A stretch of DNA of 64,000 nucleotides, from NCBI GenBank assembly GCA_001247695.2, contig LGRX02025816.1:1-64000 (forward strand), read 5' to 3'. Every line of letters begins with the position of its first letter. Within the stretch, counting starts at the first letter, position 1. The notes under the pieces are model-generated. The model saw only the letters and a list, made by a program, of their open reading frames with translations, ran no database searches and was not told the DNA's origin. The translations under genes were made by a program, and so were the position numbers. This DNA is from Cymbomonas tetramitiformis (Eukaryota; Chlorophyta; Pyramimonadophyceae; Pyramimonadales; Pyramimonadaceae). Below, piece by piece: positions 1 to 64,000 of the stretch.

Positions 1-70
1 GCGGAATCATGCGTGTGAATACAGGTATCCGCCTACATACGGTTTATTTACATATATATTACATCGTGTA

Positions 71-3000
71 TCATCCGCAATCATCTGAATCAGATGAGCT
101 ACTACTGTCATCCTCGCTACTACTGTTACCATCGAGTTCACGGAAGAAATCCGCCTTGCGATCCAACACAACTTGCAAGCAATCAGTTCGTCGTCGAATG
201 GCCAAAGGGACAACATTTCCTTTGAACCGGGCAAGCCAAGCCGGCATGAAAGGAACATCCTGAATTACCACTTGATTCTCAATGCTGTTTGCGCGAACGA
301 ATGGCTGAGACACGTCCCATGGCATGTCTTTGCGCAGGTAAATGTTCTTGCTGATGTCGTCCGCAAGCGCAGCCGCCTTTGGGTACCAACGGGCCTTCAA
401 CAGAAAGATCTCGTGACCGGGAAGGTCAAGCTTGACAATCTTCATGATTTCCCCATACCTATCTTCAACGTCATCGTCCGGTATCTCGCCTGTAAGAAGT
501 TGGGCTTGAGTTGGCACTCCCGGAGTTCGAAAGATGCTCTTGAAATACCGTTGACAGCTCTTCAAACCAATGTCGCTGTCGTGCACTCGGAAATCTTCAC
601 GCCCGATCTTGATGCTAGGATACTCCGTCCACGGGGCGATGCCGGCTAAGGCGAAGGCCTGCTCCTCCTCGGTGAAAGGCTGAATCTGCAAAGTTGTTGG
701 GCACCTCCGCCACGTGTCCGGTTGTAGAAACACCGGAACCACGTCATTCGTCATCGGCCTTCGACGACCCGCCCGTCGGTTGCGACGATTCCGTTGCAGA
801 GCGTTCCTGCATTCGCAAGGTACACACGGGTGGACTCAGTGTTCCGTACGTTGTCATACGGTGGCCGTACGCCGTCCATACGCCATCCACATGGCATTTG
901 CACAATTTACAGACACGCATATGAGTTGGTACCTGTTGAATAAGGCGAGTCTGTCGAAATTTTTGCACAGAATGTCGTACTCGGGGAACTCGGTACGAAG
1001 ATAAACTTGAATCTTTTCCCTGTCATCTGTTGCGATTGACGCCGCGCAAGTGAATTAGTTGTCTCACAAGAAGACTGAAGAGAGAAAAAACGGACAATAG
1101 TGAAAACCTATCCGTGCGTACGGCCAGGTATTCCACACGTGTGGGCGGCGTCGTCCGCACGGAAGGCCCTTCGTCCACGCGCTTGGACAAGTGCTATTGA
1201 TCAAACGGACAATAGTAAAGTACTGTCCGTGCGTATGGATCGTTGTCCACGCGTGTGAACAACTACGTGCAAACGTACTTACAAAGCATCCACACGCATG
1301 GACAGACTGACATGCATGGTACACATAATACTTATGGATGTGCTCACCAGCGGATGGCCGCACAGTGCTTGATTTTGTTGTAAAGATGTTCTGCTTTGCA
1401 GGAGGTCGATAATGCGGAGCTCGACCAATTCGATGCATCTGCTTGATGCCCGCAACCATGGAAACCGTTCGCCGCAACTCCACTCCTTTCATCATGCTGG
1501 CGACTGGTTGTGAGCGGGTCTTGATGGACAGCTTCAACAACCCGAAATAGTCTTCGAAGACATACATCCAGATTTCCCGTGCAGGGCCGTTGTCCTTCAG
1601 CTGGTCGACAATGTGCACGAGAAGATGCGACATAATCACCAACGCCTCAGGGGAGTTGTTCCGCTCCATCTCATCTCTCAACTTCATGACTCGGCTCTGC
1701 AGCTTGTTCATTTCCTGAAAGGCAAAATGAGAGGCAACCTTAATCTCGAACCGGGACATGACAGGTGTGAATACTGGAGGAACACCCGGATGGACAACGA
1801 CTTCATACGTCGTCCGTGCGGCGTCCGTACGGTGTCCACACCGAAGCACACGTGGATTAGGCTAATTAACGTACCTCTGGATCAATTGAGGGGGCGGTTA
1901 ATTCTCGAACCACCACCGCAAATTCGCCGACGAACTTCGCGTATTGTGGACGGAGAACTTGCCCGTCAGCATTTTGCCAGGATGCAATAACGCCCAGTAT
2001 CCCAGAAGTGAGGGATACCACCAGCTCCGCGGCCTTCATCTTCCGCACCTTATTCGGGCTGTTGTACTTCTCCTGCAAAAGTTTCTTAGGTAGAGGTCCC
2101 ATATTTGTCGGGAGCTTCAAACTTCGTACCCACTTGATTGCACCGGTCTTTGCGATCGGTGACAGTCCCCACGGTGATGGTTTGTCTGCGAAGAATTTAC
2201 ATTGTTAGGCATACAGTGGAGGGTCCATACGTCGTCCGAACGGTGGCATAGGACGTCCGTCCGGACGGAACAAGGTGTCCCCCCGTATGGAACAGCAGAA
2301 ACTCGCAAACGACCTACCAGCTTACCTGCCAGTCGCTTCGCAGCAGATCTTCGATCGTTTACATTTCTGGGTGGGGGTGCGATAACCCACGATCGATGGA
2401 CCTTCATCTTTCGCGCATAGTTGCGTGTGTTCGGTCCCCAACCATCACCAAAAATCACGCAGTGGACGCCGTGAATCAGGTTGTACAAGATGTGCATCAA
2501 GTCGAGAAGGTAGTCTTTTACAACGTCAAAATCAGGAATGATTGACATCGGGCATGGTTCCTTGACCCCGCTCTGCTTCATGAATTCCTCGATGATTGAT
2601 TTAGGCACTCGTCCCTCTCTGATCATCTTGGCGTGGAGCTGTTGGGTTTCGCGGACTTCGGTGTTGGTGCGAAGAGGAATTGATTCACCTGCTCAATGCC
2701 GGCGGAGAAAATCAACACAACACGCTTAGACGGTGAATCACGCGTACGGATGACATATGGTTCCGTCGTCCACGCGTATGGACGCCGGTATCCACTAGCC
2801 CGAACAGGGTGTTCTTTAACACATAATGTAAGCTAAAAATCCACGAGCTGTCCGTGGGGTGTCCACACGGTGGGCACACGTACAGCCGAAGAAGGAAAGG
2901 GGACAAACGAAGGGGTCATGCGTTTACCTGGTTGCAGTCCTTGGTGTAGTGAGGAATATATGATTTTCGTTAGACGAGATGTAGATTTCTCAGTACCCCG

Positions 3001-4694
3001 TATCCAGCATCTTAGGCAACCTAAGTACGAATTAGCTCCCAATCGTCTCGCTGCGTCGCTCAAGCCAACGTAGTCTTCGAGCACTTTGTACAGCACGAGC
3101 TTGAACGTGAAAACCGTGTTGGTAATCACATCGAACATGCGTACGCCGATAGTCAGTCTGTTAACCTCCAAGGTGAACATGTCGTAGAACTTGCTGCTGA
3201 CTTTCGGTTTTCCATCCCAGATTCCCCAAGTCATCACGTATTCTCGTTTGCAGCGAATTTCTCCTTGGAAATTGACAATCGTAAAACACAGCGGAGTCAC
3301 CGTGCGTATGCCGTCGTTGAAGGATTGGACGCCATCCGCACACGCCATGATGGCAATGTTCCTCGGGTCTTTAAAGACGTCCCACTTGTTGCGAACGAAG
3401 TTGAGAAATCCTGGCGAGTCTGCACGAGCATTGGGAAACGATACATGAGAATTCCTTACACTAACTGTCCACACGGGTGGATAACTAAGTACACACGTAC
3501 GGACGACGAGCGAACGAATTGTCCATACGGTGTTCACACTCATGGACAGGTTTGCACGAGCTCTGGGAAATGGCACCTAAGATTTCCGCAATTAAACAGT
3601 TCACACGAGTGGATAACGACGTCCGTGCGTACGGACGGCGTACGTATTTACCATCCATATGGTGTTCACCTACATGGACGAGTTTGCACGAGCAGTGGGA
3701 AATACGACATACGAATTCCGCACTTGCTTCGTCCACACGGGTGGACGATGCTAATCGTACCCACGGACGATGTACAGTCCTTACGTCCATGCGGTGTACA
3801 CAGTCACGGATTGAAATTTCGGAGTAAACTCACCCAGTATACCATGTACCTCCGCTCGGGGGTCTTTGTCCAACATGCCTTCTTTCCACCACGTACGCGC
3901 TAGCATGGCTAACTCCGGCGTCAGGAAGAATACGGTGAACAGCGTTTCGAGCGGCCACCATCGAAAAATACAGCGAGCTCGACCAGGAATGTATACCCCC
4001 TTCACCGTCTTTCCGTCCTCGTATCTCGGTTCCAGGCATTTCGGACACTTGTCGCGGTTGGCGTGCTCGTCCTGAAAGAATTCGGAGCACTCGGGGCAAA
4101 CGTCCACTTCGTTGTATCCCTTGAACATCTCCTTCCACTTCTGCAATACTTGTGCATAGGTAGATGGAACCTCTGCGATGTGAGTATGTGCACTATCGGC
4201 TACTTTGTCGACGTAGTGAACACGCAGAATGTTCAGAATCGCATCGAAGTAGGCCTGCGAGCTGTTGTGGTGGTTGTGGGAGACGAGAAGATCCAACACG
4301 AAATTGTTCGCCACAACGTCAGCGGACGCTTGGACGTTTTCTAGACTTTCCTGCGCACACAAACACACACACACACACACACATCCTCAAAGAAGGCATG
4401 AATGTGATGAATGCTGATGAATTGCTGACTTAGCTGATAAGGAAGACCTACCTCTGCGCTTGGGTCCTCTTGAGGTCCCAAGAAGAGCCGATTGAATTTT
4501 TTGATCGTCGCATCTGCTGCCTCGTGGATGGCAACATCTTCTGGGAATTCCTCCTCCTCACTATGTTCATCTTGTTGTCGCTCTGGTGACGGCGATCGAT
4601 CACCATAAAGTCCATTGGCACGCACGTGTCGGAGAGTTTGCTTACTGGATAACCACCTTTCACCATTGCATTGAACGCAGGGACAAAATGGCAT
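71..4694 (-). CDS. TNP2-like transposase of element 1, copy A (8 exons)
   Basis: DDE transposase of the EnSpm/CACTA (Transposase_21/TNP2) type, expected to bind element ends and cut the DNA. Exons by comparison with copy B: 4694-4452, 4350-3834, 3419-2928, 2688-2326, 2185-1875, 1714-1348, 1026-933, 806-71. Visible landmarks are an N-terminal Cys pair (CPCVQC), an acidic stretch, a CPEC...CPKC zinc-binding segment in exon 2, ACADG in exon 3, LDLMH in exon 4 and WMYVFE in exon 6; the last three probably supply the D, D and E. The C-terminus is Ser/Asp-rich. I saw no frameshift; exon 7 lacks one Asp codon found in copy B, giving about 1040 residues. Introns 2-7 are packed with the element's CGTATGGAC-type motif, while intron 1 holds a CA/TG microsatellite. 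Exon limits are read by eye. Confidence 0.85.
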
Positions 4695-6110
4695 CTTTGG
4701 TCGTCCGTGCGTCGTACGTACGGCGTTCGTACGCTAGGCTTAGGTTTCCAGCGTATGGACAACGGTGTTCATACGTTCCATGTCACATCTGCGCGAATGC
4801 ACCGACACTTACGTCAAGGTTGTAAACTCGTGGTCCACACGTTAGATTAAGGATGGACGCTATGTGTTGTCCGTGTGGATTCCGCAAGCATTCTAGTCCA
4901 TGAGAGCGGTTGTCCACACGCGTGGAAACGTCAGTTAGCTGTCCATGTGGGGTTCGTACGAATTTTCGTATGAATAAGCACATTTCCACACGTGGGCATG
5001 TCCCATGGACGGTCTGTCCATATGGTTGGAAAAATCAGCACATTTTGAACAGTCCGCATGGATGGATAGGAAAAGCACACGCTGAATTACGAGTTTTCGT
5101 ACGACTTTATAGTGTTTGTACGCTTTTTGTTGAAAAATGTCCACACGCGTGGAAACGTCAGTTAGCAGTCCATACGCTGTCCATCCGAGTTAGCCTTGAC
5201 TGTCCGTATGATTCATGTCCCATGGACGGCCTTTTTCAGACCGTTCATATGACATGAAACTGGACCTCATGGAAAATAAAAACATACAAACCGTATGGAC
5301 AGCGTACGGCCAGCACATTTTACCACACGGTGGACACTTGGGTAGAAATACTTAGCGAAAAAATGGCAAAAAAAAAAATCCCTTAAAAAGGCCGATGGAG
5401 GGCTAAAATCGGAGCGGGGGGACAAAAAAAAAAATTAAGCGGGAGGGGGGTTAGACGCCCTCTCGCTGCTTGCGATTTACCCCAGAACAGGCACTCAGTG
5501 GGATTGTTTCCCAGCGGACAGTGCAATCGACGGTCCAGATGAACCCCCCAGTCTTAATCGGACGGTCTCCATGAGTTACCGAAACTTAAAATGGCATGGA
5601 GGCGTGGGTGGGCACCCACGACGCCCCTTGTGGACTAGCGGCGTCGTCGGCGGCAATCGCCTCATATCGCTAGACCACAAGGGGTATCGTGGATGCCCAT
5701 GCCTCCAAGGGGATTCGAACCCCTCACCCTCGCGTGTAACGCGTTCGGCTTACCAACATTTGACCACTCGGCCAAGCACCCACGATGATGGAAACCCGTT
5801 GCACGGCAAAACTTATATTCATAAAACCGCGTTTCCCTACAGAGAGGACTCTGATACCAATTTGAAAAAGAAAAAAGAAATTGAGACATGCATGTTCAAA
5901 ATCGCCCATGGACGACGCTGTCTCATACACCAGCTCAACGGTCATACGTTCGGACGCCCGTACTGTACGGATGAACGCCACGAAGGCAGCGCTGTCCACG
6001 CCCGTGAAGACCGTTTTCATGCCATCGCCGCCAAAAGTAAGCCAAATACAAACGCCCACAGTCCTCCAGCAAACGAACCTCCTCGCTTTTTTGTTTCGTA
6101 AGTTCCCAAC
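4695..6110. promoter_or_regulatory. Divergent intergenic region of element 1 copy A
   Basis: The transposase (minus) and the second gene (plus) start on either side, so this 1.4 kb must hold both promoters. The transposase-proximal half carries many copies of the element motif (GTCCAYACG and its complement, often as near-palindromes such as GTCCACACGCGTGGA). The middle has two A-runs near 5370 and 5430, a hairpin, a degenerate tRNA-like sequence and a retrotransposon primer-site-like 12-mer at 5849-5860. No TATA box stands out. Confidence 0.55.
5700..5782 (-). other. Degenerate tRNA-like sequence with pol III A and B boxes (copy A)
   Basis: On the minus strand TGGCCGAGTGG (5774-5764) matches the A box and GGTTCGAATCC (5721-5711) is a perfect B box. 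The T arm is a complete 5-bp stem with a 7-nt loop, and CGCG-TTACA-CGCG looks like a long variable arm, as in serine or leucine tRNAs. The acceptor stem does not pair, so this is not a working tRNA. It could be the head of a tRNA-derived SINE or a co-opted internal pol III promoter. The same sequence is at 44171-44253 in copy B. Confidence 0.6.
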
Positions 6111-8389
6111 ATGACCAGATTGCGAGTTCAGCCCGGAAGACAACGCACACAGAAACCAAAATCACCACCCCCCGCCCCCACTTCCACGACACCGACCCGT
6201 CGCCAAACCAACTTGGTCGAGGCGACCGGGTCAAACTCCGCGATGCAGCAAATGATGCAGCAAATGCAGAGCATGCAGCAGCAAATGCTGATGTTTGCAG
6301 GGGCTGCCGGGGCAGGGGGTGCAGCGCAACCCGCAGAGGCTGCGCAGGCCGCAAATACAGAGCGGTTGGTGTTGGACCCGGGCGCCCAAGTTTTAAACGA
6401 CATGAAGGAAGACGCCCGGGAGATAATCGACGACGGGCATGGAACAGGCAAGCTGCCCCCTGGGACGGTCGCCGTCATCGGGGTGGCCGTGCACAACAAG
6501 ATATCCAAGCATATCCAGTCCCGACACCCGCAGGTGCCCCTGCGCATGGTCAAAACATACGTCACCAACCGGTTGAGTTATTTAAAAAATAACTCGGATG
6601 GGCCCGGTCGCTGGAAATTTAAGGTCACCCAGGACTTCCCCGACGGGTTTCACATCCGGTACAAGGGTCCAGCGGCCGGGTACAAGGTGTACGGGCACAG
6701 GGATATGCCGCCCCCGGAGGAGACAGATGCGTGCCTGCAGGTGGCTCTGGCAGTGGCTGCTGGGAACCCACTCACCGAAGGCAAGCACTTTGAGATCTTC
6801 AAAGCGCTTGGTGCCCAAGCCCCTGAAGCCCCTGAAAAGAAACCGAAGGTAACTTTTGTGCTCTTCCGCATGTAAACTGCGGTGTCCACTCGCTGTCCAA
6901 CGGTGTCCAGGCGCGTGGTTATGTGAACCCTTTTTCAACTTGTGCCGCTTGATTGTTTCCACGCTTATGAACCACGTAGTTTGCACGTTGTCCACAGGGG
7001 TGTACGTTTTGGCTAGTGAGCGCCAGTTCTTAACTGTTTTTCTTATATGTTTCCACGCGTGTGTCGCCCGTACGAACGACTTAGTCCATACGTCGTCCCC
7101 ACGGTGTCCAGGTGGAAGCGCCCCAACAGACGGTCTCCGAAGGGTCGGCGCCGCAGGCAGACGAGCACTCCCCCAACCTGGAGGGCCCCTTGGCTGTCGG
7201 GGACCAGGTTGACGTGTTTGCCACCGCCCAGGCGGACGTGGGTCGTATCGGTGACGGTTACGACACCGGCAAGGCCACCAAAACTGGCCTTTCCAACCTC
7301 GTCATCGGTCGGGCAACCGTCGCCGCCATCGGGCCGGGGAAATCCTTAAACGAGAAGCCGATGCTTTTGCCCAGGGATACCTACGAGCTGTACGTGGAGT
7401 TTGTGGTGCACCTCCCAGAGAAGGGGGACGTTTACCCCGTGGAGAGGATGTTATCCCACCACATGTCCATGGTGGATGAGCTCGTGAGTGCCGAGCAACT
7501 CCGCACCGGGACGGCTAATAAAACGATGGAGATGCTGGAGCACAACCTCCAGTCAGTTATAGTAAGAAAAAATGTTATCTGGCAAGTCCTCCCTCCCTCC
7601 CTGCCTTCCCCTGCAACGTTCACATTTTTACCTTTTGCACTTACGCCAACGTCCATGTGTACATGTGTGCGTGGTGTTGTTTCGCTGTCCATACGCGTGG
7701 ACACCATTTATTGTGCCGTCCATACGGGTGGAAGGCGGTGTACATATGTAAGGACGCCGTCTAACAAGTGGTTTATGTACGCAGGATACACAAGGCCTAC
7801 TTGAGGCACGCCAACACGGACAAGCTGTATCCCGAGAGGATGACAGGGAGAAAACTGGCCGGCCTGAAGTTGGAGCCTGCTGAGGTATCGGAACGGGACC
7901 GTGGATATCCCCCCGTCACGGTGTGTTTGCTTGTATTGTTCTAGTTGCATTTAGCTTGTCATTTGTTGTCTTTGCTCTTAATGCACTTACTTAGGTTGCA
8001 TTCACTTGCAGTGTCATACGAGAGGAACGAGCCGTCACTGGTTTCAGGACGTGCGGGGGTGTCAGAAGGAAGAGATGCACGATGCGGATGTTGAGGAGGA
8101 AAAGGGTAACGCGGACGATGATGAGGATGATGATGATGGGACGGTTGTTGAGGCTGTCGAGGATGAGGCTGTCGCTGCTAATGAAGAAGAGGAAGGAGAG
8201 GCTGTGGACGATGAGGAGGCGTCCGAGGAGGAGAAGAAGGAGGAGGAGGAGGAGGAGGAGGAGAAGAAGGAGGGGGGCGGTTCCAAGAACGAGGCTGCCA
8301 AAAAGTCACCTCTTAGATTTAAAAAGAAAAAGAATGCACTTGCACCTGCCAAAGAAGACCAGAGGCCAGGAAAGAAGCCGAGAAGCTAG
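6111..8389 (+). CDS. Second gene of element 1, copy A (unrecognised, possible TnpA-like role)
   Basis: Function not recognised. Proposed exons are 6111-6848, 7112-7551, 7785-7920 and 8012-8389, joined in frame by GT-AG introns (exon 2 uses donor GTCAGT), giving about 560 residues. The start is the first ATG after the T-rich stretch. Seen in the protein: a Pro/Thr/Arg-rich basic N-terminus, a Met/Gln-rich probable coiled coil (around residues 43-65), an Ala/Gly stretch, a folded-looking middle with strong G/C third-position bias, and a C-terminus with a long Glu/Asp run followed by a Lys/Arg-rich tail. It is divergent from the transposase. Maize Spm encodes TnpA beside TnpD, and by analogy this could bind the subterminal motif; that is inference. 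The intron before exon 2 carries element motifs. Confidence 0.7.
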
Positions 8390-8399
8390 GCTAGAATAG

Positions 8400-9494
8400 C
8401 ACAATATTTTGTAAACATTTTGTATATACGTGTACCATTCGTGAATGTCCTGCAGTGTCCTGCTCTGTCGTGCTGACAAATCTTACGTCTTTCCATACGG
8501 TGTTCACACGTACGGACGTCTTGTTCATACGTGTGGATGGGATCGTCCATACGCATGGATAAGTATTATCACAAGCTATCCACACGTACGGACACCGATG
8601 TCCATACGCGTGGATATGTAAAATATACTAAGTAAATAAGTTTCCATCCGCACGGACAGCGACGTTCATCCGGATAAGGACGTCGTCCACACGTACGGAC
8701 GCACGTGTCCATACGTCTGGACTATCTATATTCGACTGTCCACTTGGTGTCCTTGCGGTATCCGCACGTGCGGTTACGATGTCCATGCGTCGTCCATACG
8801 CTTTCTTTATGGGCGTCCATATGCCCTCCGCACGCGCGTTTACGATGTCCATGCGTCGTCCATATGCTGTCCTTACGGTATTACATACGGTGTCCGCATG
8901 TGCGATTATGATGTCCATACGCTGTCCTTACGGCTATCCATACGTTGTCCGCACGTCTGGTTATGATGTCCATGCGACGTACATACGTTGTCCTTATGGG
9001 AGTCCATATGCCGTCCGCGCGCACGTTTACGATGTCCATACGCCGTCCATACGCCGTCCTTGCGGGATTATATACGGTGTCCGCACGTGCGATTACGATT
9101 TTCATGCGCTGTCCATACGATGTCCTTACGGTTGTCCATACGTTGTCCGCACGTCCGGTTACGGTGTCCATACGCTATCCATACGGGTTTCCATACGGTG
9201 TCCCTGCGCTGTCGTGCGGGTGATTAGTGCCTCTGTCCACGCGTATGGACACCATGTGGACATGTTTTCTGTCCATACGGTGTCCATATGGTGGTCCATA
9301 CGGTGTCCATATGAAATCCTTACGATGTCCATGGGACATTTTCATATGGACACCACAATTACGCGTCGTCCGTATGGTTCTTACATATTCATCAAGGTTT
9401 CGCCAGAAATCTGCTCAGACCGTCCATACGGTTGTCCATATGGGTCCTTACGATATCCATACGCTGTCCATATGCAAATCCACACGGATGAATG
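8400..9494. repeat. Right subterminal motif array of element 1, copy A
   Basis: About 1.1 kb of CGTATGGAC/GTCCATACG variants (CGTGTGGAC, CGCGTGGAC, CGTAAGGAC) spaced roughly every 15-30 bp in both orientations, ending at the TIR. EnSpm elements carry subterminal repeats bound by their own protein, and this array fits that role. Reading frames across it are by-products of the repeat. Confidence 0.85.
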
Positions 9495-9512
9495 GGCCAA
9501 TAATTTGTAGGG
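9495..9512 (-). repeat. Terminal inverted repeat, right end of copy A
   Basis: GGCCAATAATTTGTAGGG, the inverse of the left TIR of copy B. The next base starts a clean 305-bp satellite unit, so the boundary is exact. Confidence 0.93.
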
Positions 9513-11320
9513 AACACGAAGGTGCGAACCGGTTGGCACGGCATGCCCGTATCTCCATGAAAGATGTATGCCTGCACGCTCCGTCGGAAGTCGTTCCGAA
9601 GACGTCCCGAGCGTCTTCTGCGCATCTTCCGGGCTCATTTCGGTCAGGCTTATTCCCGGCGGATGCGTGTGACATGCTTGCGCAGGCGGATGAAAGGCCC
9701 CGTAGCACACCGCAACATGCCTCCCACGCCCGTCGAGTTGGCGGGTGAGACGCAAGAAGATGACGGGGCCGCCGTTGGTACCACGTCCAACCGTGACCCC
9801 CTCCCCCCGGAGAGGCCAACACGAAGGTGCGAACCGGTTGGCACGGCATGCCCGTATCTCCATGAAAGATGTATGCCTGCACGCTCCGTCGGAAGTCGTT
9901 CCGAAGACGTCCCGAGCGTCTTCTGCGCATCTTCCGGGCTCATTCCGGTCAAGCTTATTCCCGGCGGATCCGTGTGACATGCTTGCGCAGGCGGATGAAA
10001 GGCCCCGTAGCACACCGCAACATGCCTCCCACACCCGTCGAGTTGGCGGGTGAGACGCAAGAAGATGACGGGGCCGCCGTTGGTATCACGTCCAACCGTG
10101 ACCCCCTCCCCCCGGAGAGGCCAACACGAAGGTGCGAACCGGTTGGCACGGCATGCCCGTATCTCCATGAAAGATGTATGCCTGCACGCTCCGTCGGAAG
10201 TCGTTCCGAAGACGTCCCGAGCGTCTTCCGCGCATCTTCCGGACTCATTCCGGTCAAGCTTATTCCCGGCGGATGCGTGTGACATGCTTGCGCAGGCGGA
10301 TGAAAGGCCCCGTAGCACACCGCAACATGCCTCCCACACCCGTCGAGTTGGCGGGTGAGACGCAAGAAGATGACGGGGCCGCCGTTGGTACCACGTCCAA
10401 CCGTGACCCCCTCCCCCCGGAGAGGCCAACACGAAGGTGCGAACCGGTTGGCACGGCATGCCCGTATCTCCATGAAAGATGTATGCCTGCAAGCTCCGTC
10501 GGAAGTCGTTCCGAAGACGTCCCGAGCGTCTTCCGCGCATCTTCCGGGCTCATTCCGGTCAAGCTTGTTCCCGGCGGATGCGTGTGACATGCTTGCGCAG
10601 GCGGATGAAAGGCCCCGTAGCACACCGCAACATGCCTCCCACACCCGTCGGGTTGGCGGGTGAGACGCAAGAAGATGACGGGGCCGCCGTTGGTACCACG
10701 TCCAACCGTGACCCCCTCCCCCCGGAGAGGCCAACACGAAGGTGCGAACCGGTTGGCACGGCATGCCCGTATCTCCATGAAAGATGTATGCCCGCACGCT
10801 CCGTCGGAAGTCGTTCCGAAGACGTCCCGAGCGTCTTCTGCGCATCTTCCGGGCTCATTCCGGTCAAGCTTATTCCCGGCGGATGCGTGTGACATGCTTG
10901 CGCAGGCGGATGAAAGGCCCCGCAGCACACCGCAACATGCCTCCCACGCCCGTCGAGTTGGCGGGTGAGACGCAAGAAGATGACGGGGCCGCCGTTGGTA
11001 TCACGTCCAACCGTGACCCCCTCCCCCCGGAGAGGCCAACACGAAGGTGCGAATCGGTTGGCACGGCATGCCCGTATCTCCATGAAAGATGTATGCCTGC
11101 ACGCTCCGTCGGAAGTCGTTCCGAAGACGTCCCGAGCGTCTTCTGCGCATCTTCCGGGCTCATTCCGGTCAAGCTTATTCCCGGCGGATCCGTGTGACAT
11201 GCTTGCACAGGCGGATGAAAGGCCCCGTAGCACACCGCAACATGCCTCCCACGCCCGTCGAGTTGGCGGGTGAGACGCAAGAAGATGACGGGGCCGCCGT
11301 TGGTACCACGTCCAACCGCG
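9513..11320 (+). repeat. 305-bp tandem array, six units, 5' of element 2 transposase
   Basis: Units start at 9513, 9818, 10123, 10428, 10733 and 11038, each 305 bp and differing by only a few bases; the last is slightly short. Every unit contains element-2 motif variants (GAAGACGT, CGTCTTC, CATCTTCCGG). The array ends about 10 bp before the transposase ATG, so it occupies the promoter/5' leader position. Open frames of 102, 137 and 296 codons recur at the 305-bp period and are not considered genes. Confidence 0.93.
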
Positions 11321-11328
11321 GGCCCGGG

Positions 11329-14300
11329 ATGGTGGTGTGTGATTGTGGCGCGTGTCACTCATCCATGCGCTTCGTCACCATGAGGACACGGTCTCGACAT
11401 AGGACTATGTTCAAACAGATTGTATGCCTTCCGACGCTTCCGGAAGAGGCTGTGGACGACGATGAGCAACATCCCGATGGCGAGGAGTCGGATCAGGTGT
11501 GCAAATCCGGGTAGAAAGACTATCATTCTCAGGTAACCCTCGCGGAAGGTACCCGGAAGACGTGCGAAAGGTCTTCCAGGTATCATCCGCATGTCTTCAT
11601 GAGAATGAAGGTACATATCAAAATCGGTTACTCCTGATAGGTAATGCAGTCGTCCTTCACAATTGGCACGTATGTATCTCGTGCCCATTGAAAGTGATTG
11701 TGGTTGGCAGGAAGATGCCGATTCCGGTTCCCTTGACGATGCCGATGCCGATGGAAACTTGCCGGACCCGGAAGCCGTTCAAGAAGAGCTCGACGAATTA
11801 CTCGACCATGTCGACCCGGAACTTGCTAGAAAGGTGACGGAAGAAATCGAAGGAAAATTAAAGTCGTTGGAGAACTTGGCTGATATGGAGGTAACGTTCG
11901 CTGTTTGAATATTTTGCTCAGAATTGAAAATTGTATATAGTGTGATGTCTTTTGTACCCGGAACACGCCCGGAAGTTACATAGGACGTCTTCCGTGCGTC
12001 TTCCTGACGTCTTCCGTTTTATCCTTCGATGACAGACCGCAGCGACGAGCTCCGAGGATACCCTACTCGACTTATTGGAGTGGAATCTGGATGGCAATAT
12101 GACTCAAGAATCCTTTGGGCAACTGCTGCACATTTTGAAAACTAATCACCCGGACGTGTTTTCTAATTTGCCCGACTCCTTCAAACAAAGCATTGCTCGG
12201 TTTAAGGTCATGGATATCCCACTCCTAGTGGTGGACCTTTGCCCGCATGGGTGCGTGATGTTCGAAAAACAATTCGCGGACTTTGACCACTGTCCAAGGT
12301 GCGGGGCATGCCGTTGGGAGGGAGGTGAGGATCGGTGCGGTGCGGTGAATGCCGAGGGTGCGGACGACACCCGGAATGCCGAAGCCACCCCGAGTGCAAA
12401 GCGAGGGAAGGCGAAGTGCCAATTCTATCATTGGCATTTAAAGGATTTACTTCAAGCAATTTACATCCATCCCGGCGTTGCTGGGCTCATGCGTTCGCAC
12501 GCCACGCGGGAAAAGTCTGAGGAAGGCATTCTGGAAGACATTCCCGGTGAGTAACACATTGATAGAGCATATCCTGCATTGCCCCGAAGACGTACAGAAG
12601 ATGTACAGAATGTCTTCCGTACATCTTCCGTACGACTTCCTGATTCCTACTACTTGAATGAATTTAAGTTGTATTTATGTATCTTGCAGATGGATCTGAG
12701 TGGAAGGCGAAGCAAGCTGCATATCCCGACTTCTTCAAGGACCCTCGCAACGTCATCCTCATGCTTTGCGCCGACGGGGCCACCGTTTGGAAGGACAAGT
12801 CGGGGGTTTTCCCTATTTACTTTCAAGTGTTGAACTTGCCACCGGAAATCCGCAAGAGGTTTGTGAACCTTGAGTTGTGGGGAATGATGGCGGGGAAGCC
12901 GAAGAACACCACCATCCTCTACGAGAAGTTGGTAGACGAGCTTTTGGAACTTTGGGAAGTTGGGTTTCCATGTTGGGACTCCTTCACGGACGACGTGTTC
13001 CAATGCCGGGCGATGCTGCTTGCCGCCGTGTTTGACTATGTAGGGCTCGTCGATGCTATGAACATTATGGGCGTGGGCAGCTTCTGTGCGTGTGCAAAAT
13101 GTTTGATCCGGGGGAAGGGGAAATGCCCGCATCTAAATAAGATGTTGTACAAGTTTTGCGAGCAAGATCCGCCAGGTCCGTTTTCCCCAAAGACATGCCG
13201 AATGTATTCACAAGATCTTCCGGATGTCATCTGAGCGTCTTCCTGTTATTGTACGCAGGGCCCGCCGTACCAAAGACCGACGAGTTCATTCGACGCGCGG
13301 GCCAACGACACGTCTTGCTTAGCACGTGTAAGAATGCGGCCAATCTTCAGGAAGTGTTGGAGGAGGAAATCGGCGAAACCGGTGTGAAGTTCCCATCGGC
13401 ACTATCTCGTTTGCCGTATTTCGATCTTTCCAAGAATGTCATCCTTGACGGCATGCATCAACTCCGAAACCTTGGGCTATATGTCCATGAGGCACTCATG
13501 GGGTTCGACTTTACGCCGGGTGTAAGAGAGCACGCTCGCGCGAACGATATACATCCCACGTGGTGGAAGACGACAAGGGACGACAAAGGTGATGCAGTCA
13601 AAACCCGACCACTAGATAGGAAGGCGCCCGGAAGATGCCCCAAGTATCCTCTACGTGTCTTCCAGATGTCTTCCTGTCACCACTAACTTTCGCGCCCGGG
13701 AAAATGACAGGTGTGGAACGATATTCAATGGCAATTGGTCCGTTTCAAATCCCGATGCGTGCAAAAGGGTCGAAATCTTTGAGGTCGCTAGAGACCGCCT
13801 TGAAGTTCATGACGGAGCTCTCGTTGGGAAGGTCATGGGGGCAAGGCCATAAGAAGATGTTGCGTCCGAACGGCACGAACACCGGACCGAAGACGCTCAA
13901 GTGTCACAAGGCGTTGAAAATGCTACAAGCGGGCATCATGAGCGTGCTAGCGTCTTGGGATAGAGACGAGGGCTACTCGAAAAACATGCTTGAAGACTTG
14001 ATCGGGCAGTTGACGGTCATAACGAGAGAGCTCACTTCGGAGCTTGTAGACTGTAAGGTACGGAAGACACCTAGAAGACATCCAGAATATCTTCCGAGTA
14101 CATTCCACACGTCTTCCTTAATTGCCTTTTATTTGGTGATTTTGCAGGATGTTCCTAAGCTTCAAAATCTGGTGGATGAGTTCTTCAAGTCACTCGAGCG
14201 CGATGGCTCACCTGACTGGCTGGTCATCAACACGCATTTGCTTTCCCACTTCCCCGACCAACTCCTCATGTATGGTCCAATACGGGGGACATGGATGTAC

Positions 14301-15564
14301 GTGTTCGAATCATTCAACGGGAAGATTCGAAGGTGGGTGAAGAACAATGCATATCCGGTTCAGAGTGTTATGCAAGGCTTCGGGCGGTACCGGATGGTGC
14401 ATGTGGTGCGAGGGTTAATCTTGGTACTTCGTCGCCGGCGGGAGGCAACCACCAATCCCACCCGGCCACCCGTGCTCCCGTTCTTGGCCACCGCACCGTT
14501 GAGGGCGCCGAACACGGTGGTTTTGGGAACACAAGGCAAGCGCCATGTACTCTCCCGCGCTGAAACGAAAGCGCTGGAGCTGTGGATGCATGGCAACGTG
14601 CCCCAATACCGCAAGTTGAAGGCAAAATTCGACGACTACGTCACCTATCTACTGCAAGAGGTAAGTAAGAAAATGAAACCCATAAGGTGCCTGGAAGACG
14701 TTTCATATATCTTCTAGGCATCTTCCACACGTCTTCGGTAAATACATGTCCCGACACTGTGCACGTATACATTCGCAGGGAAAACCATATGGTTCGGAGA
14801 CGTATTGGCGCACGAGCCGGAGCGTCTCGCCTGATGGATGTGCCGCTGCATATGCACGGTAGCGATCCCAAGGTCTGGCTGGGGAGACCATTCACGGAGA
14901 ATGAAGCGGCACTCGTCGAAGGGCCTCCTCACGTGTGTCAATCTTTCGGCTCGGTCGTGGTTCGAGGAGTTTGCTATCGCACGGCAGCTCAGGACAAGAC
15001 GAAGAAAACTTGTCAACGTTACTTCCGAGCCTTTTTCTCTGGAGAAAACATCAAAGGCGAGGAAATCGAGACTGACCGGTGCGTCCGTGCATTACGTTTT
15101 GGTGAATGTGCGCAGAATATGTACCGAATGTCTTCTGCGTGTCTTCTCGACGTCTTCGGGGATTCTTACTATAGAGTATAATTGTGGCTCCAACTCGCAG
15201 GTACGCCATGGTAGATAGCATCTACAAGGTCGACTTGGCCGCGAAAGAGTACATTCTTGTGAAGGGAAAGTGGTTCCCCGAATTCAACCAAGCGACGACA
15301 AAACGGTTTGCCAAGCTAAACTCGAAGTACGGGCCGGACAATACCGCAAAGGTGGTGTACACATACGACCCGGATGATCCCGAGACACCTTGGGACACTA
15401 CTGATCCATTCATCCTGGCGGCTCAAATTGAGCACCAAGTTGTAATCAAGAAACATCCTGTGATGAAGACGGCGGTGGTATTTGATTTAAAGGCTGACTT
15501 TTTCGAGTGCATCGACGATGACGGTTCACGACCGAAAGGTGCAAGACGCAAGAGGCGATCATGA
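11329..15564 (+). CDS. TNP2-like transposase of element 2 (about 9 exons)
   Basis: DDE transposase homologous to that of element 1. Exons: 11329-11496, 11711-11890, 12036-12546, 12690-13175, 13259-13588, 13711-14057, 14148-14660, 14779-15078, 15201-15564; about 1065 residues. The N-terminus has CDCGAC, matching CPCVQC of element 1. Exon 3 has CPHGC...CPRCGAC, exon 4 has FKDPRN and LCADG, exon 5 has DGMH, exon 7 has WMYVFE, and exon 9 ends in a basic tail. All junctions join in phase except exon 7 to exon 8, where the apparent donor and acceptor put exon 8 in the wrong frame; an unseen splice site or a frameshift is possible. Five introns match element 1 in position and phase. Every intron carries this family's GGAAGACGT motif in inverted pairs. 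Confidence 0.82.
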
Positions 15565-16109
15565 TAATACGCCGGGCATCGTACTTAGTGGTCTGTATGT
15601 TGAATAGATGCAATCGTACATGTATGTGTAGATAGACCTATCAATTAACTTAGCCGTATATCATGTATCATAGCAACAGAGCATGATGACAACCCTGAAG
15701 TTGTTAGGAAGATACCCGGAATGTCTTCCGTATGTCTTCCGTGCGCCTTCTGAATGTCTTCTGTGATTACGCGACTAGTGTACGTGTGGTATGAAGTAGC
15801 TATGTGGCCAAATTGCATAATCATCACATATGTGTCGATAACACATGTCAGAATGTATTCTGGCACAGAAGACATTCGGAACATCTTCCGGGTATCTTCC
15901 GGGAAGACTGCCCTTTGCATGTCTTCCGGGAAGATGTCTTCCGAAATCCGGAAGACATTCCGCACATCTTCGGCACGTCTTCCCCGAAGAGTGTCTTCTG
16001 GTTTCCAGAAGACGTTCCACTCAGAAGACGTATTCTGGAAACCAGAAGACGTCATTTCTACGAAGACGTCTATAAGACGTTCAGAAGACGTCTTCTAGAC
16101 GTCTTCTGA
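15565..16109. repeat. Right subterminal region of element 2
   Basis: After the stop codon comes about 130 bp without repeats. From about 15710 there is a dense array of GTCTTCC, GGAAGAC and CAGAAGACGTCTTCTG palindromes running to the TIR. These are the same words found in the transposase introns and in the 305-bp units. Confidence 0.85.
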
Positions 16110-16518
16110 TTTTCCCAGAATGTAGGGGTATGCCAACAGGTGGGCATAGGTTGGGAAATCGTTGAACGTTTCCATAGGGTGGGAACAGGCATTCCCAGAG
16201 GCGGGTATAGGTAGGGCGCTGGGTAAGTATGCCTATGGAAAGCATTGGACGTTTCCAGTGGGTGGGCATAGGGCGAGCATTGGGCGGGCATAGGTTGGGA
16301 AAACATGGAATGTTTCCATAGGGTGGGCCTGAGCATTCCCAAGGGCGGGTATAGGTGGTTCACGGGGTAGGCATGCCTATGGAAAGCATTGGATGTTTCC
16401 ATAGGGTCGGCATAGGGTGGGCATAGGACGGGCATAGGGTGGACATGCGGAGGGAAATGCCTTTTTTTTATTTTGCAGTTCCTGTAAAGTTGGGGATACC
16501 TCTCGTGATTTCACAGGT

Positions 16519-17663
16519 CGTTGATCACGTCTATGCCGAGAAGGTTTCAACAATGCATCGTCTTGTCATTGATCTGCTGGAAACGAAATCCGAGCACAAT
16601 GCTACCCAATCCATGTTTGATCAAATCTTCAATCTCATGCGGCAAACGGTGATTGGCAACGTTGACATCATCGGCAATCAGAGACGAAATGGTTTCCCGA
16701 CCTCCTTCAAACAAGCTTTGTCTATGTGGAAGGATTTTGCCCTGCCGTACCATACCGCCGACGTTTGCAGGAATGAATGCATGATCTTCACTCCGGGCCG
16801 GCATGACGACCTAACCCAGTGCCTCCATTGCCACAAACTTCGGTGTCACCCCAGCTCTCGACGTAACGGACGGCTTATTCCGGGAAAGCCGTACAAGGTA
16901 TTTAGGTTTTGGCGCTTGGACGAACTCCTGCCGATGCTATATTTGATACCAGAGATGGCCGAGCTCTTGGTATCATGGAAGATAACTACACCCGCGGAGA
17001 ACGACGATCTGCCGGTTGTGACTACGTTTCATCGTAAGTGTATCCCTCCCACATGCTCACCCTATGCCCACCCTATAACATCCCTATGATCACCCTATGT
17101 CCACGCTATAACATCCCTATGATCACCCTATGTCCACCCTATGCTCACCCTATGCCCAATTCACAATTGCCTTGCATCCTATGTTGACCCTATGCCCACC
17201 CTATAGCCGCCCTATGTCCACCCTGTGCCCACCCTATGCTCACCCTTTGGAAAGTATGTGTTGCAGGTACGGCGAGCTTCTGAAAATTTATAGCATCCCG
17301 ATTGGCAGGAAACAATTTGTTTTCCTCAAAGTAAGATGGTTTCCATTGAAGGCAGCATTTCAAGATACCGTGGCGAACAATATGATGTTGAGGTCGGACT
17401 TGCCATGGGACCTTTCCGAGGTTTTCATCCAAGCATTTGAGATTGAGTGCTTTGTGTGCATTGTACCCATTCCATGGAACTTTGACCGGTTCATCACGAC
17501 CAAGAGAATTCCAGCTGGACGACCCGATGCAAATAGGTTGGTATATTATCTCGGCGAGCACAAACTCGGTTTCAATGATCCACCATGGAGATATGATAAA
17601 GACAAAACGATGCTCATACTAGATAGGCATGTAGATTTTGTGGGCGACTTACATGACGAATAA
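16519..17663 (+). pseudogene. Remnant TNP2-like transposase of element 3 (two exon blocks)
   Basis: Exon block 16519-17033 (acceptor TTTCACAG) encodes the zinc-binding N-terminal part (CRNEC...CLHCHK), equivalent to exon 2 of element 1. Block 17267-17663 encodes the C-terminal part beginning RYGELLKI, equivalent to DRYGEIMKI of element 1. The exons that should carry the catalytic D, D and E are absent. The first block ends in phase 1 at the same position as the intron in elements 1 and 2, and the second starts at the same position as the last intron of element 2. Spliced together they are out of frame and stop after about five codons. The 233-bp intron between them is almost pure CCCTATG-type repeat. 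Confidence 0.75.
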
Positions 17664-18828
17664 CTTGTTCATTTCATAGATGGAATTATTCTGTATATCA
17701 ATATGTATATATGTAGTAAAAGCCCTATGGAAAGCCTGGATATATCATGAATCATCACCCTATGCTCACCCTATGAAACCTGAATGGTTATACCTATGGA
17801 AACCCTTTCACAGGTACGGTATCCCTTGGGAAACATGATTCCATACGGATGATATACCTACGGAAGACCTTTCCACTGGGTGGCTCACCCCTGGGAAAGC
17901 TCATTCCATAGGCTGGCTATACCTATGGAACTCGGTTCCATACGTACGGTATACGTGTGGAAACGTATTCCATATGGATACTATAGGTATCGACTTTGCC
18001 ACCTGTATCAGGAGTATACCTACGGCATGCTCACCCTGTGTTATCCCTATAGCTAACCCTATGGAAACCCCTATGGAATTACGTCTTTATTGACCGAGAA
18101 TACGCAGAATGAATTGTATATTTCCATAGGTATACTATCCCGCCCTATGGGGGCCCTATGGAAAGCCCTATGGAATTACGTTGATATTCCCGAGAATACG
18201 CAGAGTGAATTATACGTTTCCATAGGCCTACCATACCTATGGCATCCCTATGGAAGGCCCTATGGAATTACGACTTTATTCCCGAGAATACGCAGGGCGA
18301 ATTGTACATTTCCATAGGTGTACTATCGCTATGCCCGCCCTATGGAAAACCTTGTGGAAAACTCATAGTATACGCTAAGTTTCCATAGGTGCGCTATCCG
18401 TACGCCCGCCCTACGCCCGCCCTTGGACATGCCTATGGAAAGCGTATGGGAAAGTTATATTTTCCATAGGGCTTTCCATCGGCCCCTATGCCTATAGCCG
18501 CCCTATGGAAGGGTTTACATTTTCCATAGGGTTTTCCATAGTCCTGGTTATGCCTATAGTCGTCCTATGGAAATGTTTACTTTTCCATAGGGTGATTATA
18601 CGGCCTTCCATGCCTATGGAACGTCCTTTTCCATAGGCATACAGCCCTATAGAAACCCTATGGAAACTCCAAAAGGGGGTATCCCTATGGAAATACCCTA
18701 TGGAAAACTTTCCAAGCCTTTGGAAAATATTTCCGGATTTTCCCGAGCGTTCCCAAGGGCGGGCATAGGGAGGGCACAGGGATGACATGCCTATGGAAAG
18801 CTTTCCCAAGGGTTGCAGATCTGTAGGG
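17664..18828. repeat. Right subterminal array of element 3
   Basis: About 1.1 kb of CCTATGGAAA-type motifs in both orientations. It includes a ~97-bp tandem unit repeated about three times (18080-18330), recognised by ACGCAG(A/G)(A/G)(T/C)GAATT followed by TTTCCATAGG. It ends GTAGGG at 18823-18828. Confidence 0.8.
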
Positions 18829-19089
18829 ATACCTCGGTAATTTTTAGGGATTTTTCCAACCATTAGGGTGCGTGTTATTGAATATTTTGCTCGAATTTTG
18901 GGTCGGAAAATGTCACAATTCAGCATTTTCGTCTTAGTGGTGGTGTTTACCATGCGCTGAGAGCATAATATATCGTCATTATAAGCCATTTACGGTTTCC
19001 TTATGAACCTTTAAATTGGGTCATAAACTTGATGTGTGGGTGGTGGTACACCACCCCCTATCCATCTAATGGGCCATTATTGACGATAC
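18829..19089. other. AT-rich spacer without recognised feature
   Basis: No gene or known repeat seen. It contains GGTGGTACACCACC (19044-19057), a short palindrome, and a TTTTTAGGGATTTTT tract next to the element 3 end. Confidence 0.5.
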
Positions 19090-19325
19090 CGCGGCTAGTC
19101 CTTCCTGAAGGACTAGTGAAATTAATTAAATTTACAACAAAATATACCCTAAAACTGCGGCTCGATTAGGCGTACCATATTATGGAAATACGTGTTCCTA
19201 TTATGATAGGCACCTTGCCCGGGTCCCAAATGATTTTCCCAAGCACAGGGCTGAGGTCTAGGGCCCAATATTCAAGGAGTTATGTGCATTTCCGCCTAGT
19301 CCTTTGGGAAGGACTAAAATGTCGG
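19090..19325. repeat. Palindrome-bearing short element, variant 4 (CTAGTCCTT type), fragment
   Basis: Two palindromic words, CTAGTCCTTCCTGAAGGACT plus AG near 19095 and CTAGTCCTTTGGGAAGGACT near 19297, bracket AT-rich DNA. GACGATACC beside the first resembles the GACGATGCC beside the left palindromes of the copy at 31098-31747. I read it as a truncated member of the same palindrome family with its own palindrome sequence. It cuts the C-terminal side of the adjacent gag fragment. Confidence 0.5.
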
Positions 19326-19656
19326 GTACTAGCCACAGAAGGCCATTCACCCGGCTCACAACCGGGGTAAGGGGGTCGTCGAGATCAAAGGACTTCAGCT
19401 CCAGCCCAGCTGACTCGAACTCCGTACGTAGCTGCACCACCAGGTCGGACAGAAGGCCAGCGTCGTCCGTACCGCGGAAATGGTGTTTCTTGTCACCAAG
19501 AACGTCCTCGCGGACGCTCTTGGCCCAGGCACGATGAAGACGTGCCTTGTAGATCTCGTCGGTCAGCTTCGCCTGCTCCTGCAAGTAACGCCTGATGGCC
19601 ACGTCGGCGTCCTCGTTCGAAGCAGGGTTGGGGGTCGGAACAGTCGGTGTCCGCAC
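19326..19656 (-). pseudogene. Gag fragment (DIRS/gag-only element type)
   Basis: The minus-strand peptide (about 110 codons) aligns by eye with the early part of the two larger gag proteins at 28888-31778 and 59987-62383. It shares the order VLG-K--HF-G, a Leu-rich LV--L---F stretch, then PV----NGLL. It has no ATG start: the frame opens with GTG and upstream coding-like sequence is in another frame. It is truncated at the palindrome element. It is a relic of a third copy of the gag-bearing retroelement family. Confidence 0.5.
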
Positions 19657-21289
19657 CGTCGGGCTGTTCCGAACCCCGTCGATAAGCCTCAGCGCGAGGC
19701 ATCAATGTCGCTGTTTCTCGTGAGGGACCTCTTTGCTCTGGTGGTAACACCCATAACTCTGAAACCTAAGCCTGATGGGAGGTGGTACGCCGGGGCGCGT
19801 TCGGGTAATGTCGTGGGGAAGATGCGACGCCACAGTTACGGAAAGAGCGGTAGAGCCATGCGAGCGAGGGGCACTGGAAGACGTCGTCGAGGTCGAAGGT
19901 GCTCGAGCCACCAGCCCAACAATCGGTAGCAAGCGGGATCAGGGCAAGCGTAATACCGTAAATGAACATTGCGTCGACTAGGCCCGGTCCAGGTCGAATC
20001 CCCATAGCTGCGGCTCAAAGACGCTCACCGCAAACAGCTCATCTCAAAATTCCCGTGAGTCCCCAAACGCGCCGTCGCGCACCACCTCTCCAAGCGGCTG
20101 CTTTAGCCAATCATGGCCAAACTAGCTGTGGAATATAGCGTGGAATTGGTCCACGACCTACTGGAATATCCCGGTTCAAGATATCAGACAGTCAGTGAAC
20201 CAATATAGATAAACACTCATATAAGAAATAAACCCTAAGCTAGATATACCCGGAACGGTCACGGAGTCGGAACGGTCTCGGTCCTAGCTACCTGTGACAC
20301 CTTGATGTGTCACAGCACGGGCTTACGGATCAGTCACAGGTCCGGTGTTGGCTACCTAGGAATCTGTCATAGGGGCCTGCACCAGGACTCCCGGTCAGGG
20401 CTGCCTATACAGATTTCAGCATATTGGTCACAGACATACACTTATACTATAACTATAACTAGCAGATTTTAGATTAGCACGCCCCAACCGGCTCACCGTC
20501 GGAACCGGCCGGAGTTATCACAGACAAGGGAACGTATTCAATTGGCCGCCGGAGCAGATTTCCATTCACCGGCTACCCACGACCAATCGGAACCGTAACG
20601 ATCAAAAAACCGTATACGTATGATCCGATTCCTCCGAATATCCCCAATAATTATATTTTACACTGTTAAGAAACAGGAAAGGTGTGCGCAAGCATTTTTT
20701 TTAACTACCATCGTTTCACTGGCTCACCCCCATTTCCCACTGTTTTCATTGCCCCCCCCGCGGCCGTGAAAACGCATAACGATTTCGAGGTCCCAAATGT
20801 TGGACGATTATTTGCTTTTTGGCATTTCACAAATAATGACCTCACATGACCTCGCATGACCTCGCATGACATCGCCGGATGACAGTCGCGACAGGAGCCA
20901 ATTACCCAATGAAATCGCCGCGATCAACACATTTGCTTTCCCAAGTTTCGGTGTAGCACAGGCCTCACTGTGTCGCTGTCTCTCACGCGATAGACGCAGC
21001 CGCGAGCCGTGACATGCAGTCATCATGTGTCATCGGAAAAGTTGGACGAGTTCCCAGCGCCCGTTTGTACCCTGTCCCTTATCGTTATGTCAATCGAATG
21101 TGTGCATCTCGATCTGTATCGTGATGCCTGTTGCTGTGTCACAGTATCATGGCGATGGGTTCATGGCATCATGATACATCATCATCATCCATCGGGATTA
21201 CGATTATATTATAATTTATTGTATTATGTATCTTTGTATGTCTATGTGTGAGACACACGACAGGTTATCTGACTTAGCTCCGCTCCGCA
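19657..21289. other. Retroelement-derived non-coding DNA
   Basis: No gene is supported. 20250-20450 is rich in GTGACACC/GTCACAGG-type words and resembles the 3' regions of the gag-only elements. A 10-bp unit, (CATGACCTCG)n, is repeated four times around 20840-20870. The rest is AT-rich with no recognised structure. Confidence 0.4.
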
Positions 21290-21630
21290 GAGCTACCCTA
21301 GCTACCCCTAGCTACCCCCTAGCTACTGCAGCCACTGAGTCGATAGGCTCACAATGGGAGTGTCCATAGACACTGTCCGTCTGTCCCCCCTGCCCAAGGC
21401 AGGGTATTGCCTGTCCCGTGCCTGCCTACAGGCACAGTCAGGGACCCCGATCTAGTTCGGGAGCCTACTGCTAAACCACACACTCACAAGTGTTCGGATT
21501 GGGCTCTCAGAACAGTAATAATGACACAAGATCGGATGCAAGCTGTTACCAAATAATACTTATACTTATTACAATAGCAAGGGCCAGAGCCTCATGGCAC
21601 TGCCCGCCCTCTTGGGGCCTCACTGCAAGT

Positions 21631-23290
21631 CTAGTAGCCTAGTGCTCTAGTCACCGAGAGGCGGGTCTCCGTCGGATCCAGAATGTAGCGGTGAGCGCTG
21701 GAAGCCGTGTGCCAAGCACCATGCTGCTGAAAGAGCCTGAAGCTGACCTTGCGGGCTGCAACTGTGGCCCCACCAGATCTGAGTGACTGAGTCCCCCACT
21801 TTTTCTGGACCTCTGCCTCTGACATCCTTGTGGTCCTATGCAGGAACTTATGCACCTCTCTGCGGCACTGAGGGTACTCCATATGTCTGCCATTCAATTG
21901 GGACTCATGCGGGCGGAACCTGGCTGCTCTGCCATCCCAACCCTGAAACAGGTTAATGGCTATTACCCTTCGGGTGGCTTAAGCCACCCTAACAGCGATT
22001 TAGGGTGGCTTAAGCCACCTTAACGTTTTCAATTATTACGGGAGCTATCGGTACCGGAAGCTAGATTTTTTTAGCTCAAAATGACGGCGACATTGTCTTC
22101 TTTTAGACACTATGTGCACTATTAGGCGAGCCCAAGTTCCCGGTGAGCAATTTTGGGAAGTATCCAAGAGGGTGCAACATTTAGTAAAATTTGAGCGATT
22201 TTCCCGGTTTTTGCATACCCATGCTACTTCAACCGAGATTTTGAGGGTCAAGATGACCTCGGATCAAACTTTTGGCAAGACACTGCAGAAAGAGCAGCTC
22301 GAGATCTTGACAACATGGGTCTCCAAATTTTGAAAGCGTCTTAGAGGAAGCCCCCGGTGAGCTAATTAGCTTAAGGTGGCTTAAGCCATCTTAAGGAAAA
22401 TTGGGAAATACCCACCCTACTTCAACCGAGATTTTGAGGGTCAAGATGAACTCAGATCAAACTTTTGATAAGACACTGCAGAAAGAGCAGCTCAAGATCT
22501 TGACGACATAGGTCTCCAAATTTTGAAAGCACCGCCGAAGAAGCCCCCACGAGCCCTTTAAGTTAAGGTGGCTTAAGCCACCTTAAGCTGCGGGTAATAG
22601 GCATTAACCAACCCTGACAGGCGCGCCCGGGAAATCAAGGCCTCACACAAGGCAACTGGGCAGGTGTCCCGGCGGGTGCCTCTGGCAATGTAGACTACGC
22701 CACCCTCGCTCCCTGAACTGGTCATTCTTCCTCTCTGTCAGGAGGGCCTCCATGTGTGTGGGGAAGAAGTTAACAAGCTCCACCCAAACAAACTTCATGT
22801 CCTTATACCTAAGGAACCCGGTCCACATGGTGCCAACCATGGCACCTACCACCAAGTGGATCAGTGGGCAAGTCTCCAAGTCTGGCACATACAGTAAAAT
22901 CCCGGTCTGTAGAATGTCCAAATCTAGCGGGTCCTTCTTATTCTGAAGCTTAAGTCATATGCGCCTCTTGGCTGCCTGCCTGACCCCTTTAACTAGCGGG
23001 TGCTTCGTCGGGGCATCCTCCTCTGTAACCAAGGCAATCTGATGGAGGGCATAAATGGCTCCTGATGCTGACTTAACCTCCACTGCATATGACTTAGCCT
23101 CACAGGCTATGAGCTGAAGGAAGAGGCTCATTGTAAGTGGAGTAGCCGGTACTGGTACTCTCGGGGGTACCCGTGCCGCACAGAAGGCGGTGTACCTGCG
23201 GATAATACCACTGCAGCTGCTGACCCAAGTGGTGGGGGCACGGGTAGCCACCATACCTGCCTTCATAGACTGAAGGAGGCTCTGCTCCAA
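21631..23290 (-). pseudogene. DIRS tyrosine recombinase, broken
   Basis: Recombinase used for integration of a circular cDNA. The N-terminal core-binding part is at 23290-22955 (Trp and Cys/Ala-rich helices), a middle part at 22921-22611 (ALLTERKNDQFRE) and the C-terminal catalytic part at 21897-21631. The catalytic part shows SLRSGGAT (box II Arg; the usual His-x-x-Arg His is Gln here), a HGAWH stretch and the candidate nucleophile Tyr in HRYI. The parts are in different frames, with stops, and a 659-bp palindrome element lies between middle and C-terminal parts. It is not functional. Confidence 0.75.
21951..22609. mobile_element. Palindrome-bearing short element, variant 1 (GGTGGCTTAAGCCACC type)
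   Basis: 659-bp insertion in the recombinase gene. Ends are GGTTAATGGCTATTACCC and GGGTAATAGGCATTAACC, an imperfect TIR. The host word AACCCTGA(A)CAGG is present on both sides, suggesting a duplication of about 8-10 bp. Four palindromes occur: 21972-21989 and 22004-22019 at the left, 22373-22392 after the core, and 22563-22586 (24 bp, perfect) at the right. The core around 22230-22330 (TTTTGAGGGTCAAGATGA and AAAGAGCAGCTC) is shared with the elements at 27571 and 31098, and part of it is duplicated at 22430-22530. No gene. Confidence 0.8.
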
Positions 23291-23356
23291 AGGATCACGG
23301 GGGCTTACTTGGAGCTGTCTCCAAAGCAGTGAGTCCAGAGCCCCGCCTGTTCCCCA

Positions 23357-25281
23357 TCAACAAGAGCCGTCGATCCTCAGAGCCAACACCCGGAAGGCAG
23401 GGGGGCCAACGGCCACCTCATTGGCTCGGCCTGCCCCCGGCTTAAACACTGGCTCAATGGAGTCTCTGGGGAGCTCCACCCAGTCAACCACAAAGGAGGC
23501 AAAGTGGACACCGTCAGGGCACAACAGAGGCCACCAGTGCCGGCCGGTCCACCAGGGGCATATGATTGTAGCCCGTGCTCCGTGCTGGATCAGGCACCTC
23601 AACAGCTGCCCCACAAGCCCGAACGGGGGATTACACCAATTGTTCTCCTGGTACCAGTCTGTGGAAGCAAAGCAATCGACACCTTCGCAGCCGGGGCACC
23701 ACCACCTGCTGATAAACCGAGGCAGCAAGTGGTTCCTGTCTGTCGCAAAACGGTCAACCGTGTGCTCACCCCACATCCCATCTAGCCATCTGAACCAATA
23801 CTCTGACAACATCCAATCATCTGAGTCATAGATACCAGCCAGGAAGTCTGCATACTCATTCAAGTCTCTGGGGATCCAAGTGACCTGAAGCTTCACCTTA
23901 TGAGCAATACACCACCAGAAGATCTCAACTGACAATCTGTGCAACTGAGACTTGGCACTACAACCTTTGCAGAGGATTCTCCAAGCTGCCTGAGAGTCTG
24001 TGTGCAGCTGAACTGCTGTGCCGTGAATGAAGTGCGCCAAAGACTGCAGAGTACGGAGGATCCCGATAAGTTCCCGAAAGGTGGAAGACTCATCCCGTTC
24101 ACTTAAGGACAGGTGTCCTCTAGCATCCTGCCGCTCTCGGGCACCGCTACTGCAAGCCAACCTCCCCAGCCGGTGCCTCCCGCATCTGTCCAAATAAGAT
24201 TAACAAAAATAGCTGAGACAACGGCCCAAATTGGGGAAGTAAATTCCTCCGAGTGGAGGCTCAACCAGAATCGGAGCTCCGTCATTACTTCCGCTGTCAC
24301 CGTGACATACTGGTCCCACCTGTAAGCAGCTTCAATCACAAAGTACATTTCTCGGGTAAACATAAAAGCCACTTTACCAAGAGCGGCTCGCAAAGACATT
24401 GCCTTCCCCGCAATCGAGGCAAGGCCGCGGGCTGTAATCCTGCGCCTACTCAGTGCGTCGGAAACCTTCTTCTGAAAGGAATCCCACTTCTGTTGCGGTG
24501 CATAGAACACTCCTTCAAGGGAGTCAATACCCATCCCAAGGAAAGGCAATCTCTGAACAGGTGTAAAGATTGACTTCTCGAGATTCACCAGGAAACCCGA
24601 AGCATCCAAGTCTGCCAAAATCTCTGCTTGCTGAATCAAGAAAGCTGCTAGGGCTGTGCTCGCTGCCAATCCAAAGAAAAGAAAATCATCTAAATAATGA
24701 ATAAGTCTGGCGCCTCTCTCCCTCCAATGGCGAGCGAGCTCTCGAGTGATACGAGTGAAGACATATGGGGCAATCGACAATCCGAAAGGTAGCACAACGT
24801 ACTGGAAAAATCTGTCCTGCCACTCGAAAGCTACATAAGCCTGAGAATCAGGGTGAAGCTCGACGTGGTGATAGCCCGACGTGAGGTCGAAGCTCCACAT
24901 ATAGCCCTCAGGATCGAGTAGGTCGCGTACCATCATTAGTCCCTCGTACTTGAACTTTCTCACAGCTAGATAGCTGTTAACGAAGCGGCCATTCCATATG
25001 AGCCGCTTTTTAGGCGGTTCACCAGGGCCCATGTCCCTGTAAGCAACACTGAGAGGGGACACTACAATCGGCCGATCGAACACCTCATACGCGGCGCCCG
25101 AAGCGAGAAGGTTGTCAACAGCTTCAGTCACAAACTCGCTCTCCTTAAGAGCCAAGTCGGAATTCGCGAACCACCTCGCTGGTGGGGGCTCACCCGCCCA
25201 AGGCAAGGAACCACCAAACGTGATCCACACGAGCACGACTGCATTGCAAAACGTGCACCAAAAAGGCAATCTCGCTCTCAA
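23357..25281 (-). pseudogene. DIRS reverse transcriptase-RNase H, frameshifted
   Basis: The reverse transcriptase covers 25281 to about 24200: KKRLIWNGR fingers, the FDLTSGYHH block, VLPFGLSIAP, and the catalytic YLDD box in IHYLDDF. RNase H follows (IWTDAGGTG with the first Asp; TFRELIG with the Glu; HTDSQAAW; NEYADFLAG) and then the DIRS-typical segment with FATDRNH and NPPFG. One frameshift between about 24110 and 24190 separates the first RNase H Asp from the rest, so no single protein is made. The start of the RT part is upstream of 25281 in sequence that changes frame. Confidence 0.85.
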
Positions 25282-25585
25282 TCTTCCCCTTGGGGCAGGA
25301 GTCTTCGCTGCTCCTTCCTCGAATTCGCTTCGATCGCACTCGTCTGCGCTAACCGCACCATCCTCTTCGTGAAGAAGGAAACGAAAGGCATTAAGCCAAT
25401 AGCACAGAGTGCCTCGCCAACGCGGAATCGGCCGAAACCGCAGCTCAAACGAGCGAAGCGCATTACGAACACACCCCTAACTAAGTACGCCATTAACAAA
25501 GCAAGGAAACATGAATAAGTGTTTCATCGGACAATAACTTTCTCATATAAAAATGATAATACATACAACAGTAACACGAGTTTCT

Positions 25586-26737
25586 AATTACCAGAGGCAC
25601 CAAAGGGGCACTGATTCTGCATATGGCCAGAACGACCACACGTAAAGCAAACAGGAGGAGTGCCCTTCCCTCCTTTCCCTTTGCCCCCTTTGGGACCAAA
25701 GTCATTCCTAGGGGGCTGGAACTGAGGCTGATAATACGGTTGAGGCCTCTAACCGCCTCCGTCGCGTGACTTCCAGCCATTCCGGGCTTTCTTACTGTCT
25801 GCCAAAGCTGCAGCTTCTTCGCTCGCGGCCTTCCTAGCCTTTTTATACTTTTTCTCGGCCTCCTCAGAATTCGTAACAGGCTCATCAGCAAATTTCTTCG
25901 CTACATTCCAACCGTCTTTGAAAGCAATATGGGCGATTTGAGCTTTCTCTTCGCAGAGCTTCATACCTTCTTCCAGAGTCGCTTCGGCCTTCTTAACACC
26001 TTAAGGGCGAATTGCCATACTGCTCATACTGATCCTGTTTTCCAGGAACTTATTTTCACGTTTTCGGCAATAACTCAAGTTCTAGACATCCATTTGCCAC
26101 GATTCTTCGCATACCTTATATTATGGAACTAGGTGGATGATATGGCACCTCGTTATCCCTCACATCGTTTGTGCACACATGCATATTTGTGACCCACCAT
26201 CACCATACTTAAGGAAATTCTATTGAAAAGCTGTTGTGGGCATTTTTGGGCATGCGCCATGAACATCCCACCACTATTGACGTGATGTTATAAGTGGGCG
26301 ATGACGTATCATGGTGTATATCAATGGGGAAAAAATGCCATATCCTTAATTTGAAGCCTTTAGAGTGCTCTCCATAGAGCACGCTTTTGTCACCTGCAAG
26401 CAAGACACCCCTGCACTTTCCACAAAGTCCCCCACTCGATATACCGAGTTTGGTGGGCATTGAAGGGTTGCGGGACCTCGCCCAAGTCCCCAATATGGAC
26501 ACCAATACTTCATATATCTTCAATAGTTGACTACCGTGGCAGTTATGGATGTTTTCGCGCTCATACTGATCCCATACTGCTAAAAACGAATTCGCCCTTA
26601 GGTCCGCTTCGATCTCCTCCGCGAGCGGTGCCGGCACGTCGCTCTAGCTGCCTTCGACAGCTCCACCGTTCCCTTGTGGAAGATCTTGTCGGCCGCGTTC
26701 GCAAAATCCCACGTGCGCTTGGCTGCCGTTCTTGTCC
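25586..26737 (-). pseudogene. DIRS gag C-terminal part, interrupted
   Basis: The last exon-like stretch carries a CCHC zinc knuckle (CFTCGRSGHMQNQC) near the C-terminus, after a Gly/Lys-rich segment, with stop at 25586. An in-frame TAG lies near 25751. Upstream is a Lys/Glu/Ala-rich coiled region. Gag-like frame resumes at 26601-26737, after a 594-bp insertion, and ends where a TTAA-flanked element begins. Too broken to encode protein. Confidence 0.65.
26004..26597. mobile_element. Harbinger-like MITE with TTA flanks
   Basis: Non-coding 594-bp insertion in the gag relic. TTA lies on both sides (26001-26003 and 26598-26600), and the ends read AGGGCGAATT and AATTCGCCC. TTA/TWA duplications and GGGC-type ends are typical of PIF/Harbinger elements; the short TIR and absence of a gene fit a MITE. 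Inner flanks also share CATACTGCT and CATACTGATC in inverse order. Confidence 0.6.
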
Positions 26738-26741
26738 TTAA

Positions 26742-27570
26742 CCCCTATGGAGCGGTTTGTACCGTATACGAACACGTTGACCGCTCATATCATAGTACAT
26801 TCACAGCTCGAACTGACAAGACTCGTTGCAATCGCACATCCACGCTTCGCACGCCCATCGCGATAGGTATCATTAATGCTCAAGAATGTATTTTGCACAT
26901 ATTCCTATTATATATACCTTACGCACGGGGCATTTCGTTGTGAGCGAATCCCCAAAGTTGCTCGAGTCATGGGATGTAATATGTGTAAAATCTATCCTAA
27001 AGTGTGAGAAATCGCGGTGTTGGTGGCATACATCGACATGGGTATGCCGGTTCAATGGTTTGTATCATATCATATCACCATGCACTTCATACGGGCCATA
27101 TATACGTTCCCGATATTCATTTATTGCTAAAAACACTCCATTTACGCCTTAAGTATGGAAAACATTGTAAAATTAATGTTTTTTTCTTGTTTTTTGGTGT
27201 TTTTTTCGCCTACTTGCTTGAATATTTCGATATATCGACGCGTTTGGCCAAAAAGATCATTACCTATTCAAAAACATGAATAAAGGAGATTGTTTTATGG
27301 TCGTGGGATGACTTATTACTCGATTATGCGGTTGCGAGAACTCAAATTTTACAAATTTGGTTCCTGGAACGGCATGATTTTTTCTTGTATATTGTCGATA
27401 TGTCGTTGTATATATCATGTGCGCATGCATGCAATAGCTCAACATGACCGTCTATGGGTTGTGGAACATATGTCGAATCTCGTGCACCTAACATGATACC
27501 ATGTACCACGAACACAGTGCATTTGTAAAATACATGTTTTTCGCAAAAGGTTCCATCCGCTCCATAGGGG
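26742..27570. mobile_element. piggyBac-like MITE with TTAA target duplication
   Basis: 829 bp, AT-rich, non-coding. The 14-bp TIR CCCCTATGGAGCGG is perfect at both ends and is flanked by TTAA at 26738-26741 and 27571-27574. TTAA duplication with a CCC start is the hallmark of piggyBac. The right TTAA is also the first bases of the palindrome element that follows, so it inserted exactly into that element's end. Confidence 0.8.
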
Positions 27571-28440
27571 TTAATGGCTACTACCCGATGGTCCTTACGG
27601 TAGGACCTAGAACGCTCTAGGTCCTACCATAAGGACCACTTTTTCAATAATTTTTTGAGGTGCCCTATTGGTATCGTGAATGGCTACCCTTCGGTTGATG
27701 GCATATTTAGGACTTGAACTCAGTCCCCGCTTTCCCACTTGCCGAGTTTTAACCCAAGCGGGATGCTACACTACCCGTATTAGGCACGGGTAGCGTAAAA
27801 AATCGTCGAGAACTTTTCTAAAGCCAAAAATCTCTTAAAATAATAGCACATCTTTCATAATTTTTCGCCGACAGACTATGGAGGCTGAGCATGCGTCCAA
27901 TGATCCAGTAGCACCGTAGCATTATATACAACCATGTTTAGAATAGAGCACAAGTCGATAACCTCATAGCGGACATTTAGCTGCACCCCAATCAACCTGT
28001 CCCATCATTTTTAGTCAAATGTCATAAAATTTAAGGGCCAATTTTGGCTTTGGTCTGAAGTCGGGGATGCTATATTGAATGCGCACATGCCGCTTACACA
28101 CTATTACCTCGCTATTGTCGCCATATAGACACAACAATTGAATTTTCGAGCCATCTACATAGGCAGAATGTGCGATATTTTGGCGTGTAATCATCGTTGA
28201 TCCGGACGAAGGGCATTATTATTTTGGGCGATTTAGTGCCTTTTCCAGCTTTGACAGCCAATGCTGCTTCAACCACTATTTTGAGGGCCAAGATGAACTC
28301 GGATGGAATTTTTGACAATACACTACGGAAAGAGCAGCTCGAGAACTTGACGACGCAGGTCTCGAAATTTTCGTAGGACCTATTGTGAAGCGGATAGCCG
28401 GGCTTAAATGTAGGTCCTTATGGTAGGACCTAGCTTTTTT
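27571..28440. mobile_element. Palindrome-bearing short element, variant 2 (GGTCCTTACGGTAGGACC type)
   Basis: Starts TTAATGGCTACTACCC, nearly the same end as variant 1. A long inverted repeat with 23-bp arms and one mismatch spans 27589-27638. A related near-palindrome is at 28411-28432. The family core is at 28265-28370 (TTTTGAGGGCCAAGATGA, AAAGAGCAGCTCGAGAA). The right TIR is not seen, so this copy is probably truncated. No gene. Confidence 0.7.
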
Positions 28441-28459
28441 TGCTGAAATTTGAAAAAAA

Positions 28460-28582
28460 CTGCGAGAACAGGGGTTCCGCTCGGTGAAAACAAACTGGCT
28501 AAGCTCCATAAACAGTCCGGCCGAGTGCTTTTATCATGCATCTCGGAAACCCGGATAATACGAAATAATGACTGACAGTACG
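28460..28582 (-). repeat. 123-bp terminal repeat shared by G1 and G2
   Basis: Base-for-base the same as 59533-59655 as far as I can read. It starts CTGCGAGAACAGGGG and ends CTGACAGTACG. The adjacent sequences differ, so it marks the common 3' end of the two gag-only elements. Confidence 0.85.
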
Positions 28583-28887
28583 GTACTACTGTACTGTCAT
28601 CCTAGCTACTAGCGGAGTCACGGTTCCGATCAGAGACAGGTCAGGCTAGGGGCTATCAGAGCCCATAATAATAACCCTGAACCTAAAGTCCAGCACACCA
28701 CCCGGAGCTGTGACCGTAGCTAACATGGCTAGGCAAGCGGAGCAAACTAAACAGATAACAAACAGCTACTTCATTGGAAACAGATATACTTCTAGCTGGG
28801 TGCCCGGGGACTTGTCCCGGGCTCCCGGCACAACCCACTGCTGCGGCTAAGGCTAATCACACCTCCAGGATCTGAAACAAGCAGACT

Positions 28888-31778
28888 CTAGCCACTGCAA
28901 AGCTGGTCGGCAGAGCCGAGTTCAGCAGACGGATCCCAAGGCAGGAAAACATCCGAAGTAAGTTGAGATGAGAATTGGTAAGCACTGACACCACCAGACC
29001 CAAGCGGGTCAGGCGGATCCCAGAGGGGAACGGTAGAATCACCAGATTGCAAAGCCGCCGAGGTCGATTGAGAAAAGAACTGTGTCACATCCCGCGGCGG
29101 CAATAACGAACCAGCAGTAACCACAGGCGGGTAAAGAGAATCCAGCACCGCATCACCGGGATGAACTGCACCGTAGTCGTAAGTGGCTCCGGGCTCAACC
29201 AGGCCCCTGACACCACCGCCGACCACGAGGGTCGGCATCGCCGTAGCACTGAACAGAAACGTAGCCACCATAAAAAGAGTGAGGGCAAATTCACCAATGC
29301 CAAATGGCCTGGAGCCTCTGGGGACTCCGAACCGCCGAAATGCTGCAGCCGCCGGCGGTGCACCCCCCTCAATTTCAGTCAGGCAGACACCAGGAGGGTA
29401 GTTGGAGCCCTCCCCATCATCATCGGAATCACACACCTCAACAGGCTCAGGCTCAACGTCAAGCCAGTCAGGGTGGATAGCGTTAAAAGTCTTGAAAGAA
29501 TTGTCAGCAGGAGTCATTGGGCCGAGAGCAGCCAGAGAGGCAGACGGCGGCACAAAGGTGGCACGGTTGACTCCATGCAAGTCAACCGGCTCATCATGCA
29601 CAGGTGCAGAGGCCCGCAGCAGCAGCTGCTTGCCAGTGGTCGGCTCAGCGACACCACCAGCAAGCGGACCGCTGACCGCAGAAAATGCAACACGGCCAAT
29701 AGAGAGATGCTCAACAGGTGCAGACTCAGCAGAGGCAGCAGCATCCTTGAACTGCTGCAGAGCCGTAGGCTCTGCAGCAAAGGAATATGCAGATAGCTCG
29801 CAGATTTCAGGTTGCCCCACGAGAGCACACAAGTGCTCCATGGACCCTGCATCTCCAGCGTCATAGTACCGCTGAAAACGAAGGGCAAGCACGTCGGAGT
29901 CATAAGACTCGACGGCTTGGCAGTAGGATGCCGAAATGGACAACGGGTGAGTGTCCTTGTGAGGACACTCACTGAGCCAATGCTTTGACCCAACGGCGCG
30001 GCACTTTTCGTGCCTGCACGTTGGGACAAAGGTGCCAGACCGCTTGTCAAAAGCCACCTCCGAAGAGGCGGAATGAGCAAGCGGCTGCACTCCAGGTCGG
30101 TGGAAGTTGCGCGGAGTGTGTTTCCCAGGAGGCGGCTTGGGGCCACCCCTCTTAAGGGAATCCACATCCCGCTGCAACTTGACCAACTGAGCACTGAGCC
30201 GATCAATGGCCGAAGCCAGGCCAGTGTCAGTGGTGCAAGATGCTACAGACATGGGGCGCCCTGCAGTGCGCTTGCCCGAGAGCCGCCCGCAGCGGTACTG
30301 CTCGCGCACGCGTGCCTGCAGGGTGAGCAGACTTACAGCCGCACGCTGGTCAGCTCGAGCAAACGAGTCAACCAGCGTGGCGTAAGCCGGCCCAGACAGA
30401 GCAGAGAGGAATTGTCTCTTAACAGCGTCTTCGGGCAGCGTCTGCAGACGCTGTGCATCCCGAAGACAACTGTTAAAAAGACGAATGCCAGAGTCAGGGT
30501 CATGCTCATCCGAGATTCCCACCTCAAGCAGCTCAGCAAAAGACTCGAATGGAGTCGAATCATCAGCAAGCATACGCACCACCTCGAGGGTGGCACGTTT
30601 GCCATCAGCAGGAACATCGGCTCCAGAAGCCTCCACCCAATTACGGGCAGGAGACCCTGGCGCAGTCAGCAGCAACAGCACAGAGTACAGGAGCTCATTG
30701 GCAGCAGGCATGACAGGGACATCAGCAGCAGTCAGCTCAAACAGGGGTGCAAATGCCTGTGACTGCAGCGTGAAGAGCTGCTGAATTTCGGAGACCAGCT
30801 GTGAAAAAATGTCCGAAGCCGACGATTCACTGCCATGAAATTTTGTCGTCTTGCCTCCCAAAACCTTAGTTGCTGCTGTCTTTGCGCACTGCATATCAAA
30901 GGAATCCTTGCGTAACCGTTGCACGAGTGTCGCAGCCGTAGCTGACTCGTCAGATGTAGCCAAATGCGGTGTTGTGGGGGTAGCCGAGTTTAACGCCCCA
31001 ACATCATCGAAAATAGTTGCTAATTTACGCGCCCTAGCGCGTGTGTCACAACTATGAGCACGCTTAGAAGGGGTCCCTCGGGCACCCCTGATGTCTGTTA
31101 CCCATCTGTTGGCTATAGCCAACATTAGGGCCCCTTATGTTGGCTGGAGCCAACATAAGCCTTGTTGACGATGCCGGGAGCTGTCGGTACCGGATTGTAC
31201 ATTTTATTAGCTCAAAATGACGGCGGGGATATTCTCTTTCACACATGCGTTAACAACATTGGGACGCTCGCAATCATCGGCGAGAATTTGGGTTACTATT
31301 CAAGAGAGTGTGAAAATTTGAGGAATTTCCAAGGAATTTTGGGTGTTTACATACCCATGCTACTTCGATCGATATTTTGAGGGTCAAGATGAACTCGGAT
31401 GAAAGTTTTGATAAGACACTCCAGAAAGAGCAGCTCGAGATCTTGACAACATGGGTGTTCAATCTTTCAACGCCCTTCTCATGCCGCTCACATTGTACAA
31501 TTTTCTTATGTTGGCTGCAGCCAACATACGGAGCATTTTGTATTTTAGCGATCATACCCCAATTCTAGGGCACAATTATGCAAGCCCCCATGGGTGTAAG
31601 AAGGTATACCACGTATTGACAATTTTTCAAAGGTCTAGTAGCCCTTCAAACAACATTGCTTTGGAGCAATATGTATCATTAACCATGAGTAATATGCTTC
31701 GGAACTTTGGGTTTTATGTTGGCTGCAGCCAACATAAAGATGGGTAAGAGACACTGAAAGGCCTGTCACACCCCCCAT
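28888..31778 (-). pseudogene. Gag-like protein of G1, split by an insertion
   Basis: The reading frame runs 31097-28888 (about 735 codons). The likely ATG is at 31778-31776, and the first ~11 codons are separated by the palindrome element at 31098-31747; an ATG inside that insert gives a false start at 31125. Features: helical N-terminal half; a zinc-knuckle-like C-x4-C-x7-H-x4-C (CRHEKCRAVGSKHWLSEC) near residue 385; an acidic Asp/Glu stretch; then a hydrophobic segment FALTLFMVATFLFSATAM about 120 residues from the C-terminus that could span a membrane. No protease, RT or integrase. Similar in layout to the 59987-62383 protein. Confidence 0.65.
31098..31747. mobile_element. Palindrome-bearing short element, variant 3 (TGTTGGCTGCAGCCAACA type)
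   Basis: 650-bp insertion at the very start of the G1 gag. The ends share TTACCCATCT as a short TIR. Four palindromes: 31107-31124, 31135-31158, 31507-31528 and 31713-31738 (26 bp, perfect). Their arrangement, two at the left, one after the core and one at the right, matches variant 1. The core 31360-31455 is closely similar to variant 1 (GAGGGTCAAGATGAACTCGG; AAAGAGCAGCTCGAGATC). No gene. Confidence 0.8.
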
Positions 31779-31830
31779 ATTCAGTCACGCTACCGCAGCC
31801 CATGTCAGACCCCACCGCAGTTGCCCCCAT

Positions 31831-32715
31831 CGCGCCCGTCTCAGCCGACAGCAAACGCCCCAGCCATGACCCCCTTTTTTTCAGTAATTGTCATTCCCCC
31901 CTCAGTCACGGTCCTACCCCAGTTCATTGTCCGCTCGAGCGCCCGGAGCATATCACGTTCACCCTCCTGCTCAGATCGCCCTCCCAGTTTAAATCATGCA
32001 CGACGCCTCGCCAAGCGCTACATCGACGTCGCCGCGACCAGCCCGTGCCGATCCGCGAGAACCGCAGAGCGTCGAGCACGACATCACGCGAAGTGACATC
32101 ACGACACGACCACACATGACGTCTCGGCAATGCATGACAGGGCAAACGCAAGCGCGCGTTGACACCAAACGCCGCTGTCACTGGGAACCAATGGTCACAG
32201 GGCATCCGAAACGACAATGGCATTCACGGACTTTCACTATGCTCGCTTGAGTATTTAGCTAGCTCTGCTTTCGAAAAGTGAGATCCGAACCTTTCAAAAC
32301 CATTCTGCGGTATAGTGATATTTGCCTCTTGTGGCCTAGCATTAAATGTGATATTTGCATACATATACTTCGAATCCACATGAGAGCTTTGTCACTAGCA
32401 GTTTGTAAGAGTCTGGTTCGGATCCCCAGAGTGCCGGCACGCCACTCTGATGTATGTGCGAAGTCGCGCCGTTGTGCTTGTTTTATCTGTGAATTGCCCC
32501 CTGCGTTGCTCGTTTGCCTTTCTGCTTTTCATGCTTCCATCTGAGCCTGAATCTACAGTCTGCGAGTGCAAGTTAGACCCGCGCCCGTTTTGCGAATCTA
32601 CGAGCCGGCGTGGCAGAAGCGCGTTGCCGCCTGACATGTTGTACGTAGCACAGCAATAGACACGCGTATCGCTGTTCCGCAGCGGTGGAGATCCGCAGCT
32701 GTCCGAAAACGTTCG
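31831..32715. other. Spacer, probably 5' region of G1, no gene seen
   Basis: GC-rich stretch at 31790-32230 (many CCCC and CGAC words) followed by mixed DNA. Open frames here are short and show no family resemblance. Confidence 0.4.
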
Positions 32716-33600
32716 CGAATTCAGGACACGCTCGTGAATTCCCACAGAGGGGCATTTTCCCCGTTGAGTGCCTAGCGGCGAGATAGCCCGAAGCTGCGGT
32801 TGTCATAAATTCACACCCGCGACGGCGAGCCGTCACAGTCACTCTCAGCGGTATTCACGTGTGTGCACGATGCGCCCGGCCTTTTTGTACCATATTTTGC
32901 ACCATTTGCTTTGCGAATTCGAACCTCGCAGGGCTTGCTTGCCGAATATGCTCAAACCGGCGTATGTGACCGGCGTTTGGGAATGCACAACCGTAGCCGC
33001 GCTAACTCGAGCCGTGACTCCTGACTTTTGCCGTTTGAGGAGGTTGTAGCCGAACCCATGTTTTTCCCGCAGTTTGTATGACGTTTACCTTTGTGAATTC
33101 GACCTGCGCAGGCTGTGGCAACGTTGAATTCCCCGAACGGACCTGGGTGACAGGTTGTGGGAATTCACGGCTTACGGCGCGCCAGCTCGAGTCCAAACAC
33201 CTGACTGCAACCTTTTGACAGCATTGCAGCCGAATGTTTTTCCTTCAGTTTTCATCGTGTTTGTATGTGTGAATTCAACCCATGTGGGCGTTGGCAGCGG
33301 TGAATTCCCCGACGGGCCTGTATGACAGGTTGTGGGAATTCATGGTTGGCGACGCGCCAGCTCGGGTCTGGACACCTGACCCATGCCTTTTTGCCATGCG
33401 TGTGCTCGAAGCACGCCTTTGCCCGCAGTTTCTTTCATAATTTTTGACGTGAACTCGTGCTTGGCTGCTCGAAGGGCACCAACTAGGCCTTGTGGCAGGT
33501 TGGGGGCATTCACCGCAGGAGCCGCTCGTGCTGCGACCTGGGCGCACGACACGCGAGCCGCAGTGAATGCCCAATTGCAAAGTGTTGTTTTGTTCTGCTG
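32716..33600. repeat. ~178-bp diverged tandem array
   Basis: Units are marked by a recurring GAATTC at 32716, 32915, 33095 and 33271, with GAACTC at 33451, about 176-199 bp apart. Each unit contains GTGGGAATTCA-like and CCAGCTCG-like words and a CTGAC motif. The units are clearly diverged, so the array is old. Its owner is unknown; it lies between G1 and the divergent EnSpm-like element. Confidence 0.7.
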
Positions 33601-33889
33601 GAACGGTATCACCTAACAGGGTGCCGAACCTCTTCGTTGAATATATTTAAAAAACTTGCCCTCCAATGCCACACCCACATCTCAAACCCAAAATCCCTCA
33701 CAACACCCCACTCTCAACCACAGCAGAGATACACCGCCATTTCAGCACCCAGCAATACCCCAACGCCCCGCCGGCCCTTACATTGCCGCCCCTCGTTCAT
33801 AATCGCGACACGTGTACGTGGTCTTTGTGGCGTATCCATTATCAAAATGACGTCGAGATGGGGAGCGTGGGCTAGAGTTGCGGCAGTAA
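33601..33889. other. Spacer without recognised feature
   Basis: C-rich on the plus strand (CCACACCC, CCCAAAATCCC). No gene or repeat seen. Confidence 0.4.
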
Positions 33890-34470
33890 TCCCCTAAATT
33901 TCCCTAAAGTTTCCCTAAAGTTTCCCTAAAGTTTTACTAAAATCTCCTAAATATGACATTATGACACATACTTAAGTATAAACCTTACTGTATGTAAACA
34001 TTGGGTCCTCCTAAAGCTGGGTAAATAGTGATTGGACAAGGTAAATATATATATCCGTATAAATCAAGTTTTAGGGAAATGACATAATATAAAACCGCTG
34101 TCATATTTAGGAAATCTGAGGCATACTGCTTTGTTATTGGCTAGATATTTAGGAAACCATAGGCACATTGCACTGCTATTGGCTAGATATTTAGGAAAAC
34201 CTAATATACTGCTATTTTATTGGTCCAATATTTAGGAAACCATAGGAACGGTGCACTGCTATTGGCTAGATATTTAGGAAAACCTAATATACTGCAATTT
34301 TACTGGTCCAATATTTAGGAAACCATAGGAACGGTGCACTGCTATTGGCTAGATATCTAGGAAACCCTAATTTGCAGCTATTTCATTGGTCCAATATTTA
34401 GGAAACCATAGGCACGGTGCACTGCTATTGGCTAGATATATAGGAAACCCTAATTTGCAGCTCTGCCATT
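33890..34470. repeat. Terminal array of the divergent element (TTTAGGRAA motif, 83-bp unit)
   Basis: Opens with TTTCCCTAAAG repeated three times, then many TTTAGGAAA/TTTCCTAAA words. From 34171 an 83-bp unit containing CACTGCTATTGGCTAGATA recurs at 34171, 34254, 34337 and 34420. It is placed where the 3' subterminal region of the minus-strand genes should be, and resembles a plant telomere word by chance of the motif. A TIR is not identified. Confidence 0.7.
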
Positions 34471-34634
34471 GGTGCATACTGTATGAGAAAGTCCTTCACT
34501 GGCTCCACACACGTGCTCCTCTACATTTGCTACTAAGGCTATTGGGCAATACTTCAGAGAAGGTTTGCTCAACTTACTGGACGATGTTGGAAGCTGGCTG
34601 CGCTGGGTATGATAAGGTGAATCCGGTGGTCCCA

Positions 34635-37600
34635 TTAGTAACTGCCTGTGCGCATTTGATGATACAGGTGCATGACGTGGTAGTGCTGACTGCCAGGGCG
34701 ATCAAGAAACATGGCTTTCGTGAGGATGGCGGCACATGGAACGATGAGCTCTACACCGTTCTGTTTGTCCACCACCGTTACCCCTTGCTTTGCGTAGTAC
34801 TCGTCTTCGACTTCTCTGTATGCAACGACCCGTGCTAGGCGACACACCACCCGCTGTGTTGCAGAGTTTCTCACAAGGTAGTATGCAAGAATTTGTGCGT
34901 AAGGGTAGCCTGCTGGCAGACCTAGCTCGCCAAACCCACTGACGGTACCAGAGAGAGACACGTGGTAGGAGATTCGCTTGGTGGTTCGCATGTATTGGGA
35001 AGAAAACATCACCTCCTTGTCTAGGGACATCCTGAGGTAGACCATGATTTCATAATCCCCAGGCATTACATTCGTGTAAGTTGACACCAGACCATCAAGT
35101 TGCAGGCGAAGGTTGCATGAAAGAGTTGTGGGAGATAGGTGCCTCCCTGCGCCCAGAAAATAGCAGGGCGCATCCTCATCTTCTGCCGCGGGATCCGTTG
35201 CACGGCTGACAGCGATCTTGCCAAATAACTTTGCCGCCAAGACATCCAACTTGCGCAAGTTTGGATATCTGTAACAGTAGTCATCTAGGGCATCGTCCTC
35301 ACATATAGAATTCACGAGAGCTTCCACAGGTCGGTTTTTCACGTGCGTATCCTTTGCCACACCCTTTAGACGCTGGATGGCACGCTCCACCCACATCTCC
35401 ATGGCGGCACCAACCTCACCCAAATAGTGTTCTTGCCGAAACAGGTACACCACTGCCAGCCTCAAGTTGTATGTCAGCAGCTTCATTATACCTGTGTTTT
35501 CCAGGATATTTGCGTGCTCCCGGAGGTGTTCGCGTGCTGCGACTCTAGCTGCTTCCACGTCCGCAGTAGTCCACCCAGTGTGCGTGCCCGAAGCTCGCAC
35601 ATAGTGCAGCACGGCTCGGCGAAGGTGCTGCCAGGCATCCTCCATCGCCATATTCCATTTTGCGAGTTGATCACCGATCACCAATGGGCTGAAGTAGACG
35701 ACCCAGTTCAGGACATCCTCCATTGTGTACATGCCTGTCACTCAGGATCAAACTAGGTGCTTTAGTATAAGACATTCTACGCATAGGTCTCCTAACGCCT
35801 CTCATAGCAAGCTCAACAACGGAAACTGCATCAAGAAGTGGCACACGTCCCTGCTCTGCCTACTTCGTACACTCACCGAAATACTGCACTATATCGTTGT
35901 ACTTGCGTATGACGTCGTGCGGAGGTTTCACGAGCTTCGCCCGAGCTTGCATTTCGTCCTGAATCGTCTTAGGCAAAGTTAAGGTTGAGTCGGGTACCCC
36001 TGTCACTTTGCCCATCAGCAGCTTCCAAAATCTCTTCACCACCCCGTATAAGACGCAGTGGCCGAAGGGGACGGCGTAACCATGCATGGGGTCGAAGTAT
36101 GGGATTCGCTCGAGCGCGCCACGCCCGTGCCGTCCAGTAGATTGCGGGGATTCCCCTCCATGAATGGTTCTCGAAACCAACGCTGCATGCCCCTCTTTAG
36201 AAAGCATGAGCAGCTGTTCATCGGCATATACCTCAGGTTTTCCCTGCACTGTTGTCATTTGTAGTTTGACCGGCTTGGCATACCCCTTGAAATACATTCC
36301 CTTCCCGCCGGGGCCGCTCGTCCCTTCGAAAAGGCTGTACGCATCCGCCCGGTAGCTGCCGACTCCCATGAACTGCCCCATTGTGATCCGCATCACCGAA
36401 TCCGCATGCACCATTCCTAAGAATACTTTCAACGTGTAAGTCCTTTTGAGGAAACTGTCGTACACGTCAAATCCCGTCGCAAGGCGTTGCATATCCCTTT
36501 CAAATTGCCCCCATATCACAAGAGGGTTCTTCTCCTTCTGCCGAGGGCCGCGTGTGATCCACAGATTCCGATGCCACTTGTCACGTTGCCGAGCCTGCAA
36601 GCATCCAGTTTGGGTTTGCTTACACATACATGCGATGAACATGATTGCTAATGCACTGTTCCACACATGAATCATGGAATCTACTCGCACACATGAATCC
36701 ATCCTGTGGTTCTGTGTGTGTGTGTGTGCGTCTCACTGTATTGCCTACATTCAAGCTTTGTCACCCCATAGGCCAACCAACGCGTCACTGCATCGACATT
36801 CTGATTGGGCGTACCGTGATATGCAGATCATCGCACTTAAGCACACCAACGCCCATGGAGTATGACCTGCTCGCAATAAAAACATTTCTCACTATATTTA
36901 CACAAAGGAACAGTGAAATCAGTACACTACAGCAACTGTGCCGGCCGATGTCGCACCCGATGTCAGAGACCCATAATTGGGCGTCGTCCGCCCCGGGCGA
37001 GATTACCATCGAGCGGTGCTCCGCGTACTCCACACCTGGATCCCCCCCCTGCGGAGGAGGATCTTCAGCTGTAAACGATGACGGCGATAGCAAGGCACCT
37101 CCTGTGACGTGATCAATGTGTTTGGCCAGCGCTGCCGTCCAGAAGTCACGTCCAGTGCGGGCATCCCGCCGGGCCCGTAGCTTGCAGAACTCCGGGTCAC
37201 GCATCCAACGTCGTATAGTGCGCTCCGGTGCAAAGTAATAATACCAATCCCGTGGACGGATCTCCTCTCCATGCACGGTGCGTATCACCTCGAACCGTTT
37301 CTCCTTGCACGTACGCAGCGCGCCACCCTCAGAGTCCTTTTCTAGTACGGTGTCACAGGTTTGGTTCTTGTCCCAAGAGCTTGGATCCTCGCCTGGGGGA
37401 TAATGTCGGCACCAATTCACGCATACATGCACCGCGTGGTCCATGTGCGACCTGGTGTTCAAAAACTTCCTCATTCTATACAGACTTCGAGGAAGATTGC
37501 ACTTTCCGGGTCCCCCCATAAGCATGATCATGACCGTCAAAAACCTATCAAATGATGGCCTCGACCAATTCAGCGCCCTTCGCAGCTCCATAAAGTAGCA

Positions 37601-38604
37601 GACCGCCTCACCCACGGTCAAGCAGTCGGCCTCCGTATCCCCCACAAATAAGGGGTCACCGGCCGCCGCGTTGAAGTTAAGCTCCGTTTTTTCAGGCAGC
37701 AATGCCTCCAGCTCCCAGGCGGCATCGCTCCACAGATCTTCTTCCTGGCAGTTGTGTTCTTGGAATATCTACATCCAATGGCAAGTGAACACCAAATGGT
37801 CGTCAGTATCAGGAAGCGAGTAGTCTTAAACTAACAGCGTGGCACATCGATCGGTGGCCATGGGGGCCTGGCAACTACCTGCTGGAATATACTTGTGACC
37901 TCGTCCTCTGGATCCGGGGCGTCCTCAGCTGCATCTAGCAGTTTCTGCACACTTATTCCATGGTCCTCCTCGTCCGACTCCTCCTCAAGGTTGTCCATTA
38001 GACAAATTCGGCCTTTCGCCAGCTCCTCGTCGAAGAAGACCTCCACGTTAGGAGGGAGTCCATGTACTTCACAATCGCTGTTTGCTGACGGGTTAGCTTC
38101 CCCAAAAGCATTGCTGGTAACACCATTCCCCAAAAGCATTGGCTGCAAGATCACACGATACCGATTGTCTATGGTCCCCCCATGTTCCGTTAGCCAGGAT
38201 TTAATCACCGCCAGCACTTCTTTTTCGCCAGCCGGTATAGGGCCTCGACATTCTGCAGGTAGTTCACGCACCGCACGCATTGTGCTTCGTATGCTGGTGT
38301 GAGCTTCTTGGCTCCGCTGCACAATCAGCATGAGCTCGTCCTCCGTGAACATCACCGATGCCCAGCACTCCTGTTTTCCTGCGCAGATGCCACACCTCAA
38401 CACGGTTCCATGATACATTAGGTACATCCTGGTGCAGAATGCACTCCTGGTCCACCCCGTTGGTGTGCCCCGGCGACCCCTGGTGCTGATGCAGTAACCG
38501 TGGCGTGAGTTTGTGGGCTCCATCGAGCCACGAGCAACGGATGTGACATTCAGGCGACTCTCGAACTGTTTGCCTGTATTTGCAATCAATGTGCCCCGCT
38601 CCAT
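34635..38604 (-). CDS. TNP2-like transposase of the divergent element
   Basis: Four exons read by eye: 38604-37879, 37744 to about 36950, 36594-35877, 35734-34635; about 1050 residues. Exon 1 starts at ATG and has a CGIC...C zinc-binding stretch and a long acidic region. Exon 2 has LPRSLYRMRKF and a VCVNWCRHY segment that align with the transposase zinc region of CACTA proteins. Exon 3 carries GFDVYDSF, GVGS and DPMHGY, matching GF-CWDSF, GVGS and DGMH of element 2. Exon 4 has the MEMWVERAI block equivalent to WMYVFE, with Glu conserved. Exons 1-2 and 3-4 join in phase; the exon 2 donor is unsure. No frameshift seen, so possibly active. Unlike elements 1-3, its introns carry no obvious terminal motif; intron 2 has a TG repeat. 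Confidence 0.72.
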
Positions 38605-40421
38605 TAGAGCACTGTCAGCACTTACTATTTCACAATTCCATTTATATTAAAAAAAGGCAGGAAGGTCCAAACGTTGTCCTTACTATTCACAAACAAAAAC
38701 TTGAGTCTACAGGTTCCCACTTCTGCTGAAGGCAGGCTCCTTCCCCACGGATTGGTAAGCACTTTGCGGTGTATTCATTCTGCCCTGGCATAACTATGAT
38801 TGCCTGCTACTTCTTACGTACAGCAGGCAGCATATGAGGAAGGCACGGCGTCAAGGTGCGTCCAATATAAACTACTGCCAACTGTTCACACTGCTCCAGG
38901 CCAGACGCCTTCCTTATCTTTCCGCACGGGGCTATGGCGTCCAAAATTGCCGCGTGCGCAGCGCTGGAATCCGGTCCATGCCGAAGTGACCACGGCACTC
39001 TGCCGCGGTCAACACGCCGCGTTCCAAACCAGCCTCGTCCCTCCACGCAACCTCGTAGTTCCGTTTCACCGAGATAGCAGGAACGACTTTCATTTGCATG
39101 CCAACCAGCTCCTCGAACGTCCAAGACTCAACCTTAAAGTCGCCGTGGAAAATACTGTAGTCGAACCTTGCCAGTGGCTCCACCCTGCCATCTTCATCTC
39201 CGGCGTCCGCCGCTACTAGGTGGCATCGCATTATCTCAGGAAATCCCATCCTGCGCCATTGTGCTGCTGCGCCGATGGTCTCGTGTTCAATCACCGTTTT
39301 CCCCACGTGGAGATCAACCTCTCGCTCGGTACCGTGCATATCGTTCACCACCGCCCCGAAATAGTCACCAAACGTGGCATGCGAATCGGTCTCGAAAGCT
39401 TCGATTGCCTCATCGGTGTGCACTTTTACCATACACTTACGTTTTGCCGTCGCGGTCATCGACATTCTCTTCGTGAGTAGCCCCCTTCCGGTTCGGATCA
39501 CCTTGCACATGTCATCCTCGTCGTCATCGGCATCCTCCGCCATGCTTTGCACCGTTCGAGCTGCACGATTGGGGCGCGGTGCAACAGATGCTGTCGCTTT
39601 CTGCGTGTTCGCCTGAGACACACTCAATTTGAAAGCAGCTTTCAGACTCGGACACTTCTTGGCGCGTTTTCGCAGGTCCTTAGTCCACTGCTCCCGCAAC
39701 TCCCCCAGAGCCTCCTGCTGCCATCCTTCCGTTCCATTTTGCGTTCCAAGTAGTTTATACCCGGGCATCGGTACCACCTCGAAGACGGCCTGGGCTGTCA
39801 TGGGAACTCGTTTCCGAGTCTCCCGCGCTACGCGCTGCACGTGCTCAATCAATACCTTTTCATCCAAGTGTTGAACTTGCGTGAGTAGCACCTGCTTTTC
39901 CCGCATCAAGTCCTCGTATGCTGTTGGAACCATACCGAATGCTACGCTCAGCCTGCGCTTGTTGCCTGACACCGCAATAAGCAAACCCGCCCCCAGCGCT
40001 TCCTCAACGCTCCGTCGGCGATGCAGGTACATTTGCAGGTATGCATCCATGTATGTGTACATGCCAAGGGCACACATGGATAGGGCACCTACCAGCAATC
40101 TTCATCAGCCTCTGCTCTTCATATTCCGTCACCTCCGGTGCCCTTGCTTTCGGTCGCGGCACGGTTGCCTTTAGTGGCACTCCTGGTTCCGAGCGCGCTC
40201 CTGGGCTCCCCCGATGCGGTGCCCTGGCATCCTTTGGTGCTGGTGCAGTAACCGTGGCGGCAGTTCGTGGGCTCCGTCGAGGCACAGTAGCCGGTTGTGG
40301 CGCTCCTGCAGTGGCTGGGCTCCCCCGTTGCGGAGTCCTGGCCACCTCTGGTGCTGCGGGTATACTAACCGTGGCGTGATTTCGTGGGCTCCGCCGAGGC
40401 ACGGTTGCCGTTAGTGGCGCT

Positions 40422-40442
40422 CCTCCCTACAAATTATTGGCC
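40422..40442 (+). repeat. Left target duplication (CCT) and TIR of copy B
   Basis: CCT at 40422-40424, then CCCTACAAATTATTGGCC at 40425-40442. The other CCT is at 51022-51024. Three-base duplications are typical of EnSpm/CACTA. An uninterrupted copy of the target, GGCGCTCCTGCTGCGG, survives at about 51142-51157 in the next protein repeat and confirms the empty site. Confidence 0.95.
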
Positions 40443-41540
40443 CATTCATCCGTGTGGATTTGCATATGGACAGCGTATGGATATCGTAAGGACCCATATG
40501 GACAACCGTATGGACGGTCTGAGCAGATTTCTGGCGAAACCTTGATGAATATGTAAGAACCATACGGACGACGCGTAATTGTGGTGTCCATATGAAAATG
40601 TCCCATGGACATCGTAAGGATTTCATATGGACACCGTATGGACCACCATATGGACACCGTATGGACAGAAAACATGTCCACATGGTGTCCATACGCGTGG
40701 ACAGAGGCACTAATCACCCGCACGACAGCGCAGGGACACCGTATGGAAACCCGTATGGATAGCGTATGGACACCGTAACCGGACGTGCGGACAACGTATG
40801 GACAACCGTAAGGACATCGTATGGACAGCGCATGAAAATCGTAATCGCACGTGCGGACACCGTATATAATCCCGCAAGGACGGCGTATGGACGGCGTATG
40901 GACATCGTAAACGTGCGCGCGGACGGCATATGGACTCCCATAAGGACAACGTATGTACGTCGCATGGACATCATAACCAGACGTGCGGACAACGTATGGA
41001 TAGCCGTAAGGACAGCGTATGGACATCATAATCGCACATGCGGACACCGTATGTAATACCGTAAGGACAGCATATGGACGACGCATGGACATCGTAAACG
41101 CGCGTGCGGAGGGCATATGGACGCCCATAAAGAAAGCGTATGGACGACGCATGGACATCGTAACCGCACGTGCGGATACCGCAAGGACACCAAGTGGACA
41201 GTCGAATATAGATAGTCCAGACGTATGGACACGTGCGTCCGTACGTGTGGACGACGTCCTTATCCGGATGAACGTCGCTGTCCGTGCGGATGGAAACTTA
41301 TTTACTTAGTATATTTTACATATCCACGCGTATGGACATCGGTGTCCGTACGTGTGGATAGCTTGTGATAATACTTATCCATGCGTATGGACGATCCCAT
41401 CCACACGTATGAACAAGACGTCCGTACGTGTGAACACCGTATGGAAAGACGTAAGATTTGTCAGCACGACAGAGCAGGACACTGCAGGACATTCACGAAT
41501 GGTACACGTATATACAAAATGTTTACAAAATATTGTGCTA
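40443..41540. repeat. Left subterminal motif array of copy B
   Basis: Same array as 8400-9494 in reverse: dozens of CGTATGGAC, CGTAAGGAC and CGTGCGGAC words. Probable binding sites for an element protein. Confidence 0.85.
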
Positions 41541-41547
41541 TTCTAGC

Positions 41548-43828
41548 CTAGCTTCTCGGCTTCTTTCCTGGCCTCTGGTCTTCTTTGGCAGGTGCAAGTG
41601 CATTCTTTTTCTTTTTAAATCTAAGAGGTGACTTTTTGGCAGCCTCGTTCTTGGAACCGCCCCCCTCCTTCTTCTCCTCCTCCTCCTCCTCCTCCTCCTT
41701 CTTCTCCTCCTCGGACGCCTCCTCATCGTCCACAGCCTCTCCTTCCTCTTCTTCATTAGCAGCGACAGCCTCATCCTCGACAGCCTCAACAACCGTCCCA
41801 TCATCATCATCATCTCATCATCGTCCGCGTTACCCTTTTCCTCCTCAACATCCGCATCGTGCATCTCTTCCTTCTGACACCCCCGCACGTCCTGAAACCA
41901 GTGACGGCTCGTTCCTCTCGTATGACACTGCAAGTGAATGCAACCTAAGTAAGTGCATTAAGAGCAAAGACAACAAATGACAAGCTAAATGCAACTAGAA
42001 CAATACAAGCAAACACACCGTGACGGGGGGATATCCACGGTCCCGTTCCGATACCTCAGCAGGCTCCAACTTCAGGCCGGCCAGTTTTCTCCCTGTCATC
42101 CTCTCGGGATACAGCTTGTCCGTGTTGGCGTGCCTCAAGTAGGCCTTGTGTATCCTGCGTACATAAACCACTTGTTAGACGGCGTCCTTACATATGTACA
42201 CCGCCTTCCACCCGTATGGACGGCACAATAAATGGTGTCCACGCGTATGGACAGCGAAACAACACCACGCACACATGTACACATGGACGTTCGCGTAAGT
42301 GCAAAAGGTAAAAATGTGAACGTTGCAGGGGAAGGCAGGGAGGGAGGGAGGACTTGCCAGATAACATTTTTTCTTACTATAACTGACTGGAGGTTGTGCT
42401 CCAGCATCTCCATCGTTTTATTAGCCGTCCCGGTGCGGAGTTGCTCGGCACTCACGAGCTCATCCACCATGGACATGTGGTGGGATAACATCCTCTCCAC
42501 GGGGTAAACGTCCCCCTTCTCTGGGAGGTGCACCACAAACTCCACGTACAGCTCGTAGGTATCCCTGGGCAAAAGCATCGGCTTCTCGTTTAAGGATTTC
42601 CCCGGCCCGATGGCGGCGACGGTTGCCCGACCGATGACGAGGTTGGAAAGGCCAGTTTTGGTGGCCTTGCCGGTGTCGTAACCGTCACCGATACGACCCA
42701 CGTCCGCCTGGGGGGTGGCAAACACGTCAACCTGGTCCCCGACAGCCAAAGGGCCCTCCAGGTTGGGGGAGTGCTCGTCTGCCTGCGGCGCCGACCCTTC
42801 GGAGACCGTCTGTTGGGGCGCTTCCACCTGGACACCGTGGGGACGACGTATGGACTAAGTCGTTCGTACGGGCGACACACGCGTGGAAACATATAAGAAA
42901 AACAGTTAAGAACTGGCGCTCACTAGCCAAAACGTACACCCCTGTGGACAACGTGCAAACTACGTGGTTCATAAGCGTGGAAACAATCAAGCGGCACAAG
43001 TTGAAAAAGGGTTCACATAACCACGCGCCTGGACACCGTTGGACAGCGAGTGGACACCGCAGTTTACAGGCGGAAGAGCACAAAAGTTACCTTCGGTTTC
43101 TTTTCAGGGGCTTCAGGGGCTTGGGCACCAAGCGCTTTGAAGATCTCAAAGTGCTTGCCTTCGGTGAGTGGGTTCCCAGCAGCCACTGCCAGAGCCACCT
43201 GCAGGCACGCATCTGTCTCCTCCGGGGTCGGCATATCCCTGTGCCCGTACACCTTGTACCCGGCCGCTGGACCCTTGTACCGGATGTGAAACCCGTCGGG
43301 GAAGTCCTGGGTGACCTTAAATTTCCAGCGACCGGGCCCATCCGAGTTATTTTTTAAATAACTCAACCGGTTGGTGACGTATGTTTTGACCATGCGCAGG
43401 GGCACCTGCGGGTGTCGGGACTGGATATGCTTGGATATCTTGTTGTGCACGGCCACCCCGATGACGGCGACCGTCCCAGGGGGCAGCTTGCCTGTTCCAT
43501 GCCAGTCGTCGATTATCTCCCGGGCGTCTTCCTTCATGTCGTTTAAAACTTGGGCGCCCGGGTCCAACACCAACCGCTCTGTATTTGCGGCCTGCGCAGC
43601 CTCTGCAGGTTTGGCTGCACCCCCCGCCCCGGCAGCCCCTGCAAACATCAGCATTTGCTGCTGCATGCTCTGCATTTGCTGCATCATTTGCTGCATCGCG
43701 GAGTTTGACCCGGTCGCCTCGACCAAGTTGGTTTGGCGACGGGTCGGTGTCGTGGAAGTGGGGGCGGGGGGTGGTGATTTTGGTTTCTGTGTGCGTTGTC
43801 TTCCGGGCTGAACTCGCAATCTGGTCAT
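41548..43828 (-). pseudogene. Second gene of element 1, copy B, frameshifted in last exon
   Basis: Same gene as 6111-8389. Exons about 43828-43091, 42827-42388, 42154-42019, 41927-41548. In the last exon, near 41801-41824, the GAT repeat is net 2 bp longer than in copy A (one G lost, one ATG gained). The acidic and basic C-terminal tail is thereby read in the wrong frame. The first three exons are otherwise almost identical to copy A (one Gly/Trp change and a few others). Copy A is presumably the ancestral frame, because it keeps one open frame with a proper stop. Confidence 0.75.
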
Positions 43829-44092
43829 GTTGGGAACTTACGAAACAAAAAAGCGAGGAGGTTCGTTTGCTGGAGGACTGTGGGCGTTTGTATTTGGCTT
43901 ACTTTTGGCATTAATATTTGGCATGAAATGGCATGAAAACGGTCTTCACGGGCGTGGACAGCGCTGCCTTCGTGGCGTTCATCCGTACAGTACGGGCGTC
44001 CGAACGTATGACCGTTGAGCTGGTGTATGAGACAGCGTCGTCCATGGGCGATTTTGAACATGCATGTCTCAATTTCTTTTTTCTTTTTCAAA

Positions 44093-44104
44093 TTGGTATC
44101 AGAG
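44093..44104 (+). other. Primer-binding-site-like 12-mer
   Basis: TTGGTATCAGAG matches the initiator-Met tRNA primer site common in plant LTR retrotransposons. No LTR is visible around it. It may be a relic or coincidence. It is conserved in copy A (5849-5860). Confidence 0.35.
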
Positions 44105-44170
44105 TCCTCTCTGTAGGGAAACGCGGTTTTATGAATATAAGTTTTGCCGTGCAGCGGGTTTCCATCATCG

Positions 44171-44253
44171 TGGGTGCTTGGCCGAGTGGTCAAATGTTGG
44201 TAAGCCGAACGCGTTACACGCGAGGGTGAGGGGTTCGAATCCCCTTGGAGGCA
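44171..44253 (+). other. Degenerate tRNA-like sequence (copy B)
   Basis: A box TGGCCGAGTGG at 44179-44189 and B box GGTTCGAATCC at 44232-44242, 53 bp apart from start to start. T arm intact, acceptor arm unpaired. Directly followed by the 17-bp inverted repeat. It could be a SINE head or a pol III promoter inside the element. Confidence 0.6.
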
Positions 44254-45258
44254 TGGGCATCCACGATACCCCTTGTGGTCTAGCGATATGAGGCGATTGC
44301 CGCCGACGACGCCGCTAGTCCACAAGGGGCGTCGTGGGTGCCCACCCACGCCTCCATGCCATTTTAAGTTTCGGTAACTCATGGAGACCGTCCGATTAAG
44401 ACTGGGGGGTTCATCTGGACCGTCGATTGCACTGTCCGCTGGGAAACAATCCCACTGAGTGCCTGTTCTGGGGTAAATCGCAAGCAGCGAGAGGGCGTCT
44501 AACCCCCCTCCCGCTTAATTTTTTTTTTTGTCCCCCCGCTCCGATTTTAGCCCTCCATCGGCCTTTTTAAGGGATTTTTTTTTTTGCCATTTTTTCGCTA
44601 AGTATTTCTACCCAAGTGTCCACCGTGTGGTAAAATGTGCTGTCCGTACGCTGTCCATACGGTTTGTATGTTTTTATTTTCCATGAGGTCCAGTTTCATG
44701 TCATATGAACGGTCTGAAAAAGGCCGTCCATGGGACATGAATCATACGGACAGTCAAGGCTAACTCGGATGGACAGCGTATGGACTGCTAACTGACGTTT
44801 CCACGCGTGTGGACATTTTTCAACAAAAAGCGTACAAACACTATAAAGTCGTACGAAAACTCGTAATTCAGCGTGTGCTTTTCCTATCCATCCATGCGGA
44901 CTGTTCAAAATGTGCTGATTTTTCCAACCATATGGACAGACCGTCCATGGGACATGCCCACGTGTGGAAATGTGCTTATTCATACGAAAATTCGTACGAA
45001 CCCCACATGGACAGCTAACTGACGTTTCCACGCGTGTGGACAACCGCTCTCATGGACTAGAATGCTTGCGGAATCCACACGGACAACACATAGCGTCCAT
45101 CCTTAATCTAACGTGTGGACCACGAGTTTACAACCTTGACGTAAGTGTCGGTGCATTCGCGCAGATGTGACATGGAACGTATGAACACCGTTGTCCATAC
45201 GCTGGAAACCTAAGCCTAGCGTACGAACGCCGTACGTACGACGCACGGACGACCAAAG

Positions 45259-48200
45259 ATGCCATTTTGTCCCTGCGTTCAATGCAATGGTGAAAGGTGG
45301 TTATCCAGTAAGCAAACTCTCCGGCACGTGCGTGCCAATGGACTTTATGGTGATCGATCGCCGTCACCAGAGCGACAACAAGATGAACATAGTGAGGAGG
45401 AGGAATTCCCAGAAGATGTTGCCATCCACGAGGCAGCAGATGCGACGATCAAAAAAATCAATCGGCTCTTCTTGGGACCTCAAGAGGACCCAAGCGCAGA
45501 GGTAGGTCTTCCTTATCAGCTAAGTCAGCAATTCATCAGCATTCATCACATTCATGCCTTCTTTGAGGATGTGTGTGTGTGTGTGTGTTTGTGTGCGCAG
45601 GAAAGTCTAGAAAACGTCCAAGCGTCCGCTGACGTTGTGGCGAACAATTTCGTGTTGGATCTTCTCGTCTCCCACAACCACCACAACAGCTCGCAGGCCT
45701 ACTTCGATGCGATTCTGAACATTCTGCGTGTTCACTACGTCGACAAAGTAGCCGATAGTGCACATACTCACATCGCAGAGGTTCCATCTACCTATGCACA
45801 AGTATTGCAGAAGTGGAAGGAGATGTTCAAGGGATACAACGAAGTGGACGTTTGCCCCGAGTGCTCCGAATTCTTTCAGGACGAGCACGCCAACCGCGAC
45901 AAGTGTCCGAAATGCCTGGAACCGAGATACGAGGACGGAAAGACGGTGAAGGGGGTATACATTCCTGGTCGAGCTCGCTGTATTTTTCGATGGTGGCCGC
46001 TCGAAACGCTGTTCACCGTATTCTTCCTGACGCCGGAGTTAGCCATGCTAGCGCGTACGTGGTGGAAAGAAGGCATGTTGGACAAAGACCCCCGAGCGGA
46101 GGTACATGGTATACTGGGTGAGTTTACTCCGAAATTTCAATCCGTGACTGTGTACACCGCATGGACGTAAGGACTGTACATCGTCCGTGGGTACGATTAG
46201 CATCGTCCACCCGTGTGGACGAAGCAAGTGCGGAATTCGTATGTCGTATTTCCCACTGCTCGTGCAAACTCGTCCATGTAGGTGAACACCATATGGATGG
46301 TAAATACGTACGCCGTCCGTACGCACGGACGTCGTTATCCACTCGTGTGAACAGTTTAATTGCGGAAATCTTAGGTGCCATTTCCCAGAGCTCGTGCAAA
46401 CCTGTCCATGAGTGTGAACACCGTATGGACAATTCGTTCGCTCGTCGTCCGTACGTGTGTACTTAGTTATCCACCCGTGTGGACAGTTAGTGTAAGGAAT
46501 TCTCATGTATCGTTTCCCAATGCTCGTGCAGACTCGCCAAGATTTCTCAACTTCGTTCGCAACAAGTGGGACGTCTTTAAAGACCCGAGGAACATTGCCA
46601 TCATGGCGTGTGCGGATGGCGTCCAATCCTTCAACGACGGCATACGCACGGTGACTCCGCTGTGTTTTACGATTGTCAATTTCCCAGGAGAAATTCGCTG
46701 CAAACGAGAATACGTGATGACTTGGGGAATCTGGGATGGAAAACCGAAAGTCAGCAGCAAGTTCTACGACATGTTCACCTTGGAGGTTAACAGACTGACT
46801 ATCGGCGTACGCATGTTCGATGTGATTACCAACACGGTTTTCACGTTCAAGCTCGTGCTGTACAAAGTGCTCGAAGACTACGTTGGCTTGAGCGACGCAG
46901 CGAGACGATTGGGAGCTAATTCGTACTTAGGTTGCCTAAGATGCTGGATACGGGGTACTGAGAAATCTACATCTGGTCTAACGAAAATCATATATTCCTC
47001 ACTACACCAAGGACTGCAACCAGGTAAACGCATGACCCCTTCGTTTGTCCCCTTTCCTTCTTCGGCTGTACGTGTGCCCACCGTGTGGACACCCCACGGA
47101 CAGCTCGTGGATTTTTAGCTTACATTATGTGTTAAAGAACACCCTGTTCGGGCTAGTGGATACCGGCGTCCATACGCGTGGACGACGGAACCATATGTCA
47201 TCCGTACGCGTGATTCACCGTCTAAGCGTGTTGTGTTGATTTTCTCCGCCGGCATTGAGCAGGTGAATCAATTCCTCTTCGCACCAACAGCGAAGTCCGC
47301 GAAACCCAACAGCTCCACGCCAAGATGATCAGAGAGGGACGAGTGCCTAAATCAATCATCGAGGAATTCATGAAGCAGAGCGGGGTCAAGGAACCATGCC
47401 CGATGTCAATCATTCCTGATTTTGACGTTGTAAAAGACTACCTTCTCGACTTGATGCACATCTTGTACAACCTGATTCACGGCGTCCACTGCGTGATTTT
47501 TGGTGATGGTTGGGGACCGAACACACGCAACTATGCGCGAAAGATGAAGGTCCATCGATCGTGGGTTATCGCACCCCCACCCAGAAATGTAAACGATCGA
47601 AGATCTGCTGCGAAGCGACTGGCAGGTAAGCTGGTAGGTCGTTTGCGAGTTTCTGCTGTTCCATACGGGTGGACACCTTGTTCCGTCCGGACGGACGTCC
47701 TATGCCACCGTTCGGACGACGTATGGACCCTCCACTGTATGCCTAACAATGTAAATTCTTCGCAGACAAACCATCACCGTGGGGACTGTCACCGATCGCA
47801 AAGACCGGTGCAATCAAGTGGGTACGAAGTTTGAAGCTCCCGACAAATATGGGACCTCTACCTAAGAAACTTTTGCAGGAGAAGTACAACAGCCCGAATA
47901 AGGTGCGGAAGATGAAGGCCGCGGAGCTGGTGGTATCCCTCACTTCTGGGATACTGGGCGTTATTGCATCCTGGCAAAATGCTGACGGGCAAGTTCTCCG
48001 TCCACAATACGCGAAGTTCGTCGGCGAATTTGCGGTGGTGGTTCGAGAATTAACCGCCCCCTCAATTGATCCAGAGGTACGTTAATTAGCCTAATCCACG
48101 TGTGCTTCGGTGTGGACACCGTACGGACGCCGCACGGACGACGTATGAAGTCGTTGTCCATCCGGGTGTTCCTCCAGTATTCACACCTGTCATGTCCCGG

Positions 48201-49882
48201 TTCGAGATTAAGGTTGCCTCTCATTTTGCCTTTCAGGAAATGAACAAGCTGCAGAGCCGAGTCATGAAGTTGAGAGATGAGATGGAGCGGAACAACTCCC
48301 CTGAGGCGTTGGTGATTATGTCGCATCTTCTCGTGCACATTGTCGACCAGCTGAAGGACAACGGCCCTGCACGGGAAATCTGGATGTATGTCTTCGAAGA
48401 CTATTTCGGGTTGTTGAAGCTGTCCATCAAGACCCGCTCACAACCAGTCGCCAGCATGATGAAAGGATTGGAGTTGCGGCGAACGGTTTCCATGGTTGCG
48501 GGCATCAAGCAGATGCATCGAATTGGTCGAGCTCCGCATTATCGACCTCCTGCAAAGCAGAACATCTTTACAACAAAATCAAGCACTGTGCGGCCATCCG
48601 CTGGTGAGCACATCCATAAGTATTATGTGTACCATGCATGTCAGTCTGTCCATGCGTGTGGATGCTTTGTAAGTACGTTTGCACGTAGTTGTTCACACGC
48701 GTGGACAACGATCCATACGCACGGACAGTACTTTACTATTGTCCGTTTGATCAATAGCACTTGTCCAAGCGCGTGGACGAAGGGCCTTCCGTGCGGACGA
48801 CGCCGCCCACACGTGTGGAATACCTGTCCGTACGCACGGATAGGTTTTCACTATTGTCCGTTTTTCTCTCTTCAGTCTTCTTGTGAGACAACTAATTCAC
48901 TTGCGCGGCGTCAATCGCAACAGATGACAGGGAAAAGATTCAAGTTTATCTTCGTACCGAGTTCCCCGAGTACGACATTCTGTGCAAAAATTTCGACGAC
49001 AGACTCGCCTTATTCAACAGGTACCAACTCATATGCGTGTCTGTAAATTGTGCAAATGCCATGTGGATGGCGTATGGACGGCGTACGGCCACCGTATGAC
49101 AACGTACGGAACACTGAGTCCACCCGTGTGTACCTTGCGAATGCAGGAACGCTCTGCAACGGAATCGTCGCAACCGACGGGCGGGTCGTCGAAGGCCGAT
49201 GACGAATGACGTGGTTCCGGTGTTTCTACAACCAGACACGTGGCGGAGGTGCCCAACAACTTTGCAGATTCAGCCTTTCACCGAGGAGGAGCAGGCCTTC
49301 GCCTTAGCCGGCATCGCCCCGTGGACGGAGTATCCTAGCATCAAGATCGGGCGTGAAGATTTCCGAGTGCACGACAGCGACATTGGTTTGAAGAGCTGTC
49401 AACGGTATTTCAAGAGCATCTTTCGAACTCCGGGAGTGCCAACTCAAGCCCAACTTCTTACAGGCGAGATACCGGACGATGACGTTGAAGATAGGTATGG
49501 GGAAATCATGAAGATTGTCAAGCTTGACCTTCCCGGTCACGAGATCTTTCTGTTGAAGGCCCGTTGGTACCCAAAGGCGGCTGCGCTTGCGGACGACATC
49601 AGCAAGAACATTTACCTGCGCAAAGACATGCCATGGGACGTGTCTCAGCCATTCGTTCGCGCAAACAGCATTGAGAATCAAGTGGTAATTCAGGATGTTC
49701 CTTTCATGCCGGCTTGGCTTGCCCGGTTCAAAGGAAATGCTGTCCCTTTGGCCATTCGACGACGAACTGATTGCTTGCAAGTTGTGTTGGATCGCAAGGC
49801 GGATTTCTTCCGTGAACTCGATGGTAACAGTAGTAGCGAGGATGACAGTAGTAGCTCATCTGATTCAGATGATTGCGGATGA
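45259..49882 (+). CDS. TNP2-like transposase of element 1, copy B (8 exons, intact)
   Basis: Exons 45259-45501, 45601-46117, 46532-47023, 47263-47625, 47766-48076, 48237-48603, 48924-49020, 49147-49882. Every junction is GT-AG with matching phases (0,1,1,1,0,1,2), total 3126 nt or 1041 residues. This agreement is the main evidence that the model is right. Landmarks: CPCVQC at the N-terminus; CPEC...CPKC; FKDPRN then ACADG; GLSDAARRLGANS; LDLMH; WMYVFE; NFDDRLALFN; Ser/Asp-rich C-terminus. ACADG, LDLMH and WMYVFE probably supply the catalytic D, D, E. Introns 2-7 hold many CGTATGGAC-type motifs, often as GTCCA(N)TGGAC-like palindromes; exons hold almost none. With both ends intact, this could mobilise both copies. 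Confidence 0.9.
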
Positions 49883-49946
49883 TACACGATGTAATATATA
49901 TGTAAATAAACCGTATGTAGGCGGATACCTGTATTCACACGCATGA

Positions 49947-51003
49947 TTCCGCTAATCCATGCGGGTAAACTCTTATCCACACGCGCGGATGTATGTGTCC
50001 ACACGCGTGTTTCAACAAACTCCAATTTCGACGTCCATACGTATGGATTGGCGAATTCCGATCGTCCATACGTCTGTCCACACGGCGTCCGTACGCATGG
50101 GTTCGATCGGTGACACGCCTCCATGGTGCCCACATGGCTGATGAAGGGGCAGGAAATGCTCGGGCACACCCAGGCCCGGGTGCAATGGCTGTCCACACGT
50201 GCGGACAAGCGCAAACGAGTGGCGCAGCACGGGTCTCACACTGTCCATACGTCCGTCCACACGTCGTCCGTACGCGTCCGTACGGTCCAGGGACACGTCC
50301 CCATGGTGCCCATGTGGCTGATGAAGGGGCAGGAAATGCTCGGGTACACCCAGGCCCGGGTGCAATGGCTGTCCACACGTGCGGACAAGCACAAAAGAGT
50401 GGCACGGCACGGGCCTCACACTGTCCATACGCCCGTCCACACGTCGTCCGTACGCATGGGTTCGTCCAGGGACACGTCCACATGGTGTCCATATGGCTGA
50501 GGAAGGGGCAAGCAGTGCTCGGGTACACTCAGGCCCGGGTGCAATGGCTGTCCACACGTGCGGACAAGCGCAAAAGACTGGCACGGCACGGGCCTCACAC
50601 TGTCCATACGCCCGTCCACACGTCGTCCGTACGCGTCGGTACCGTCCAGGGACACGTCCCCATGGTGTCCATATGGCTGAGGAGGGGTAGAAGCGGCATT
50701 CCTCGCTGTCCGCACGTGTGGACAGCAATTTCCAACGGTTCATGCGTATGGACGGCACCTATCCATACGGTCGGGCAGTGTACGGAGCGTCCACACGCGT
50801 AATAAAATCAGGTAAACTAGCATACGTCGTCCACACGGGAGCACACGTATGGACGACGTGTGGATTTATCGTATGGACACCGTATGAACATCACTTTTGC
50901 AAATTAGACATTTTCACACGTGTGGATTTTGCAAAAAAAGCGTCCATACGGCGTCCATCTGCAATCCACGCGTCGTTCATCTGGATTTCCACGCGTGTGG
51001 ACA
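49947..51003. repeat. Right subterminal array of copy B with 180-bp tandem
   Basis: Motif array of GTCCACACG-type words. Within it a 180-bp unit is repeated about 3.2 times; CTGATGAAGG or CTGAGGA marks units at 50138, 50318, 50497 and 50677. Each unit has CCATGGTGYCCA, a GC-rich CCAGGCCCGGGTGCAATGG block and several motif copies. Only this end of element 1 has the tandem. Confidence 0.88.
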
Positions 51004-51024
51004 GGCCAATAATTTGTAGGGCCT
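51004..51024 (-). repeat. Right TIR and target duplication of copy B
   Basis: GGCCAATAATTTGTAGGG at 51004-51021, followed by CCT at 51022-51024. Confidence 0.95.
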
Positions 51025-51600
51025 GCTGCGGGGCGTACGCCTGGGCTCCCCCTTTGCGGAGTCCTGGCCACCTCTGGTCCTGCGGGTATACTAACCGTGG
51101 CGTGATTTCGTGGGCTCCGCCGAGGCTCGGTTGCCGTTAGTGGCGCTCCTGCTGCGGGGCGTACGCCTGGGCTCGCCAGTGGTGGTGTCCCAACAACCTC
51201 TGTTGCACATGCAGTAAGGGAAATCACCAAGTCCGGGCGTTTTTTCTGGGATTCTTTGTTGAATGCGTTCACCGCCTGGATGTCACGGTTTTGACGCATT
51301 TCGATTGTGGTGCCCTTTGGGCCCAGATTACGCCGGTTGTTCAGACGTCGAATGATCTTCGTTTTTGCAGTGGCTTCATCCAGCTCGGGATGCAGCTCTC
51401 GCAGCGTTTTCACGCACATGTCGAAACGCTCTTGGGCCGCGGCGTTGTTTGCCCAATACTTACTCGTGGTTTTGTCCACAATCTGCTTAGCCTCCACGTC
51501 GTATGCCACGGGGCATTTCCGTATAACACTTTCAACTTTCATATGTGGACCACCTCCCTTTCTCACACGGTTTTTTCCTGATTCGAGCACCAGTGCGTGA

Positions 51601-52473
51601 ACATCAGGGTATTCGTAAGATCATCAGGGGATCATTGGGAGTGAGAAGAGGGGGCTTCTTCACAGGTTGTGCACAACATGGGGCCAAAGGCATCGCATGA
51701 AAGCAACGGGTACCTTTTACTGCATTTGGTTTGGCTCCCTCCGCCGGCAGCGTACAAGACGCTGCGGAAATGTCACCGCTCTCGGTCTGCTGCGGCGGTT
51801 CCGTCTCCGCCGCGCTCGTTCGTGGAATATGGCTTGGGGCAAAGTGCACATGCCGGGTTAGGGGCACAACCCCAGGTCGATGCCCATAATCCATTGTACC
51901 CTGCGAGGCCCCATCACGTGCCCAAAAATTTACATACTATGTACAAATACGTAGTACGCAGGCCGTATCATATAACATGTCGAAATGTTCGTGTTAACTA
52001 TTTCTAATTATGCTATATATTTCTAATAATAATTAGTAGAAATGTATACTATTTGTAAACACGTAGTACGCAGGCCATATCATATGGCAAAACACCAGGT
52101 TTGGGATACTTCTGATGGGATGAACATGATCGACGTGAGCGTGAGTGATGATCGAAGGGAAATTGTCGCGTGTCTTGCAAACAAGCTATAAATTCAAATA
52201 GCAGGGGTGGACCCTAAAGAACACAAATTTTTAGCCGATGCGCAGCGATGCCAAGACTCATGAAACGAAAACGAATCGTGAACGGAAAACTGTCATCGCA
52301 AACGAATCGTCATCGGTAATCCGGTATGCACGCTTGCATGATGACTTACATGGCCAACACGATCAATTACGGCCTAATGGAGATCTTGATCGATTGTGCT
52401 AGTATAATATGTATCTATATACACATTGCTAATATAATATGTAAATATATTTGTTGTAACTAAAATATAATAA
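51601..52473. other. Spacer with an AT-rich direct repeat
   Basis: No gene seen. ACGTAGTACGCAGGCC occurs twice, about 107 bp apart (near 51950 and 52058), each followed by a TATCATAT word; the DNA between is very AT-rich. The right end of the divergent element may lie here but no TIR was found. Confidence 0.4.
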
Positions 52474-53774
52474 CTATACCGAGATGTTCTTAATGAAGTC
52501 GGCAGAATCTAACACCACTGCACACCGATGCAGGAGATCCATGTGTCCGTCTAGCGTGGCAGCCAAGTTACTCGGCTCAATGTTGTGCAGGGTCCTATAT
52601 GACACACATGCGTCTTCCACGATGATAACACTGTATCCCAATTGCACCGCCGCAAGGGTCGTGTGCAGCACACACTGTGAGACATACGCCCCCATGATAA
52701 CAATTGCTGATGGTGTTGGGTGTTGAGAAGACACCGCATCTCGCACGTTTCTATAGCAGGACTCGTGAGACATGGATATGTTTTCCGAGTCGAACGCATT
52801 CATGTTCCCACACAGAAAGGCGTGGTTCCGTAGTTCGTCAGCTGAATGTGGCCCAAGGTCTGTCAGAAAATCGTCGGACTCTGGCGGAATTCCGGTGTGA
52901 GCGACACCGGCTGAAGAGGTCAAGTATCCTCTTCCATCATCAAAAAATGCATCTGTGGCGGCCTGCGTTTGCCATGGCCGATACCACTGTGTCCAATTGA
53001 TAGGGATGTTGGCATGGCGACAGGCAGTCAAAACTTTCTGAATCGTTTGTCGGTGTTCTGGTTTGAAGTCCGCGCCATGCGCAGCCTGAGCATCCAGGAC
53101 GAGCACTGACAGGCAACGGGGATCTGCGTTGCCACTGCTGGAAGAACGCCCTGGATATGCAACATTTGATACCCGGGGTGCTGGTGTGGAACCGGACGTG
53201 ACCCGCATTTGGGAGTACGGCCACGCGATAGATCGCAGTCCTTTACGGCATACACAGTTCCACGGTGGTGGCGCAACGGAAATGACAGTACTGGAAAGAG
53301 CCAGACCCGCTTGGCTGGAACCACGAACCATGCGTAGAAGTGATGCGGGGCGCTGAAATCGTCCCTTCTAGAATCGACTTCTAACACGGATACCAGGCTG
53401 TGACCGGCGAAAGCCTCATCCAGCACCCGCTGTTGGTGGTGATCATGCTTGCGGAGGTGGGTGTCGTTATCAATGAGGAACTGCATTGCAGCCTCTTTCG
53501 AAGGACGGTCCCCGGGCAGGCCCTCCTTGGCGGTCTTCGCCTGCCACAGTGCTTCCAGTAGGCAGATTGTCCGGACGGTGTTCAAGTCTAGGACATGCAG
53601 ACCCTCCGGAATGCCCGGACAGACAAACCCGACATGGTATCGGAAGGTAGGCATCAGCTTTCGGTAGACCACCTTCCCCTTGAGCGCGGCAAGGCTGTCA
53701 TCAGGGCAGACCCAATCAGGTTGAGCCGGGATGAACGAGCTTCGCACGACATTCACCTGACCAGCAGAACCCAA
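52474..53774 (-). CDS. Isochorismatase-fold (cysteine hydrolase-like) protein, probably two exons
   Basis: The C-terminal domain (53331-52474 frame) has the isochorismatase fold order. LVLDAQ carries the expected catalytic Asp, then NWTQWYRP, then AYVSQCVLHT with the nucleophile Cys, then GYSVIIVEDAC. In typical members a Lys lies before a -AF block; here the aligned stretch FLCGNMNAF has no Lys, so activity is doubtful. An upstream frame (53774 to about 53230) encodes a distinct domain with VVYRKLMPTF and FYAWFVVP and likely joins through a short intron around 53160-53240; a frameshift is the alternative. No ATG fits the upstream end, so the true start is unknown. Same strand as the kinase gene next door, 220 bp away. 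Either a host gene or TE cargo. Confidence 0.6.
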
Positions 53775-53995
53775 GTTGTGTAACCAGTAAGGTTATCGGC
53801 TATGGGTTATCTGTACCAAATACGAGAACACGCACCACGCAGAACATTGCACAGAGTGACTATGACCACACTTTAATCAACAGTTGCTCACAACACGGGC
53901 ATTACCACAACCAAGACTTTCGGCCAGACGGTAATATATTGTATACAGGGACACTTATTATTACAAACTACCGCGCTACACACACTGATTATTAT

Positions 53996-55114
53996 TTACA
54001 GAGGGTTAAAATGTCCAGGGACTAAACGCTCGTGGGGATCGACTCCTTTCCCCACAGAACACTTTTGTATCCGAGAGGCGCTGAACGTTGAGTGTAACTT
54101 GGAGGCAGCCGGTCTTTTTGCAGGATTGAAGTCGAAACACGAATTCACGAGCATGGTGAGCTGTTTGGAAACTCTACTATCTTCTTTCCAAGGCGAAAAT
54201 TTTCTGTTGTTGTCAAGCTGGCTGTTAGCCAACTGCAGCATGTCCTTCCAGGAAAGGCGACTGGCCATGAGTATTTGCATAGCGAGCCCGCCACACGCCC
54301 AGATGTCGCTGTGAGTGGTTTTGTTTGCAAATGATGACTCTGGAGCTGTATGAGAGGGCTGCCATGTTGCGGAAGGCAAGCTTACTGGGGGAAGCGGTGC
54401 CATTGAATCGGTGCGGTGGAAACGGGCCAACCCAAAGTCTATGAGTTTGAGACTGTGTCCACCAACATCGGGCAGATTTTCTTGCACAAGCACGTTGTTA
54501 CCTTTCAGGTCCCCGTGCACGATTCCCGCGGCATGGAGGTCTGAAATGCCGCGAAACAAATCGATGACCAGATGGCGCATCGCCTGGATTGGTATGCCTG
54601 ATCCGCGGGAAGTAAGGAAATCGGCGAGGGTCTCCCCGCCATATTTCATGACGAGGAACGCGGAGTGATCAGGACAAATTTGGGCTCCGTATCCTAAACA
54701 GGGAACGACGGTTGTGGGAGCCGCGAAATGGGCCACGGTGTTCATATACAACTCCACCGCACAGTGCCGCAGGCGACGGTGGAGGGCAGGGTCGGTGAAG
54801 TCCTTCAGAACGGCCCTCTCGGTTTTGTCAAGGGTGCAGTGTAGAAGGACGCTTCCGTAGGAGCCTTGTCCTGTAGCTTGGCTGTCCTGAGGAGCGCGGT
54901 ACGTGACTACTTGCTGGCGTGAGACTCTTGGCACTCCACACTGTTTAGCAATTTTGTCAAGATTGCTGAGGCATGCATCCGGATCTCCACTCAGAAACCG
55001 TTTTGAAAGGGATTCCACCGATAGGTCGTGATGGAAACCAGGAAACTGCAGAGGTGTGTTGAGGTGGTGGTGGGGTGCGGCATGAATATCTTGCGCTGCC
55101 GCCTGGGAAAGCAT
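53996..55114 (-). CDS. Protein kinase (non-RD, Ser/Thr-type)
   Basis: 372-residue protein in one exon from an ATG. The kinase domain fills residues about 75-350: glycine loop GQGSYGSV (82-89), VLK lysine 104, helix-C Glu 121 (VELYM), catalytic loop HGDLKGNN (200-207, Asp 202, Lys 204, Asn 207), DFG 226-228, APE 257-259, and SDIWACG with Asp 270. All catalytic residues are present, but the HRD arginine is Gly, so it is a non-RD kinase. LKGNN suggests Ser/Thr specificity. The N-terminal 70 residues are His/Leu-rich and unrecognised. The ATG is the first in frame I could find. Its neighbour on the same strand is the isochorismatase-like gene. Whether it is host or TE cargo is open. Confidence 0.82.
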   Translation of the reverse strand: MLSQAAAQDIHAAPHHHLNTPLQFPGFHHDLSVESLSKRFLSGDPDACLSNLDKIAKQCGVPRVSRQQVVTYRAPQDSQATGQGSYGSVLLHCTLDKTERAVLKDFTDPALHRRLRHCAVELYMNTVAHFAAPTTVVPCLGYGAQICPDHSAFLVMKYGGETLADFLTSRGSGIPIQAMRHLVIDLFRGISDLHAAGIVHGDLKGNNVLVQENLPDVGGHSLKLIDFGLARFHRTDSMAPLPPVSLPSATWQPSHTAPESSFANKTTHSDIWACGGLAMQILMASRLSWKDMLQLANSQLDNNRKFSPWKEDSRVSKQLTMLVNSCFDFNPAKRPAASKLHSTFSASRIQKCSVGKGVDPHERLVPGHFNPL

Positions 55115-55322
55115 CGCCTTTCGCTGGCGGTGTGCAAATCGGCGCCTAGCTGATCTTGAGGAATTTGGATTTGCTTGTGGGTTTGGGTGTGCAAGCTACG
55201 GCACAGAGAACACCAAATATACGGTGAGAAACAGTCGGACAACGGACCCCCGGACGGAAGAGGGGGTGATGGGCAAGCATGAGGAATGAGACGCAGCTAT
55301 GAGGGGATGAGGGGAAATGATT
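55115..55322. other. Kinase gene upstream region
   Basis: No repeat or gene seen; G/A-rich on the plus strand. Presumably contains the kinase promoter. Confidence 0.4.
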
Positions 55323-55700
55323 GACGAGCCAGAAGACATGCCTGTGGGTAACACACGCAAGCATTGGCTGCAAGTCGGATGAATGAATGTCCACCGCACC
55401 CATGATGAAGGGTGGGGAGAGCGACGAGCCAGAAGACATGCCTGTGGGTAACACACGCAAGCATTGGCTGCAAGTCGGATGAATGAATGTCCACCGCACC
55501 CATGATGAAGGGTGGGGAGAGCGACGAGCCAGAAGACATGCCTGTGGGTAACACACGCAAGGATTGGCTGCAAGTCGGATGAATGAATGTCCACCGCACC
55601 CATGATGAAGGGTGGGGAGAGCGACGAGCCAGAAGACATGCCTGTGGGTAACACACGCAAGCATTGGCTGCAAGTCGGATGAATGAATGTCCACCACACC
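55323..55700. repeat. 100-bp tandem array
   Basis: Units start at 55323, 55423, 55523 and 55623 (GACGAGCCAGAAGACATGCC), almost identical. One further partial unit lies at 56461, on the far side of the next array. Open frames across it are repeat artefacts. Confidence 0.92.
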
Positions 55701-56450
55701 ACAGAATTGGCTCAATCATGTGGGCACCACCGGAACCTATCTATCCACCCTCCAGTCCCCTCTTCCACTCGTTGCCCGTCCCGCCCGGGAGCTTTCTGCA
55801 CCAGTATGGCGCGAACCAAGGGGTGCAGAATTGGCTCAAACCTGTGGGCACCACCGGAACCTATCTATCCACCCTCTAGTCCCCTCTTCCACTCGTTGCC
55901 CGTCCCGCCCGGGAGCTTTCTGCACCAGTATGGCGCGAACCAAGGGGTGCAGAATTGGCTCAAACCTGTGGGCACCACCCAACCTTGTCCACCCCACCAT
56001 ATCCACCCTCTCCCTCCCACGACACTTTGTCCCGCCCGGGAGCATTCTGCACGAGTATGGCGCGAACCAAGGGGTGCAGAATTGGCTCAAACCTGTGGGC
56101 ACCACCGGAACCTATATATCCACCCTCCAGTTCCCTCTTCCACTCGTTGCCCGTCCCGCCCGGGAGCTTTCTGCACCAGTATGGCGCGAACCAAGGGGTG
56201 CAGAATTGGCTCAAACCTGTGGGCACCACCCAACCTTGTCCACCCCACCATATCCACCCTCTCCCTCCCACGACACTTTGTCCCGCCCATGAGCATTCTG
56301 CACGAGTATGGCGCGAACCAAGGGGTGCAGAATTGGCTCAATCATGTGGGCACCACACAACCGTATCCACCCCACCATATCCACCCTCTCTCCCTCCCAC
56401 GACACTTTGTCCCGCCCATGAGCTTTGTGCACCAGTATGAGGGGATGAGG
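55701..56450. repeat. ~122-126-bp tandem array, about six units
   Basis: AGAATTGGCTCAA recurs near 55703, 55829, 55951, 56077, 56203 and 56329. Two alternating unit types differ in the middle block (CTATCCACCCTC versus CACCCTCTCCCTCC). The array lies inside the 100-bp satellite, which resumes at 56461. Confidence 0.88.
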
Positions 56451-56499
56451 GGAAACGAGCGACGAGCCAGAAGACATGCCTGTGGGTAACACACGCAAG

Positions 56500-57955
56500 C
56501 ATTGGCTGCAAGTCGGATGAATGAATGTCCACCACACCACATGATGAAGGGAGGGAGTTGGGGGATGATGAAGGGAGTGAGTAAGGGGGTGATGAAGGGA
56601 GGGAGTGGGCTGAATACGACGGGAGTGAATGGGTTCATGTTGAAGGGAGTGCGTGCTGACAGCTGTGCAATAGTTTTGCACAGCTCGCAGCGCTACTCAG
56701 GTGAGGGGTGAAGTTCCGGGATGCGGCAATCGACAACCGGATGGTGCCCGTGTTTGAGGCAGTTATGGCTCTAGATGTGGTGCTGCGGCACACGAGGGGT
56801 ATCACTCCTAACTTCCTCAGCTTCCAGACCAAGCTCTTCCCGCCACAACACAGCATGCTGGGGATGGCAGATGGTGGAGAGGTGCGCTCCGCCATGCATC
56901 TTGGGTGGGCTCGGGCCTGAAAGCAAGGGGGAGGGTGGGCAAGCAAGCGAGGAATAAGAAGGCCTGGGCCCTACCGGGTCTTGGTGCGCCTGGTTCTCCG
57001 TGGACTGGGGATTCACACCCCCAGCTGCCGCAGCAGCTGCTCCGGCAGCAGCTGCTGGATTCCCAGCGGCTCCGGCAGCAGCGGGCACTGTCACCGCTGT
57101 ACGACTCGCCTGCGAATCACACATAGGGTACATGGGTGCATAGGGTACATGGGAGGGTTGTACACTAGCGATGATGGATGACAACAAATCCGGTGATGGA
57201 TGCTGTGAGGGTAGCCAGCAAATAGCGACGGTGATGGATGCTGTGAGGTTAGCCAGCAAATAGCGACAGTGATGGATGCTGTGAGGTTAGCCAGCAAATA
57301 GCGACGGCGATGGATGCTGTGAGGTTAGCCAGCAAATAGGACCGCCCGTGTTTGAGGCAGTTATGGCTCTAGATGTGGTGCTGCGGCACACGAGGGGTAT
57401 CACTCCTAACTTCCTCAGCTTCCAGACCAAGCTCTTCCCGCCACAACACAGCATGCTGGGGATGGCAGATGGTGGAGAGGTGCGCTCCGCCATGCATCTT
57501 GGGTGGGCTCGGGCCTGAAAGCAAGGGGGAGGGTGGGCAAGCAAGCGAGGAATAAGAAGGCCTGGGCCCTACCGGGTCTTGGTGCGCCTGGTTCTCCGTG
57601 GACTGGGGATTCACACCCCCAGCTGCCGCAGCAGCTGCTCCGGCAGCCGCTGCTGGATTCCCAGCGGCTCCGGCAGCAGCGGGCACTGTCACCGCTGTAC
57701 GACTCGCCTGCGAATCACACATAGGGTACATGGGTGCATAGGGTACATGGGAGGGTTGTACACTAGCGATGATGGATGACAACAAATCCGGTGATGGATA
57801 CTGAGAGGTTAGCCAGCAAATAGCGACGGTGATGGATGCTGTGAGGTTAGCCAGCAAATAGTGACGGTGATGGATGCTGTGAGGTTAGCCAGGAAATAGT
57901 GATGGTGATAGATGCCGTGAGGTTAGCCAGCAAATAGTGACGGAAGGCCGCCGCC
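56500..57955. repeat. 598-bp tandem duplication with 38-bp minisatellites
   Basis: GCCCGTGTTTGAGGCAGTT at 56746 recurs at 57343; about 500 bp after each are nearly identical. Each half ends in a 38-bp unit (GATGGATGCTGTGAGGTTAG and CCAGCAAATAG) repeated about four times. The plus strand of the first half has an open stretch with LRHTRGITPNFLSFQTKLFP that might be a fragment of a gene, but no start, domain or partner is recognisable. The minus-strand frame of 162 codons is Ala/Pro-rich and duplicated with the repeat; I do not call it a gene. Confidence 0.8.
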
Positions 57956-57991
57956 GCCACCCGAACGGAAACTCTAAAGTTTCGAAGACTC

Positions 57992-58023
57992 GCGGACCAC
58001 AGTATCAGAGAACTGTGGTCCGC
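57992..58023. repeat. Perfect 12-bp inverted repeat
   Basis: GCGGACCACAGT and ACTGTGGTCCGC separated by 8 bp. It could form a stable hairpin. No T-run or gene end next to it, so function unknown. Confidence 0.7.
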
Positions 58024-59067
58024 CAGTCAACAGAGAAACTATCTAATAACGCACGCAAATCGATACGTACAGTGAGGGGGGGTGAAGGTTAGGCGCTGAG
58101 GGGGTGAGGGGCAGGGAGAATTTAGAAGGAATAAGAGAGGCATACCTCGAGCGCTCTTGCAGGGCGCGTGCTACCCACGCTCATCAGTCCTCGCGCCGGA
58201 GCAACCCCCTGAAAATACAAAAAAAAAGACAGTATCAGTTTGTGCATGCACTTTTTTGGGAAAGGTTTAATGCGCGATCAAGAACACATTAACCTAGAGC
58301 GGATAACCTAAATACATTCAAGTACCTCAATGAAAGCTATGCAACAAACAAAGGCATATGTAGATAAAAAATATGCTAACGGCTTTCAAGCCTAGATTGT
58401 AGGCCGCAAGGAGGGCGCCACGCCCGAGCGCTAGAACCTCAAGGGATCTAACCCCCTTACCTCCAGCGCTGTACCTTCAGGCCCACACTGTACAGCGCGC
58501 CCATGCAGGGCAACCCCGCGTGGGCCCCTTATCGTGTTTCCCTGCCCCAAAGCCATAAAGCAAGGATTCTCAAAAAACGTGAAAACAAACTTACCAAATC
58601 AAAGAGCGAGCAATTCCCCACCCAGTCCACACGCAATACGTACGCGCGTGAGCTATCCGGTCCCTTCTTAGAAGAAAAAAAAAGACTAACCTGCTCGAGT
58701 TTCTGACGCTTTTGTAGGTTATCCATATTTTTAAAAATAATTAAAATATCCCGTAGGAAGAAGAGTTTTCAAACTCTCCCAGGTCAAACTCTTCTTCCTT
58801 AGAGCGAAGACTGCCAAATTTCCGAAAAACCGTTCGAATGTAAGTAACCTTTCCTCTTGTCATCAGTCATATTGTCATATTGTCGCGACAAGTACGCGTT
58901 CAAAGACGTTCTCGCAATTTATACCCCTCGGCATGGCTTTCTCAGAAATTATATTCAGCGTTCCCTACTCGCTTAGGCCCTCTCAAAATTTATACACACT
59001 TTTTAGGCTCTCGATGTTAGATTCTCGCCATCATTTTCAGACTTCAGCGGTTTCCACAGGGCAAACC
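58024..59067. other. Spacer with a 14-bp inverted repeat
   Basis: No gene supported. AGGAAGAAGAGTTT (58755-58768) and AAACTCTTCTTCCT (58786-58799) form a perfect 14-bp inverted repeat. The rest is mixed sequence without recognisable coding. Confidence 0.5.
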
Positions 59068-59123
59068 AGCCCCTAAAAGCCCCTAAATCCTATTTACCCA
59101 GGATTTAGGGGCTTTTAGGGGCT
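59068..59123. repeat. Perfect 23-bp inverted repeat of GCCCCTAAA words
   Basis: Arms 59068-59090 and 59101-59123, loop 10 bp. Each arm has two (A)GCCCCTAAA words. TTTTTAGGGAACTTTAGG follows at about 59133-59150, resembling the motif of the divergent element at 33890. It might be an end of a TE with such a motif. Confidence 0.75.
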
Positions 59124-59532
59124 TCAATGAATTTTTAGGGAACTTTAGGAATTTTTAGTGTTTTTTAGTCAGAATCCTTGTTCAAGTGTAATCTAGTAGA
59201 TGCAGCGGCCAATTCCTGCAGAAGTCTCAGCAATAAAAATAACATCAAACAGGTCGTGAGCCGATTGGCTAAAAGTGGTTGCGACCCACAATACGCGGAA
59301 TGCCCTCTCCACCGGCCAGGTGAAACGTAAAAATAAGCCATAGCGAGCGACGATACTGCTGCCGAAAAATGCTCGAAAACTGATCTCCACTTCAAAAAGA
59401 GGCCATACCGCGAAAAGAAAACCACCGCCTAAGGGGGCGCCCACCCCATCTCTGTGTCAAAACTTAGCCAATCATGGCAACAGCTAGGCGCTGTGCCATC
59501 AGAATTACCGGGAAAGTGGTGACGCGCATAAC
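59124..59532. other. Spacer before G2
   Basis: TTTTTAGGG-rich for the first 50 bp, then unremarkable. Minus-strand open frames of 83-86 codons show no family resemblance. Confidence 0.4.
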
Positions 59533-59655
59533 CTGCGAGAACAGGGGTTCCGCTCGGTGAAAACAAACTGGCTAAGCTCCATAAACAGTCCGGCCGAGTG
59601 CTTTTATCATGCATCTCGGAAACCCGGATAATACGAAATAATGACTGACAGTACG
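59533..59655 (-). repeat. 123-bp terminal repeat shared with G1
   Basis: Identical to 28460-28582; sequences on both sides then diverge. Confidence 0.85.
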
Positions 59656-59986
59656 AATATAAGGTGTCTGTGACCTAGGGATCTGTCACCTAGTACTGTA
59701 CGAGTACTGGTACAGCTAACGGGAGTCAGATAAGTTATGACCTACGGGTCACTGAATCCAGCACACCACCCTGTGACTGTACATAGTGCTGTTACAGGTG
59801 GCAGAGAGCGGAGCACAGACAAAGCAAATTGTTCCGAAACAACAAACAGCTAAGAGCTGGAAACTGCTAGAGGGAGGCCTGTGCTTTAGCCAGGGCGGTC
59901 CCTTCCTAAAACTGCTGCTAGGACACTGCTTGCAAGCTAAGTTCCTACAGCTCAATTTGCAGATACTCAGCCACTTTGAAAGTGGT

Positions 59987-62383
59987 CTACAAAGTGCAGA
60001 GTTCACCAGAGTTGAAGAAGTTGTCAGTGTCAAAGAAGTTCAACCAGAACCAGAGTCCAGAAGTCATAACCCAGAACCAGAGTCCAGAGACCAGTGTCCA
60101 GAACCAGAAGCCAGAACCATAATCCAGAAGCCAAGACCAGAAACCAGAGGCAGGAAAAGATTCGTAGAGCAAAATTAGGAATTCCGAAAATTGAAAATCA
60201 GAATTCAAACCTGCCGAAACCACAGAAGGAAAAGAAATGCCGAAAGTAAAACAGTACGGCAAGGCAGACAGACTGTTGGCAGTCACCCCAGTGGGATGTA
60301 CCGCTGCGGTGAATTCAGGGGCTCGATCGAGCACCACCGAACCCTGAACCGCTGACACACATGCAAGACACATGAGTGCGGGCAGGGCTAGAGATGCAAA
60401 GGAAAAGAATCTCGGCAATGTTGCCACACCGACACGTGACCGTGTAGCCGGTGGGGCCGAGTGAATCTCGTCTCCGGAAAAGGAATAACCGTCGGAGCCG
60501 TCGTCATCGTCGATCACGGAAAGCTCCCCCGGGTGAATCGGCTCGTGATCCGAGTCAATCGAGCACAATTTAAGGGAGGTGCCAGGGCATGTTGGCATTA
60601 CCCGGTCCATAAAGGACACTCGCAGTGGCTCCTCGAAAGGAGACCCGAAAGAAGCGGGGTCCGATGCCGAAACCGGGTGGAGCCCAGCGTCGACCTCATG
60701 ATCGGCAGGTGGTGGCGCATCGCACACCACCTGCGGCACAGACAAAGTGCCGATGTGCAACGGTGGTTGCTTACCAGCTGCACCAGCACCACCGACCTGT
60801 GCAGCCGTAGCCGCAGACCGCAGGGACTCGAGGACGCCCCGTGCATCTGATAGCACACCCTCCATGCCGTCGCCCGAAGCACCATGACCCAAGCCCGCAT
60901 AGTGGGCACGCAATCCCACGTCGTGCCGCACCGGGTAGGTGAAGGGCTCAGGATCGTTACGCACCAGTGGTTGGTCGTGTACGTGGCACAAGTCAGCGAA
61001 GTCTTCGTCGTTCTCCTCGTCGAAAGCGGTCTGGAAGGCCGAAACGATCTCGTCCAAGTCCATGGCGGCATCGCAAAGTCCCACATCACACGAACCGCAC
61101 ACCATCGGGCAACGTGCCGTGTCGTGGAAGTGTCCAGGGCAGAGGGGGCACTCCTGTACGAAGGCCGAGGACGCGGAGTGGAAAGAAATGCTCCTAGCAC
61201 CCTGCGGCTTCATGCCTTGAGGCCAATTCCCGCCTTTCGGGAGTGTGGAGGCCGCGAAGCGATGTTTCCATCCCACGTGACGGTTACGGCCGTGAAACTT
61301 ACCGTCGGTCCGACGGTTCCGCTCGTCGCGCCACTTGGACGGTGGGAATTTGACACCACCGCCCCCATGCCTACGGGGAAAATCATTCCGTGGCGGCGGC
61401 GTGTCGCGTGCAACTTCGCGCTCGTCACTACGGAGGGAGGCAAGTAGGGTAGAGGCTTCACCAATGATACGAGCGAACTCCTCGAGGAAGTCCGAGATGC
61501 CACTCTGCTCGTCACCTGCGTAAGCCAGTCCGAGAGGCGTGTGCGTGTGGATAGGTGCGGCTGTCTTGGGGCGGGTGGGAGGGCCATTAGGGTTCGCACT
61601 CCACCACACCTCTAGAACGTGAGTGTACACCTCCTCGATGCTCACCTTCGCCAACTCGGTGTCCAGGCGGAGCGGGGTGATCACCTCCTTGTAAAAGTCG
61701 GCGTCCAGCGCTGCCAGGAGCTGCCTTTTGGCTGCTTCGTCATCCAGGGGACCCGCTCCGCTAGCCGCGATAGCTTTCAGACATTCGTCAAATTGGGCAA
61801 CCAAGGGCTCAGGGTCATTAGACGACCCAAAAGTAATGCCTAAGAGCTCCTCGTGATGGCGGAGCGGCCGATGCCCAGGCGGCAGCAGCCGCTTGGTGAT
61901 CTCTAGTAGGGCACGCTTACCGTCGCGCGGAGAGATCCGAGCGGAAGCGTCAACCCACCTTCGAGCTGGAGAGTGTGGCGTTGTCAAAGAGACCAACGCA
62001 CGAAGTAAAATGTCGTTGAAGATCGGGTGAACCTCCTTGGTGACGTCCACGAGGTCAAAGATGTCCTCGTTGGCGCTGTCCTTGTTGACAAACGATGCCT
62101 CCAAGGCAGTAACCAAGGAATCCCAAAGAAGTTGTCGATGAGGTTCACTTCCGGAAAATGAGGACGCCTTAGTACCTAAGGTGTCCTTCGCAACACGCTT
62201 CACAACGTCAACGTCCCAAGACGATTGCAAAACGGCATTGCCGCGTGTCTTGTCAGCAGCAGCGAGCGCGACATTCGCTGACTGCGGGGTGCTCTTGTAG
62301 CGAACACCCACGTTCCTAGCAAAAATTGAATCTAGGCGCATTCTAGCGCCCATGGCCGGTGTTCCAACTGAGGATGAAGTCAT
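59987..62383 (-). CDS. Gag-like protein of G2 (798 residues)
   Basis: Single open frame from an ATG. The N-terminal half is helical, with an order of blocks shared with the G1 gag (LGTKASSFSGSE; PARRWVDAS; GKRALLE). A canonical CCHC knuckle C-x2-C-x4-H-x4-C (CPLCPGHFHDTARC) lies near residue 410. Near residue 655-680 a hydrophobic stretch (FFSFASLALPALMCLACVSA) could span a membrane, at a place equivalent to that in G1. The last ~65 residues are Trp/Phe/Leu-rich because a minisatellite is translated. Gag would package RNA into particles; the membrane segment is unusual for a DIRS-type gag. Intact, so possibly expressed and supplied with enzymes in trans. Confidence 0.75.
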   Translation of the reverse strand: MTSSSVGTPAMGARMRLDSIFARNVGVRYKSTPQSANVALAAADKTRGNAVLQSSWDVDVVKRVAKDTLGTKASSFSGSEPHRQLLWDSLVTALEASFVNKDSANEDIFDLVDVTKEVHPIFNDILLRALVSLTTPHSPARRWVDASARISPRDGKRALLEITKRLLPPGHRPLRHHEELLGITFGSSNDPEPLVAQFDECLKAIAASGAGPLDDEAAKRQLLAALDADFYKEVITPLRLDTELAKVSIEEVYTHVLEVWWSANPNGPPTRPKTAAPIHTHTPLGLAYAGDEQSGISDFLEEFARIIGEASTLLASLRSDEREVARDTPPPRNDFPRRHGGGGVKFPPSKWRDERNRRTDGKFHGRNRHVGWKHRFAASTLPKGGNWPQGMKPQGARSISFHSASSAFVQECPLCPGHFHDTARCPMVCGSCDVGLCDAAMDLDEIVSAFQTAFDEENDEDFADLCHVHDQPLVRNDPEPFTYPVRHDVGLRAHYAGLGHGASGDGMEGVLSDARGVLESLRSAATAAQVGGAGAAGKQPPLHIGTLSVPQVVCDAPPPADHEVDAGLHPVSASDPASFGSPFEEPLRVSFMDRVMPTCPGTSLKLCSIDSDHEPIHPGELSVIDDDDGSDGYSFSGDEIHSAPPATRSRVGVATLPRFFSFASLALPALMCLACVSAVQGSVVLDRAPEFTAAVHPTGVTANSLSALPYCFTFGISFPSVVSAGLNSDFQFSEFLILLYESFPASGFWSWLLDYGSGFWFWTLVSGLWFWVMTSGLWFWLNFFDTDNFFNSGELCTL
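60030..60165. repeat. Minisatellite within the 3' end of the G2 gag
   Basis: About six diverged copies of a CCAGAACCAGAGTCCAGA-like word, read on the minus strand as SG(F/L)WFW repeats. Length stays in frame. Confidence 0.8.
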
Positions 62384-62523
62384 CAGAATAAATTCCTATA
62401 GGAGGGGGGTTGGGGAAAAGGCGAGTGTCAAATTGTAAAGTGGCGGGCGACCGTAATGCAGTTGCGGAGTGAGGAGAAGAAGGGGTCGAACGAAATCAAC
62501 GAAGTCGAATACGCGGCGGCCAA

Positions 62524-63000
62524 CCCTACATTCTGGGAAAACCAGAAGACGCGTCTTCTGAACGTCTTCTGAACATCTTCTGAACGTCTTCTGAGACGTC
62601 TTCTGGGTCCAGAAGACACCCAAAAGACGTCCAGAAGACGTCTTCGGCGCGCATTCTAATGTCTACCATCTTCTGGTTTCCAGAAGACGTGCAGAAGATC
62701 TTCCGGGAAGACATCCAGAAGTTATCTTCTGGACGTCTTCTGCATGTCTTCTAAATCCCGGAAGACGTCTTCTTGATATCTTTTAGGCGTCTTCTGTACA
62801 TCTTCCCGGAAGATCTTCTGGACGTCTTCTGAAACTCAGAAGATGGTAGACATTAGAAGACGCGTAGAAGACGTCTTCTGGATGTCTTCGAGATATCTTC
62901 TGGAACCCAGAAGACATCTTCCGGAATTCAAAAGATGTACAGAAGTCATGCAGAAGACGCTCAGAGGATATCTTCTGAATGCCTTCTGCATGTCTAATAA
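62524..63000 (-). mobile_element. Orphan terminus of EnSpm-like element 2 family
   Basis: Starts with the TIR CCCTACATTCTGGGAAAA (62524-62541) and continues as about 450 bp of CAGAAGACGTCTTCTG-type palindromes, including an internal inverted pair (TCTAATGTCTACCATCTTC near 62654 and its inverse near 62838). No second TIR and no gene, so it is a solo end or a truncated MITE-like derivative. It abuts G2. Confidence 0.8.
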
Positions 63001-63365
63001 ATTTCAACATTCGTATACGCATTCGCGAGGAATATTTTTAGGCTGAAATAAGCTTGCAAGAAGGATGAGTGCAAACAAGATGTATGGCATAATACACTTC
63101 TCGCCATCCTTAACAAACATATTCTCAATGTTTGATACACGACAAGAGATGATTTATTTGTGTGGAAGGCTAAGATGCTTTGGAGACTAAAATTGCTTTA
63201 ACAATATTACTTTTCAATCAAGAACCTAATCATAAGGAGGGCCACACATATTATTATCCTAACTAGCTAAGTGTCTAGAACTACTTCACATTCAAATTCT
63301 AAACAACTAGTCTAATTACCTAGAAACGATGTTCATCTAACATGCACACATGGCATAGGTCTTGG
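63001..63365. other. AT-rich spacer, nothing recognised
   Basis: No gene, repeat or structure seen. Confidence 0.5.
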
Positions 63366-63800
63366 ACCACGCAAAAACATGGGTTTTCCACTCGCTCGTT
63401 TTTAACCGATCTGAAAAACAACGCACACCAAAATACCAACACTTAGTAAAGTGAAAACACACAATGAATACAAGCACAAATTCCTAGGAAGGGTAAGGTA
63501 AGTACCTTTACTCTTCTAGTTGTGGGCGATGGGCTGAAAATGCGCTTTTCCCACTTGCTCATTTTCAGCCAATCTGAAAAACAAAGCGCAACTCAAAACC
63601 AAAGGTTAGTAAAGCGGAAAAACACAACGCATAAAGGCAGTATTTTCTAGGTGTGACACTAGGGGATGATAGAGCAAATACCTTTACTTGTGGTGTTGAG
63701 GTTGGGCTGAAAATTTACCTTTTGGACTAGGTCATTTTCAGCCGATCTGAAAAACAAAGCGCAACGCAAAACCAAAGGTTAGTAAAGCGCAAAAATAGTA
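63366..63800. repeat. ~170-bp diverged tandem array, three units
   Basis: CGATCTGAAAAACAA(A/C)GC-like words recur near 63408, 63573 and 63744, each followed by TTAGTAAAG(C/T)G. Each unit also has a GGCTGAAAAT block and a (C/G)TTTTC block before it. Confidence 0.75.
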
Positions 63801-63844
63801 CGAGACGAAATACAAGATTACCGAAGGAAAACAAAAAGGCCTAG

Positions 63845-63916
63845 TGGTGTGAGTTGGAATCGAACCAACATCATCTCGTCCAAAGGACGAGCGAGAACAC
63901 ATGTCTCGTTCACACC
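63845..63916 (-). tRNA. tRNA-like sequence, possible Lys(UUU), probably atypical or pseudogene
   Basis: On the minus strand a full cloverleaf folds: 7-bp acceptor GGTGTGA/TCACACC, 4-bp D stem (GAGA/TCTC), 5-bp anticodon stem CTCGT/ACGAG with loop CCTTTGG, 5-nt variable loop, 5-bp T stem GTTGG/CCAAC with loop TTCGATT. 72 nt with discriminator A. The loop gives anticodon TTT, but position 33 is C instead of T and the D loop lacks the usual GG, so the A box is poor. It may be organelle-like, a pseudogene or tRNA-derived repeat. Confidence 0.5.
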
Positions 63917-64000
63917 TCAATTAGACGCTAAGCACGCCGAAGTGCGCGTAAAAAAACCAAGGCACGAAAAGCACCCGCAATCACTATTGAAGTATTGCGT

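What the first reader, a model, noticed from the sequence alone, without database searches (positions are those of the whole stretch)
21951..31747. A short-element family that swaps its palindromes while keeping core and layout
Elements at 21951-22609, 27571-28440 and 31098-31747 share a conserved core (GAGGGTCAAGATGA...AAAGAGCAGCTCGAGA). Two of them share the same layout: two palindromes at the left, one after the core, one at the right. Yet the palindromes are unrelated in sequence: GGTGGCTTAAGCCACC, GGTCCTTACGGTAGGACC and TGTTGGCTGCAGCCAACA. Within a copy all palindromes agree. A probable fourth type (CTAGTCCTT) is at 19090-19325. All sites in a copy appear to have been rewritten together, as if to follow a changed binding protein or escape a silencer. 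I know of no described mechanism for this.
Basis: seen in the sequence. Interest (0 to 1): 0.9.

Follow-up and report, generated by a model that had tools for sequence, protein, structure and literature searches.

The report
Jumping-DNA families with matched end signposts
In the genome of a green alga, several families of small jumping DNA elements keep four protein-docking-like palindromes at almost fixed positions, but each family has its own version of the palindrome, which looks like co-evolution with a family-specific transposition protein that was not found.

Summary
The finding is real, larger than described, and in one point mis-stated. The window lies in an 851.7-Mb genome, very probably Cymbomonas tetramitiformis. 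The three core-bearing elements belong to a clan of non-coding DNA transposons: inverted termini mostly TGNCTNNTACCC, exact 4-bp target duplications in 53 of 60 terminus-bounded pairs, 562 exact core matches genome-wide. Seven palindrome families (A-G) were read. In 66 delimited copies of A-E, 233 of 233 scored palindromes fit their copy's type best. Arm hybrids are rare genome-wide (6 of 1112 C/D-frame sites; 0 B-E/G hybrids beside 211 and 944 pure sites). Positions are rigid: first centre 24 bp from the left tip in 67 of 68 copies, left pair 30-31 bp apart. Arms vary 4.6-fold less than the rest, pooled over four types. Palindromes of the two complete window elements are related, by three mirror-symmetric changes per half. 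Best reading: docking sites of a family-specific, probably dimeric, transposition protein, co-diversified with it. Analogues in print: Hermes end palindromes, VANDAL/VANC motifs. No autonomous partner was found; the binder is inferred.

The parts
21957..22603 (+). E1, complete type-A element, 647 bp, termini TGGCTATTACCC / GGGTAATAGGCA
   Evidence: TSD TTAA on both sides
21953..21956 (.). left target-site duplication TTAA of E1
22604..22607 (.). right target-site duplication TTAA of E1
21973..21988 (.). E1 palindrome P1 GGTGGCTTAAGCCACC
22004..22019 (.). E1 palindrome P2
22218..22331 (+). conserved core, first copy in E1
22375..22390 (.). E1 palindrome P3 (one arm base changed)
22417..22524 (+). 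conserved core, second copy in E1 (tandem duplication of core and palindrome)
22567..22582 (.). E1 palindrome P4
27575..28459 (+). E2, type-B element, 98% identical to positions 1-891 of the 1086-bp copy in L032; fourth palindrome and right terminus missing
27588..27609 (.). E2 palindrome P1 ATGGTCCT-TACGGT-AGGACCTA
27618..27639 (.). E2 palindrome P2 (opposite orientation of the spacer)
28258..28371 (+). conserved core in E2
28411..28432 (.). E2 palindrome P3 TAGGTCCT-TATGGT-AGGACCTA
31092..31753 (+). E3, complete type-C element, 662 bp, termini TGTCTGTTACCC / GGGTAAGAGACA
   Evidence: TSD CTGA on both sides
31088..31091 (.). left target-site duplication CTGA of E3
31754..31757 (.). right target-site duplication CTGA of E3
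31107..31124 (.). E3 palindrome P1 TGTTGGCTATAGCCAACA
31134..31159 (.). E3 palindrome P2
31354..31450 (+). conserved core in E3 (stretch matching E2)
31507..31528 (.). E3 palindrome P3
31713..31738 (.). E3 palindrome P4
18829..19335 (+). E4, right part of a type-F element (full copies about 1.06 kb); left part missing here; right terminus GGGTACTAGCCA; no core
19095..19116 (.). E4 palindrome P3 CTAGTCCT-TCCTGA-AGGACTAG
19296..19317 (.). E4 palindrome P4, 201 bp from P3

Best explanation
The elements are non-coding (non-autonomous) DNA transposons of one clan. The TG..CA termini are the cleavage ends; insertion duplicates 4 bp of target, with a preference for C-YTAR-G (shown). The subterminal palindromes, two close together at the left end and two about 200 bp apart at the right end (the third degenerate in type D), are most likely binding sites of a family-specific dimeric DNA-binding protein that assembles the two ends for transposition: either the DNA-binding domain of the transposase or an accessory protein encoded with it (inferred). 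Each family (A-G and further site variants) answers to its own version of that protein. When specificity drifts in an autonomous lineage, only copies whose sites match keep amplifying, so the half-sites end up with the same symmetric changes while spacing and termini stay fixed (inferred from the pattern). The short families probably descend by internal deletion from autonomous parents that had already diverged, so no special rewriting process is needed. The shared core is a separate conserved module of unknown role, present in A-D and not detected in the E-G copies read.
For: Type purity: 233 of 233 scored sites in 66 copies of families A-E fit their copy's type best. Rarity of hybrids: 6 of 1112 C/D-frame sites are hybrid, about the number of other single transversions at that base (5); 0 B-E/G arm hybrids beside 211 pure B and 944 pure E/G-type sites. 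Rigid geometry: first-palindrome centre at 24 bp in 67 of 68 copies, last at 28-29 bp in the 67 of 68 copies where it was found, P1-P2 30-31 bp in all 67 with a left pair. In family G, the 11 complete four-site sets that I counted by eye among the 100 listed of 701 places have pattern starts 30 and 200-201 bp apart and orientation + - + +. Arms are constrained: 13 of 2344 arm cells differ from the type majority against 638 of 25203 elsewhere, odds ratio 0.21 (46 of the 54 A-D copies, chosen by length). In C and D the 2-bp centre differs between sites of one copy (C: AT or GC at P1, GG or GA at P2, GC at P3 and P4; D: GG at P1, GC at P2 and P4). Transposition: 4-bp TSDs and near-identical copies with different flanks. 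Precedent: Hermes transposase BED domains bind a palindrome at bp 11-27 of the left end cooperatively, and a 1-bp shift from the terminus impairs cleavage (PMC10368747, passages).
Against: No autonomous partner and no binding protein was identified. The 3555-bp F copy carries an unrelated insert, and the longest complete G set (about 3.4 kb) appears to. Geometry and purity inside a family are partly common descent, so the number of independent cases is small: A/C/D are homologous, E/G/B are partly homologous, F aligns with E over only 21 bp. Symmetry of single sites is far from perfect: 37 of 51 sites in A, 52 of 59 in C, 27 of 42 in D, but only 10 of 45 in B and 10 of 36 in E over the full 8-bp arm (31 of 45 and 33 of 36 over the inner 6 bp). 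D's third site is degenerate. In A the centre is TA at all sites, which does not discriminate against conversion. Two of 59 C sites have one D-like arm. Spacing exceptions exist: one B copy has P3-P4 359 bp, one C copy lost its left pair, and incomplete G sets show 32 and 205-206 bp. The arm constraint is not significant for B (1906 of 5000 random placements did as well). The core's conservation is not explained by this model.
Confidence: 0.6

Rival explanations
1. The palindromes are targets of a transposon-encoded anti-silencing protein (VANC-like) that keeps its own family active; sites shift with that protein.
For: VANC proteins of related VANDAL families bind different short motifs, and the motif sets differ between closely related copies (PMC5735166, sections read). 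Family-specific purity here is the same kind of pattern.
Against: [quoted passage not shown] here there are four single sites with nearly fixed distances to the termini, which suits end recognition better. No VANC-like gene was searched for.
Confidence: 0.15
2. The palindromes are structural: hairpins or cruciforms in DNA or RNA, kept by compensatory change.
For: Symmetric (mirror) changes in both arms are what pairing would demand.
Against: Pairing requires each palindrome to match itself, not all four to match each other; many sites in B and E are not fully self-complementary; group-II sites keep a non-palindromic 6-bp spacer, alike with small changes at the sites of the B, E and G copies read and in a constant orientation in the complete G sets, which looks like sequence reading.
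Confidence: 0.08
3. Sites within a copy are homogenised by gene conversion or template switching, without a binder.
For: Sites of one copy are alike and unlike those of other families; type A has the same TA centre at all sites, B, E and G nearly the same spacer at all sites; tandem duplication has happened in type A.
Against: In C and D the 2-bp centres of P1, P2 and P3/P4 differ from each other and keep their identity by position across copies, so whole palindromes are not copied over each other; arms are under constraint.
Confidence: 0.07
4. The elements are solo LTRs of retrotransposons: TG..CA ends and 4-bp duplications.
For: TG..CA termini and 4-bp TSDs are also features of LTRs; a few contigs hold several same-strand sets (C53).
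Against: 12-bp inverted termini with palindromes at similar distances from both tips; in the listed G and C/D sites most contigs hold a single set (by eye). Most loci were only about 2-3 kb long, so paired copies were not excluded rigorously.
Confidence: 0.05
5. Sites were changed to escape a sequence-specific host silencer.
Against: Escape needs loss of a motif, not its replacement by a new constrained palindrome at the same place.
Confidence: 0.04

Closest known systems
Hermes (hAT) transposon ends: subterminal palindrome bound by transposase BED domains (PMC10368747, passages read)
   Same: A quasi-palindrome close to the terminus, further sites arranged differently at the two ends, strict spacing to the terminal inverted repeat
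   Different: Hermes is a hAT element (8-bp duplications, recalled); its sites are short half-site repeats, and between-family switching of all sites was not the subject of the passages read
VANDAL transposons and VANC proteins of Arabidopsis (PMC5735166, several sections read; follow-up PMC10398659 seen in search listing only)
   Same: Motif sets repeated within an element and differing as a set between related families, in step with a transposon-encoded binding protein
   Different: VANDAL motifs often lie in tandem repeats and change in number; here four fixed single palindromes; the protein is known there, unknown here
Tn7-like transposons and CASTs with asymmetric ends (PMC13370975, abstract read)
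   Same: Asymmetric left and right ends recognised by the transposase
   Different: Bacterial; the TnsB sites are not palindromic (recalled)
IS481EU and Ginger1/Ginger2 DNA transposons (PMC10045372, PMC2836005, passages read)
   Same: TG..CA ends and 4-bp duplications occur in these superfamilies
   Different: Ginger1 targets CCGG/CCGT and Ginger2 RTATAY, with TIRs of 40-270 and about 50-180 bp; here the TIR is about 12 bp and the target C-YTAR-G; no transposase is available to assign the clan

Membership tests
Non-autonomous DNA transposon (MITE-like) | terminal inverted repeats and target-site duplications of constant length | tested here: met
   53 of 60 TIR-bounded pairs have an exact 4-bp TSD; 13 further loci had no pair of intact termini; 12 of 12 type-E copies with both ends
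Non-autonomous DNA transposon (MITE-like) | no transposase gene in the element, many near-identical copies | tested here: met
   typical lengths 0.65-1.1 kb; mean within-type identity 0.93-0.98 for A-E; 562 core matches
Ginger1 | CCGG or CCGT/ACGG target, TIR 40-270 bp, TGTNR termini | tested here: not met
   target C-YTAR-G, 12-bp TIR, TGGCT or TGTCT termini against PMC2836005 (passages)
Ginger2 | RTATAY target, TIR about 50-180 bp, TGTNR termini | tested here: not met
   against PMC2836005 (passages)
IS481EU | DDD/E transposase related to IS481; TSDs of about 4, 15 or 25 bp | not testable with these tools
   no transposase found; only 4-bp TSDs were looked for
IS481EU | TNT..AYA termini | tested here: inconclusive
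   met by types C and D (TGT..ACA), not by A, B, E, F, G (TGG..GCA or TGG..CCA)
piggyBac | TTAA-specific insertion, CC..GG ends | tested here: not met
   E1's TTAA is one of many 4-bp targets; ends are TG..CA
hAT (Hermes-like) | 8-bp target duplications (recalled) | tested here: not met
   4-bp duplications
VANDAL/VANC | encodes VANC; motifs in tandem repeats | tested here: inconclusive
   motifs are not tandem; no autonomous element to test for VANC
Solo LTR | full-length partners with two copies flanking an internal retroelement | not tested
   most loci are about 2-3 kb, too short

The most novel reading that the evidence does not exclude
One genome holds at least seven (by site variants about ten) parallel transposon families with the same rigid four-site end geometry but mutually exclusive palindromic 'addresses', so that families speciate by switching the address at all half-sites; type B, with ends related to G/E and a core related to A/C/D, suggests that internal modules can pass between address groups while the address set stays coherent. 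This would be a natural series of orthogonal end-recognition codes in a transposon superfamily not yet described.
Probability: 0.3. Interest if true: 0.75.

Novelty: new variant of a known kind. Interest (0 to 1): 0.57.

Why it matters
How a transposase changes its binding specificity when every site of every useful copy must change with it is an open question in transposon evolution. Here one genome offers seven families with near-identical site positions, different palindromes, in several cases hundreds of sites, and few intermediates, so the question becomes testable by finding the partner proteins. The sets could also serve as ready-made orthogonal transposon ends.

Tried and rejected
Autonomous partner: the 3555-bp F copy (C969, L101) was read. 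Its 2.5-kb insert has its own ends (CACCACTTTCTG / CAGAATCTAGTG) and lies in other sequence in C9960, so it is a separate nested element. Its two longest ORFs match no Pfam or PHROG family, and the 319-aa ORF has nothing significant in the PDB. The longest complete G set in the listed part (C1075, about 3.4 kb) has in its middle 1.8 kb of sequence without match to the other loci or the window, with a possible BED-type zinc finger (my reading of the letters; no Pfam match). Its ends were not read, so that it is a nested insert is inferred.

Core as RNA or protein: no Rfam hit in six loci. The RNA consensus fold has 1 of 25 pairs with double-sided change and a covariation term of +0.75, i.e. no support (six sequences, cut at unequal offsets, so the alignment ends are ragged). 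No third-position excess in the one mostly open frame (70, 109, 88 differences by codon position). Role of the core left open.

Collections: an exact core pattern found nothing in viral contigs or genome contigs. Literature: in the listings no title or abstract start describes these elements; most subscription journals are not held, and the passages of PMC10675990 give only repeat totals for Cymbomonas.
Full report
Where the window lies. The genome search places the window at bases 1-64000 of contig C16956 of an assembly of 851.7 Mb. The kinase ORF at 53996-55114 matches, at 94% identity over 71% of its length, a Cymbomonas tetramitiformis protein on a 110446-bp contig, the length of C16956. 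This is therefore very probably the green alga Cymbomonas. Pfam was run on 29 of the 149 window ORFs of at least 100 aa. It named tnp2/DUF4218 transposase parts, a reverse transcriptase, the kinase and an isochorismatase-like ORF; RVT_3, a CCCH zinc finger, a Kdo-kinase match and one DUF4218 match stayed below their cut-offs.

Checking the observation. Elements E1 (21957-22603) and E3 (31092-31753) are complete and bounded by inverted termini and exact 4-bp duplications, TTAA and CTGA. They align at 73% over 388 bp, with the first three palindromes at the same spacings. E2 (27575-28459) is 98% identical to the first 891 bp of a 1086-bp relative in L032 and lacks the right end. E4 (18829-19335) is the right part of a different family. 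The palindromes of E1 and E3 share 18 of 24 positions, and the six differences form three mirror pairs (my count); 'unrelated' applies only to E2 and E4 against E1 and E3.

The clan. A 33-place core pattern has 562 exact matches in the genome and none for its reversed control. From the 70 loci (20 chosen by identity to the E1 core, the first 30 listed by the core pattern, and 20 that I picked from the remaining listed places) 55 elements could be delimited, in 53 loci; 17 loci gave none. One of the 55 is a type-A element with a type-C element nested in it and was dropped from the counts. The types are A (like E1), B (like E2), C (like E3) and D (new). The terminus pattern TGGCTANTACCCGA gave 555 matches against 5 for its control and revealed three families in which no core was detected: E, F (like E4) and G. 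Of 16 type-E loci, 12 had both ends and were used; of F and G one copy each was read in full. The copies with both ends have TG..CA termini, mostly TGNCTNNTACCC (the right ends of E and G are a variant), and 4-bp duplications: 12 of 12 in E, and the single F and G copies. In an unbiased pairing of nearest termini around each core, 53 of 60 pairs have an exact 4-bp duplication; 13 loci had no pair. Of the 7 failures, 2 are artefacts of nesting or double reading (L004, L009). Target preference over 52 insertions is C (22 of 52), Y (39), T (29), A (32), R (38), G (24), that is C-YTAR-G.

Type purity. Each copy was typed by its first bases (12-20 letters) and its palindromes by arm models of types A-F, with up to 2 mismatches; worse sites were not scored. 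233 of 233 scored sites in 66 copies (A 13, B 12, C 15, D 14, E 12) fit their copy's type best. The scored sites are four per copy in 12 of 13 A, 9 of 12 B and 14 of 15 C copies, and three in the others; D's third site and one end site of E fall below the threshold. Sites need not be perfect: fully symmetric are 37 of 51 in A, 52 of 59 in C, 27 of 42 in D, 10 of 45 in B and 10 of 36 in E; over the inner 6 bp 31 of 45 in B and 33 of 36 in E. Several of these flaws are fixed in the family (A's third site, D's first). Two of 59 C sites have one D-like arm. Genome-wide, 1112 sites fit the shared C/D frame; 6 are C/D hybrids, and 23 carry A or T at that place, of which I count 18 transitions and 5 transversions. 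Hybrids are thus no commoner than random single mutations. For the other group, 211 sites have TA arms on both sides, 944 have CC/GG arms on both sides, and 0 have one of each; as such a hybrid needs two base changes, this zero is the weaker test. Four of the 50 listed TA sites carry the E spacer, and some CC/GG sites carry other spacers, so there are more variants than the seven families read.

Geometry. In A, B, C, D, E, F and G alike the centre of the first palindrome lies 24 bp from the left tip (67 of 68 copies), the last 28-29 bp from the right tip (the 67 where it was found), and the left pair is 30-31 bp apart (all 67 with a left pair). The right pair is 192 bp apart in A (12 copies), 207-213 in C (15), 200-206 in 11 of 12 B copies and 359 in the other, 201-202 in E (12), 201 in G and 205 in F; in D the third site is degenerate. 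The F values come from a copy read without its insert. In the listed part of the G search (100 of 701 places) I count by eye 11 complete four-site sets; all have pattern starts 30 and 200-201 bp apart and the same orientation order. Incomplete sets include spacings of 32 (C3295), 205 (C1768) and 206 bp (C1489). About 30-31 bp is three turns of DNA, so the left pair faces the same side (inference).

Relations between families. A, C and D align over the left half at 73-78%. G and E align, in opposite orientation, at 73% over 383 bp and 67% over 391 bp; B's left end aligns with E (68% over 151 bp) and with G (71% over up to 97 bp). B shares with A, C and D only the core (83-86%) and the termini. 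F aligns with E over 21 bp only, and no core was found in the five E, F and G loci searched for it. The arms of A, C and D are GGTGGCT, GTTGGCT and GTTGGGT with a 2-bp centre. The arms of B, E and G end in GGTCCT and of F in AGTCCT, with a 6-bp spacer. So the palindromes fall into two groups, related within and unlike between.

Constraint. Compared with the majority of their own type, in 46 of the 54 A-D copies (chosen by length), arms differ in 13 of 2344 cells and other sequence (core and termini left out) in 638 of 25203: 4.6-fold less, odds ratio 0.21, little changed without CpG. By random placement the effect is clear in C (0 of 5000), moderate in A (83) and D (124) and absent in B (1906). 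Cells are not independent events, so the Fisher value overstates. The centres are not homogenised in C (AT or GC at P1, GG or once GA at P2, GC at P3 and P4) and D (GG at P1, GC at P2 and P4); in A they are TA throughout. C and D argue for selection on half-sites and against copying of whole palindromes; A does not discriminate.

How it most likely works. Shown: transposition with 4-bp duplications, type purity, near-fixed geometry, constraint on arms (pooled). Inferred: a dimeric protein of the transposon binds the sites and brings the ends together; the family's sites follow that protein's specificity; the short families derive from autonomous parents by deletion. The closest worked example is Hermes, where two transposase BED domains bind a palindrome at bp 11-27 of the left end and a shift of one bp from the terminus impairs cleavage (PMC10368747, passages). 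For motif sets changing as a whole with a transposon protein, the example is VANC (PMC5735166, abstract and sections read), but there through tandem repeats, which are not seen here.

What is missing. No autonomous element was found. The superfamily is therefore not assigned: termini, target and duplication do not fit Ginger1, Ginger2 and piggyBac as described (PMC2836005 and PMC10045372, passages), and IS481EU could not be tested. Why the core is kept in A-D is open.

Verdict.

Noticed in passing
1-9532 and 40424-49952: Two copies of a 9.5-kb segment in opposite orientation, 99.5% identical, each with a tnp2-type (Transposase_21) ORF.
   Followed up: no
9513-11318: Tandem array of about 305-bp units, about 98% identical, beside the large repeat.
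   Followed up: no
15934-16109 and 62543-62914: Clusters of GTCTTCTGG/CCAGAAGAC palindromes; the first is downstream of tnp2/DUF4218 ORFs, and dense TTTCCATAGG motifs follow up to 18.8 kb. A second kind of repeated-motif stretch in the same window.
   Followed up: no
26742-27570: Possible 829-bp TTAA element with perfect 14-bp inverted ends CCCCTATGGAGCGG, flanked by TTAA on both sides; its right TTAA is also the left flank of E2 (read).
   Followed up: no
28457-28582 and 59530-59655: 99% identical 126-bp block, one copy beginning where E2's match to its relatives stops; may mark the element that truncated E2.
   Followed up: no
L101 760-3251: Nested element with ends CACCACTTTCTG / CAGAATCTAGTG and two ORFs; its 319-aa ORF has relatives elsewhere in the genome, some in open frames of about 950 codons.
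   Followed up: partly
G000:C53 25959-30027: Three right-end site pairs of type G in the same orientation about 1.92 kb apart, as if in tandem.
   Followed up: no
G000:C847, C2469, C2683, C3051: Palindromes with B-type arms and an E-type spacer (TAGGTCCT-TGTGGG-AGGACCTA): a further site variant, possibly between B and E.
   Followed up: no
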